In this document: positions 1-64,000 of the stretch, one piece after another
Numbering within the stretch: the first letter of the stretch is position 1
Layout: each line of letters begins with the position of its first letter
From: Gonatopus flavifemur
Taxonomy: Eukaryota; Arthropoda; Insecta; Hymenoptera; Dryinidae
NCBI GenBank assembly: GCA_018340375.1
Contig: JAFFJZ010000014.1
Location: 5,704,001-5,768,000 of the forward strand
Direction: 5' to 3'
Length of the DNA: 64,000 bases
Position numbers and translations under genes: made by a program
The notes under the pieces: model-generated
Seen by the model: the letters and a program-made list of their open reading frames with translations, nothing else
Told to the model about the DNA's origin: nothing
Databases searched by the model: none

Positions 1-247
1 GTTCTATAGTATAACGAAATCCTGATAGGAAATAAGCCCACCTTTGAAGCCGATTGTCTGCAGTAATTGGTATTCCCTTCGTTGGTCCTAAAATCAATTG
101 CAATGCTTCGTTATCTGTTCTAAGAATTATAGTTTCACCGGGAATAAATTCATAAAATCTTTTCAATCCAAATACTATCGCCATTGCGTCTTCATCTAAT
201 ATTGTGCGGTCCAATTCTTTTTTTCCCGATTCTTTGGGATGCATATG
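1..247 (-). pseudogene. Ty3/gypsy pol fragment: RNase H end
   Basis: Antisense translation gives a Ty3/gypsy-type RNase H segment, with an LDEDAMAIVFGLKRFYEF-like block followed by a LRTDNEAL strand and a RLQRWAYFLSGF block. In the family this domain degrades RNA in the RNA/DNA hybrid during reverse transcription. The fragment runs off the window start. It is the downstream half of a copy whose upstream half lies at 2475-2775; the two are separated by the inserted element at 254-2468. A frame change near 225 shows the copy is dead. Family assignment is firm from the motifs; the lineage within gypsy is not determined. Confidence 0.8.
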
Positions 248-253
248 CAATTG

Positions 254-886
254 AGGAGCTGGATCGGATAACTCGCTGAGCGCTCGAACCGCGTCACAAG
301 TTTGATGCAAGAAGTCCCGTCGGAGGTCGAAAAAAGAAGTCGGAATTTTGGAAATGTAGAAATACTGAGTGGTAGAGCTTGAAAAATCAATCCAAGTTAC
401 TCTTCACGATTTTTTTCTTTGATTGATGGTTTTCGAGGAAAAAATCACAAACCATCAATTTTTTCACACCAAAAATTCAACTCGCTCTAACTCGGTCATT
501 CTTCAATGAATCGAAATAAATCTTGCGAATTTCGATTCGTGAGACTTCCCCGAAAATGCAAATGTAGGTAAAGTTCGTAAAAATCAATAACAAATCAATA
601 AATTTTGAATACGAAGGAAAAATCACGTTTTTCATGCTTTGTATCAAAAAAGTGGTAAGGGAAGTACGAGGTACAAAGAACTTCCAGCGAGAAAGTTGTT
701 CGCTAGTGTTTGAACTAACTTTGTGGGAAATTTCAGATCGATTCGACTAATAGTTTGCAAAATACAGCGATTTATTCATTAGCGCGCGGCAGAAATTTTT
801 CATAGTTTCTCGTCGTTTATAGGATGAATATCCGCATCCGCGACAAAGGTGGTATTCGCTCGATTTCTGAACGTAGGTTTGTTTTT
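254..886. repeat. Left inverted-repeat arm
   Basis: Reverse complement of 1820-2468 with scattered mismatches. A more diverged third copy of the arm is at about 56290-56780. The inner end contains a copy of the start of the transposase-like reading frame (plus strand, from 824), which ends shortly after the arm finishes. Positions 887-1195 in the loop hold nothing I recognise. Confidence 0.85.
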
Positions 887-1195
887 TGGGTCGGAGAAAA
901 CGAATATTGGAGTATTTCTGAGAATAAAATTCATAATCGATGCCTTATTACAAATAATTTAATTGTTCAAAAGGTCTTTACAAATCAACTATTGGTATTA
1001 AGGGAAAGCTGTTCGGACGAAAAAAGTTCCTTCTCTTGCGAGAAATAAGTTTGATGCGGAACATTTTTCATTGTTGTTTTTTATTCGAATATATATTCAT
1101 TTATTCACATAATCTATTCTCCATATGTACATTTGTTTATTTTTTTTCTCGTTCACTACTACGGATTTACACACTTTTTGCTCTCAGGTTTATCT

Positions 1196-1882
1196 TTAAT
1201 TTGTTCTCCTTTCCATCTTTATTACAGCTTTTTCAAAAAAATCGTGGAACATTTTTTTTCCTTCACTACTCAAATATTCCATCAACGATTTGACATCATT
1301 TATTTTTTCTTTGCTCAGTCCAGTTGCTTCTGCCCGTTCAGTTTGAAGTAAATCATCAAATACAATCTCTGATGTCAACACATACTCTGTTGGTGCATCA
1401 GTGTAAGTAGTGTGCAAGTGTATATGATGATGAGGGAAATAAGTTATTTTGACACCTTTACTTATTTACAAACTTTTTGGAATAATAACTTTGTTCGGCA
1501 GATAAATTTCAAAGTTCCTCACGATCATCTCCGCTTCTTCAACAATTGTGAATGGAGGATTTCTCGCACTTTTTACAATTTCAATGTATTCTTCTTGCGT
1601 TTCTATAGTTTCCTTCTTTTTTATTTCCTGACCGTACAAACCAAAATTTCGATCACAAGAACAATACGAGTGACCACGAACTGGATACAAAGGATGTATT
1701 TCGAGTTCCAGTTTTTCAGATAACATTGACAAAAACGTAAGCATCAAATAATTCTTATTCTGCCCTCCACATGAGTCAGAAAATAGATATATTTTATTAT
1801 TATAATCGAATGCCAATTCAAAAACAAACCTACGTTCAGAAATCGAGCGAATACCACCTTTGTCGTGGATGCGGATATTCAT
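1196..1882 (-). pseudogene. DDE-like transposase C-terminal part, one in-frame stop
   Basis: The minus-strand frame is open from 1882 to a TAA at 1463-1465 and then continues in the same frame to a stop at 1196. It contains FSDSCGGQNKN, then PVRGHSYCSCDRNFG, a K/E-rich EEYIEIVK segment, and an LSKEKINDVKSLMEYL tail. I recall this order from a widespread family of uncharacterised arthropod and cnidarian proteins that behave as repeated DNA; the Asp in FSDS and in CDRNFG are plausible catalytic acids. No N-terminal DNA-binding part is left, so about half the protein is missing. It sits in the loop and right arm of the element at 254-2468, whose dead transposase it probably is. Confidence 0.6.
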
Positions 1883-2468
1883 CCTATAAACGACGCGGAA
1901 CTATGAAAAATTTCTGCTGCGCGCTAATGAATGAATCGCTGTATTTTGCAAACTATTAGTCGAATCGATCTGAAATTTTCCACAAAGTTAGTTCAAACAC
2001 TAGCGAACAACTTTCTCGCTGGAAGTTCTTTGTACCTCGTACTTCCCTCACCACTTTTTTGATACAAAGCATGAAAAACGTGATTTTTACTTCGTATTCA
2101 AAATTTATTGATTCGTTATTAATTTTTACGAACTTTACCTACATTTGCATTTTCGGGGAAGTCTCACGAATCGAAATTCGCAAGATTCATTTCGATTCAT
2201 TGAAGAATGACCGAGTTAGAGCGATTTGAATGTTGAAAAATAATCATTTTTGGTGTGAAAAAATTGATGGTTTGTGATTTTTTCCTCGAAAACCATCAAT
2301 CAAAGAAAAAAATCGTGAAGAGTAACTTGGATTGATTTTTCAAGCTCTACCACTCAGTATTCCTACATTTCCAAAATTCCGACTTTTTTTTTCGACCTCC
2401 GACGGGACCTCTTGCATCAAACTTGTGACGCGGTTCGAGCGCTCGGCAAGTTATCCAATCCAGCTCCT
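1820..2468. repeat. Right inverted-repeat arm
   Basis: Inverted partner of 254-886. It overlaps the first about 20 codons of the dead transposase frame, so coding sequence was captured into the repeat. Confidence 0.85.
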
Positions 2469-2474
2469 CAATTG

Positions 2475-2775
2475 GTTTTTCGGAACCATCTTTTTATTTA
2501 TGCGACAAAATTGCCAATATGCCATAGTTTGATGCATCGCAAGCTAAAATAATTTGTTCTGCAGGATCGTAATGCGCCAGTACGCGTGGTGAAATTAATT
2601 CGTTTTTAACCAATCTAGTGCTTTTGTACAGTCTTCATTCCAATCATATCTTTCAGTATTCAATAAGGTATACAAAGGAGTTAGTTTTTCGGCTCTATTC
2701 TTTAGAAATCTCGAATAAAATGTAACTAATCCTAGGAATGAAGCTAATTCTTGTGGAAAGTGAAAAGTACCTTTT
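2475..2775 (-). pseudogene. Ty3/gypsy pol fragment: RT end to RNase H start
   Basis: Antisense translation shows the RT/RNase H connection of a Ty3/gypsy pol: a SFLGLVTFYSRFLKN block, then SPRVLAHYDP and ILACDASNYGI, the start of RNase H. A frameshift lies near 2600 and an in-frame stop at 2494-2496. The reading resumes at 247-1 beyond the inserted element. No LTR, gag or integrase is visible, so only a middle portion survives. The stop and shift show it was not selected as a gene. Confidence 0.8.
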
Positions 2776-3156
2776 CAGTGTTGAACATCACCGTACATTC
2801 TGTTTGATTCACCAAAAAGACGGTATTTATAACCTAGCTCATGGTAAGAATAACTAAAAGTATAGTATTCATCACCTAACTCATGGTAATTTCACCGTCA
2901 AATACATTATTATATTGGAACATGATTTCTACAATGCAGATTTTTCTCAGTGTGGACCAGTGTATGTAGATATTGAGCGTCTAGCGAATAATAGACAGGG
3001 TTGGAGGATTCCATCAAACCAGTCATGAGACTGATTACTTCATGACGATGATGATGTTAATTATAAATATGTAGTTGGAATACTCAATCTTCAACTTGTT
3101 TTCATCACCATCTTTTCAAACTGCACACAACTGGAATGTATTAATCTTTCAAATAA
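2776..3156. other. No gene seen
   Basis: AT-rich sequence with short repeated phrases around 'aactcatggtaa' (two copies near 2840 and 2880) and no readable coding segment. It separates the gypsy remnant from the composite inverted structure beginning at 3157. Confidence 0.5.
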
Positions 3157-3783
3157 CTTTTCCCAACAGCGTGTGCAAAATTTGGTTTCCCAAGCCTGTG
3201 TTGCGTGCCTAAAGTGAGTGATTCCCACACGGCAGCCAGACCAGTGCGGGAAAGCAATAAGCGTGTGGTAAAGTAACTTGTACTATTCCTCATAACTGAT
3301 GACGAATAGTTGACATATCAATGAAGGTGTGGTTGATGAAAATATGTCACGTCAGTTCAATCAACAAAGTTGTAAGAATTGGATGGACTATAGAAACTAT
3401 TATGGCATGAGAAAGCAACTTTCGATCAGCAGTTGAATGTACTACATTGAAGTGGTACATTGTGTAACAAGGACGCAAAGTTTGTGATGTCCGCACGGGC
3501 GTGAAGCTTACCGCCCGAGCTACGCTCGGCGACAAGTCACGCGAGTAGGGGCATCACTAATGTGCACGAGTTACACATACTATTTTTCCTAACAAGGTGC
3601 GCGAACTTCGGTTTTCCAAGCCTGTGTTGCGTGCGCAGAATGACTGCCGTGTGGGACAGTGTTCTGATATTCAGAAAGCTGGGAAATCGCAGCTTGGTCA
3701 CGTGACCACTCTGACGTCACAAACTACCACGCCATTCACTAACACATATAATCGCGCTTGTCGGGGAGTTATTCCCACCACCG

Positions 3784-4284
3784 CCCGGGAAAAAAAATTC
3801 CATATATGGACCCATATATGGATTCATATATGCATTTATATATGAGCATATATGGATTTCGGCCATATATGTTCATATATGGTCATATATGAAAGTGGGG
3901 AATCTATCAGCATTGATCTCACTTCTCTCTCCTTTAGTTTTTCATCACATTCTATGTAAAATTGTGACTTTTTTTGTCCATATATGGATGTATATGATAA
4001 TGTATGATTGAATATGATCACATATGGCCATAAACAGTCTCATTCATACATGATCATATATGGCCAAAATCCATATATGCTCGTATATGATCTCATATAT
4101 GTTTATACACTCATATGTATTTCATATATGTTCATATATGATCTCATATATGTTTATATATGTTCATATGTATTTCATATATGTTCATATGTATTTCATA
4201 TATGTTCATATATGATTCATATATAATTCATATACGCTCATATACGCTCATATACGACCATATATGAATGATTTTTTCCCGGGC
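3784..4284. mobile_element. MITE carrying a CATATATG satellite
   Basis: Bounded by CCCGGGAAAAAA on the left and its inverse TTTTTTCCCGGG on the right. Between them are tens of imperfect CATATATG-type units, themselves palindromic, in two blocks around a non-repetitive core at 3893-3975. The sister arm at about 17080 lacks this block, so it is an insertion and not ancestral. The long reading frames in it are artefacts of the repeat. Confidence 0.7.
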
Positions 4285-4303
4285 GTATAGCATGCGAAAT
4301 ATA

Positions 4304-6336
4304 CAGGGTGGGGCATTTGAAGTGTCGCGGGCGTTTTTTCCAAAAATAAAATGAGATACGAGAAAATTTTTCGGACAAAAATTGTAGGGTATCGAGGGGG
4401 ACATCCGATGGTGGCCTTGGTTTTGACCTCAAATCTCATCTTCAAGGGCATTCTGAGGTCAACCCTTGTTTTTTAAATAGCATCTCATATTTTTTACTGC
4501 AGATTTGGATTCTAGGTCAAAAACCAAGAAACTTTTGTCTGAACCATTTTCCTGAAATCCGCAAAGATGGCGCTCTAATCGATATTGTTCCATACTGAAT
4601 CTGACATTAGAATAACTCGAAAACGAAGGGTCTTGGAGGAGAATGTTTCGGACAAAAGTTGTCTGATTCCAAGGGGGACCCCTTGAACTGGAACGGAGGT
4701 GATGGGGTATAACCGACAAAACACAACACATTTCAATCGTCTACATCACTTGGATAATTTTAATGCAGTAGATGCTCAAAATGATGGCCTTCGACTTCAA
4801 TACACATTTCAAAACGTTTTACAAAAGATTGCTGAACTCGTGCTAAAATATCTTCATTGATGCTCGCGCATGCATTGATGATTCGTTGACGCATATTCTC
4901 AGGTGTAGTCGGTGCTTGTTGATAAACTGTATCTTTTATGTATCCCCATAAAAAAAAATCTGGAGAAGTAAGATCCGGAGGACGGGCAGGCCAATGAACT
5001 GGTCCACGACGTCCTATCCATCGTCCAGGATAATCTCTGTCCAATATTTCTCGAGCTGTGACTGCATAATGGGATGGACAACCATCGTGTTGATACCACA
5101 TATTCAATCGTTCCTGAATAGGTATGTCTTCAAGTAATGTTGGAAGTACTTGATCTGAGAAATGTCTGTACTTCTCTCCATTAAGCGTATCTGCAATGGA
5201 GTACGGTCCAATTACTCGAGATCGAGAAATACCACACCAAACATTCACAGCCCATTGTCTTTGATGCTCTACTTGACGTAACCATCTTGGATTTTCTGTC
5301 GCCCAGTAATGCATATTATGTCGATTTACTTGACCATGATTGGTGAACGTCGACTCATCAGAAAATAATATGTTGATGAAGTTGTTATTGTGCATTTGCG
5401 CTAGACCCCATCGACAAAACTGTACACGATTTTCGAAATCATCACCGTGAAGGTCTTGATGCAAACAAATGTGATACGGATGGAATTTGTGACGTTTCAG
5501 TATTCGAAGAACACTTCTTCGAGAAATTCCCGAATGGAGTTCAATTTCACGAGAGCTCACGTGTGGATTATTGGCTACTGCAGCTAGTACATTAACTTCC
5601 GCATTTTCTCCGCTAACAGTTCTCATTCGATGTCGTTTTTCCCTTGTAACACTTCCCGTTTCTGAGAATAATTTTGTAATGCGTTGAAAATACCTAATGG
5701 ATGGCGTTGTTCTTTCAGGAAATCGTTCTGCATACAAGTCATATGCTTGTCTGGGGTTCTTATGCACTTCACCGTAAATGTAGATCATATCGATCTTTTC
5801 AGAAACCGTGTATCGGATATCCATGATTCCCAATTTGTCATCAACCAAGTAATAATCAAATGTAACTGACAAACTGACTTTCAAAATCGTGAATTTTCAC
5901 TGAACCCTGTCGTTTGTTTACATCGCGTTAGCTCTGAATGGTGGTAATGTAGACGATTGAAATGTGTTGTGTATCGACAACTTTTGTACGAAACATTCTT
6001 TTGCAAGACCCTTCGTTTTCGAGTTATTCGAATGTCAGATTCAAAATGGAACAATATCGATTAGAGCGCCATTTTTGCGGATTTCAGGAAAATGGTTCAG
6101 ACAAAAGTTTCTTGGTTTTTGACCTAGAATCCAAATCTGCAGTAAAAAATATGAGATGCTATTTAAAAAACAAGAGTTGATCTCAGAATGCCCTTGAAGA
6201 TGAGATTTGAGGTCAAAGCCAAGGCCACCATCGGATGCCCCCCTCGGTACCCTACAACTTTTGTCCGAAAAATTTTCTCTTATCTCACTTTATTTTTGGA
6301 AAAAACGCCCGCGACACTTTAAATGCCCCACCCTAT
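4304..6336 (-). mobile_element. Complete rosa-type (DD41D) IS630-Tc1-mariner element
   Basis: A 2033-bp element with TA on both sides (4302-4303, 6337-6338). Inverted repeats of roughly 400-440 bp occupy 4304-4745 and 5938-6336 and begin with a GGGTGGGGCA motif; only the terminal base and scattered positions differ. It encodes one intact transposase on the minus strand. The inverted sister arm near 17076 lacks the element, giving an empty site. Intact coding and well-preserved ends suggest recent movement. Confidence 0.9.
4760..5824 (-). CDS. rosa-type transposase, DD41D, apparently intact
   Basis: 354 codons without interruption. I chose the ATG at 5824 because the protein then begins MDIRYTVSEK, the usual start of this group; the frame extends a further 20 codons upstream only from TTG. 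Residues about 5-120 form the paired helix-turn-helix DNA-binding region, with a basic REKRHRMR stretch at about 61-68. The catalytic Asp residues read as D156 (LFSDEST), D247 (QHDGCPSH) and D289 (TSPDFFLW), with 41 residues between the second and third, the spacing that defines rosa. The enzyme cuts and reinserts its element at TA. It lies between long TIRs that must contain its promoter. No exon structure is needed. Confidence 0.9.
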   Translation of the reverse strand: MDIRYTVSEKIDMIYIYGEVHKNPRQAYDLYAERFPERTTPSIRYFQRITKLFSETGSVTREKRHRMRTVSGENAEVNVLAAVANNPHVSSREIELHSGISRRSVLRILKRHKFHPYHICLHQDLHGDDFENRVQFCRWGLAQMHNNNFINILFSDESTFTNHGQVNRHNMHYWATENPRWLRQVEHQRQWAVNVWCGISRSRVIGPYSIADTLNGEKYRHFSDQVLPTLLEDIPIQERLNMWYQHDGCPSHYAVTAREILDRDYPGRWIGRRGPVHWPARPPDLTSPDFFLWGYIKDTVYQQAPTTPENMRQRIINACASINEDILARVQQSFVKRFEMCIEVEGHHFEHLLH

Positions 6337-6338
6337 AT

Positions 6339-6711
6339 ATATGCATTGTTCGGTTCCACTCGGTGAGCGTCGATCGCGGTCGACAAATTGAGAGAGAAGC
6401 AGTATGAATGTTTCTTCGTCTTCTCGTTCTAGCGGTTTCCTGCAAAATATGATATCTCAGTTGCGACGGTATATACGTTCGTCGTCATAGCACCGAGCTG
6501 AAAACACCCGCGTACATTTCGTATCGAATGAAGTTAAATTTCCTGTAAAATAATGAAGAAATGCACCTCATGTTAATTTGAGGTATTCATAATCGAAGAT
6601 GATTTATCATTTACATTTCTGTATGTTTTTTGTATATTCCCTATAATTCGTAACAAATATTAAAATATTTGCATGCGAAGTTTTTGTAATAATGAACTGC
6701 TCGAAATTATG
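6339..6711. repeat. Left arm segment of the composite structure
   Basis: Inverted copy of about 16690-17076, beginning at the 'gttcggttccactcgg' phrase. It starts directly after the rosa element. No coding sequence is seen in either copy; the plus-strand frame 16871-17125 in the right copy is not matched in the left. Confidence 0.8.
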
Positions 6712-7085
6712 TTTTACGGGGCACACGGAGAAAAATGCCGCTCGAAAATATATAACTTTTTCTTATTTTTCTCCAGCAAACCAGGAATGGGAAGGTTTGT
6801 AAAATGGATCTTTGGAAGAAAATACGTAACATTACGAAGAAGAAATAATTGATAGGATTCAAATTTCAAACACCGAACGTTGAATTTTCCAAAGCGCATA
6901 GTAAAATTTGACTATTTAGTGTTTGAAATTTGAATCTCATCCATGATTTTTTCTATATTATTCGTGATCATTCATATATTCATGTAAAAATTCATTTCAC
7001 AAACCCCCCTGTTCCTGGTTCACTGGAGAAAATGAAAACAAGTCTTATCTTTTCAAGCAACATTTTTCTCCGTGAGCAAAAAAGT
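6712..7085. mobile_element. Nested hairpin MITE (left arm copy)
   Basis: A 370-bp palindrome with ends of the type CACACGGAGAAAAATG / CATTTTTCTCCGTG and a short loop near 6895. Its inverted counterpart is at about 15460-15828 in the right arm, so it was in place before the arms were duplicated. Short reading frames in both copies are mirror images and not genes. Confidence 0.75.
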
Positions 7086-7557
7086 AAGTGGAACACAAGT
7101 ACAGCATCATCCCAGTGAACACCCGAAGTCAGTGGTACGTAACACAGGAATCACAAAATTATGTATCATTATTGCATACATATGGCATACTGGTAACATC
7201 AAATGTTATGTTACAGTTCCTTATTTCTATGTGACATAACGGTCACGTATGGAATTAGTCCAGTAAATTGAGTTATAATTGTGATATCGTTTCTCACATT
7301 ATTACGGAAATGAGTATGAAATTGTAACTCAAACGTGATTTTCGTGGTACGTAATTGCTATTTTACGTTATGTGGTTTCAATATAACACCTATGCAAGCG
7401 TATTCCCTGGGATAACATCAGAAATAGTTTGAAGGCAAGGGGCAGAGCACAGCGAAAAAAAAGAAAAGTATGGAAGAAGCTCTTGTGATTGTTGTACCGA
7501 TGCGAAGTACAGTCGAAACAGATGGTTGCAAAAAAACTCTCATCGCGAAATGGGCAT
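7086..7557. repeat. Inner left arm of the composite structure
   Basis: Reverse complement of about 14972-15430. It includes a dyad from 'cccagtgaacac' near 7115 to the ACGTTATGTGG phrase near 7374. No gene. Confidence 0.75.
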
Positions 7558-8283
7558 GGAGATGATGTACACAGAAAAAAGTACTTCTTTGAAAATGAGA
7601 CATTGTTATTTGAATAGGTCCACATACATATTTCTTTCACTCAAATGAATACTTTTTTGATACACATAAATGTGTCATCCAAAGGAAGGACAACCAATAT
7701 ATTTATTCGAATGAATAAGATATTTATTTCGGTCTAAGAAATATTTATTCGGACCTATTGAAGTAATCATTTCTTAGATCCAAAGAAACCCCTTTGTCCG
7801 TTTAGGATGCGGATGAGCGAATTCATCACAAAATATTGTGGTTAAAATCTTAATCCTCCCTCATAAAAACTTGAATTCCGAATGCGGTTTGGCGCCCCCA
7901 TCATTTTCAGTCAGGTGAAGTTGCAACAAATGACTAGCGCGTAACTCAAAATTGATGCGCATCATTCCTCTACTGCTTTTGTTATTGTTCCACTGTCTTT
8001 TGCGGTGTGATCATTGTGTCCTGAGATATTATGAGTTTTCGATATATCAAAGCTGTTTTAAGTGAAAGTGGAGATTCTTGTGCGTTATCAATTATTTTTC
8101 TATCATTTCATCATTGCATAAGTTTATTATTCGGTATATAGTTCAATCGTTTGATTATTCATGTATTATTATTATTTTTTACATATTTCATTCCATTACA
8201 TACATTTTTTTCCTTTTTTATTGCATTACTTTTCTTTTCCTTCGTGTGTAATTGAATTACACGCTTCGTTTTGCTTTATTGTG
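7558..8283. other. No gene seen
   Basis: AT-rich spacer between the inner arm and the hAT pseudogene. A small dyad surrounds 'atatttattcg' at 7695-7755. No terminal repeat for the hAT copy could be placed with confidence. Confidence 0.5.
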
Positions 8284-10558
8284 TATCATTTATCCATGTC
8301 ACAACATGGATCATGATAAACGTAAAAATTATCTAAAACAATTAAACTCGAGTAAGGAATCCGACAATCCTAATTTTGCTCAATATATTACTGCAATTGA
8401 CGGCCTCAAGAATGGTTTTGTTTGTACTGTGTTCAAAGAATTATTCGGGAGGGAATTTTGATGCTAAAAAGCATTTGCTCTCCAAAAAGCACTTGGAAAA
8501 GGTAAGTCCCTCTCCAGGAATAGTATCAAAGGTTGAGACAAAAAAACGCAAAATTTATGAAAAAGAGTTTGACGAATTATTGGTGTCTGATGAACGATAT
8601 CATCCTTATTTACAAGCGGTTCCGGGTGAATCGGACTATTTTCATTGTTTAGCATGCTGTCAAACCTATTCAGGTGGATCCCATGAAGTCGATCTTCATT
8701 TCAAGCGATCCAAACATCTGAGTAATGTTGAAAAGTGTGTAGTACAAAGGAATGTTGATCTTAGCGGCTTACCATCAACATCAATTTCCGTAATAACAGA
8801 TTCTGTAACGGATCCCTATGAATTTGCTTGCGACTCTCTTTCAATAGATCCTTTCTCATCGAGAAATCAATGGGCACCGAAACGCGAAAATGTAACTTTC
8901 GCCAAATCTTTTTCAGATGTTCCTGAACAGCATGATGATTCCAAACAGAATGGAGATATAAATTTATTATCCGGGAACGATAACTTATCACTTCCAATGG
9001 CAAGTATTTTGACAAATTCAAACGCTACATTAGATTCTTCTGAAGAGGAAGATTCAATTCATCGTCAAAATATTGCTCGCGCTGAAATCTTAATATCCAC
9101 TTTTATTGCGCAACACAATATATCTACCAAAAATAAAAAAATGTGGATAAAATCACTGGGATAATTGTGAGTAATGTTGCGGTCGTTGAAACGGACAAGT
9201 TGATCCAGGGAATCCGAAACACTCCTTTTGGTATCCATGTAGAAGGTTCAGTGGATATCGGGAATAAAAAGAATTTGGCTGTTTGCGTGCGCTTCATCGA
9301 CGAAGAATCCGGTACACCAATTAGTCAACTGTTGGAAATCATTCAGATGAAAGCAACTGATTGCTCGCATGAGAAGTTATTTGCTACTCTTGAAAAATGC
9401 TTTTGGCATTATGAAATTCCCCTCAGGAATATAAGTTCGTTATCAACAGACAATGAGGCCGTGATGACGGGGGAGAACAATTTGGTTGCCACTTTGCTGA
9501 GAAATAAATGCCCTGCTTTTATTTCCCGTTGTGTATGTCACATCAGTGCATTAGCGGCAATGTGTGCAAGTAAATTCATCCCAAATACGGTTCAAAACCT
9601 TATTCATGATGTAGCGACCTGCTTTCGAAAAAGTGCGAAACGGAATGATATTTTAATTGAGATAGCCAAGGGTAGAGGTATCGTACTGAAACAAATCTTG
9701 TCTTTGTCTGTCACGCGATGGCTCGAAATGCAGCATTGTATTCAGAGAATCGTTGAAGAGTGGGAAACCATTGAAGAAGCTTCATATTGTTGTGCAAGAG
9801 ATGGAAAAAAGGGCACAATCAAGTCTGCGACTTCGACATTAAGGAGACGAAATATGAAAACCGTGGCTACTACTCGCCGTGTCAAAAAATCACCCGCGAC
9901 AGACTTGCTCATGAGCATGAATAATGATGAACTGAAAGCTTACTTTCTTTTTTGGGAAACCGCTCTTCAAGATTTCAATGTATACAATGCTTCATTTCAA
10001 ACCAAAAGCACAAAAATTCAAGACGTGCATCACGATTCGTTGGATCTGATGCAAAAATTCGCTCAAAGATTCATTCGCAAACCTCTTTTAGGAATTCCTG
10101 ATCAGATCTTGCATCTCGATCTGTTCGATGAGAATAATTTGCGACATGATGAAATGCGAATAGATCTTGGAGTAAAATGCGAAAATTTCATTGCTCAATC
10201 CCTTGAAAAAAATGCCTTATTAACGGAAACAATTTTAAAATTGAAAACGAGCGAGGACAAGGACCAGAATCGAATCAATTCCCTTGAAGCCGAGTATAAA
10301 AAACACCTGAATCCTGACGTTGCCGCTATTATCCGGAATAACTGCATTGATTTTTGTCGGACAGCAATTTCTCAATTATTAAAACGACTAAACTTGATGG
10401 CGGATCCCTTTTACCAACATCTTTCTGTCTTCAAAGCAAAATCTGCACTTTACGAATATCGGGACAGATCTTTCGATTCCATGTCTTTCTTTGCAGAGCG
10501 AATAGGTTTCTTTGTGACATCAGTACTTAAGAACAGAGAGGCCTTCGATTATTGTTGA
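8284..10558 (+). pseudogene. hAT-type transposase, decayed, C-terminus missing
   Basis: Three frame segments (8284-8461, about 8440-9164, 9143-10557) together resemble a hAT transposase. The N-terminal parts hold two BED-like zinc-finger remnants: a FDAKKHLLSKKHLEK helix, and CLACC with HFKRSKH about 30 residues on. The long 3' segment carries the VDIGNKKNLAVCVRFID block, the STDNEAVMTG block with the second catalytic Asp, CVCHISALAAMC, and TRWLEMQHCIQRI. The Asp expected at the start of the first block is Val. Sequence between the linker and this block appears deleted, and the C-terminal dimerisation domain is absent after FDYC-stop. It lies inside the composite structure but nothing ties it to that structure's mobility. 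Confidence 0.8.
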
Positions 10559-13500
10559 GTGAACATAATTGATAACGTATAACTTGATTATATGTGTATT
10601 TAGTGTGTACTGATGATATTTCCGATGGAACCTCGATACTGTTGAAAATCGAGATACGAGGTTTTGCCATAGTACCGACGATATTCCATTCAAACGAATT
10701 GATATTCAAATATTAGTAATTTGAATATGTGGTATATGTGGAAAATCTTCATTTCGAAATTTTCATGTCATTTTAATAGATGATTGAAGTTCAAATAAAC
10801 TCATCTATACTATACTGTAAGTAATAAAGACATCGTGAAAATAATTGGGAGTTTCCTACATGCAACTATCGCAGAATTACGATCACTTGTTTGAGGAAAC
10901 AATTCCCAGAACGAGTATGTAAAAAGTACCATGAACTTATCGAAAAATTCCTAATCTAATGGGATGTTTATCACAACTTTACAATGAATACTCATGGATT
11001 CATTTGTCAACTCCTTCACATGAATGGGAAATGTTCAATAAAGATTTTTACAATGTAGTATCTCAGTATTCACTTACAATGTGGTGGATCAGTATTATGA
11101 TAAGAAGAAAAAATAATTATGTGAATGTACAGGCATGGAAAATTACCAATTTTTTTACAAATGTGAAAATAAATTTTCATTCTTTTTGCTTTGAAGAGTA
11201 ATGTGTGATTGTCTCCTGACCGTGGTTGTCAGTAATTAGTTGTAAATTACTTAACGTTAATTATTTGAAAACATTTACGCAGTTTAAACGCGTTGGGAAA
11301 AAAAGTTAAATTTTTTACTGGAGTGTGATATTAATGTTATTTCATTTTGTGTAATTTTATACCCACTCACTTATATGTACATCTTTACGGCTCTCATCAT
11401 CCAACTACGATAGTTAAAGTCCACAAACAGTGATACAGTCCACGATATATGCGATGATATATCCTCTCTTTGGTTTATTAGCAGCGAATTTATACAGCTC
11501 AGTTCATAACGGCAGAGAAGAGGATATATATCATATTATGGAGAGGAAAATGTTCAGCTTCACGGGTACGTTGTGAGGCGTTTTCAAACATTGAGAAGCT
11601 TGTGCTCACATCAGCAGGATTTATTCAAGGTCGTCACATGAATGAGCATGTCTCAGACTGTCATTCCCTCAATGTCTTTGTGCATGTGAGTAATCGTCTC
11701 AATGTTTGACTGTTGGGCATGGTATATCCTGAAATTGTATTGTATCGATGAACACATCCATGTGATTCAATAGTCGTTGCTACACAACTCCTCCGAACAG
11801 CGTCAATCTGAAGCGATTGTTTCAAGTAATCGCATGGTCCATGCGAATATATGTGGTGCAATATTGCAGAAAACGAACATTCCGTTCACAGAAGACACCT
11901 AGCTGGCAAATCCATCATAGAAATTTTATCAGTATTGGATTTTCTTCGTGTAGCTATAATTTGATCAATGTTTTGTCACTGAGAGCATAATTGCTTCCTG
12001 TAAAGAATGGCCCACCGACTTCATTCAGATCTAAACGACACTGAACAGGAGGAGCTTATGAGCAGAAAAGAAACAATTATATCATATGAGAGGAACACAC
12101 GAAATTTTATCACCGTCACCTTTACTCAAGTCTTTAACCCCTAATCTCTCAGCTTTGAAGGAAGATGAAAAGCTGAACACGATGTCTGTAAAAAGATATT
12201 TTTGCTCTGTTGTAAAATCCTGATCAAACCAGATCAAAATCCTGTTCCAAATACAAATATCAAACCGAATAGACTTCTCGGTTTTATCTGTTTCAATGGA
12301 ATTTGATGAGCGGAACTGTAGGTGCCTGATTGAATCCTATCAAACCTTATACGCTCTATGAAATCTCAAAAAATCTTATAAATACTGTTCCGAATAGACA
12401 TATCAAATCCCATGAAAAATAATGAAACTGGATCAAAACTCATAAAATCCATCTATGCGGTTCTATTGGAATATTACAGCAGGGTGCTTACATAACGCTT
12501 AGCTGGTAGTAATATGTTTAATAAAAACCTTTACATAAATTTCAAGTTACATTTGTACACTTTCTATGAGTACACTATGCACTCAATGTGCACCCTTGGG
12601 AAAATTTACGTCATTTTGACCAAAACGCTTTATTTTTTCTCAAAAAATTGGAGGAAAAATGGAGTGTTTCTGTGAGAATGAAGTGGATTTTTGTGAGGGT
12701 ACATTTCGATATAATTTGAATGTGCATTGCTTCACATCCCACATGACAAAATTGAAAAACTCTTCCAGGACCTTCTGAAAAATATCTTGAAGAATTCTTG
12801 AAAATGTCCCATGCGACGTTGTGAGATATTTCTTACATATTTTCGTTCGAAATCTCTTACAGTGTTTTTGAAGTGCATTTCAGGATCTTTGAAGATATCT
12901 TGCGTGAATATTTTTGAAGTATCTTTTGACGTTTAATAAGGAGTCTTTTAAAATTTTGCAAGATTTCTTTTAGAATATTTCGAAAGAGTGATCGGAAATT
13001 GTTATGTAGGATTTATGTGAACATGTCCATAAAAATTGTTGACACTGTAAATAGTAATCCCTAGGGACAGGCGTTACGTGCACGCGAAAATATTACTTGT
13101 CATATTTACCACAATTTGGAATAAAATTTAGGACAGGGACAATTTTGGAGTTTAATTCACTGGAACTGCCATTGAATCTACTCCAATTCAGTCAGAATTA
13201 CCATAATTTGTACTAAATGGTAATAGAATTTTGTACCTGTCCCAGAATTTTTTTCCGTGTGCCTTGTTAATGCCTATAACATTTCTAGTAGGGATAACCG
13301 CTACTCTAGTCTCTAATGGATATTCAAGCATTTTTTTCTATATTTTTTTCTATAAGTAAGTCATGTTGTCATAACCCAGTCAACACATGAGGTAACATTA
13401 ACATCACTGTTATGTAACATCTGCGTTTGTTAACCAACAGTTACGTTAATGTTACGTTGTGTTCGCTGGGAAGTTCAAATCGTTCAACTCAAGATATCAA

Positions 13501-14313
13501 TTAGATTATTGTTGAAAATTGAATATCTGCTCATGTTTTTGTTAAAAAGAAATCGAGCAAAGATTGGTCAAAATCGTGAGGGCCAGGACACGGAATACCC
13601 TGGTGCAGAGACGAAGGGTTAAGTGAAGAGTATTGTTATGTACATTTTTTTGCCATTTTTGAGGCAAGGCATAAATCAACATAAACATATTTCTATGTCG
13701 AGGCAATATGATTTCAGTTTTTAGAGGATAAATTGTAGAAGATGTGATAATTAATCAATTTTGGATCATAAATTGCACCTGTCCCCTTCAGTTTACCACT
13801 CTTGCATATGATAAATCACCTCAGAGTATTGAGTATATATTAATCTATATTAATCCATGTGTGCTCACTAATTTTGGGTTAGGAAATTTTAATGTATTAT
13901 CCAGGACAATGCTATAATTGTAAAATAGTCAAATGTTAAAAAACAAGTGATGAATATTCAATGGGCCATGGAATAATAGGAGAACCCAAATAATGTACAA
14001 AAAAACTGTGATATTCAATGTTTTAATGTAAAATAAGTATAAGTATGTAAAGATGTGACACGTGAAGTTTAATACATGTTATTGTTGAAAAAGAGCTTTT
14101 ATTCCAAATGTTACGTATGGGAATTCGTGGAAAAATATATGGAGTTTATAAATTGTTATTTCAATTGGATGCGGTTCACTGCAGTTGGAGCTGGCAGAGA
14201 AAATAAATTATTATTGACCTGCAGAAAAGTTTTTATTCAACAAACTACCCACTAGGAATGTTAGAAGGAAAATTAGGAACCCTAACATCAAAACGCATCT
14301 CTAGAATCTCGTA
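10559..14313. other. Gene-free interior with dispersed repeats
   Basis: No supportable coding segment. Contents: a degenerate repeat at about 12180-12490 related to 15840-16150 (shared phrase types 'aggtgcc' and 'catgcggtt'); a dyad around 'ggacaggga' at 13060-13255; and a hairpin at 13375-13470 with ends CCCAGTCAACAC / GTGTTCGCTGGG. The 80-codon frame at 10959-11201 has no recognisable motif. Confidence 0.5.
13375..13470. mobile_element. Short hairpin MITE
   Basis: Inverted ends CCCAGTCAACAC and GTTCGCTGGG enclose GTAACATTAAC / GTTACGTTAATG arms. One of several hairpins in the window whose ends follow a CCCA-NN-AGC/AAC pattern. Confidence 0.5.
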
Positions 14314-14317
14314 CAGC

Positions 14318-14421
14318 ACCACACTGAAAACAAATTTCTCTCAGCCAAATAAATGGTTATTTGTCCTGTACCAAAGAATATATTGAATTGGCTGGGAGAA
14401 ATTTTTTGTTCAGTGTACCAC
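14318..14421. mobile_element. Short hairpin MITE
   Basis: ACCACACTGAAAACAAATTT on the left and its imperfect inverse ending CAGTGTACCA on the right, with a CAGCCAA / TTGGCTG inner match. Non-coding. Confidence 0.5.
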
Positions 14422-14546
14422 TGATTGCCGGACATTTCTCTGTCGCCTCCACGTCGCTCCTCCGTTACTCTACATTATATCCACGTCTTCCTTTTATCCA
14501 CCTCACCTCCACGGAGTTGCGATATGGAAATCGGTGGGTGCTGTTA

Positions 14547-14717
14547 GGCTGGCGTCCCATGGACGGAAAGAGTGACCGAAAGCGAATTGCGTTACCAATA
14601 CTTTTCAAGTATGCCTAGTTTTATCTGGTTTCATCCAACAGTCACTAAAAATTCTGAAAATCTATTGGTGCCGCAATTCGCTTTCCGTCACTTCTTCCGT
14701 CCATGGGACGCCAGCCT
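14547..14717. mobile_element. Hairpin MITE with GGCTGGCGTCCC ends
   Basis: Inverted arms of about 45 bp begin AGGCTGGCGTCCCATGGACG and close with the matching CGTCCATGGGACGCCAGCCT; the intervening 80 bp is AT-rich. The arms are close to perfect, so the copy may be young. Confidence 0.7.
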
Positions 14718-14971
14718 TAGGGATGTTTTCTGAACGTTCCAAAAACCTCCCCTACGTATTAGGAGAATACCATGAAAGTTCCAGTGGTACGTTGTGCTGT
14801 TTGGGAAGATCATTGGACTACCTTGTTGTTCGAAGTTGAGTGATGAATGTTAACAAGGCCTGATGGGAGATAATGGAGAATTCGAAACAAATTATTTTCA
14901 CAAGACAGGGACGAATCGGAAGACTTTGAACGAAGTTTGAATTGATTGATATAATCTATTCTCATACCACA

Positions 14972-15835
14972 GTGATGCCTATTTCGCGATTGGAGGTTTT
15001 TTGCAACCATCTGTTTCGACTGTACTTCGCATCGTTACAACAATCACAAGAGCTTCTTCCATACTTTTCTTTTTTTTTCGCTGTGCTCTGCCCCTTGCCT
15101 TCAAACTATTTCTGATGTTATCCCAGGGAATACGCTTGCATAGGTGTTATATTGAAACCACATAACGTAAAATAGCAATTACGTACCACGAAAATCACGT
15201 TTGAGTTACAATTTCATACTCATTTCCGTAATAATGTGAGAAACGATATCACAATTATAACTCAATTTACTGGACTAATTCCATACGTGACCGTTATGTC
15301 ACATAGAAATAAGGAACTGTAACATAACATTTGATGTTACCAGTATGCCATATGTATGCAATAATGATACATAATTTTGTGATTCCTGTGTTACGTACCA
15401 CTGACTTCGGGTGTTCACTGGGATGATGCTGTACTTGTGTTCCACTTACTTTTTTGCTCACGGAGAAAAATGTTGCTTGAAAAGATAAGACTTGTTTTCA
15501 TTTTCTCCAGTGAACCAGGAACAGGGGGGTTTGTGAAATGAATTTTTACATGAATATATGAATGATCACGAATAATATAGAAAAAATCATGGATGAGATT
15601 CAAATTTCAAACACTAAATAGTCAAATTTTACTATGCGCTTTGGAAAATTCAACGTTCGGTGTTTGAAATTTGAATCCTATCAATTATTTCTTCTTCGTA
15701 ATGTTACGTATTTTCTTCCAAAGATCCATTTTACAAACCTTCCCATTCCTGGTTTGCTGGAGAAAAATAAGAAAAAGTTATATATTTTCGAGCGGCATTT
15801 TTCTCCGTGTGCCTTGTAAAACAGAATTCATTCGG
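14972..15835. repeat. Right arm of the composite, inner part
   Basis: Inverse of 6712-7557, including the second copy of the nested hairpin MITE. The reading frames here are mirror images of those on the left. Confidence 0.8.
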
Positions 15836-16689
15836 ATCAATTGATAAGACAAATCTATGATCACTCCCTTGTTGAATCCGGATCAACTCGGATAAAACTT
15901 TATGAATCATGTTGAAATGCATATATGAAATTGCATAGGTTCATTTATCTTCGTGGAATTGAATAAGAAGCGCTATAGGTGCCAGATTAAATACCTTCAA
16001 ATCGTATGAATGTTATAGATTCTCATCAAATCTCGTAGATATTGTTTCAAATGCACATGTTGCTTCTCATACCACTGATAAAACACGATGGAAATCCATG
16101 CGATTCATCCATGCGGTTTTATGGAAATTTTATATAAGGGTGAAAGTAATTCAGCTCACGATTTTCAGAGAAGCAATTCGAAATGTTCAGGTTATTCATT
16201 AACAAAAATTTACTCTACAAAAACTCAATTATTTCATTAAAAATAAAAAAAAACATCAGCGTTTTGAGGAATTGAACGTAAGAGAGCGACACAACACTGA
16301 AAGCCTACGCGTCACCACTGAGCCACACATGGATCTTGAAATCGGATAACATTTTGGTTTATATAAACGCTAATAATGATCGAATTATTGAAAAGTTCAA
16401 ATTTTGTCATTTCCGTGACATAAACCCGTCATCCGTTATCGTAATTGTCTCTTCCTATCGAGGGAAAAATATTCAGTGGAATGAAGAAGTTGAAATATAT
16501 TTCAAATCATATGTGCAATTTCAATTAAGTGGAATTCAACTATTTATCAATAAATGGAATTTCTATTCGTTTATTGAATGTGAAATTTTCGTGGGGTAAT
16601 AAATGAATGAATCAATGAATATGTAATTGAATAGCACACCATTTTGACTTGAAGTATTTTTTCTTGTTTTAATGGAACTTTTTACTTCC
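15836..16689. other. Segment present only in the right arm
   Basis: About 855 bp that interrupts the right arm relative to the left (left junction near 6711). It holds the degenerate repeat related to 12180-12490 and a tRNA-like segment at 16266-16335. The 87-codon frame at 16336-16599 has no recognisable motif. Confidence 0.55.
16266..16335 (-). repeat. tRNA-like sequence, possible SINE head
   Basis: On the minus strand TGGCTCAGTGGT matches a pol III A box, and CGTTCAATTCC about 40 nt later matches a B box. The stem pairing expected of a working tRNA is not evident, so a tRNA pseudogene or SINE head is more likely. Confidence 0.4.
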
Positions 16690-17275
16690 GAGAAATTCAT
16701 TATTACAAAAACTTCGCATGCAAATATTTTGATACATGTCACGAATTATAGGGAATATCCAAAAAACATACAGAAATATAAATGATAAATGATCTTCGAT
16801 TATGAATACCTCAAATTAATATAAGGTACATTTCTTCATCATTGTACAGGAAATTCAACTTCATTCGATTTTGAATGTACGCGGGTGTTTTCAGCTCGTT
16901 GCTATGACGACGAAAGTATATATCATCGCAACTGAGATATCATATTTTGCAGCAGAATCGCTAAAACGAGAAGACAAAGAAACATTCATCCTGTTTCTCT
17001 CCCAATTTGTCGATCACGATCGACGCTTACCGAGTGGAACCGAACAATGTATATATATATCTCGCATACTGTACGGTAGTGGGAATAACTCACCGACGAG
17101 CGCGATTATATGTGTTAGTGAATGACGTAGTAGTTTGTGACGTCAGAGTGGTCACGTGACCAAGCTGCGATTTCCCAGCTTTCTGAATATCGGAACACTG
17201 GTGTGGTAATCATTCACTTTGCGCACGCAACACAGGCTTGGAAAATCGAATTTTGCACACGTTGTTGGGAAAAAG
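16690..17275. repeat. Right arm of the composite, outer part
   Basis: Inverse of 6339-6711 and, farther out, of 3582-3783. At about 17076-17087 it preserves the uninterrupted sequence into which the CATATATG MITE and the rosa element inserted on the left. Confidence 0.8.
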
Positions 17276-18679
17276 TTTTTGTCATCATGAAATTATTGCC
17301 ATGACAACTGTTCCTGATAATAAGATGATATCCCATAAAGCACCGGGGGGTTTCCTGAACGTTCAGAGAACGTACTTGGTTCTGCAGAGAGCGTCTCATT
17401 ATTTAGACTCAGGATGTCTCAGGACGTTCTAAAAACCTCGCATTCATGTCCCTGGGACATTCAAATGTCCTGTTCGGTTCATCGTGTGGATGGGGGAGAG
17501 CATCCGAGGGATGCACAAATGGCTGTTTGGGGAGGGCTAGGAACTTCTAGTAATTATTCTCAAATCCACAAATGATTGCCTCCTCGGTAAATGCAATTTC
17601 GGGCACTCGCTAACTTACCAAGCTGGACGTCTCCTGAAAAAAGCATCTGAGGGCCCATTCCATGGAAACTCCATAGCGATTTCCATTGGCTCGCATTGGT
17701 TGCACTCAATGCGCACTGAGGAAGTTTCTATGTTCCCAGTAGAATCATTGGACAAAAAGAGATACGAATATTCTAGTGCGGGTGAGGTAGCGAGTGCTCG
17801 AAAAGCCATTCACCTGGAAGCGGTGAGGTGTGCGACTATTTGAGGAGGGCTAGACATCTGGGAATTATCCTCGGATCTACAAATCATTGCCTTTCGGGTG
17901 AGCCCTTAGCTGCCACACTGGGATCAGGCTGACCTCAGCCGTATTCGAGTTCAATTTAAAACTCCCGCTTCCACAAATATGGACTATGGGCGCTACCTGT
18001 CGTCAGTTGAAGAGTGCCCTCAACCCCTCCAGCTCAAATCAAGTATCAAAAAGAGTTGGTGTAGCTCTGGCAGCTATCCGAAGTTGAGTGATGCCGTGGA
18101 AGACCTCAGTGTGGCAGCTATAATTATTCATCGAATAACAATTTTTTTCAATGCTAAAAATTATTTTTTCAGAAAAACAACCATTCTATATTTTAAAGGA
18201 GGTTTTAACGTATATCAGAAAACAATTTTGAGGAAAAAAACAATATATCTATCAGCAATCTATTTCTTCAACGCTGGGATAAGAAACGACCTCAGTGTAG
18301 CAGCTATGTGATTCGGTAGAAATGTGGCAGCTAACGGTTTATACAATTTTGGGCACTTGCTACCTCGCCAGACAGAGATAGTCCGTGCATTGTGCAAGAT
18401 GATGAAAGGGAATTCCTCTTGAGGTGATACTACCCTAACAGCACTCGGAGGATCTTGAAACGGTCCAAGAACGTCCGGACGTGTTTTGAACGTGCTCAGA
18501 ACGTTTTGAGAACGTCCGAAGAACTTCGTGTTGTCTGGGTGGCGACGATATCGACCTCCCTTTGTATCGTATGAGCCTGTCTTTTTCCGACAAACGTGTT
18601 CGGATGGTAACGCTAGTATCACCTCAATCTCATGTTTCCCATATCCCTTCCTCTATCCTCTAGAAAATTTACCCAGTGG
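17276..18679. other. No gene; degenerate repeats with GAACGTTC phrases
   Basis: Contains 'gaacgttcagagaacgt' phrases (17358-17460, 18460-18530), and a duplicated unit around 'gaggagggctag' (17520 and 17838) followed by 'cacaaatgattgcc' variants. The phrase 'cctcagtgtggcagct' recurs near 18103 and 18288. No frame gives a convincing protein. Confidence 0.45.
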
Positions 18680-19064
18680 CAGGGGGGTGCAACTCACCTA
18701 ATCACCTCCAAATGTTTCGCGAAACGTTTTGTCACCACAGTAAACTTCACTTGAAGTCCGTGAACGGCGCTGTCTGTAGCTAAGTCAAAATCACGTGATG
18801 TTTTTTTTGTACACTACGTACGTGATACAAGTGTCGTCATTATCATATTTGGTTATGTGACATATTCAAGAATTGTATGTATATATCAACACCATTATTG
18901 ATATGATTTGTCAAGCGATTTCGAATGCAAAATTAGGCGCCGAAAAATTATCGTATCACGTGACTTTTTCTGATAGTACAATCAGCGTCTCTTGCGGACA
19001 GTTTGGGAAATATCGAATGGTGACAAAACGTTACGTATAGTTTTTATCGAGTTGCACCCCCCTG
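18680..19064 (+). mobile_element. 385-bp hAT MITE, copy 1
   Basis: Ends CAGGGGGGTGCAACTC and GAGTTGCACCCCCCTG form the TIRs. An exact 8-bp direct duplication CCCAGTGG flanks it (18672-18679, 19065-19072), the signature of hAT insertion. A second copy of identical length lies inverted at 20756-21140. The interior is non-coding and contains CACGTGA phrases. Confidence 0.92.
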
Positions 19065-19277
19065 CCCAGTGGTCATTCCAGTAGATTACAGAGTCCGATG
19101 GCATAGTGAATGAAAAACGTTAAGAGTCTCGAGCGTTGACGTTAGAAAAACAGAAAGGTCCGATGAATGCTCTCTTCTTCACCAGCATTTGGTAATAGTT
19201 ACTGAATCTCACAGTTGAATGGGCATAATAAATATTTAGTTATAATTATCGGTCAACAGATCCGGTACACACCCGTT

Positions 19278-19439
19278 GGCAGCGTTGCCAGTATTTCCTA
19301 GAAAAATCTTCAGCAGCTGACGATTGGTCATTTCTTGTGCAACCGACCAATCATATCTTCGATTTGGAAAGGAATGACCAATGACAAAAAATCTGGGGAT
19401 TTTTCTGGGGAATACCGGGGATCACTGCCTGTTGGCCCG
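19278..19439. mobile_element. Hairpin MITE
   Basis: Roughly 60-bp arms: GGCAGCGTTGCCAGTATTTC... on the left and the imperfect inverse ending ATCACTGCC on the right, both containing GAAAAATC and ATTGGTCATT phrases. Non-coding. Confidence 0.6.
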
Positions 19440-20028
19440 AATTCCGAAATTCCGCTGCATCTTCATCGGGGGAAGCTGGACGTTCCATGAAAAACGTCCT
19501 TAATACTGTATCAACATCCACACAATGCCGTAGTTATTTCTTAACCTCTTGAGAGACACATCCCAGTTAGCACAACATGCTTTTGGGATGTTTTTGAATA
19601 CTTCTGATGACTGCAAATTATTTCTTTTAATGACTTTTTGGACCTTGAAGTCATGAAAAAAACGATTATTTAGTTGGCAAACTACTCAAGTCAAAAATGA
19701 ATATACCCATGCAGTTGTAACTTGATTGCTCAAGTTTACTTGAAAAATGATTGTATTTGACATTTAATTTTTCGAAATTACAAGGATTCCGATTTTATAT
19801 TCCAATGAGTATGGAAATATACTCTTAATTATGGTCAAGAGGGTTTGGAGATTACGATTACGATTACAAATGGTTTCGGTTACATTTTAGCTCATACGTC
19901 ATTCTTTATCGGTGAATGCTTCTTATTGGGGAGAGGTTATAGACAACAGGACTAATGTTCACGAACTATATTCACTCGTGAAACAATAACTCCTAAGTTG
20001 CCCTCATATGAATTCGCGGTATAGCTTA
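19440..20028. other. No gene seen
   Basis: AT-rich, non-coding in all frames as far as I can judge; begins with a CCCAGTTAGCACAAC phrase near 19563 similar to the ends of other hairpin MITEs here, but I could not place its partner. Confidence 0.4.
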
Positions 20029-20110
20029 TCGGTTAGGTGTAAAGTTTGTAGATTGTTAGGTAGGTAGGTAGGATTCATAGGTTCGATTTCCTGTCAAGTG
20101 AGACAGAAAA
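20029..20110 (+). repeat. tRNA-like sequence, possible SINE head
   Basis: TAGCTTATCGGTTAGG fits an A box and GGTTCGATTTCC, about 46 nt later, fits a B box. A related, diverged copy is on the minus strand at 34513-34620. The arrangement suggests a tRNA-derived SINE. Confidence 0.45.
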
Positions 20111-20755
20111 TTTTCCTTATATTCTTGAGTGATCAAAAATCACGAATATTAGCACTTTGATACAACTGACAATGCCTTACAAGAAGCGAAGAAACATATT
20201 GACACCGATCAGCCCTATGCCACTCCAATACAAAACTCTCGAAAAGAGGTCACTTATTGTCGTTGAAACTAGACCCGAACCAGGTGGGGCTTCATGTTCA
20301 GTGGGTACGGAGCGAAATAAACATAGATGCGAACTTAACCTTTCAAGTGAGAATATAGTAGCTTCAAGAATATTATACGTGTTAAACAGAATGGATGATG
20401 CTTCCGATTGCGAGAGCTCTTGGCCCCAGAGGCCGTGATTCAGCAAATGGGAATCCAGTATTCTAGCCCTAGGGGCTAGCCCCTGTCTACAATCGGGAGC
20501 ATCCAGAAAGAATAATTTGAATAATTTATTGGAACAATATCACCACTGCTTAAAAATGTTGATCCAAATAATCTTTCATTGAGGTTATATTATGTGCTAT
20601 ACCCAATCCCTGCGTACCCAGTGTACTATTAGCGACGTCTCGTGGCGAAGGGCAATAAAAGTCCTACTTTTAAGTGGCAGTGGCATAGGGCTGACATCGA
20701 TCAATGAAATAATCGATGTGTGTGTTGCTGATACAGCTAATTTAAACACCAGGAC

Positions 20756-21140
20756 CAGGGGGGTGCAACTCGATAAAAACTATACGTAACGTTTTGTCAC
20801 CATTCGATATTTCCCAAACTGTCCGCAAGAGACGCTGATTGTACTATCAGAAAAAGTCACGTGATACGATAATTTTTCGGCGCCTAATTTTGCATTTGAA
20901 ATCGCTTGACAAATCATATCAATAATGGTGTTGATATATACATACAATTCTTGAATATGTCACATAACCAAATATGATAATGACGACACTTGTATCACGT
21001 ACGTAGTGTACAAAAAAAACATCACGTGATTTTGACTCAGCTACAGACAGCGTCGTTCACGGACTTCAAGTGAAGTTCACTGTGGTGACAAAACGTTTCG
21101 CGAAACATTTGAAGGTGATTAGTTGAGTTGCACCCCCCTG
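20756..21140 (-). mobile_element. 385-bp hAT MITE, copy 2 (inverted)
   Basis: Same TIRs and length as the element at 18680-19064, opposite orientation. Flanking octamers are ACCAGGAC (20748-20755) and ACCAGAAC (21141-21148), seven of eight identical. Sequence identity to copy 1 is very high over the whole length, so both moved recently from one source. Confidence 0.92.
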
Positions 21141-21380
21141 ACCAGAACGGATCCATGTCTCTAATAACCCCACCTCCTCACTCAGAGTATGTGGTTAGAT
21201 GGAAAGAGATTAACTTTTCCGTATATTTCGAAACGTGTCGAATAATTATTCTCTCTCATGGAGAGTGAGCTGTACGATACGTACGAGACAAACTCATCGT
21301 TACAGAGAGAATACGGACTCTTCTCAAGATTTAAACATTGAAGTTCGCATGGACTGAAAATGAATTAAATCTTGAAAAAG

Positions 21381-21455
21381 AAATCGCTATGACCAGGAGT
21401 CGAATCTGGAACTACCCATTGTTACTGGGGTGCATCAACCAATTACGTCACCATG
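21381..21455 (-). repeat. tRNA-like sequence, possible SINE head
   Basis: Minus strand reads TGGTGACGTAATTGGTTGATG, close to an A box, then AGATTCGACTCC as B box. No reliable cloverleaf, so a pseudogene or SINE is likelier than a working tRNA. Confidence 0.4.
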
Positions 21456-21465
21456 ATCAATGACA

Positions 21466-21712
21466 ACCCCTTTCTCAAGATTTCCTCCAAATGGTTACAG
21501 GGGATTGAAATTCGAAAATCACCGTACCTACGAGTGACATATACTGATCACCAAATTTGTTTGGATCCTACAATTCGGCAGGGGATAAACTATAATTGTA
21601 GGGTTCAAACAAGTTTGGTAACTTGATTGATTAGTAGATGTCACTTGTAGATCCGGTGATTTTCAGATTTGAATCCTCTGTAATTATTTGAAGGAAATCT
21701 TGAGAAAGGGCG
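21466..21712. mobile_element. Hairpin MITE
   Basis: Inverted ends TTTCTCAAGATTTCCT and AGGAAATCTTGAGAAA with inner matching phrases (AAATCACCG / CGGTGATTTT; TTTGTTTGGATCCTA / TAGGGTTCAAACAAG). Non-coding. Confidence 0.65.
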
Positions 21713-23777
21713 AAACGGGATCGGTAGATTATGAAACGTATACAGAACGTATGATTTGATGACTTTCCAGCAAGCGGATATCATACGCTCCAGAAAGAGG
21801 GAGTTGAAACGTTTCTTGCTTCGTATACGTTTCCTTCTCGCTTTGTGTATACGCTTCATTTTCACCAGGGTGGATTAATTTTTTCTTCCATTATACAACA
21901 ATCTGTGATAATACTCTCCTATCTTCACAACTAGCGTTTTATATTGAGCGCCACCCGAGGTACACTTCAAATCGTCCCTGCCTCGGATCAGTAACGAACC
22001 TGAAAACCAACAACAAAGAAAACCAGAAAAGGGTCGGCCAGCCAGCCAGTGAAAGAGGGTGAAGCTCAGGGTAACTCGTAAAGGAAAAGGGCAAGTTTCG
22101 ATTAACTTTAACTTTAATGTGAAAATACCAAGTAGATACAGTGGTTCAAGGGACTCACTGGGTTTTTGCAAAATCCAATCACATAGATTCAAAGACTATA
22201 CAGAATAATCATAATATACATTCAATAGGGTTCGGGGCACACTTTACTCGTAAACGGGTTGAAGGGAGGGAACGAAGGGCGGAATCCGTCGGAGACAGCG
22301 GCGTGGTCCACACGGCACCACCCGCACCGTTCTTTCACGTAATATTTGATTTTAATGAATATCGGGTGATCGCCACCCACCACTCACCGTATGAATCCAC
22401 GTATTTCGCAATGTCATGACTGAAGTTTCACGTAGAGCCTCTTACGAGGTAACCAAATCGGTCCGTATTATCGGAAAGTCAGAACGACGTTCGTCCACAA
22501 TGGAGTTATATCGCAGAGTCTCTTCCGGCTTCTTCTTCATCAATTTTCGTGCGTTCGGAAATGCTCTTTCTCTTGTCTTCGTAGAAGTTCCTTCTTCTCA
22601 TTGGTGGGTCTGAACCAGCATCGTTGTTGGCCAATAGCTCGTGAATCGGGGCTGGCATGACTAGGTATTCCGTCTTAGTGGAAGGTTCATGTTGAATGGT
22701 CTCCCATCTAGGGGTTCCCTAGTAACTTCCTAGGATCTGTGGATTTGGATTGATTGGAGGTCCTGAAGCAGGGTACGCAAGCCACCGTGTTAATCACCGA
22801 AGTTGTGTATTTCATCTTCCACAGTACCAGGTGGCGTTAGTGTGTCTGGGGAATTTTACCTACACAAATGCGTTCTCATATGTGAGCGGGGAATCCCATA
22901 GGCTACTACACACACATGCAGGGTACTGAATATACGTGTGATAGATATATAGGTATACTTATATATAATAATTCTTTCTATTTCAGATATTTGATTTCCT
23001 GATTTTTAAAAATGCTAACTTATGACAAAATAAAATTTCAATTACAAAAAATCAATATTAATTGGAATGAATAAATTCAAAATTCAATTCAGTGTAAAAT
23101 GAATGAAAATGACACAAATGCTTGTCTTTCATTTATAATCATTTTTTACAAAATTTCATCATCAATTCAAGCATCTCAACTGATATTGATTTTTCTCAAC
23201 TGAAAATGAAATTTCATTCATAACTCAACATTCCTATAAATCAAGTCATAGGGTATCTGAAATGAAAAAACTTATTATTGGAATTCAAAAATAAATATAT
23301 TATGAGTGAATTGAAGGTGGTTACTTGGAATTACATCAACTTAGCCAATATTCAAAGGTATATTTATAACAAAAGGTGTGTATTTGGTAAGTGAAAAATT
23401 TCAACATATATATCCACTTTATATACCAAAATTGGTTTCATAATCCATATTTCACAAATTATACTGTACAATTTTGCAGTACAAAGTATTTTGTATTTCT
23501 ATTACGTATTATAAATATACTTTTGAATATGCTTCATAAGAATTTGACAATTATAAAAATTTATTCACTTCACTTATGTTACAAACTGTGTACACTTAAA
23601 AACCATATAAACATTGTAATAATACTTAAAAACAACCACGCTTGAATATTGGGATTATTTTATCAATGGTCACAGATAATGTAAAAACACATTGTTTGAT
23701 ACATTGCTCTGCACGAAATTTTCCAAAGAAAACAGTGGAGAATTTCATTTTTATGTTTTTTCCATGTTTACAAAACA
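21713..23777. other. No gene identified; less AT-rich patch
   Basis: 21.94-22.75 kb is clearly less AT-rich than its surroundings and could contain a promoter or an untranslated exon of an undetected host gene. None of the frames there gives a familiar protein. On the minus strand a GGTGAGTGG donor-like sequence lies near 22387-22395. 22.75-23.78 kb is very AT-rich and apparently empty. Confidence 0.35.
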
Positions 23778-24925
23778 CGTTAGGGTTACACTGCAGGAAA
23801 TATTCAATGTACATTACCTATTCAAAGTTTCGAGAAATCACAATCAACTGTGAAAGTACTGTGTTCAGCGTTAGGGAAATATACTTTTTATTCTAACAGC
23901 CCTACGCTCAATGTTATAATATCACAAAACTTTTGTAATCTATTCGCATCCAGCATAAGTGATAAAGTTTCCTACGCTGGATGTTGGAAGTTCACAAGAG
24001 TTTGGTGATATCACAACATTGAGCGTAGGACTGTTACAATCAAAAGTATATCTTCTCTCCGCTGAGCACAGTATTTTCACCAAAGACTGATTTTTCCAAA
24101 GATTGGATGGGTAATGTATGTTAAATGTTTTATTACATTGTGTTTGATTTAATTTTTCTCTGAACATTGATTTCCTACCAAGTAAGGAATTTGAGATAGA
24201 AAAGAATTGGAGAAACTTACAAAGAATACTGTGAAAACATTTCATATAAAATTACACAATGGATCATTGGCAGTATGTTAGCCAATGATATATTGTGGGT
24301 TTTTACAGAACATTGTAGCTTTTTACAGTCCTATATTGTGAAAAATTACGATTTTTGGTAAAATAACATTATGAACCATCAGAAAGAGTTACAAACTTCA
24401 CAATATGATATTGACTAATATATTACCAATGATTTATTGTGTAATTTCATATGAAATGTTTTCACAGTATTCTTTGTAAGTTTTTCCAATTCTTTTCTAT
24501 CTCAAATTCCTTACTTGGAAGACAATAAATGTTCAGAGGAAAATGAAATCAAACACAATGTAATGAAACATTTAATATACATGACTCATTGAAAATTGGA
24601 GAAAATCACAGTCTCCCATAAGAGTATTGTGCTCAGCATAGAGAAAATATACTTTTGATTGTAACAGTCCTACGCTTAGAGTTATGATATCACAAAACTT
24701 TTGTAATCTGTTCACATCCAGCAGAGGTGTTGAAGTTTCTTACGATGGATGTGAACAATTTACAACAGTTTTGTGTTATCATAACATTGAGCATAGGACT
24801 GTTACAATGAAAAGTATATTTTCTCTACGCTGAACACAGTACTCTTATAGAAGACTGTGATTTTCTGCAACTTTCAATGGGTCATGTATATTAGATGTTT
24901 CTTACAGCGTGTTTGATTTCGTTTC
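23778..24925. repeat. 1.15-kb palindrome with nested hairpins
   Basis: Arms 23778-24300 and 24398-24925 are inverted copies around a loop of about 100 bp. Each arm contains a smaller hairpin (23873-24062; 24640-24835) whose own stems start with a CAGTCCTACGCT phrase. The stems are imperfect but alignable throughout. Reading frames inside are repeat artefacts. Confidence 0.8.
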
Positions 24926-25424
24926 TCTCTGAACATTGATTCCCTACCAAGTGAGGAATTCGAGATAGGCAAGAATTGGAAAAAATTACAAAGAACACTG
25001 GATATGCTTCCAGCGAAGGGGCAGCAAGAGCAACCAGTTCTCAATAAAGTCCTCTCTCCCGATCATCCAAGTGTATGCAGACACGTGAAGAATTTCACAC
25101 GAGGAGTGTAACGCATCGTCCATGAGTTCGTGCACCTAAAATTCATACAAATTATATTATTTCGTTAATATTATATTCTGGCCATATATATATATATAAC
25201 TTAATAGAACCAATTATCGTACCACTTCTTTAACCGATGCCGTTACAGCCTGACTTGGATTTTGAAGAGGAGGTCCAGGTTTACTTGGTATAGTTGGTGT
25301 TGATTGAATTGAGATCTGAAAAGAAGTTGAAAAGACATTGAACAAGAATTAGAAAAAAAAATCCTGGTTTAGGTAGATTCTATGATCCATACATCACTCC
25401 CATAAGTATAAAGATTCAATAAAA
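24926..25424. other. No gene seen
   Basis: Mixed sequence between two palindromes with a short (TA)n tract near 25186-25200. A GAAGAGGAGGTCCAGG phrase around 25264 has no supported reading frame. Confidence 0.4.
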
Positions 25425-26823
25425 TTGGATATTCTTTTGATCAACCTAAATATCAAAGTTTGAATAGAAAAAATCCTGTTCATCGATGCAAGTCTTGGTA
25501 GAAATCCCAAAAGTGCTGAACGTATGTTGAGAAATGTGTGTAAGTGCTTACTTTGTACCAAAATTGTTCTGTTAGAACAAGAGGTGTTTAAATATGTACT
25601 ATTCTTCCATATTTATTGTATTAGAATTGTACTTACACAATATGAATTGCTGCGATAGAGGGCTTGACGCTTTGATTTTGAAGTGCATCAAAGGAGCCAC
25701 TAATTTGAATGAACCTCACTATAATTCAAGTGAAAAGTACAAAACACAATTTGATCACATTTCCCTGTCAATACTTCCATAATAGTTACATGGAGTGTGC
25801 ACCTTCAACATAAAAACGTGGCCCCAAGAAAATATCTCATCGACTCACCTTTTTCTGAATATGTACAATCCCTTGAATTATTTCCATCAATCTTCGTATC
25901 AAACCCAAGTTTCAAATGTGTTACAAATATCATCAGAATTCTAAGATGGATAATATTTATAATACATTTGGAACTTGGGTTTGATACAAAGGTTAAGCAA
26001 AAAATTATAACTGCTAATACTATGTCGCCAGGCTTAATCTTTATCACAAAACCCATAAATATAAATACAAATTGGAAATATCCTTTCCAATGATAAAAGC
26101 TTATAGAAATAATTCAAGAGATTGTACATATTTAGCACAAGGTGAGTCGATGAACTCCGTGGTTAAAAGAATCCATTGAATCTGAAAAATGAAATTTCAT
26201 GAGATTTGGCCAGAACATTGTCCAAGATTCGATGAGATTTGGCGAGATTCAACCAGATTCACATTGGAAGAATTTATTATTCTGACCAAATCTCGTTGAA
26301 AAATCCCCGGTGAGATTTGGTCAGACCTTTGTCCGAGTTCAACTGTAATTTAGTGAGATTTGGCGAGAATCAACTGATTTTTTCACCAGGGCTGTTTTCT
26401 TGAGGCTCTTTTTTTTATGTTGAAGGTTATGTTTTTTATGTTAAGGTTTTTATGTTACACTTCATGTCACTATTATGGGAGTATTGACAGGGAAATTTGA
26501 TGAACTTATGTTTTGTACTTCTCATTTGAATCATAGTGTGATTGATTCAAATTAGTGGCTCCTTTGATGAACTTCAAAATCGAAGCTTTCAGCCCTTCAT
26601 CGCAGTAATTCATATTGTGAAGGTACAATTCTAATACAATAAATATGGAAAAATTGTACATATTTGAACACCTCTTGCTCTAACAGAACAATTTTGGTAC
26701 AAAGTAAGTACTTACACACATTTCTCAACATACGTACATCACTTTTGAGATTTCTATCAAGAGTTGCATCGATAAACAGGATTGTTTCTATTCAAACTTT
26801 GATATTTGGGTTGATCAAAAAAG
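25425..26823. repeat. 1.4-kb palindrome
   Basis: Arms 25425-25845 and about 26390-26823 are inverted copies. The loop holds its own hairpin at about 25895-25990 (AACCCAAGTTTCAAATGTG and inverse) and a block of 'gagatttgg' repeats at 26195-26365. Non-coding. Confidence 0.8.
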
Positions 26824-26945
26824 TTCACTGTTCACTGTTTTTCACCACTGTTCACTTTTCACGACCTTACCTTATTCACAATCGTCGCCCAACTGCAAAT
26901 ATAGCATCTCTGAATTCAAATCAGGGAGAGGGAAATCAAGCCAGG

Positions 26946-27340
26946 CACACTAGCGGCGCCTGGTTTTGTGGATAGTGAACTACGCCAAACTTTCTCCCCA
27001 CTTGAGGTTTGTGTACCCTGTCCTGAAGCTCGTGTACGGCTTGGTAAACAGCGTTTCTGGCTTCGTGGTCGGTCTCCAACAAGTCGTAGTTAGTGTGAGT
27101 GGTGGTGGGGTAGGGGAAAGGAACAGGGTTGGCTGCGGGCTTGGCTGGAGTGGCGGAGTAGCGCGGTTTGCGGGTGGGCCTTGATGGTGTCCTCAGTTAC
27201 GATCCTTGTCGTCGTTCCTTGTGAATGGCGTCAGGCGTCATCCATTTCCTGGGGGGTTGGGCTGGTCCTCTGGAGACTTCGTCCTCGATGGGGAAAGGAA
27301 CCTCGGGAATAAGCGAAATACATAAGCGAACAGATCGATA
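26946..27340 (-). other. GC-rich segment with possible decayed coding on the minus strand
   Basis: This patch is much richer in G and C than its neighbours. On the minus strand one frame reads IPEVPFPIEDEVSRGP and runs to a TAA near 27198. The adjacent frame reads VPFPYPTTTHTNYDLL, then an ETDHEARNAVYQAV helix-like stretch, ending at a stop near 26940. The recurring VPFP suggests a proline-rich repetitive protein or gag-like sequence. I do not recognise it. It could be an exon with undetected splice sites or an old pseudogene. Confidence 0.3.
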
Positions 27341-27664
27341 TCTTAGTGTGCCCCTGAGAGACTCTGCTGAACGAACGTCGCTGCATCATTCTATCTCTAT
27401 TTAACTCGTCGCTAACGAACGTGTTCGTGATAGGTGGCGATCAAGACTGATTTGTCACGTCACAACAACTTGTTCAAACTTCTGATTGTAAATATTGATT
27501 AATAGTTGTGGTATGTGACTGTTCACAGTTCTCTCAAGTTTTTCCAGTAGTTCTATTGACTATTTTTCCTGAGAACATAATGTGACCCACTCGATTTCAA
27601 TTACATTCAACCCATAATACGTTCAATCCCAAAAATATAGTTGCTTCCGAGGGACTATTCACTG

Positions 27665-27770
27665 CCCACATAGCATGGAAGTTTTGAGAACATTCTGAGA
27701 ACGTTTCTAGAACGTTTAAAGTTCTCTAAAGGTTCTGACAACGTTCAGAGAACTTTCAGTGCCATGTGGG
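27665..27770. mobile_element. Hairpin MITE with GAACGTT repeats
   Basis: Ends CCCACATAGCATGG and GCCATGTGGG are inverted. The body is built of GAACGTT/AACGTTC-like phrases that recur at 17.4, 18.5 and 32.5-33.0 kb. Confidence 0.55.
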
Positions 27771-27917
27771 TGGGAGTCAACAGAAACGAAAACTCAATGA
27801 CTTCATATGATTTCATGTGATTTCTCATTGACGAGTCTTGACAGTACGGGAATGAAGTGATTCTCTAATGGCGTAGTTGATTCTAGCGAATTCACACTGC
27901 ATGTGCCGATCCTCGCT

Positions 27918-28030
27918 GACTCGCATTGACTTGGATTGACTCGCGTTGACTCGCACTGACTCCCATTGACTCGCGTTGACTCACGTTGATTCTCTGTGGG
28001 TCTTTCATGCGCTTCCTAATTACTCACGGT
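27918..28030. repeat. 11-bp minisatellite
   Basis: At least seven consecutive units of the form TGACTCGCRTT with single-base variants (27918-27990), followed by more diverged copies. No coding meaning in any frame. Confidence 0.75.
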
Positions 28031-29440
28031 GATTCAGCTTGACTCACGCGTATTTCTTTCGCTGTAAATAATTTTTCGTATTCATTAACATAATTGATAT
28101 TCACTAACACGTATTTAATCCATAAATGGTGACGGAGAGTCTTTTCAACTGCCGCAAAATTGCAAAAGCATTCAGACCTTATGGACGCGAATTACATAAG
28201 AGAAATCCATGATATATCATATCACCGACAATGAAACAAGATCTGAACAATACCATGTACGGATTAATTTGATATTGCATGTGATTGTTGAAGATCAACT
28301 TCAGTTCTTAATTTATTTTTCATTCAATTGTAGAAATAAATGTCATTCCTCACTTCAAGTTTCCCTCAATTGACAATCAAATCTGATTCTTGATTGAAAC
28401 AAATTTAAATTAGGGAATGAAATGTATTTCTTAATTGAATAGAGAATGAATTCAGAATTTGACGTACCTCATCCAATTGAAACTAATCTGAATTAAGAAA
28501 TCATTTCAATTTCTCATTTGGAATGTTCTTCAATTAAGAATTAGAGTGAGTGCACCAGTGAATAAACACACTGTAAAAGTAATCGGAATTTTTCTGCACG
28601 AAAGGATGTGAATATTCCCAACCAAATATAGGCAATAGATATTCCATTACATGTATATGAATTTTCCTTACATTATTATCAACAATCCGATATGCACCGG
28701 AATTTTCTAACGGAGAGATAGTGGATATTCATCGCCCTTACTATCTCAACACTCGAAAGTTCTAGCCGAATGTCAGCGTCGCGCTATAGCTGTAGTCGTA
28801 GCGTACTTACTTCCGGACCGGAAGACCCGGGTTCAAATCTGAAGAAAGATGTAGTTTTTGTTCACTGGATAATTATGCTGAGAACCAATCTATTGCTGAA
28901 GAGATATCAATTCCACCGTATGAAATGATTCTAAGAAATTTTGGAACTCTATCACAGCAATCTCAAAGTACAGGGAATGATCGAAGCATGCAACATGATT
29001 CCAACGCGGATTTGAATTTTTGTCTTCGAAATATCGAATATGAGAAGAAAGTGAACAAATGTGTCCATTTCAATGGATAAGGAATTCAAGAGGGCTGATA
29101 AATTAAAAATGAAAAGACCCCAAAGCACGAGATGAAAGATATATAGTTGAGAAAATAATTATTTATTTTATCTTACATGAGATCGTACAGAAATATGAAT
29201 ACAAATAATATACTAATTCTGAAAATTGATGTGACTGCCAACTATCACATTTTAATTTTTATTGTTTCATTTTGTAAGACAGTACATTTTTGGCATTCTT
29301 TGAAAATCACATATAAGTATAAATTTGAATAGACGATTGAAAGCAGATGTTTTTTCTCATAAGGCATTAAAATTATACAGATTATATCACAGGTAAAGAT
29401 ACAGATGAATATACTCGGTCCAGCATCAAGTGTAGTATAC
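28031..29440. other. No gene seen
   Basis: AT-rich with many variants of 'ttcaatt' between 28300 and 28550 (low complexity). A CCCGGGTTCAAATC phrase at 28828-28841 matches a pol III B box; an A box is less clear upstream, so this may be a degenerate SINE head. Confidence 0.4.
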
Positions 29441-30055
29441 TACTGTGGACAAAAAATAGTGAGACTTTGTTCATAATTTCAAAAATCTCAATTTATCTTC
29501 CCAAATCTATTCCGTCCCCCTCAGAGTAATCACCCCTGGCCCCAATACATTTGTGCCAACGTTTTTTTCGATCCTCGAAACAGTTGTTGGAGTCATCTTC
29601 CGGGATAGCCTTCAATGCGCGTAGCGATTCACGTTCAATGTCTTCAATTGACTCAAAACGGTTTCCCCGGAGCGATCGTTTGAGTTTGCTGAATAGCCAG
29701 GAGTCACGCGGAGCTAAATCAGGCGAATACGGTGGTTGCAGCATGATATTGGTTGGAAATTTGGCGAAAAACTCACGAAGAATCAATGCAGTATGCGAAG
29801 GTGCGTTATCGTGGTGCAAAAACCAAAAGTTGTCGGCCCATAATCCCGGTCTCTTTTCACGAATAGCTTCACGCAAACGACGCATAACACTCAAATAGTA
29901 TTCCTTGTTGACAGTTTGGCCGTCCGAAAGGAATTCGGAGTGCGCCACACCTCGATAATCGAAGGAAACTGTCAACATAACCTTGATTTTTGACCTGCTT
30001 TGACGTGGTTTTTTCGGCTTCGGCTTGCCTTTCGCACGATCTCCATCGGGTCAGG
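29441..30055 (-). pseudogene. Mariner (DD34D) transposase, 5'-truncated
   Basis: The minus-strand frame is open from about 30052 to the stop at 29493 and encodes the catalytic domain of a mariner: FDYRG with the first Asp, HHDNAPSHT with the second, and PYSPDLAPRDSWLF with the third, 34 residues between the last two. A RWHKC motif near the C-terminus also fits. The N-terminal helix-turn-helix half is missing: homology ends where the neighbouring long-TIR element begins (about 30056). The 3' end is retained, with TACTGTGGACAAAAAATAGT at 29441-29460 as the likely terminal repeat. All three Asp survive but the gene cannot work without its DNA-binding part. Confidence 0.85.
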
Positions 30056-30786
30056 GTTTTTCATAACCTCAAAAAAACTGCTTTTTCAAACTATATGACT
30101 AACAATCACTCATATTAAACCCCTCAACCCTTTAAAATCACAACACAACAACTCCATATCACGTGTGACCCATAACTCTATAATAATATAACCCCATAAC
30201 TCCATTGCTCCCATATCAAATGAAATATATTTCAGGCAATTCTCAACAATATAAATTTGAACTAACAATCAGGATACGTTCGAACAATGAAATAAAACGT
30301 AATTACCTCATAACCCTATAACCCCGTGACATTATAACCCTATAAACGTATCACCCCATTGTCTTTAGATCAAATGAAAACAGTCTATCTGGGGCAATTT
30401 GTATCAATAAAAATTTTCACTGATGTTCAATATACATTTGAACATTGAAGTAAAAGGTCATAACCCTGTGACACCACTACAAATGGGATTCCTAAAACTG
30501 CGTGTGTCTACATCCAGGGCACCTCCTCACGATGACGGCGTGCAACGAAGTGGGCCCGTTATCCAGGTGAGTTCCTGGATTGCGGCTGAGATGCCGTCAT
30601 GGCAGGCACACGCAAGTGGCTTACGATGCAGAGGAATCTCGGAGCCTGAGTATCGGTGGTTGGTAAGGATGTGGAAGCGGGCCCTCAAGCGTTGTCATCA
30701 AGAGACCGTAGTTCTACATTGGTGGAATATGATGCTACAAGGAAACAACCCCAAAAATTTGTGCAATCTCCTGATTGTCAAGTAAA

Positions 30787-32475
30787 TCATGATCTATTTT
30801 GTTATATTTGTTCAAAATTTGGAGGTACATCTTTGCGGATAACAATTGATGAATCTATTTGTAAATTGTATGGAGAAGTTTTTGATTCGCAAATTGATAA
30901 GAATAATGGCTGGCATCCATCTGTTATTCGCAATGCTTGTAAGAAGATGTTATTGGAATGGAAGGTGCAGAAAACTAGAGATGTCATAAAGTTCTCCACT
31001 CCCACAATTTGGAAATATCCTAGTAGTTCAAAAGAATGCTACTTTCGCATGAATGACATTAAAGGTCTCACCATCAAGACTAAGAGTCAAAGTGTGTATA
31101 ATTCTGTTGAATTGGTCACCGCACCCGTGCCGTACCAACAAACTGATTCTGATATTGAATTCAATAAAAATACTATGGAAATTGAAGAATTGGAAACTTC
31201 AAGCGATATCAACAACGATAACAGCAGCAGTGAATCAGAGTATGCAGTAGATACGGAGGAACCAAAGATTCCCTGGTTAGTGTCGCAGTTGGAATGAAAC
31301 GACCTTGTTAGAGACCTGGGCTCACCGAAAGATAGTTCTGAGTTTTTGGCTTCATTTTTAAAAAAGAACATCTTTTGGAACTCACAACGAAAGTTTCATT
31401 TCATTCCAATCATGATTTTGAATTCCGAAAGTATTTCGTCAAAGATGAAAAATCATCAATAGTATTTTGTAAGGATATTGACGGTTTGATAAATGTGTCC
31501 CAACCAAATGCTTACCAAGCTTCATAATGGCGACTTCTCATCGATTCTTCAAAACTAAGTATTGAAGCTGTTCTGCTACATAATACAAATGTTTTTGCAC
31601 CAATACCAATCGCTTACTCAACCGTTATGAACAAAAAGTACGAGAATATGGAAATACTTCCACAAAAAAATCAGTATCAAAAACATTTATGGCAAATTTG
31701 TGGTGATTTGAAAATAATAACGATGTTTCTTGGACAACAGTCGAGCTTTACAAAATATCCTTGCTATTTGTGTTTGTGGGATAGCAGAGACAGACAAAAT
31801 CATGATAATAGGCTGAAACAGTGATCGGTGTGATCAACCTTCAACCCTGGTTCAAACAATATCATCAATGGAACTCTCGTGGATCCATCAAAGATTCTCA
31901 TTCCTCCTTTGCATATAAAACTTGGTCTCGTGAAACAATTCGTGGAAGCTTTGGACAAAACAGGGGAAACGTTTGAATATTCATCTTCTAGATCCCCTAA
32001 TCTTCCTGATCCCAAGTTGAAAGCAGGAGTATTTGATAGACCTAAGATTCGTAAAATGTTCAGAGACAAAAATTTTGTCCAAAAAATGAATAAACTCGAT
32101 AAAGCAGCTTGGGTGAGTTTTAAAGATGTGTGTTACAACTTTTTGGGAAATAACAAGAGTCCAAAGTATCAACAAATTGTTACCAAGATGGTTGAAGACT
32201 TCAGAAATTTAGGATGCTTGATGAATGTGAGATTACACTTTTTGGATGCTTATCTTGATGAATTCCCAAAGAATCTTGGAGATTTTAGTGAAGAGCAGGG
32301 AGGACGCTTTCATCAAGATATAAAAGTTATGGAAAATCGTTATCAGAGAGGGTGGGATGTTAATATGATGACTGACTCCTGTTGGAGTATAAAACGAGGG
32401 ACACCAAACAGTGATCGAAAGCGAAAAGCATTACGTAGATCGTTTGATGAAAGGAGAACTCGCTACAGTAGCTGA
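30787..32475 (+). pseudogene. Decayed transposase-like gene with N-terminal Cys-rich domain
   Basis: The first part (frame to 31294) has CYICSKFGG, RNACKKMLLEW and a later KECYFRMNDIKG, a spaced Cys pattern that looks zinc-binding, then an acidic Ser/Asp/Glu-rich linker. After a stop at 31295-31297 a NDLVRDLGSPKD block continues, then stops accumulate. From about 31530 another frame reads LLIDSSKLSIEAV, WQICGDLKIITMFLGQQ, PCYLCLWDSRDRQNH (stop at 31822), ILIPPLHIKLGLVKQF, EEQGGRFHQDI and MMTDSCWSIKRG. I recall this order from a large family of uncharacterised arthropod proteins. LLIDSS and CGDLK are candidate catalytic acids. Several stops and shifts make it a pseudogene, probably of the enclosing element's transposase. 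Confidence 0.65.
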
Positions 32476-32506
32476 AAAGAATGCTAAATTCTATATTTAT
32501 ACATTA

Positions 32507-33013
32507 TACCCGAAGGGAACATGAAGCTCCGACGAACGTTCAGAATAGATCATGATAGATCAGACTGAAGCTCCGTTGGAGCTCAAGTTTAGATTCGGAA
32601 ACGTTCGACGAAGGTCCGATGAACGTTGAAATGTCCGCTTGAAAAAAGCTTAAATGAAGGTTCATAGAACGTTTATTAAAGATTCTACGAAGATTCATTC
32701 AACCTTCAGTTTTTTATGTTTCAGACGGAATTACAATTATAGTTAGAAATGCCTCAATCTTTCATTTTTTCGTGGAAAAATATACTTTGAAAAAAACTTT
32801 GATCGAAAAATTGCAACTCGAACGAACCTTTAGCAGACGTTCGATGAACGTTTTATGAACGTTCATTCAAACTATTTTCAAGTGGACATTTCAACGTTCA
32901 TCGGACCTTCGTCGAACGTTTACGAATCTAAACTTGAGCTCCAACGGAGCTTCAGTCTGATCTATCATGATCTATTCTGAACATTTGTCGGAGCTTCATG
33001 TTCCCTTCGGGTA
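32507..33013. mobile_element. 507-bp hairpin MITE
   Basis: TIRs TACCCGAAGGGAACATGAAG and inverse; each arm is about 150 bp and contains GAACGTT phrases. It lies just after the stop of the decayed gene and is a separate insertion. Confidence 0.8.
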
Positions 33014-33019
33014 GTTATT

Positions 33020-33158
33020 CGTTTTTTATTCTCGTCACGCGTTTTTTGATCTAGTCACCCGTTTTTCAATTTAGTCATCCGTTTCTCATTCTAGTCGATC
33101 AGTTTTTATTCTAGTCATCCATTTTTTATCCAGTCACTCGTTTTCTATTCTAGTCATA
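33020..33158. repeat. ~23-bp minisatellite
   Basis: About six units of the form CTAGTCATCCGTTTTTTATT with length and base variation. No reading frame. Confidence 0.65.
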
Positions 33159-33668
33159 GAAGGTCTCATGAAAAGGGCTACATGGTGTACAAAATCCGAT
33201 CGTGCAACCTTCCCGCGGTGCACATCGAGTAACGCTAATGCCGACGTTTCTATCATTGTTAAATGGTTCTGCGGGTTTATAACACTCATTCCGCTACTCA
33301 TAAATATTCTGAATGTTTGAGATGATATGAGTCGATAATAATTGCCTGAGATATATTTTATTCGATTCAGGAGCAATTTGGTCATGGGCTCATGGGGTTT
33401 TGGGGTTTGAGAGTTATGGGGTTATCACATTTCATTTTATTGTTCAAAGTTCCCTGACTGCCAGTCAAAATTTGCATTGATGAGAACCGCCTGAGATATA
33501 TTCTGTTTGATTCGAAAGCAATGGGGTTATGGGGTTATATTATTCTAGAGTCATGGGTCGAAGGTGATATGGGGTTGTCGTGTTGTAGTTTCAAGGGGTT
33601 AAGGGGTTCAATATGAATGGTTGTTAGTCACATACTTTGAAAAAGCGGTTGAGGTTATGGGAAACCCA

Positions 33669-33961
33669 ATGGAGTTATTTTGACCCGAAATTTGGATTCA
33701 GCGACCCCTGAAACATATAAAAACATATAATAATCATGATCTGACCCCTTAACCCGGAAATTTTCTTCTTTTGTATGGCGGCGTTATCATTCTACATGAT
33801 GGAAGAATACAACTTGATATAGATAACATGGACAGTTTTGAGCACTCACTTCCAGTCCATTGAAACACATTTTTCAATTCCTTGTTATGGTTATACACAT
33901 GGAAAACAAAAGAAAAGGCATCTGAAACATTCTCAGACCTCAGCTATTCTCAGGGTATCTA
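33669..33961. other. No gene seen
   Basis: Short AT-rich spacer with an 'aaacatataa' duplication at 33713-33731. Confidence 0.4.
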
Positions 33962-35075
33962 AGATATGATGAGGAAGAAAAACCACAAGTTCCAGCGCCG
34001 CCAGGGAGTTGTCTCGGAACTATGAGTAATGTATATATGTATATTCATACCAAGTATATCATGTGACCATATTTCCTATATATCACGTGACCATATTTCC
34101 TGTATACCACGTGACCATATAAGATATTTAAAAATTAGCAAAAATGATTCGATACATTTCGATACGTATTCGTTACATGAGGATAAATATGGATGAGAAA
34201 TGTAATTTTCATTCATATTGAAGGAATCATGGACTGATCTAAATGATGAATCTGATAGGGATGAATATTTGAAAACACATCAATGGAATATGTATGTACA
34301 TTCATATACAAACGTTTGTTCTTATTCAATATGCAAGTAATTGAGGATTACCTGTGAGAAAATTAGGTTCACAAACATCAATAACACATGAAATAGGAGA
34401 AATTATTTTCATTAAAAAAAATTATTTTCGTCATTTAGGTTATGTGGGGTCTTGATTGCCGTTTGGGATTCAGCCATCATCGGAGACGCGCGTCAAATCT
34501 CTTATGAACTTTCAATGATAAAATTTTTGAATCACAGAAGAGATTCGAACCTGGATCCTACCTATCGCCTATAATCGCAACCTAATCACCTAACGACCTA
34601 CCCTACACCGACATGTATTTCGTGATAACAAGAATGTTGTACATACAGTCGAATGTCGATAGCGGGGAGAATAGCTCCATTCAATATGACGCAGGACCGG
34701 ATCAAAGGATTGATGAAGCTCTGAGGGAGTTGAAATTCAAGGGGCCCTGCCAGAATTATTGAATTTTGTCTTGTTCTTCTTAAAATCGAATTATCAACAA
34801 GAACGAAGTGTAATATGATTTGAATACCGCATACCCGGATGCGAACTGAGCATAAATGGAAATATTCATGAAGTTTGAATCATTTTTTTTATGAGGAAAA
34901 ACTGAAACATTCATCTTCATATTTTGTCAGAGGATACTTGATGGGTATATTCGATTCAATAGAGTGCATGAGATTTTCCCATGCTCGATTGAAAATTCGT
35001 TCCAACATCGAATCGAATAGCCTATTATGACAAATTTGTGAAGTGATTTTCGACAATAAGTCTTTGTGAAGTATC
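33962..35075. repeat. Inverted arm, left (partner at 51.5-52.2 kb)
   Basis: Reverse complement of 51465-52165, sharing a CCAGCGCCGCCAGGGAGTTG phrase, a threefold CACGTGACCATAT repeat near 34060-34120, and the stretch 34790-35075. About 500 bp (34250-34760), with a tRNA-like segment, is present only on this side. No coding sequence. Confidence 0.75.
34513..34620 (-). repeat. tRNA-like sequence, possible SINE head
   Basis: Minus strand has GGTTCGAATCTC as B box and a CGTTAGGTGATTAGG stretch upstream. It resembles the copy at 20029-20110 in order and spacing. Confidence 0.4.
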
Positions 35076-35445
35076 TACCGTACCAATAGGTCATGGTAAT
35101 CACCCTGGTGGAACGAAAAGTGGTTCTAATTGTGCAAAAAAAAGTAGTGGAAAAGTTGTGAAGGAAAATGCGATGTTCTTGGAGAAACAGTACGTGGGAG
35201 GTGGAATAAAAAGGGAAACAGAAATTAGGGACTATAATCTATACATTGAGCACATAATCAGAATGATGTTAAGTAATCCAGATGTTAATTGAGCGATTTT
35301 GAAGAAAAAAAAATTTCCGACGAAAATCAATACTGCACGCGTAACTACGTCGAGTGGACAGGCGTGGTCACATGGAAGAAGGGAGGGGGGAAGAGAGCAG
35401 AGTGGAACGTTGGCCACGCCTTCATCATTTTGACAAAAGAGGTAA
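35076..35445. other. No gene seen
   Basis: Non-coding spacer leading into the 184-bp array; the short frames at 35232-35483 on both strands have no motif. Confidence 0.4.
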
Positions 35446-36020
35446 AAGAAGTAGTGGAAAAGTCGTGGGAGAGTATGGGATGAGGTGTTGGTGGCATTCT
35501 AAGGTTCTTTTCACATTTCAACTGTTCTATGGGCGACCTATGGGGAATGTCTACACTGTGGAAGCTATCTGGGATGTGTTAGATCATGTGAAGATGATTG
35601 AACGAGGATTTCGGATCGATCAGAACGATTTACATGTGAAAAGTAGTGGGAAAGTATAGGATGAGTTGTGGCTGGCATTCTCACGTTTTTTTGCTCATTC
35701 CAACTATTCTATGGGACTTCTATGGGATATGTCTATACTGTGATAGGTACCCGGCATATGTTTGATCATGTTGAAATAATTATACAAGGGTTTCTGATCG
35801 ATCAGAACAAGTTAAATGGGGGAAGTAGTGAAAGAGTAGCGGATGAGTTGTTGGTGGCAGTCTAACGTTTTTATCTCATTCCAACTATTCCATGAGAATT
35901 CTATGGGAGATGTCTACAGTGTGAGAGGTATCTGGGATATGTTACATCATCTCACAATAATTACACAGGGATCCCAGGTCGATCACAACGATTTATATGT
36001 GGAAAGTAGTGGAAAAGTAT
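35446..36020. repeat. ~184-bp tandem array, three units
   Basis: The phrase AAGTAGTGGAAAAGTATAGG and variants begins units at about 35449, 35640, 35822 and 36003. Each unit also has a CTATGGGA...GTCTACACTGTG segment and a GATCGATCAGAACGATTTA segment. The array ends where the left TIR of the next element begins. Confidence 0.85.
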
Positions 36021-36023
36021 AGG

Positions 36024-39000
36024 AAAAAATTTTACCTCCCCAATCTTCCTGAAATTTTACTGGAATGTAGTACTAGCGAGTGACTTTTAATCCTGTGAAG
36101 GATTTTGCTCTGGTACCTCTGGTTATCAAACTACAGGGGTCAAAAATTCACAGATTTCGTTTAATCAGCTCTTTTGAAGATATAATTTCTCAAATTACAT
36201 TTTTTTGAAAAATCATTCTCGATCTTGCTTTTTGTAGCTTTCTTTCTGTTCTTTACAATGGAGTAATCTGTTTTTGTGAGAAAAAATTTTTTCCAACAAA
36301 TTTAACGAGTTCAAAGTTCTTTTGGCATTTTTTTTCAATTTCGACAATTTTGAAAATTTTTTAAGTTAGCTCATCTGAAAGCTGGATTCTTCAGGTTTGG
36401 AATCGTGTCGGAGATATTGTGGGAAAAAAATTTTATCTGGCATTGACAATGGTTTGAAGCGCGCGTGTCGCATATTCTTATTATCTCCTGATACGGTTCG
36501 TCATACTATTGACGCGGAATACAAGTGAAACGAACTGTTTTCCAATAAAATATGATTTTCTAATCATGCCAATGATTTCATACAATTTTACCGTACCCTT
36601 ATATCATCAAACTTCATCAATAACAGCTCTTGAAATTATGGAACATGATAATGAATAAATATACATAATATAATAAATATGAAATAATTCTGCTCTCTAG
36701 AAAATACACTGGCTTCTTTCCTGCATAACCCACACACTTCTGCATCGGGGAGAATGTTGGGAAACCTCTGTTGTAGACTCGGAGTTCTGAAATCTACCAT
36801 TTGAATTTGTGATCGATTTTTTTCAATTCGATGAACAATTGGAATTCTGTAAACATCTTCGATACATCAAACGTACATATCGACGATGTTCATTTGTTTT
36901 TCCTTGTTTATACGCATACTTCATACAACTTGACGTCACACGAAAAATCGCATCGCATGACAGGATCTTGAATTGTAAGTAAAATTGTTTCAATTTTAAT
37001 ATAATTCGCAAATCGTGATGAAAATCAATTCTTTTTTTTCCAAAGGTTTGATTGTGTTTGTTTGTAGGCAATTCAATTATTAGATTGAATACAGCATTAT
37101 TGACACAACATTTCTTGATTCTCAAGAATGTCTGCAAATGATCAACTTCCGTTGATCGTTGTTGTAACCCTCTGTACAAAATCCATCACAAATTCAAATC
37201 AAGAGATTTGGGAACTATTTCTCCAAATCTACATGAAAAGTTTCCCAGTATCCTCCCCGGCGCCAAAGTGTGTGGGTTATGTAGAAAAGAAGCTGCGGCT
37301 TGTTCTGGAGAGAAGCCTCCAATTGATGCACAAGATGATTCGTTCGGTCATGTTTGACTCGAGGTATTGATATCATATTTTCAATTGCTAAAAGACAATT
37401 TGTACATCACTGAAAATGAATAATACATTTATGCGAATTACAATTAATTACTACGATATGTTTCACATAATTCAGGATGACAATGATGATGGTATTGATG
37501 AACATGGTAATGACGATGATTACCACCCATTAGAAAAGAAACCGAAAGATTGTAATATTGAGGAACATGAATCGGCTACGGAGGTTCTTGATCAAATTAA
37601 GCAGGAATATAAAACTTCCTCGAGTGCTTCGGAAAAAGTATTACTCCTCACGCTTGCGCCAAAATCCTGGGGTCGGAAGAGACTTGCTGACGAGTTTGAG
37701 ACTTCTGAACGCCAAGCTAGGAAAGCTATCGAACTGGTAAAAGAAAATGGTATTTTAACGTCACCATCTCCAAGGAAGGGTCATGCTTCAGCTTTTGAAA
37801 TAAAGAATAAGATCATGAGTTTCTATAATGATGACGAAAATAGTCGTATAATGCCGGGCATGGAAGATTTTGTTTCAGTTAAAAAAGAAGACGGATCACG
37901 AGAGCACGTACAAAAGAGATTGATTCTGTGCAATCTTTCTGAATTATATTTTGCTTTCAAAGATCAGAATCCTACTGTTCCGATCAGTCTCTCTACATTC
38001 TCGCAGCTTAGACCTCGTGCTTGCGTACTCGCTGGTCTAGTGGAACGCATACTGTTTGCGTTTGTGTCCATCACGAGAATGTCAATTTGATGCTTGATGC
38101 GATAGATATTCAAAAATTGACATCCGGTACGAATAATCCAATCGCCACTTATCATGATGCTCTTGAAATGTTTTTATGTCAGAATCTATGTGTCGAATGT
38201 TATCTCAATGAATGTTTATTATGTCCTGGCAAAGAGGGTTTCCAGAATTTTTCACAAACAGTTTTCGAAGACAATTGTATCGGAAAACTTGAATATCAAA
38301 TTTGGCAACAGGCTGATCGTAGCACTTTGCGTACTGAAGTTGCAGATGCGGAAGATTTTTTAGAAGAACTTTCTCGCTGTCTTTCGAAACTCAAATTCCA
38401 TTCATTCGTTGCGAAACAACAGTCATCTTTTCTGAGAAACTTGAAGGATAATTTACAAGAAGGAGAATTTTTAGTTTTATGCGATTTCGCGGGAAATTAT
38501 GCGTTTGTAGCCCAGAATGCTGCACAGGGTTTCCACTGGAACAACGACCAAACGACAATTTTCACCACTGTCATTTATTACAAACAAGGAAACGAACTCA
38601 GTCTTCGGAGCATTGCTATTCTATCGGATAATTTGAATCACGATACAATCGCTGTGTACGAATTCCAAAAAATTATAATAGCGTACCTGAAAGAGCATTT
38701 TCAACTAAGAAAAATTTTCTATTTTACGGATGGAGCATCTCAGCACTTCAAGAATAGATATAATTTCAAAAATCTTTACTATCACTACAAAGATTTTGGA
38801 ATAGCAGCTGAATGGCATTTCCATGCAACCGCTCATGGAAAAGGGCCTTGTGACGGTATCGGTGGTAATCTGAAACGACTAGCAGCTCGAGCGAGTCTTC
38901 AAGCGAGGTCTAAGCAGCAAATTTTAAATCCTGATGCGCTCCACGAATGGGCAAAGAGAAATCTATCAGAAACTGTTGTTTTTTTTTAGTTCGAAGACAA

Positions 39001-39900
39001 AACATGAAATCACTGCTAAAAAGCTCAAAACTCGCTTCGAAACTGCAAAAACAATCCCAGGAACGCTCAAATATCATTGTTTCATCCCCACTTCGAACAT
39101 GACTCTGCCTTTACGGGTATTTTCGTCATCATTGAATGTAGATGTTTTCCCAAAGATGAAAATTAAAAAAACAATTGATACGAATAAGGAATTGCGCTAA
39201 ATATATTGCTTCGAGCAGAATTATTACATATTTATTATATTATGTGTATTTATTCATGATTAGGTTTCATAATTTCAAAAGCTGTTATTGATGAAGTTTG
39301 ATGATATAAGGGTACGGTAAAATTGTATGAAATCATTGGCATGATTAGAAAATCATATTTCATTGAAAAACAGTTCGTTTCACTTGTGTTCCGCGTCAAT
39401 GGCATGACGAACCGTATCAGGAGATAATAAGAATATATCCATTGTCAATGCCAGATAAAATTTTTTTCCCACAATATCTCCGACACGATTTCAAACCTGA
39501 AGAATCCAGCTTCCAGATCAGCTAACTTAAAAAATTTTCAAAATTGTCGAAATTGAAAAAAAATGCCAAAAGAACTTTGAACTCGTTAAATTTGTTGGAA
39601 AAAATTTTTTCTCACAAAAAAAGATTACTCTATTGTGAAGAACAGAAAGAAAGCTACAAAAAGCAATATCGAAAATGATTTTTTAAAAAAATGTAATTTG
39701 AGAAATCATATCTTCAAAAGAGCTGATTAAACGAAATCTGTGAATTTTTGACCCCTGTAGTTTGATAATCAGAGGTACCAGAGCAAAATCCTTTATAGGA
39801 TTCAAAGTCACTAACTAGTACTACATTTCAGTGAAATTTCAGAAAAATTGGGGAGGTAAAAATTTTTGAGCTGTCACGCTTGAGAAATTTTGCCCCATGT
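36024..39900 (+). mobile_element. Long-TIR DDE-like element, nearly intact
   Basis: Inverted repeats of about 640 bp lie at 36024-36670 and 39225-39869, with high similarity. A second copy of the right arm at 55017-55735 continues, like this one, to a TTTTGCCCCATGT terminus. This shows that the true end is near 39900 and that the left arm has lost its outermost 30 or so bases. The element carries one gene broken by two small frameshifts. No target duplication can be defined because of the truncated left end. Confidence 0.75.
37150..39200 (+). pseudogene. DDE-like transposase gene with zinc-finger exon, two frameshifts
   Basis: A first segment (37165-37360) reads CCNPLYKIHHKF...VCGLCRKE, a Cys4-type zinc-finger candidate; a donor-like GAG|GTATTG at about 37363 and an acceptor TTCAG at about 37474 suggest an intron. 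Then an acidic DDNDDG stretch, a WGRKRLADEFETS helix-turn-helix-like region, and SLSTFSQLRPRA. A one-base loss near 38036 moves the frame to SGTHTVCVCVHH. Candidate catalytic residues follow: LVLCDFAGNY, YFTDGASQHFKN and AEWHFHATAHGKG. A run of eight T at about 38979-38986 shifts the frame again to TAKKLKTRFETAKT and a stop near 39198. Only two small lesions, plus a possible stop before the intron, separate it from a full gene of about 600 codons. I recall the family as uncharacterised, repeated arthropod proteins. Confidence 0.65.
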
Positions 39901-40560
39901 GCCGGTAATGATATGACTCTAGCTGATTACAAAATCGGTATTGAGGTCACGGTAAAATCACCATCTTGGCAACTTGGCTATTGTAGTGAGCCGGAGTCAC
40001 GCCGGTACTGAGCCAGAGTTGGTATCATCATGCGATATGTGTAATAGACGGCAATGTGCCAATATTGATATAACTCTGGATGATCACAAAATCGGTAGTG
40101 AACTGACGTTAAAATCACCATCTTGGCTTCTTGGCTCTTGTAGTAAGCCGGAGTCACGCCGGTACTGGGCCAGAGTTGGTGTTATCATACTATATGTGTG
40201 TTAGACAGCAATGTGCCAGTAATGATATGACTCTGGCTGACTACAAAATCGATAGTCGACTGATGTTGAAATGATGATCTTGGCAATTCGGCTGTTGTGG
40301 TCAGCCGGAGTCGCGCCAGCATTGAGCCAGAGTTGGAATTAGGATTCAATATGTTCGATAGACGACATCGTACCAGTATTGGTGGGATTCTGGTTGACTG
40401 CGGAATCGGTAGTCGATTGACATTGAAATCACGATCTTGGCAACTTGATTTTTGTATTGAGCCGAAATCGCGCCAGTATCAAGACAGAGTTGGTATGATC
40501 ATTCAATACGTTCGGTAGAGAACAATGAGCCAATATTGATGGAATCTTGTTTCACTACGG
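39900..40560. repeat. 157-bp tandem array, about four units
   Basis: The CCGGAGTCACGCC landmark and its variants occur at about 39991, 40148, 40305 and 40462, exactly 157 bp apart. Units diverge by roughly a fifth and contain GCCAGTA/GCCGGTA phrases. The array begins directly at the right end of the DDE-like element. Confidence 0.85.
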
Positions 40561-40627
40561 AGTCTATGGTAAATTGTGTGACCTCAAGGGAATTAGTACA
40601 ATAAATGGGAATTTAAGTGGTCCGTTG

Positions 40628-40735
40628 TCAACTCAGAGATTAGCTGATGTGATAGAGACTCTGCTCCTCCCTCGCAGGTCCCGGGTTCAATCCTTGCCGA
40701 GTGAACTTTCATGAAACCACTTCCAAACCACTTTC
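40628..40735 (+). repeat. tRNA-like sequence, possible SINE head
   Basis: TTAGCTGATGTGATAG could be an A box; GGGTTCAATCC about 45 nt on is a good B box. Remaining tRNA features are not clear. Confidence 0.35.
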
Positions 40736-40907
40736 TCAGATAACGGTGATGAGACAAATAGATTCACAAAGTTTTGAAAGTTCAAATTCAATGTATTTTT
40801 TTTTCACTTGAAATATAACTCCGGGGATCTCTAATTACCAGCACTGTGCCAGTACTGGGTCGGGTCTGAATTCCTACATAGGATGTATTATTTTGACCCT
40901 CTACCAC

Positions 40908-41281
40908 TAGTGTTGCCGCGATATTATCGTCGATAATTGAGGAATAATCGATTATCTCAATTCTTACACGTTCCTATGGAATATATAATCCATGAATCTT
41001 CGATTGTGCTCATAATGAAACGGAATAATGAATAATCCCAGACTTGTACACAAAATAAACCAAGATATGCTTCCATTTATCGTTACGATATATCGATAAT
41101 TATCGTTACGATAATGTAAGAATATTTTGATTCATTTTGTTTAAAAGACCAAGATGATCCATTATCCCGTTTTATTTCGTGCACAGTCGAAGATCTACGC
41201 GTTAAAAGTTCCATGAAAACCTCTCAAAATTAAGATAATCGATTATTTCTGAATTTCGACGATAATATCGCGGCAACACTA
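40908..41281. mobile_element. 374-bp hAT MITE with exact 8-bp duplication
   Basis: TIRs TAGTGTTGCCGCGATATTAT and inverse; TCTACCAC flanks both ends (40900-40907, 41282-41289). The interior contains TATCGTTACGATA dyads. It sits between the 157-bp and the 285-bp repeat blocks. Confidence 0.92.
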
Positions 41282-41289
41282 TCTACCAC

Positions 41290-41833
41290 TTCTCATCCAG
41301 GTGTGGCAGAACAATTGGTTCTGTTGTCATGTCAGAGTTCCCCCATGGTTGGCTCACATTGAAAATCGGCAACGACCCTGCTGTAAATGTTCTACTGGCC
41401 CTTATGTGAAGTGATGTTATTATTTTGACTACTCGCCAGTATCGTTGATTCAACTGGCCCTGTACTGGTAAGTTCAGATTTGCCAATATTGGCAACTTTG
41501 ACAACAGCAATGAGCCAGTACTGGCCCATGTTCCCATTTCACATGACACACAACCGGGCTAGAACGGGCATAATCCTATACCCAGTACTGGCAAAACCAC
41601 TGGGCCTTTTGTGATGCCAGAGGTTCACCATGGCAGGCTCATATATAACGCCAGTACTGATACAAATGTAAATATCATACTGGCCCTTGCGTGAAATGAT
41701 GTTATCATTTTGACTACTTGCCAGTACCTTCGATTCAACTGGCCCTGTACTGGTAAGTTTGGATTCGCCAGTACTGGCAACTCTGGCACCAGTACTGAGC
41801 CATTAGCGGCCCGTGTTTCCATTTCCACATGAG
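41290..41833. repeat. 285-bp tandem duplication rich in CCAGTACTGG
   Basis: Two units, aligned by GATTCAACTGGCCCTGTACT at about 41449 and 41734. Each contains several self-complementary CCAGTACTGG words, as in the 157-bp array, which suggests a common origin. Confidence 0.75.
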
Positions 41834-42204
41834 TAATTACTCAGCAGAGACAGCAGTTGAATTTTTTCTGAAAAAGTATTTGAGAATATTAGTGTACCAA
41901 GAAAACAATGTTCTACAACTTTATTCTTCTCCCATAGATTGACGGAGATATAAAGTTGCATTTTATGAAAGAATGGACTATCATCATAATTTTTGTACAC
42001 TTGCAATGATTTTTCATGTAATTAGCAAGTGAAATAAAGAGATGTTATTTTTGAAATAACTAGGCACTTTGTGGAATAAATTTCCTGCGAATGAGTAGTA
42101 GTAGACATCCACAAAACCCCATTCGATGGAGAAATTAACTGATATATTGGGAGCGCAGTGAGTTTTCTTTACTCTGATTACCATGAACTATTGGTACGAT
42201 AGAA
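41834..42204. other. No gene seen
   Basis: AT-rich spacer before the large palindrome. A TGGGAGCGCAGTGAG phrase lies near 42149. Confidence 0.4.
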
Positions 42205-43515
42205 CCCAAAAAAAACTCCAAAAAAGTAAAAAAATAACGCCAAGTACATGAAAATCCCAAAAACAAAGAATGAAAAATCTGAAAACACATTCCAAAGGAA
42301 AATTTCACTGCATTCAGAATTTCGAGGGGATATAAAAGGATATGCTCCATTTGAAAAAAAAAGATATGAAATCAATATGAGCGACCAAGTACATTGGTTA
42401 TCCAAAGGATATGTGAAAGATTTTTGGTATATTGTAACTTCAGTTTGTTTAAACTGTATTGAAGGTGATTTATGATTTTCAAAAAAGCATTATTGTATTG
42501 AAAAAATAAATAGAACAAGCGTATCGATCTGCTCGTATATATAGATACCAAAAAGTGAAAAAAAGTAGAATTCCACAAAACATACAAATGTGTCACAAAA
42601 ACCCCTAAAAACTCCACAGTAAAAAATAACGTCAAATCCCAAAAACCATACAAACGTTTTACAATAACGCTTGAAAAAAAATCCTTGAAAAAAATACTTC
42701 ACTCTTTCCGGAAGATTACTTGATATAACAAATATACCATTAAAAGAAAAAGATGTGAAAGGCGACCCTGTTTCGGAATTCGCATCAACCAGCAACACTT
42801 GGCGTGGCCGATGGTAGAAGTTTTTAGCCTTTATTATATACAAATGAATTTCTATAGAACATTAAACAAGAAATTTAAATGATATAATTTCATAAAATCT
42901 TCTTCGGCCACGCCAAGTGTTACTGGTTGATGCGAATTCTGAAACAGGGTTACCTTTCACATCTTTTTTTTTTAATGGTATATTTGTTATATCAAGTAAT
43001 CTTCCGGAAAGGGTGAAGTATTTTTTTCAAGGATTTTTTTTTCAAGCGTTATTGTAAAACGTTTGTATGGTTTTTGGGATTTGACGTTATTTTTTACTGT
43101 GTTGGAGTTTTTAGGGGTTTTTGTGAGACATTTGTATGTTTTGTGGAATTCTACTTTTTTTTCACTTCTTGGTATCTATATATACGAGCAGAACGATACG
43201 CTTGTTCTATTTATTTTTTCAATACAATAATGCTTTTTCGAAAATCATAAATTACCTTCAATACAGTTTAAACAAACTGAAGTTACAATATACCAAAAAT
43301 CTTTCACATATCCTTTGGATAACTAATGTACTTGGTCGCTCATATTGATTCCATATCTTTTTTTTTCAAATGGAGCATATCCTTTTATATCCCCTCGTAA
43401 TTCTGAATGCAGTGAAATTTTCCTTTGGAATGTGTTTTTAGATTTTTTTATTCTTTGTTTTTGGGATTTTCATGTACTTGGCGTTATTTTTTTACTTTTT
43501 TGGAGTTTTTTGGGG
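42205..43515. repeat. 1.3-kb near-perfect palindrome (fold-back element)
   Basis: Arms 42205-42810 and 42905-43515 are inverted copies with few differences, separated by a 94-bp loop. The innermost stem is a CTTGGCGTGGCCG phrase and inverse. The outer ends are A-rich/T-rich (ACCCAAAAAAAACTCC). Long T-rich frames on both strands are mirror artefacts. The closeness of the arms suggests a recent origin or gene conversion. Confidence 0.88.
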
Positions 43516-44600
43516 GGATTTCACTTCTCTTTCTGAATATGCTTCCTACTGAACCCAAATAAAAATGAAATACCCCTGTCGAGTTTATGGCAATCGTAGG
43601 AATGAAGGAAATGTCCTCAGATAACTTATGTGATATAAAAATCCACTTGGATTTCCATCAGTCATCTCATCATTGGACGGCAATAGATTATCGAAATCAA
43701 GAATGAAGGAAAGAAGGGAAGAAAAGCGAATTCCTATGAACAAATATACGTGTGAAGAATGCAGAAAACTAAATTTTCCTTGACTGATAAGTTGGCGCTC
43801 AAAGCAGCTCAGAGCGTTCAAAGCAACTCACAGCGCTCAAAGGAGCTCACGCCGCTCAAAACAGCCCACGATATTGTGCTGAACATGTCTTGTGCGGAAA
43901 TTTCCAGTGTTTTCGAGAAATCATTGTAAGAAAATCGACACAACATAGATCTTACAGACACAGGAAACTTGCGTACAATATATTCAAGGTATCCAACAGA
44001 AATTTTTTTTGCAAGATAGAATTTGCGCTGTTCAGCATGGAGCTAAAAATAGCTTTCCAGCAGACATTCTTCGGTCACTCTTTTGAATCATTGTGAAAAG
44101 TAGCAGATAGCAAAAGTTCCACAAATTAGATCTCATTGAATTCTTTCGTGACCACAAAACGAACTACTGAAATGTCAGCAGAATAGAATCCTTGGAGAAT
44201 TCAAATCGTCTTTTGTCATACTGTATATTGTACTGTATATAGTATGACTAAAGGCGATTTGAATTTTCCAAGAACTCGATCCTACTGACATTTCAGTGAT
44301 TCATTTCGTGGTTCCAGAAGGATTCAATGGGATCTAGTTTTTGGAACTTTTGCTATCTGGGTAAAGAGATGTCAAATATTTATCATACAACAAAAAGATA
44401 TACCTCCAAGATATCAGATTGAAGACACTTTCTAGTACTGTACCAGACATTTTTCAGAATTTTGTGGAATATCCATCGAAATCATTCGAAAAAATTTTTC
44501 AAGAATATTTGGTTCGTTATGGTATTATGAAGGTATTCTATATTCTTCAAAACTGTACAATATCACAGTAATTGAATTCTAATTTTATGATGAAGCGAAA
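43516..44600. other. No gene; a 19-bp minisatellite and a short hairpin
   Basis: Four 19-bp units of GCGCTCAAAGCAGCTCACA type occupy 43795-43870. A dyad at about 44100-44360 pairs GCAGATAGCAAAAGTTCC with its inverse near its end, with further matches around a 'tatagtatgac' core. No coding sequence recognised. Confidence 0.6.
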
Positions 44601-45440
44601 TTATTGCTTTTCAAAGAAATATATATACGAGTCTTTAGCATTGCGTGGCCAATGTCGCTCTTCAACTTGCAGATCATGAATAAATATCCACTCTGTACCT
44701 TTACTTCGTAACATGCATGTGAAATTATCTTCAGAAATATTTTTACCCTGATGAAAAACAACAGCTATAACTTTATAAAAGTGTTGTGCAATTATAATTT
44801 TTGAAGTTGGTACTGCTTCAATGTTTATATTTTCTACCTTTGTTGCTTCAACATTATTGTGATTAAACATCATCAATTGCACAATTACATGTTGTTCTGA
44901 CGCTGTTATAAATGATTTCTCAGTTTTATGCAAGTTATTACAATTGTCACAAGAATCTTCGAAAATTTTCGATGTTGAAGAATTGAACTTGAATATTTCT
45001 TGAAACTCAAATGATTTTTGTGAAATTGGAGGTAGCCGAAGACGTGTAACACAATTTGTACCAACAATATTTTCGGTATATTCACATTATTTGAATTCAA
45101 AACTTATTTGGTGCTTCACTAAATTTTTAATAGCCATTGAATTCTCGCAAATAGAAGCGATGAATTCTCCTGCATCTTGTGAGTGATTATGCGAGTATTG
45201 TGGACCTGCAAGCTGTTTTAAAGCTATGATATCAAGGTTTTTTTGCGAATTGTAGTTCTGAATTGGAATATTTATGATGTCATTGGGTTCAGATAAAAGT
45301 AATTATTTTGTCTTAGAAGCACAGTACAATGAACACTGCATTACTGCATTCAAATAAGAAGAAACACCGTCAACAATAGGAAGACCCATTACGTTGAACG
45401 CGTGAATTTCTGTTGATTTTTCATCAATATTTTGGCCCCT
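44601..45440 (-). pseudogene. Decayed ubiquitin-specific protease (C19)-like sequence
   Basis: One minus-strand frame reads a USP-like plan in order. LPIVDGVSSYLNAVMQCSLYC stands where the Cys box belongs, with Ser in place of the nucleophile. SQDAGEF matches the QDAGEF box. A CDNCNN pair follows as finger remnant, then AVVFHQGKNISEDNFTCML where the His box GHYT should be, then EWIFIHDLQV and a WPRNAKDSYIYFF tail. Two TAA stops interrupt it, near 45315 and 45090. The family removes ubiquitin from proteins; this copy lacks Cys and His and cannot. Related domains occur in repeated, transposon-linked genes, and I infer that origin here from the repeat context. Confidence 0.6.
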
Positions 45441-45529
45441 GGATTATATATTATCCAATATCCTTATTCCTGAGTACTCAGGTGGAAAAGTTTTTTCAGT
45501 GAGTAAATTCTTTGAGTAAAATTACAGGT

Positions 45530-47430
45530 GGATCAAGAAAAAGTAGAAAGGATGCAGGTATACTATACATCTGTATGTTACTTACCACCACGATCAATAT
45601 CATCAGGTAGCGTAGAAGGAAAATGAAGAAAAGGCAAGAGTGCAGTGGATATACCACATGGTCCTTGCGTTAGGTACACTATTATCAGATTCTTCCAATA
45701 TAATCACAGGTAGGTGAAGAAAAAGCAAGAAGGATGCTTCTCACCATACATCTTTATGTTACGTATCACAATGATCAATGTCATTAGGCAGCGTCATAAG
45801 AAAATGAAGAAAAGGCACAAGTGCAGTGGATATACAAGTCCTTGCGTTGAATAATACCACTATCAGATTCTTCCAACAGAATCATAGGTGGATGAAGAAA
45901 AAGCAAAAAGGATGTAGATATACCATACATCTGTACGTTAAATCCTACCATGATCATTAGGTAGCGTTGAAGGAAAATGCAGAAAAGATAGGAGCGCAGT
46001 GGATATATCACAAATCTTTGCATCGGGTGCATTCCACTGACCAACTGACGAATGATTAGAGAGACTGTTTAGGATCAACTCAACGAAAATTGAGCAGATA
46101 CAATATTCTGATTATAGAAATTGTTGCAGAACAACTACAGGTCAACTTGACTGATGTGACTGGATGTGACAATTCATTCTGAATGTTTTCTTCCAAAGTT
46201 CCATCTTTTCAGTTGTTCCATTCAAGCTGGATTATATTTGTGTTCTTACAAACCATCATTTTTATCTTTACTTATCTTGGTTTTGGAATGATTCAATTCT
46301 CAAATATCATGAATTTTATTAAATTGTCATAGAGTATTTTGGGTTGAGAGATTTAGTAACTCTAGGATCCATGAAATGTTCAAAATGTATTCAAAGTGAT
46401 TCATGATCATTAAAAAGCAATATTGTATCAAATATCCAAACCATTTAATATTCATGATATTTGAGAATTGAATCATTCCAAAACCAAGATAAGTGAAGAT
46501 AAAAATGATGGTTTGTAAGAACACAAATATAATCCAGCTTGAATGGAACAACTGAAAAGATGGAACTTTGGAAGAAAACATTCAGAATGAATTGTCACAT
46601 CCAGTCACATCAGTCAAGTTGACCTGTAGTTGTTCCGCAACAATTTCTATAATCAGAATATTGTATCTGCTCAATTTTCGTTGAGTTGATCCTAAACAGT
46701 CTCTCCAATCATTCGTCAATTGGTCAGTGGAATGCACCTGATGCAAAGATTTGTGATATATCCACTGCGCTCCTATCTTTTCTGCATTTTCCTTCAATGC
46801 TACGTAATGATCATGGTAGGATTCAACGTACAGATGTATGGTACATCTACATCCTTTTTGCTTTTTCTTCATCCACCTATGATTCTGTTGGAAGAATCTG
46901 ATAGTGGTATTATTCAATGCAAGGACTTGTATATCCACTGCACTTCTGCCTTTTCTTCATTTTCCTATGACGCTATCCGATGACATTGATTATTGTGGTA
47001 CATAACATAAAGATGTATGATACATTTACATCCTTTTTGCTTTTTCTCCATCCACCTTTGATTCTGTTGGAAGAATCTGATAGTGGTATTATTCAATGCA
47101 AGGACTTGTATATCCACTGCACTTCTGTCTTTCCTTCATTTTCCTATGACGCTATCCGATGACATTGATTATTGTGGTACATAACATAAAGATGTATGAT
47201 ACATTTACATCCTTTCTGCTTTTTCTTCATCCACCTATGATTCTGTTGGAAGAATCTGATAGTGGTATTATTCAACGGAAGGACTTGTATATCCACTGCA
47301 CTTCTGCCTTTTCTTCATTTTCCTTCTACGCTACCTGATGATAGTGATCGTGGTGGTAAGTAACATACAGATGTATAGTATACCTGCATCCTTTCTACTT
47401 TTTCTTGATCCATCTGTAATTTTACTCAAA
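45530..47430. repeat. Palindromic ~180-bp tandem array
   Basis: The right half (46720-47430) has head-to-tail units marked by TATATCCACTGC at about 46757, 46930, 47110 and 47290. The left half (45530-46040) has three units in the opposite direction. Between them an inverted core (46045-46312 and 46452-46700) surrounds a loop of about 140 bp. The whole is a 1.9-kb palindrome made of tandem repeats. The recurrent reading frames are repeat artefacts. Confidence 0.85.
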
Positions 47431-48180
47431 GAATCTAGGGAAACCATCTTGTACATAGTTCATAATTTTGATTCAGGATGTCATATTTTAGTATACCTGA
47501 AGTGCCCGGTGACTAACCTTATTTTCGAATGTTTTTCAAACTTGCTATAATTGCATTTACATTTATTATCTATTCACTATTCTGTTCCATTATTCGTTCA
47601 CGATTCTGATTGCAAAATAGTAGATTCCATTAGAAAGTACGGTATATCCTTTATACTTTTGCCTGTAAAACAATAGTGAATGAACTTCAATGATCATTCT
47701 TGAGCAGGCTCGGTATGATCTTTTTCATCGATTGCCTATGATCCTAATTAGAGAAATCGACAGTGGAGCCTTCCGAAGTAGCTGGTCATCTGGTTTTGAT
47801 CAGCTACTTCGGAAGGCTCCAGTAGTTGACTGTCCGTCAGAACTTATGATATATCTCTGACTTTCTGGTATGTGGAGGGATTGCGAATAAACTTGAATCT
47901 TTTCCCTTGAGCATGCTCGATATGATCCATTTGATCATTTTCCAACGACTCTAGCAGGAGAACCTGATAGTAGATTGTTTGTAAGGGGGTTATGGTATAT
48001 CCGATAAGATTTCACCTAAAAAGTAATGCATAAATTTGAATCATTATTTTCGACTAGACCTTGTATGATTTATTTGATCATCAGCCTGTGGTTCTGGTGG
48101 TGAGAACCAACAGTAGCAGACTGTTCATTACGGTATTCCTGCTGAGCTGTTGTCTGTAAAGGAATATTGTATTTTATGAA
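47431..48180. repeat. Degenerate continuation of the array, with a perfect hairpin
   Basis: Weakly repeated units with GCTCGRTATGATC and TGATAGTAGA phrases near 47708, 47915 and 48055. At 47765-47784 and 47801-47820 a perfect 20-bp inverted repeat (GGAGCCTTCCGAAGTAGCTG) surrounds a 16-base loop. Confidence 0.5.
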
Positions 48181-48666
48181 TAATACATCATACAGAGCTT
48201 ATCTGTGTATATAGCAATTTCCTGAATGTAGCAAATAGATTTATTTATACCTTCCTCAAACTTTTTGTGTTTTTTTTTCACAAATAACCTCTTCATCATT
48301 TATTCATTAATCCATTCATGAATTTCTTCAAGTCTTATATAAAAGTATATGTAATTCCAGGTTATTTGTGTGCGTTGGATTGTTGTCATAATGACCTGTC
48401 ATACCTGTAATGTAATATAACCTGCAATTCACAATTCATCCATTTTTTAATTATTCTTTTGATATTATAATAACCTATCAACACATCGCCTCATTGACAG
48501 GTTATTTCTTTATGTTTTGACAATGTATAGACCAAACTACACTGGAATGCACGCTATTGGATGTTTGGATTATAATATACATTAACTGAAATGAATGCTA
48601 TTGGATATTGGAAGAAAGGAAAAATGACAGAATATTGGATGCCCCAAGAAGGAAAGAGACAGAATA
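48181..48666. other. No gene seen
   Basis: AT-rich with repeated GGTTATTT/AACCTG phrases at 48360-48510. It abuts the Tc1 element. Confidence 0.4.
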
Positions 48667-51062
48667 CACTACCGGTCAAAAGTATTCGAGCACCTCTCAA
48701 AAAAACGCGAAATTTTCAAAGTTCCATATCTCAGCCGGAAATTATCGTACATTCAAAAATGAAAAACTGTTTCGAAGGGTGAAGTGTGCTCTTCCAAGAA
48801 ATCTTAGTCTCACTTACCTGACGGAATTATTGAGGCACATTTAATTTCCCCCACTTTTCTCATCTTTGGTGGAACACCTTGCAGTCTCGAGATCATCAAT
48901 CAATTTAAATATTCAACAAAGAATAATCGTCAGATCAGTCTACAGTGGTGGAATTCTTTTGTCCATGCAAAACGATGCATTCATCGTGAAAAACTATCGA
49001 TATTCATTTATCGAAACAAACAAATGATAAATTTCATATGCAACTGCTTCATGCAAAACAATGCGTTAATCGTGATAAATACAGGCTAGCCTCCTATAAC
49101 GCGACTGTTTTATCCAATTATAATTCTACGGGTTATCAGTTCTGCCTAAAACCCGTGAAACAAGTCAAGAAACACTGTACTGTGATAGTGGCATTACGTG
49201 AAGAGGGATATCCTTTAAGAGAAATTTCGACGAGAGTCGGTGTAACTAATTCGACCGTATTGTATACCCTGGAGCGATACCAAAGTACAAAATCGAATTC
49301 CAATCGGGCTCGATCTAGCAGGTCGCGAGTTACTTCGAAAGAAGAAGATAAGTTTTTGCGTATTCAAAGTAAACGACTAAGGATGAGAACATCACCTGAC
49401 TTAAAACAAGAACTGAATGCAACTCGTGATTCCCCCTTGTCTGTCTCAACCGTTCAACGTCGTTTGCGAGATTCTGGCCTCATGGGACGTATTGCTGCGC
49501 GAAAACCTTTATTACGTAAGCAAAACAAAATTAAACGTTTGAATTGGGCCCGCGCACATTTAAGTTGGGGCATAGAAGAGTGGTCGAGAGTACTATTTAC
49601 GGACGAATCAAAATTTGAATTATTTGGAACGAAACGTCGAGTTTACGTCCGTCGAATGAAATGTGAACGAATGCTTAATCAATGTGTAACACCCACAGTG
49701 AAACACGGGGGAAGATCAATCATGATATGGGGGTGTTTTGGAGGACTAAAAGTAGGTGATTCATTCAAAATTGAAGGTATTTTGAAGAAAGAGGGATATC
49801 ATAGATCCTAAAAAACCACCTAATACCTTCTGGAAAGAGGTTAATTGGAAACGGGTTCATTCTGCGACAGGATAACGATCCCAAGCATACTTCCAAATTG
49901 TGCACGGGATACATACGGAAGAAGGAAGACGCGCATCAGTTGCAGATTATGGACTGGCCTGCTCAATCCCCAGACCTCAATCCCATAGAACTGTTGTGGG
50001 ATCAACTCGATACAGATGTGAGGAAAATGAGACTAACGAACAACCAGGAACTATGGCAATATTTGCAAACATGTTGGAGTCAGATATCTCCTATGACATT
50101 GGAGAAATTATTATTGAGGATGCCGAAAGTCTGCAAGGCGGTGGTAAAAGCAAGAGGTGGCTATTTCGAAGAATCTGCAATTTGAAATCAGAATTTGAAT
50201 TGATTTTGAATTTTAATGTTGATTGTATACATATGTACATATTTTGATTTAGAAATATAATTTGAATAAGAACAATTTGATTTCCCAATTTTATGATAAG
50301 CATGCTCGACTGTTATAATTTATCCTACACAGTTTATTTTGAAATTTCCGGGATTTCATATTCACAATCACTGGCATTCTGACCACAAAATTCACGTCAC
50401 TATGGAGTTCCCAACAAAACATAATTATAACATGGATGTACAACAAAGAAAAGAAATGTTCACCACTGTAGACTCCTCTAACGATTATTCTTTGTTGAAT
50501 ATTTGAATTGATTGATGATCTCGAGACTGCAAGATATTCCACCAAGGATGAGAAAAGTGGCGAAGATTAAATATGCCTCAATAATTCCCGAAATTGTTAT
50601 GCATGTAGAGTACGTTGGAACGAAACTTTTTTCCCCTCAACAGTTTTTGACTGGAACGATACTTTCAGAGTTACAGCACTTTGTCTGAAAATCCAGTTTT
50701 TTCACAAAAAAGGACATAACTCTAAAAGGAATGATCCGAGGGAGAAAAATAAGAGATCATTTTGAAGCTGAATCCATGCTCTATTGAATGTATGATCTCA
50801 TTTTCCCAGGAGGAAATCACCCAAAAACATGCAAAGGTTTGAAACGTCGGAAAAAAAATCGAAAAAAGTTGTAAGTTCAACCGAACACGGTTAATAACGA
50901 ACTTCAGTCAGTTGAGTGAGACTAAGATTTCTTGAAAGAGCACACTTCACCCTTCGAAACGGTTCTTTATTTTTGAATGTACGATAATTTCCGGCTGAGA
51001 TATGAAACTTTGAAAATTTCGTGTTTTCTCGAGAGGTGCTCGAATACTTTTGACCGGTAGTG
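48667..51062 (+). mobile_element. Tc1-like element with long TIRs
   Basis: Ends CACTACCGGTCAAAAGTATT and inverse, flanked by TA (48665-48666, 51063-51064); 2396 bp. The TIR runs from 48667 to about 48960 on the left. On the right it is split: 50905-51062, then about 300 bp with no left counterpart (50600-50905), then 50460-50600. So the right arm gained, or the left lost, about 300 bp. Confidence 0.88.
49038..50185 (+). pseudogene. Tc1-like transposase, DD38E spacing, one-base frameshift
   Basis: The frame opens at 49038; homology begins around KPVKQVKKHCTVIVALREEG with a helix-turn-helix (ISTRVGVTNSTVLYTLERY), a second DNA-binding helix set, and a first catalytic Asp in LFTDESKFELFG, followed by GGRSIMIWGCF. 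One base is missing near 49803; the next frame continues through RQDNDPKHTSK with the second Asp and SPDLNPIELLW with the Glu. I count 38 residues between them, against 34 in classic Tc1. The frame ends at 50183-50185. Apart from the single loss the gene is open, so inactivation is recent. Confidence 0.88.
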
Positions 51063-51064
51063 TA

Positions 51065-51464
51065 TCTCTATGCCAATGGAAGAAACCCTCCCGAATTCCG
51101 ATGACGAAAAACTATAGTCGCTATCGTGATTGAAATAAATCGAAAGTGGCGATGATGATGAAGAAAAATCCTGATATTTTGATCGCATCAAAATTTGAAA
51201 CGTTTGTATCTCGGGATCGTGTGAACGGATCAACTTCGTAGTGTGCTTAATCGAAAGTGTGTATTCGAATTATGTAATAGAAGTGTAATTATTTTTCGTG
51301 AAATTCAATGTGTGATGAGTTATTGTGGGTTAAAGATTTTTTGACTATAGAAAATCTTGGTTTTCGAGTAAAGATACACGGTAGCGCACGACTTATGCTT
51401 TCTCATTCTCTTTTTCTTTCAGGGTTTTCCTGTACTTGGCGTCGAGACGCTACCGCGTCTCTTG
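51065..51464. other. No gene seen
   Basis: Spacer containing a GTACTTGGCGT phrase near 51432 shared with the palindrome at 42.2-43.5 kb. No readable gene. Confidence 0.4.
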
Positions 51465-52165
51465 ATACTTCACAAAGATTTATTGTCAGAAATTACTTCA
51501 GAAATTAGTCATAATAGGCAATTCGATTCAAAATCACATTAAATAAGGAATAAACTGTACTCTAGAAGTACTTTGTTCCAAATTTCACTTCTCATGTATA
51601 TCGATGAAGTGTGAATGGTTTATTGGAACGAATTTTCAATTGAACATGGGAAAATCTCATGCACTCTATTGAATGGAATGTACCCATCAAGGATCCTCTG
51701 AAAAAATATAAAAATATATGTTTTAGTTTTTTCTCATAAAAAAAATGATTCAAACTTCATGAATATTCTCATTTATGCTCAGTTCACATTCGGATACGCG
51801 ATATTTAAATCATATTCTACTTTGTTCTTGTGGATAATTTGATTTGAGGAAGAACAATTCACCATTTGAATCAATCAATGATTTCTTCAATATGAATGAA
51901 AATTACATTTTTCATTCATACTTATCTCCATGGTCCGAATACGTATCGGAATGTATCAAATCATTTCTGAAAATTTTCAAATATCTAATATGGTCACGTG
52001 ATATACAGGAAATATGGTCACGTGATATACAGGAAATATGGTCACGTGATATACTTGGTATATATATATATGTATAAATATACATATTTATATCACTCGT
52101 AGTTCCGAGACAACTCCCTGGCGGCGCTGGAACTCGTGTTTTTTCTCCCGCATTATACTTTGGGT
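51465..52165. repeat. Inverted arm, right (partner at 34.0-35.1 kb)
   Basis: Inverse of 33962-35075, including the threefold ATGGTCACGTGATATAC repeat at 51990-52055 and the GGCGGCGCTGGAACTC phrase. It shows the uninterrupted sequence at the site of the extra 500 bp on the left. Confidence 0.75.
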
Positions 52166-52315
52166 ACCCTGGCTATTCCCTGTGATACGCTTCTGTTCCA
52201 CTATAGGGATATGTTTTTGTGCAAATGAAATTCAGGTTATGTTACCATCATTGAATTCAGCAGGAAATAACTCAGATTTTGGTGGTTCATCAGTCGAAAG
52301 ATTTTCATCGTCATC

Positions 52316-52634
52316 ACCCAAGTAGAACCAGAATATACTATGAACGTTCTTAGAATATCCGAAATATATCCTATGTACATTCCAAAAGACCGTTTCATAG
52401 GTGCTATGCATGTTCATCGGACGTATGTAATCGAATGTACGACGGTACGCCAATCGAACGTCGATTTAATGGATATCGTACTTTTCGAATGTACTATGTA
52501 CGTTCTAAGTATATTTAAAACAGTCTCATTCGGAAATTTCATGAACGTTCATTAAATTTTCTTCGTATCTCATCCCTACATTCTACGAACGTTTCTATTT
52601 CGTATATACTTTGAACTTCCGTTGCTGCTTGGGT
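52316..52634. mobile_element. 319-bp MITE with ACCCAAGYAG ends
   Basis: ACCCAAGTAGAAC at the left and GTTGCTGCTTGGGT at the right are inverted. The interior is full of GAACGTTC/GTACATTC phrases. Related sequence occurs at 57471-57560, 59218-59375 and 59626-59786. Confidence 0.65.
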
Positions 52635-52719
52635 CATCATCATCATGCTGCAGCATCATATTCTGCTGAATCATCATCATTATTATTGTTTTCGAGTAAT
52701 GTATTATGTTTCTTCCTTT

Positions 52720-53602
52720 CCCGAAATCGTTTCACTCGGATCCGTCCAAGTTCGCGTCGTCTTTCGAATCGTCGCATTGTTTCATCCCAATGTACCAGGA
52801 GTGGTGTTTCGCGCCGTGGAATGCATCGCAAATGTATTTTGTTACACTTCGTTTTTACCAGAGGTACCACATCTATTTGTCGCAATCGTTGACAGCTGAG
52901 GATTTCGTAGCAAGGATGAACTTCTGCATATGGGCCCAGAGCAAAATTGAGGAAGATCCTACTTTCTTTCAACGCGTTATGCTCTCTGACGAGGCAACAT
53001 TTCAAAGTGTAGGAATCGTGAATAGGCACAATAGTCATAATTGGAGTGCTCAGAACCCTCACTGGGTTCGTATGGTAGACCATCAGCACCGTTGGAGTGT
53101 CAACGTTTGATGTGGAATTGTAGATTCCAAAATCATAGGACCATATTTTTTTGAAGGAACTCTTAGTGGCGTGGAATATCTTTGCTTCTTACAGCATGAA
53201 CTTCCTGCTCTGATGGAAGACTTAAGCCTCGACCTAAGATTAACAATGTGGTTTCAACAGGATGGAGCACCTCCTCATTGCGCGCGGAATGTACGGAATT
53301 TTTTGGATCAGCAATTCCCAGGGAAGTGGATTGGCCGTGGAGGACCTGTTCGATGGCCACCGAGATCGCCAGACTTGACGTCGCCGGATTTTTTTTTGTG
53401 GGGTTACATAAAAGATGTTGTATTCCGCGAACTTCCTACAACACGCGATGACATGAAAATTCGAAGAAAGAAAGCATGCGCAGCAATAACACCTGCTGTG
53501 TTACAAACAACTGAGCCCAACTTTCATAAAAGAATTAGACTTTGTCATCAGCAAAACAGTGGTCATTTTGAACATCTTGTGAAGTCTCGAAGGCAAACCT
53601 AG
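52720..53602 (+). pseudogene. rosa-type (DD41D) transposase, dead copy
   Basis: From about 52860 the frame reads HIYLSQSLTAEDFVARMNFC, LSDEATFQSVG with the first Asp, and WSVNV, where the Trp codon expected next is TGA (53108-53110). In the same frame it goes on through QQDGAPPHCARN (second Asp), a GKWIGRGGPVRWP linker and TSPDFFLWGYIKD (third Asp), again with 41 residues between. The N-terminal DNA-binding part is missing or shuffled among frames at 52720-52860. It is clearly related to, but diverged from, the intact copy at 4760-5824. Confidence 0.85.
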
Positions 53603-54352
53603 GCAATCCATTCTAGACAATCCACCCTTTTTAGGGGGTAACGCTAATGCCGACGGCCTACTGATGAGCGGGGCAGGAGGGGGAGGGGGTAATATGGGAA
53701 TTTGTTACACCGCAATCCTCGGAAGATGAAAACAAAACCTTCAAGAGTTGAGCGTTGCTTTACACATAATGCAGTAGAACTTTCTCATCAACCTCATTTC
53801 CCACCGTTTCCATCTTCAAGAATTTAGGAAAAATGTTTTAAACAAAACTTCCTCATTTTTTCGCGTAGAATCATGATATGCGATCAAGAGTAAGAGTTTC
53901 CATTTGAAAAATTGAAGTTGACCTCATTTTTACCGACCACAGTGCCATCTACTATGGAACGGATATCGCCATTGTGTCGTCCCCTCTCTCAACAACAACA
54001 TTCGAATGAGATATTTCGGCTGTTGGATGCATTCTACAAGATATCCGCATACTGTTTAGACTTTATTTCTCATCAATTGTGGCACCATCTTCAGAAATTT
54101 AGAAAAACGTTTCAAGCAAAAGTTACTTAGTTTTTTGCGTAGAATCAAGATATGCAATGGAAAGTGAGGGTTCCCGTTTGAAAAAATGATGTTGACCCCA
54201 TTTTAATCGATCATAACGCTATCTATGATGGAACTGATATAGTAGTTTTGTGCCCCCCCTCTTTGTTTAACAACTTTGGTATGACGTACTTTTGGTTCAA
54301 GGTGCATGTTTTTGAGATATTTGCATTCAAAGATTAAAATGGGACACCCTGT
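53603..54352. repeat. 3' end of the dead rosa copy with an internal duplication
   Basis: A unit with TTTAGRAAAAAYGTTT and CGCGTAGAATCA phrases occurs twice (about 53815-54050 and 54085-54310). The segment ends GGGACACCCTGTATA, which has the form of a rosa-type terminal repeat (compare CAGGGTGGGGC at 4304). The left end of this element is not found. Confidence 0.6.
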
Positions 54353-54466
54353 ATACCCAAACAGCCCAACAGCTCAGAATTAATTCATAATGAATACTTT
54401 GAGAACCATAAGAATTCATAAAGAATTCTTCATAATTACATCAGGAACTGCTGTATTGTTTGGGTA
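54353..54466. mobile_element. Hairpin MITE, TACCCAAACAGC ends
   Basis: Inverted ends TACCCAAACAGC / GCTGTATTGTTTGGGTA around GAATTC-rich arms. It begins directly at the end of the dead rosa copy. Confidence 0.7.
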
Positions 54467-54483
54467 TAATTAATATACATGAA

Positions 54484-54595
54484 TACCCACACAGCACAGG
54501 AGTTCAAAAAGAATTCTTAAAAATTCATGATGAATTCTTTGAATTCCAATTGAACCCTCAATGAATTCTTCCTGAAGTGGTGTGCTGTATGGGTG
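54484..54595. mobile_element. Hairpin MITE, TACCCACACAGC ends
   Basis: Same family as 54353-54466, with GAATTCTT repeats in the arms. The two lie 17 bp apart. Confidence 0.7.
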
Positions 54596-54671
54596 ATTCA
54601 AAATTGCCGTACACTTTTCTGAAAGCAGATTCTTGATGGAATTCTGAAAAGATTTTGGTCCGGAATATTCA

Positions 54672-55012
54672 GATCTGATCCTTAGATCCGGAGATTTTTT
54701 CAATCCCACACTATTCTCTAAGTCAGATCACGGGGTATCCCTGGAAAAAAATGAATCTCATTCAGCTTCCTCCGTTGTGGAGTTATAGCGATTCAAACTT
54801 GTTGAATTCTACTTGGCTGGAATGCAAAAAATTTCAAACCGCTATAACTCCACAACGAAGGAAGCTAAATGAGATTCCTTTTCTTCCAGGGATACCCCAT
54901 GATCTGACTCAGTGAATGGTGTTGGATTCAAAAGTCATAAATATGGTACTTCCGAGGTATTTGGATTTTTCAAAAAATTGAAAAATGCTCATATCTCCGG
55001 ATCTAAGGATCA
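54672..55012. mobile_element. 341-bp fold-back MITE
   Basis: Arms begin ATCTGATCCTTAGATCCGGA and end with the exact inverse; a second matching block carries GGGGTATCCCTGG and GTTGTGGAGTTATAGCG. It adjoins the truncated arm at 55017. Confidence 0.85.
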
Positions 55013-55016
55013 GATG

Positions 55017-55735
55017 CTTCGAGCAGAGTTATTCCATCTTCATTATATTATGTGTATTTATTCATGATTATGTTTTATAAATTCAAAAGCTGTTATTGAT
55101 AAAGTTTGATAATATAACGGTACGGTAAAATTGTATGAAATCATTGGCATGATCGAAAAATCATATTTGATTGAAAAACAGTTCGTTTCACTTGTATTCC
55201 ACGTCAACGGTATGACGAACCGTATCAGAACGTTCAGTAGCTAATAGGAATATGCGACACGCGCGCTTCAAACCGTTGCGAATGCCAGATAAAATTCTCT
55301 TCCCATAATTTCTCCTACATGATTCTAAAGCTGAAGAATCCAGCTTTCAGATGAGCTAGCTCAAAAAATTTTCAAAATTGTCGAAATTGAAAAAAAAATG
55401 CGAAAATAACTTTAAACTCGCTAAATTTGTTGGAAAAAATTTTTTCTTACAAAAACAGATTACGCCATTGTAAAGAACAGAGAAAAAGCTACGAAAAACA
55501 ATATCGAAAATAATTTGATAAAAAAATGTAATTCAAGAAATTATATCTTCAAAAGAGCTTATTAAACGAAATCTGTGTTTTGGACCCCTGTAGTTTGATA
55601 ACCAGAGGTACCAGAGCAAAATCCTTTATAGGATTAAAAGTCACTACCTAGTACTACATTTCAGTGGAATTTCCGAAAGATTGAGGAGGTAAACATTTTT
55701 GAGCTGGTACGCTCGAGAAATTTTGCCCCATGTAA
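55017..55735. repeat. Solo right arm of the 36.0-39.9-kb element
   Basis: Colinear with 39208-39900 in the same orientation, from GCTTCGAGCAGA to TTTTGCCCCATGT, with moderate divergence. No transposase or left arm accompanies it. Confidence 0.88.
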
Positions 55736-56289
55736 GGATAAAGACAATTTAGCAAAATGATTTTGAGATTCATACAATACTCTTCACTAGAACGTACAAT
55801 CTGATAACAAAAATGATCCGACAAAAAAACGTGAACATACGTCGAACTAAGTTGAGCAGGCACTCTTTCCTAGGAAACGTAATAGTCAGCCAGCAACGCC
55901 GCAAAATGATGGAAAATGTTCCGGAAATGTCGTGACTATCAGGCACAAAATATTTTGATCAGTTAAATGCTGGAGAGGAAAGACGCTGCACGTAATTATT
56001 AGCGAAACAGTGGAATTTCCCTTGCTTTTTTCCTAAGAAGTTTGTCTGTGATTCATTTGGTGTAGGGAAGAAAAGCATAGAAGCAGAACAGAAAAAAAAG
56101 GATCTATGACAATGTTTTGACTGATCAACTGAATTGTTTATGATGAAAAATTAATCACGAATTTTGCGAAAATAGTTCGATATTCGGATTCTCCGACCCG
56201 AAAAACGTGAACATACGTCGAACTACGTTGATAAAGCACTCTCTCCTACGAAACCTAATAGTCAGCTAGCAACGGCACAAAATGATGGA
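55736..56289. other. No gene; a duplicated phrase
   Basis: 'AAAACGTGAACATACGTCGAACTA' type sequence occurs at about 55826 and 56203, followed in both by 'cactctytcctacgaaac' and 'cagcaacg' phrases. These are two copies of an approximately 80-bp unit. No coding sequence. Confidence 0.5.
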
Positions 56290-56780
56290 AAATGCCTGTC
56301 GTGCGCTGATAAATAAATCGCTGTATTCTGCAAACTAATGCTTCGAACCATTTGAAATTTTCCAAAAAGTTCGTCCATACATTAACGAACAACTTTGTCG
56401 CTGGAAGTGTTTTGTAGCTCATACTTCCTCCATCACTTCTTGAACGCAAAGCACGAAAAACGTGATTTTCACTTCGGATCAAAAATGTATTAATTTATTA
56501 TCAATTTTTATACATTTTTCGACATTGTTCCTCTTAGGGAAGTCTTACGTATCAGAATCCGTAGGATTGATCTGAATGCCTTGAAAAATGACCGAGTTGG
56601 AGCAAGTTTGATCTTGAAAAACATTGATTTCTGGAGTGAAAAACTTTGTAGTTTTTATGTTTTTACTCAAAAACTATTGACGATAGAAAAAATGGTGATG
56701 AGAGACTCACATTGATTTTTCAAGACCTATCACCCAGTACTTTTTAATTCTCGAAATTCAAACTTTTGATTTTGACGTGT
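56290..56780. repeat. Solo diverged arm of the 254-2468 element
   Basis: Colinear with about 1910-2400 (AATCGCTGTATT, GCGAACAACTTT, GAAAAACGTGATTTT, AATGACCGAGTT blocks in order) but with many substitutions. Older than the copy at the window start. Confidence 0.8.
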
Positions 56781-57609
56781 AACGTCAAGGGTTGGACAAT
56801 AGTCTTCCATGTAATCAAGCGTTAGTCCCCTAATTGCATCTGGGCCTTCAATTATACCCTAACTTCATCATCTTCCATTATGAATTCCGAACGGTAGGAT
56901 TTCAGCACATTCCGTCGTTAAAGGGTTAATGTACAGGGCTGTATTTGAAAGACTGGTGCCTGAATTATTGGAAATTATTGAAAGAATTGTGAACCACAGG
57001 CGTGAAATCTCAGAAAATCATGAGTTCTGAGGTATTTTTGGAATTTGAGAAATTCAAAGTACTTGCGCCCTATCTGAACATCAATTAAATCAGTCCATTT
57101 TGTGCACACGTTCCTTTTATGTGGCATCACAACTTTTGCCAGGTATTGCTATATGGGAATCCGAATTTCGGTTTCTCCGGCCCACCCCCTTATATATCCA
57201 AGTACAGATTTGTACTCATTGTTGGATGAGAACATCAAGTGAAAACGGAGCCCTTGTCGATTCTTGCTTGTCTTACAACGAGCACAAATATCTTCTCAGA
57301 TTTTTTACCCTGTCCGAATTTAGAATGGGTTCCTGCGGAGATGATTTTCCCTTTCTGCGATATTCTTGGAAATGGCTAGAACTATAACCAAAACGTCGAA
57401 ATCTTGAATTCACAGTAATTTGAAATACATTTCGACCTTTGCTCGTTAAAAGGACTTTATCCTCACTTGGGTTCACTGTATTCTTGGTATCTCATTCATA
57501 CATGTTCTACAAACGTTTCTATTTCGTATGAACGTTTGGACGTTCGCTGCAACTTGAATTAGAATGAGTTAGAAAGTTTATATGTTCCATATTACAATAA
57601 CATTTTGAT
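56781..57609. other. No gene seen; partial MITE
   Basis: The 57100-57387 frame has no recognised motif. At 57471-57560 a partial copy of the ACCCAAGCAGC MITE family is readable. Confidence 0.4.
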
Positions 57610-57749
57610 ACGTTCTTCTCTGTCTTCCTCTTCATCCATTCGCATGTGCGGGGTAATAAAGGATAGTGATTGGGGAGTTACTACCCACTCACTATCCTTT
57701 ATTAACTCTCATAGGTGAACGGACGAAGAGGAAGACAGAAAAGAACGTA
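57610..57749. mobile_element. Hairpin MITE upstream of the unknown ORF
   Basis: ACGTTCTTCTCTGTCTTCCT on the left, its near-inverse on the right, and a perfect inner stem AATAAAGGATAGTGA. It ends about 12 bp before a TATA-like motif. Confidence 0.75.
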
Positions 57750-57761
57750 CCGCCGACCCTG

Positions 57762-57769
57762 TATAAGTA
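57762..57769 (+). promoter_or_regulatory. TATA-like motif
   Basis: TATAAGTA lies 105 bp before the ATG at 57874, a reasonable distance for a TATA box with a short 5' leader. Position is the only support. Confidence 0.35.
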
Positions 57770-57873
57770 CCTCCGATACAAACACGTATCACATATGTTT
57801 GAATCCTTCATTTGCAACTAAGTGACTGTAGAAACCTAATTCAAACGTATCTGATCCGTGTTTGCCACGAAAG

Positions 57874-58671
57874 ATGTCCGTAAGCATAAAAGTAAACAAG
57901 AATGAAGTTTCGTTATTTGAACTTGATAAAACATACAATTTCGATTTCGAAAACACAAGGATTAATGTTTGTCAGTTACATTACAAATTGAACTGTTATT
58001 CATTTGATTATGGTATTAAAGACATCTTTGTATTCCAGAGGATGAGAAATCACATGAAGTGTGCAATCTCCAAGACTCCTGCAAGACGATTAATCGGTAA
58101 CCATTCAAAATATTTGGATATGGAAACCTTGCAGGATATGATTCTTCGAGTGATCAACTCAACGGTCAATGAAGCAATCAGGACAAATCCGATGTCTAAC
58201 ATGAAACCAGAATCTTCAGAGGAAGACATGCATTCACACACAAAACCACTTCCAACTACAACTGAATTCCCTAATTCACCAAAATCGAACAACACCATGA
58301 ACAACGTGAATAATACTAATCATCACGGATATCCTGATTCTTCTGGCTACTACGGTGGGAATTCTCAAGACGTGGATCATATAGTTCTAACTACTGAACC
58401 TACTCCACCTTTTCAATACGGCGTTCCATTACATCAATCAAGACCAACTAAATATGATTGGATTCCACCATCATATCACGGAATTTCAAATGGACATCCT
58501 TACGAAAGATGGGCGAATGATTACCAGTTATATCAGGCAGTGCATACAGTACCAAATCAGTTCCCTTCTGAATCCATAATAGATTATTCAGGAAGTACCG
58601 ATTACAAAGGAATTCCTTTAATCAGGAAAGAACAACCGTCGTATCTAAATAATGGATTCAAACCTATTTAG
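57874..58671 (+). CDS. Unrecognised intronless protein, 265 aa
   Basis: A clean ORF; I take the ATG at 57874 because the earlier in-frame start is TTG. Residues 1-105 look folded, alternating charged and hydrophobic residues with Cys at about 38, 45 and 68 and an amphipathic LDMETLQDMILRVINSTV helix. Residues 110-265 are Asn/Ser/Pro/Tyr-rich and probably disordered, with HGYPDSSGYYGG and PTPPFQYGVP stretches. No signal peptide or membrane segment. An AATAAA at 58970-58975 could serve polyadenylation. Its length and codon regularity in a decaying region argue for a real or recently acquired gene. I cannot name it; a virus-derived or retroposed gene is possible but unproven. Confidence 0.6.
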   Translation: MSVSIKVNKNEVSLFELDKTYNFDFENTRINVCQLHYKLNCYSFDYGIKDIFVFQRMRNHMKCAISKTPARRLIGNHSKYLDMETLQDMILRVINSTVNEAIRTNPMSNMKPESSEEDMHSHTKPLPTTTEFPNSPKSNNTMNNVNNTNHHGYPDSSGYYGGNSQDVDHIVLTTEPTPPFQYGVPLHQSRPTKYDWIPPSYHGISNGHPYERWANDYQLYQAVHTVPNQFPSESIIDYSGSTDYKGIPLIRKEQPSYLNNGFKPI

Positions 58672-59217
58672 TTTTTTCCGTAATAATTCAATAATCCTAA
58701 TTTTGTCAGAACAATGACTGCAATACTTGACGAAGTGGAAGAAATTATATACTAATGATATAGTACTTTCATTTGTGAAGAATTGATAATGCTATTCATA
58801 ATTCAAAATACTCTCACCATATTTGTGTAGCACTGCTTATCTTACAAATCACTGCATTCCCACTTTTTATCTCTATTATAAAACGTTAAGCATTTCTGAT
58901 GAGAAAGCGTGGAAAATCACACAACGCACATCTACTCAAATACTTGTAGTTCCATAGCAATAAGTATTCAATAAAATACGTATTGACATGAATGAATGTT
59001 ATGAGTGCTAAAGTTCGAAATATTGTATCATATTTTAAGTGGAAGATGTTTGTAATTGTATAGTCGGTTTGATGAGAGATTCATTGAGAATTCCAACGGA
59101 TATATCTTTGAATACGTTGTTATTGACGGATTAAAAATATTCTTCCCTGATTGTATACCATGACGAATGTTTTTTCTATCATTCTGATAAGTGACAAATG
59201 TTCAAATAACAGTAATA
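58672..59217. other. 3' flank of the unknown ORF
   Basis: AT-rich, probably 3' untranslated sequence up to the AATAAA at 58970, then empty. Confidence 0.4.
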
Positions 59218-59786
59218 ACATCCCAAGCAGTCACCGAAGTCCAACGTGCATACGATATAGAAATGTTCGTGGGATGTACGAATGAGATATGAAAAACATA
59301 TAATGAACGTGCATAGAATATTTGGATAAGAATCTTTTAAATATATGCTCAGAACGTACAATCCACATAAAACAGCTACTTTGGCTGGATATAGATTTTT
59401 GGTAGATGTGGTGGATTGGTGGATGAACGGTTGCTTATCCAAGAAGCAATGTGGTGGCAACGAAGAAAAGTCCGCATGAAAATGAAGACCGGATTTTTCT
59501 GCATCGTTCCACGTCTCTTCTCCGACGAGCAACCGCCCATCCACTGATCTACCCTACTTATCGATTCTCCACGTAAATTCTACGTCGAAGTGACGGAAGC
59601 TCCATCGGTGGGTGTTTTGTTCGGGATAATACCCAAGCAGCAACAAAAGTTCAAAGTATATGCGAAATAGAAACATTCGTAGAATGTACGAATGAGATGC
59701 GAAGAATACATGATGGACGTTCATAGAATGTTTGAATGAGACTGTTTTAGATATACTTAGGACGTACATAGTACATTCGAAATGTA
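59218..59786. repeat. ACCCAAGCAGC-family MITE copies with a hairpin between
   Basis: Copies start at about 59221 and 59628 with CCCAAGCAG and carry GAACGT/GTACGAATGAGAT phrases also seen inverted at 52316-52634. Between them 59401-59553 is a separate hairpin (GGTAGATG... / ...GATCTACC). Confidence 0.65.
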
Positions 59787-60203
59787 CCAGGTGTGTAAGT
59801 ATGAGACCGGAATTTGCCCATAGGTGGCGTTAGATGTCGATGCAGTTACCGACACATCACGTCAGCGGTGTCTTGTTATTGTATTGATGTCCGACAAAGA
59901 TTTCCAACTCACAATAACACGAGTTTCATTCAGTAGCATTAGTTTATGAGAGATAAACATGTCGAGTTTTGTGCCAACAAATTACGATTTGCGGACAGCA
60001 CTACTTTTCTGTTTTCATCTGAAGAAAACCCCAGCCGAATCGTATCGAATGCTTGTGGAGGCGTTTGGTGAGCATGCTCTCGGTAAAACACAGTGTTCCG
60101 AGTGGTTCAAACGGGTCAAAAGTGGCGATTTTGACGTCAGGAACGAAGAACGTGGAAGACCACCGAAAAAGTTTGAAGACACTGACCTACACACGGTGCT
60201 CTA
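59787..60203 (+). pseudogene. Mariner 5' stub: TIR and helix-turn-helix domain only
   Basis: CCAGGTGTGTAAGTATGAGA at 59787, preceded by TA, has the form of a mariner terminal repeat. The ATG at 59959 opens an 81-codon frame with RTALLFCFHLKKTPAESYRM, a GKTQCSEWFKRVKSGDFDV helix-turn-helix and NEERGRPPKKF, the usual N-terminal mariner plan. It ends at TAG exactly where the palindrome at 60192 begins. The catalytic domain and 3' end are missing, so the palindrome may have arisen in or replaced them. It is a different mariner type from the one at 29.4 kb. Confidence 0.85.
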
Positions 60204-62269
60204 GAAGCAGCGATAGGTATGACAAAAATGTGTCAACAAACGGAATGCGGGGTCATATTCGGCGTGATTTACAGATTGAAAATCCGTTTGAAATGAAATC
60301 CTAACTGTAGCCGTTCTCCAGATATCGATCAATAAATTTTCGTTAATTTTATATTGGATCTGATAAGGTAAGAAACACGTCTTTATCATATCATAGTGGT
60401 TAATTCCAGCTCAAAATGCCCGTGTGAACATGTTTTGGGGAAGATTGGATATATAAATCATTGTAAATTATTATTTCGTTATCTTGTTTATATGCGATAG
60501 GTGAAAAAAAGGGTGAATAAACAGTAGTCAGAAAAAAAATGCAGATACTAGTATGTATTTTATTCGTGCTGTATTTTCTTGAAGTACTCTGCCATTAAAA
60601 GATTCAATTCATCAGTTGATGAATGAATAAACAATATTCGAAATGATAAAACCCGAGTCGAAATACAAATACGGTTTTGGAACTCATTATCAGGTTCGAA
60701 TTGAATTGCCTTCGTACTGGTTTAGTCCACTTTATGCAACTTCTATATCGACATTTGATAAATATAAATCTTCAAAACTATATTCAGACCACTCAACCCA
60801 CAATAATTCAAAGCTTAGCTAGTCCAGGAAGTACAAAATAACTAATTAGTCATACTCCTAATTGCTTGTCAATAATAATGATTTCAAACACACTGAAGAA
60901 ATGTGTAGTGCTGATAACAGTGGTATAGAGATTGAAACCAGAAGTTGTGCTGTGATACCTACATTGTCACCATTAGATCTAGTTCCTACTGGTAAAATAA
61001 TATCATTGTAATTTGGCATCTTTTGCCAGGGTCTCCTGTAATTCATTTTCTTATGCTCCAAATGTGTGATACGACACGTTGCGCATATGCTCAATGGAAA
61101 CCTTGAATCCTGAAGACTAAAGGCAGGAGTGTGTAAAGTTTTAATAAGCTGCTCATGTTTGTCTGTTATGAGAAATTGTTCTGGCCTTTTTTTCCGGAAC
61201 GAAATTTTCTTACCACGAGGTGCACACACTTTTTTTCTATTGTCTTCATGTGAACATTTGAAATGATTCATTGTCACTTCATCTGTTGAATGTGTTGAGC
61301 ATATATTCACTACATAAATCCCTATACGGAAACAAGAGGAATCTAGTTTGTTGTCAAAATAACACACTATCAACCCGTTGTAGATACGCTTCAGTTATCT
61401 TTGTTATCTTAAATTGAGTTGCTCTTTTACTAAAATGCAAAAAATCTATGGTTAGAATGACAATACGATTGATTTCAAACCGAAATTTAGGTCACAATGT
61501 AGGTATCACAGCACAACTTCTGGTTTTCATCTCTATACCACTGTTATCAGCACTACACATTTCTTCAGTGTGTTTGAAATCATTATTATTGACAAGCAAT
61601 TAGGAGTATGACTAATTAGTTATTTTGTACTTCCTGGACTAGCTAAGCTTTGAATTATTGTGGGTTGAGTGGTCTGAATATAGTTTTGAAGATTTATATT
61701 TATCAAATGTCGATATAGAAGTTGCATAAAGTGGACTAAACCAGTACGAAGGCAATTCAATTCGAACCTGATAATGAGTTCCAAAACCGTATTTGTATTT
61801 CGACTCGGGTTTTATCATTTCGAATATTGTTTATTTATTCATCAACTGATGAATTGAATATTTCAATGGCAGAGTACTTCAAGAAAATACAGCACGAATA
61901 AAATACATACTAGTATCTGCATTTTTTTTCTGACTACTGTCTATTCACCCTTTTTTTCACCTATCGCATATAAACAAGATAACGAAATAATAATTTACAA
62001 TGATTTATATATCCAATCTTCCCCAAAACATGTTCACACGGGCATTTTGAGCTGGAATTAACCACTATGATATGATAAAGACGTGTTTCTTGCCTTATCA
62101 GATCCAATATAAAATTAACAAAAATGTATTGATCGATATCTGGAGAACGGCTACAGTTAGGATTTCATTTCAAACGGATTTTCAATCTGTAAATTACGCC
62201 GAATATGACCCCGTATCCCGTTTGTTGACACATTTTTGTCATACCGATCGCTGCTTCTAGAGCACCGTG
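60192..62269. repeat. 2.1-kb palindrome with a gene-bearing loop
   Basis: Arms 60192-60970 and 61490-62269 are inverted copies with few differences, ending in CACGGTGCTCTAGAAGCAGC and inverse. The loop of about 520 bp carries a coding fragment on the minus strand. No direct duplication is evident at the ends. Confidence 0.88.
60975..61290 (-). pseudogene. Fragment of a Cys-rich, transposon-associated gene
   Basis: Minus-strand frame in the loop: MNHFKCSHEDNRKKVCAPRG, a lysine-rich stretch, then DSRFPLSICATCRI and MPNYNDIILP. The spaced Cys pairs look zinc-binding, except that the partner of VCAP is Arg. I recall similar N-terminal domains in repeated, uncharacterised arthropod and hydra proteins; the general plan resembles the start of the gene at 30787. 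The frame continues into the arm as noise, so only one exon-sized piece was captured. Confidence 0.45.
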
Positions 62270-62339
62270 GTTATTGCACCACATTTATTCTTTCATTTGA
62301 TTGAAGTCATACCAAAAAGACACTCGATGGAGACCAATG

Positions 62340-62725
62340 CAGTGACTGGGTCATTTGATGTTCAAACCAAAATTATCCACTGCATATTGCTCATTTAAAC
62401 ACCAAAATTTCACTGAAGTTGTTCGTCTATTACAACCTCGACAGAAATGTACTCGAAACACCCCAGTACAGTGAATGAAGCGTCTGGTATTTACACTAAA
62501 ACTACCCAATAATGTTCCGTCCATTTTCGAACACTGTAATTACACCATACTTATCGTTTTATCAAAACCTCACCAAAAATGTATTCGACTCCAACCAGTG
62601 CAGTCACTTGATTCGTCCGGTATTGACACTAAAATTACCTGATAAATTTCCAATCCATATTGAGCACCAAATTTACACCATAGTTATCCTTCCATCAAAC
62701 GTTCTCCAACATAATGCTTGATACA
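62340..62725. repeat. Degenerate ~131-bp tandem repeat, three units
   Basis: Units start near 62341, 62472 and 62603 and share a GTAY-TTTACACTAAAA-type start and an ACACCAWA...TCATTT middle. Strongly diverged; the 62512-62721 frame is an artefact. Confidence 0.55.
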
Positions 62726-63620
62726 CTGTCACGGCGAGATCGAGACTGTGATTTTTGAGTCGAGCTCGCCGCACTTTCACTTCAATTCAAGAAAGAAATC
62801 GTGGACGCATCGGCCCGAGCGGTAAGAACGGTGCCGTTTTCAAGAGGCATTTTGGAATTATCTGGGGAACAGGGAATTTAATGACGATAACACAAGATTC
62901 GAATTATTCAATATAATTTCCCTTCACGTTTGAAATATTCCTATTCACAAATGAATTTTTCTTTACTATTTTGCCGAACATTCTATCTCGAATGGTGTAT
63001 TTCACAGACTACTGTGAAACAAGGATTGCAATAGATTAATTACGAGGTAAACATGGAGTATCGCTTCTGAATTATGTGATAGTGATACATTCCTTTAGCG
63101 TTCGACAACTGTTGATGTCAAAATATTCATATCGCCTTACAGAAAAGTATAATATTTTGTCTTTTATAATTTTTGGATAAAAGAAAAATGTATCTGGACG
63201 TATCAACGAGGCATTTATACGCTTGGTACCAACTGAATTATTTCAAATTTATTACACAATACTGAGAGAAACAGAAGTTTTCGCTTATTGCGACGGGAGG
63301 AACCACAATGGGGAGAAGAGGTAAAATGAGCGAGGTAACTCAGGAAGGAAGAGGTTATTTACCGATCTCGAAGCGGGAAAAAAACAACTCAAACGTCCAA
63401 GGGAGCAACCAGCGTCTTCATCGATCATTATCCGTAATTCGCTACTGAGCACAGGAAATTCACTACACTTTGATCATAGTGGTGAGATCGCGCTTTTGTT
63501 GATTTTTTTCGAATCGTATCACTGATGGGAACCGATTATTGAATGTAACTAGAAATCGAAGAGAGAACGAGAATTTCGGCTACGTGAGTATAAAAACTTG
63601 AGCACACTTTTGCACTATAA
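62726..63620. other. No gene identified; possible promoter-like stretch
   Basis: 62.73-62.87 kb is less AT-rich and has a GAGCG|GTAAGA donor-like site near 62820, compatible with an untranslated first exon, but nothing else supports it. The rest is AT-rich. Confidence 0.3.
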
Positions 63621-63842
63621 CTCCCGAATTCGTGCAAGCTCTCTCTCTCTCTCTCCATTCCTCCCGGAGGAACCATAGAAGCCCCCAAGAGACCCGACAC
63701 GCCTGAAAAGAGTTTCGGTGGTCCACATCCATCTCGCAAGCGTAAGAGCCCAGAATTTTCCTTGGAAAATTTCATCCCTCCAGGGCTTGGGAGGTGGATG
63801 CAAGGAAAAAACTTTGTGTATTTAGACAGGGGGAAACATTGA
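63621..63842 (+). other. 73-codon open frame of unknown meaning
   Basis: After a TAA at 63618 the frame runs through a CT-repeat-encoded Leu-Ser stretch, then IPPGGTIEAPKRPDTPEKSF, KRKSP and an ENFIPPGLGRWMQGKNFVYL segment to TGA at 63840. It has no ATG near its start and the composition is less AT-rich than the surroundings. It could be the end of an exon or of a gag-like sequence; the gene would need upstream splicing. Not recognised. Confidence 0.25.
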
Positions 63843-64000
63843 CCCCTGTTGAAACCTTCGTGACGGTCATGGCACCGGGCCATGGAAATTCTTCAGAGAG
63901 GAAAAAAGAGAGGAAGCGCGAACTTACTTAAGAAAAAGGAAACGCGAACGGTCTTTCAAGTTGAGAGGGAACTGATGGCGCACAGTGTGTCCGATTTATA
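63843..64000. other. Purine-rich end of the window
   Basis: GA-rich stretch (GAGAGGAAAAAAGAGAGG and similar) to the window edge, no gene visible. Confidence 0.4.

What the first reader, a model, noticed from the sequence alone, without database searches (positions are those of the whole stretch)
36024..39900. Nearly intact element of an unnamed DDE-like family
Long TIRs enclose a gene with a Cys4 finger, a helix-turn-helix-like region and three candidate acids (CDFAGNY, TDGASQHFKN, AEWHFHATAHGKG), inactivated by only two small frameshifts. The protein family is common in arthropod databases yet, as far as I know, labelled uncharacterised. Pairing it with TIRs of about 640 bp argues it is a transposase.
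Basis: partly seen in the sequence, partly recalled or inferred. Interest (0 to 1): 0.75.

Follow-up and report, generated by a model that had tools for sequence, protein, structure and literature searches.

The report
Broken jumping gene with long repeats
This is a decayed jumping gene, probably from a wasp or ant relative, whose enzyme belongs to a large and mostly unlabelled family of predicted DNA-cutting transposases; it may well be a member of an already named kind (Sola), though that could not be tested here.

The parts
36024..36695 (+). Left terminal inverted repeat, outermost ~29 bases missing
36696..36825 (-). Inverted, decayed copy of exon 1 (75.9% identical over 116 columns) next to the inner edge of the left arm; junction at a shared GAGCAG by my reading
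37154..37342 (+). Exon 1: N-terminal zinc finger (CC..H..C..C); start region and exon end damaged
   Evidence: P0121 E 1.9e-8; P0188 E 3.9e-4
37392..38090 (+). Exon 2, first open frame: helix-turn-helix-like region and MPG..D.VSV / QKRL block; homology 37512-38036
   Evidence: HTH hits all below cut-off
38012..38989 (+). Exon 2, second open frame: Cys/His-rich cluster and RNase H-like catalytic core
38483..38485 (+). Codon of first catalytic Asp (CDFAGNY)
   Evidence: D in 62 of 62
38492..38494 (+). Gly codon where 59 of 62 sequences have Glu
38729..38731 (+). Codon of second catalytic Asp (TDGA)
   Evidence: D in 62 of 62
38852..38854 (+). Codon of third catalytic Asp (CDGIGG), near the start of a helix in the model
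   Evidence: D in 61 of 62; spacing 40 in 60 of 62
38928..39200 (+). Exon 2, third open frame: C-terminal segment (homology from about 38955-38970) and stop codon
39207..39896 (+). Right terminal inverted repeat with outer end GCCCC at 39896
55015..55729 (+). Lone arm of the same family, in right-arm orientation, about 90% identical

Best explanation
A decayed, formerly autonomous cut-and-paste DNA transposon. Its single gene encoded a transposase with an N-terminal zinc finger and a helix-turn-helix region (end recognition, inferred), a second Cys/His cluster, and an RNase H-like core with a D-D-40-D triad that would hold two metal ions, cut at the ends of the long inverted repeats and join them to a target. 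Shown from sequence: arms, gene, conservation. Predicted: the fold. Inferred: chemistry, end binding, excision mode, target duplication. This copy is dead. Which superfamily it belongs to is left to the first two rivals, which are placements rather than alternatives; Sola (perhaps Sola2) is the more likely.
Against: No complete copy with both ends and a target duplication was seen; the left end is truncated. TIRs of relatives could not be checked. The lone arm stops almost exactly at the arm's inner edge, as if the arm could be a unit of its own. Foldseek's own matches are weak: one at E <= 0.001 for each model, with low TM-scores.
Confidence: 0.9

Rival explanations
1. Placement: it is a member of the named Sola superfamily (perhaps Sola2), so the family is not unnamed; its proteins only lack labels.
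For: Sola: DDD transposases, most elements 2-9 kb, TIRs 11-1124 bp (PMC10741241 passage); here DDD, 3.87 kb, 690 bp. Sola2 is abundant in Cotesia congregata (PMC7822920 passage) and Sola in Leptopilina boulardi (PMC6035795 passage); Leptopilina heterotoma (59%) and Cotesia (48-51%) proteins are among the named relatives.
Against: No Sola sequence could be compared. 4-bp TSD not readable. Amoebal Sola2 elements have TIRs of only 12-21 bp (PMC3627910 passage). The fit rests on general features that other superfamilies could share.
Confidence: 0.55
2. Placement: a superfamily-level D-D-40-D transposase lineage of animals that no transposon classification has named.
For: No Pfam family at cut-off in four window pieces and five relatives, no NCBIfam hit in five proteins, no PDB sequence match up to E 10. 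C/DxxH motif of hAT, MuDR, P, Kolobok and Dada absent (0 of 104).
Against: Repbase not held; the features fit Sola; so common a family is unlikely to have escaped Repbase.
Confidence: 0.25
3. Chance sandwich: two inverted copies of an independent ~690-bp repeat happen to flank a transposase-like gene.
For: A lone arm exists at 55015-55729, ending within a few bases of the arm's inner edge.
Against: The two arms resemble each other more (94.8%) than either resembles the lone one (89.7, 89.9%); the coding region ends 6-12 bases from the arm; the protein has a transposase-like predicted fold.
Confidence: 0.06
4. A domesticated host gene rather than an element.
For: The protein family is widely conserved with invariant residues.
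Against: This copy is broken; relatives form large clusters at 90% identity.
Confidence: 0.02

Closest known systems
Sola superfamily (Sola1/2/3)
   Same: DDD transposase, TIRs of 11-1124 bp, most elements 2-9 kb (PMC10741241 passage); reported abundant in Cotesia congregata and Leptopilina boulardi
   Different: Sequence similarity and 4-bp TSD not tested; amoebal Sola2 elements have short TIRs of 12-21 bp
Retroviral integrases (ASV, PFV)
   Different: Third residue D, not E (integrase E is recalled), spacing 40; no PDB sequence match; flanked by long TIRs; other N-terminal domains
Tc1/mariner (Mos1, Metnase)
   Different: No mariner Pfam hit; arms far longer than the ~30 bp given for plant Tc1/mariner
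DUF7869 (PF25273)
   Same: Similarity below cut-off in members of the second family: 7 of 40 at E <= 0.01, best E 1.5e-5, 25.2 bits against 26
   Different: Not seen in the four window pieces or five close relatives

Membership tests
DDE/D transposases with RNase H-like fold | RNase H-like core | tested here: met
DDE/D transposases with RNase H-like fold | Three conserved acids in order, third at the helix after the fifth strand | tested here: met
   D158, D240, D281 of the window frame: 62, 62, 61 of 62; D281 in helix 279-297; in P0188 D566 lies two residues before helix 568-582
DDE/D transposases with RNase H-like fold | Flanking terminal inverted repeats | tested here: met
   this copy only
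DDE/D transposases with RNase H-like fold | Target site duplication of fixed length | tested here: inconclusive
   Left end truncated, lone arm has one end only; both complete ends are followed by ATGT, two cases only
Sola | DDD (not DDE) catalytic triad | tested here: met
   Third acid D in 102 of 104 and 39 of 40 in the second family; by conservation and model only
Sola | TIR 11-1124 bp, most elements 2-9 kb | tested here: met
   690 bp (right arm), 3.87 kb; ranges from PMC10741241 passage
Sola | 4-bp target site duplication | tested here: inconclusive
   No copy with two ends in the window
Sola | Sequence similarity to Sola transposases | not testable with these tools
   Repbase not held; founding paper not held
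hAT, MuDR, P, Kolobok, Dada group | C/DxxH motif between second and third acid | tested here: not met
   0 of 104 in A1, 2 of 62 in A2, 1 of 40 in A3; motif from PMC10045372 passage
Tc1/mariner | Recognisable by mariner/Tc Pfam models | tested here: inconclusive
   No such hit. Control on window ORFs: 29493-30050 and 48990-49808 do hit above cut-off, but 53111-53599, which looks like a transposase of that kind by eye, hits nothing, so a miss is not proof

The most novel reading that the evidence does not exclude
One animal-wide superfamily of D-D-40-D transposons, from wasps to rotifers, sea cucumbers, a limpet and a fish, sharing core, Cys/His-rich block and a C-terminal beta-rich module in many members, that has no curated Pfam model of its own and no name in any transposon classification.
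Probability: 0.2. Interest if true: 0.65.

Novelty: new member of a known kind. Interest (0 to 1): 0.42.

Why it matters
Hundreds of animal proteins without a functional name (503, 1215 and 291 hits at E <= 1e-3, overlapping in part) can be read as D-D-40-D transposases. That would help to clean gene sets of wasps and ants, and would give Pfam a missing model. The corrected triad says which residues to change in a test.

Tried and rejected
E of AEWHF as third acid: rejected (E 93, Q 8, K 2, D 1 of 104 in A1; E 58 of 62 in A2; E 17 of 40 in A3; against D 102, 61 and 39). Viral origin: two protein scans of IMG/VR found no relative and an end-sequence pattern found none. Prokaryotic relatives: one scan of GTDB contigs with A1 found none; the scan starts from short patterns and is not sensitive to distant forms. 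No PDB relative by sequence. The BFVD search gave RNase H-like matches, some named transposase in giant viruses, all with low TM-scores. More copies of the 15-base terminus in the window: besides the two exact ones, 19 sites with 3 or 4 mismatches; shuffles give 14.1 sites with up to 4; none credible. Literature searches on Cc8L18.2 and DUF7869 found no paper, HGKGA one unrelated paper, a six-term combination none; HGKG with other terms listed ten papers without that word. 'DD40D' occurs in eight papers, three of them on insect mobilomes, mariner or Tc1 by title (listing only). Other superfamilies (RAG/Transib, piggyBac, Academ, Zator and so on) were not individually compared; their absence from the VIA tables proves nothing. 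Alignments are my selections: A1 holds 104 and A2 61 relatives chosen from the rows listed, A3 40 of the 120 rows listed of 291.

Full report
What is there. The window holds two long inverted arms, 36024-36695 and 39213-39867, 621 of 655 aligned bases identical (94.8%, 17 gap columns). A third copy of the arm lies alone at 55015-55729, about 90% identical to both. The right arm and the lone arm agree for a further 29 bases beyond 39867 (26 of 29 by my count), up to ...GAAATTTTGCCCC at 39896 and 55729. The left arm lacks this end and abuts a tandem repeat of period 181-182, while the right end abuts a different repeat of period 157. So the left end is truncated, and no target duplication can be read. 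Both complete ends are followed by ATGT; with two cases this may be chance, part of the element or a target preference.

The gene. tblastn with relatives gives exon 1, a CC..H..C..C finger (P0121 at 37160-37342, E 1.9e-8; P0188 at 37154-37297, E 3.9e-4), and exon 2 in three frames: 37512-38036, 38036-38986, and from about 38955-38970 to the stop at 39198-39200. In addition, by my reading of the three-frame translation, a stop lies before the likely exon 1 donor and no start codon is in frame with the finger; and a glycine stands where 59 of 62 sequences have glutamate. Between the left arm and exon 1 lies an inverted, decayed piece of exon 1 (75.9% identical over 116 columns) that meets the arm at a shared GAGCAG. 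I read it as the trace of an old rearrangement; the arms are far more alike than this piece, which suggests homogenisation of the arms (inference).

Relatives. The core frame finds 503 proteins at E <= 1e-3 among 1270 candidates. Of the 120 listed, the closest with a name are from Cyphomyrmex, Leptopilina, Trachymyrmex and Cotesia, 50-61% identical; the two best rows have no name. The host is therefore probably a hymenopteran (inference). A longer relative finds 1215. Clusters at 90% identity hold up to 65 members in Cotesia glomerata and up to 112 in a source without a name, as expected of an amplified element; these are database counts, not mapped copies. Many of the longer relatives carry an extra C-terminal beta-rich module, with sub-threshold Tudor/Agenet hits in one of five scanned. 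P0003, P0006, P0009 and P0012 (ants and Cotesia) end before it, as does the window copy.

Second family. An alignment of 40 of them matches A1 with hhalign probability 100, E 3e-108, 27% identity over 552 columns, including the upstream Cys/His block. Its triad is D in 40, 40 and 39 of 40, with spacing 40 in 26, 41 in 11 and another value in 3. The typed core biases which members were found, but the comparison is between real sequences. Seven of 40 touch DUF7869 at E <= 0.01, below its cut-off in the cases whose scores I saw, and one carries a Ulp1-type protease.

What it is called. No Pfam family reached cut-off in four window pieces or five relatives, no NCBIfam hit in five proteins, no PDB sequence match. 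[quoted passage not shown] The description of Sola as having DDD transposases, 4-bp TSDs, TIRs of 11-1124 bp and mostly 2-9 kb (PMC10741241, passage) fits in the three features that could be tested. Sola2 elements are abundant in Cotesia congregata (PMC7822920, one passage), and Sola is abundant in Leptopilina boulardi (PMC6035795, passage). Against this, the amoebal Sola2 elements in print have short TIRs (PMC3627910, passage). I could not compare sequences: Repbase is not held, and the founding paper is not held. So I put Sola at 0.55 and an unnamed superfamily at 0.25.

Mechanism. Most likely the transposase bound the long arms through finger and helix-turn-helix, paired them, cut with a two-metal D-D-D site and joined the ends to a target. 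Fold and residues rest on prediction and conservation; binding, cutting order and target duplication are inferred. The helix-turn-helix itself rests on the relatives' predicted helices and sub-threshold Pfam hits. This copy cannot make the full protein. Whether relatives still move it or others was not tested.

Noticed in passing
54673-55015: A 343-bp hairpin-like repeat (107-bp arms at 86%, outer 23-bp arms at 100%) abuts the inner edge of the lone arm at 55015; why the lone arm stops exactly there is unexplained.
   Followed up: partly
36696-36825 and 37173-37315: Inverted, ~76% identical copy of the zinc-finger exon next to the left arm.
   Followed up: partly
6705-7557 / 14975-15828, 6334-6709 / 16683-17059, 3583-3783 / 17074-17274: Nested long inverted repeats (87-99% identical); an ORF with a DUF4371 hit below cut-off lies inside at 9137-10558.
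   Followed up: no
4299-4663 / 5976-6340: Inverted arms of 365 bp (95%) around a 378-residue ORF with a DUF4817 hit: a TIR element with a mariner-like gene.
   Followed up: no
60192-60971 / 61490-62269, 18680-19064 / 20756-21140, 248-886 / 1820-2474: Further inverted repeat pairs of 385-780 bp at 95-98% identity, candidate TIR or foldback elements.
   Followed up: no
44601-45086 (-): Open frame with a ubiquitin hydrolase (UCH) Pfam hit, E 4.7e-7, amid repeats.
   Followed up: no
30650-32475: Two open frames of 215 and 213 residues without Pfam hit at E 0.01.
   Followed up: no
P0317 (database protein): A member of the second family fused to a Ulp1/C48 protease domain, E 8.8e-12.
   Followed up: no
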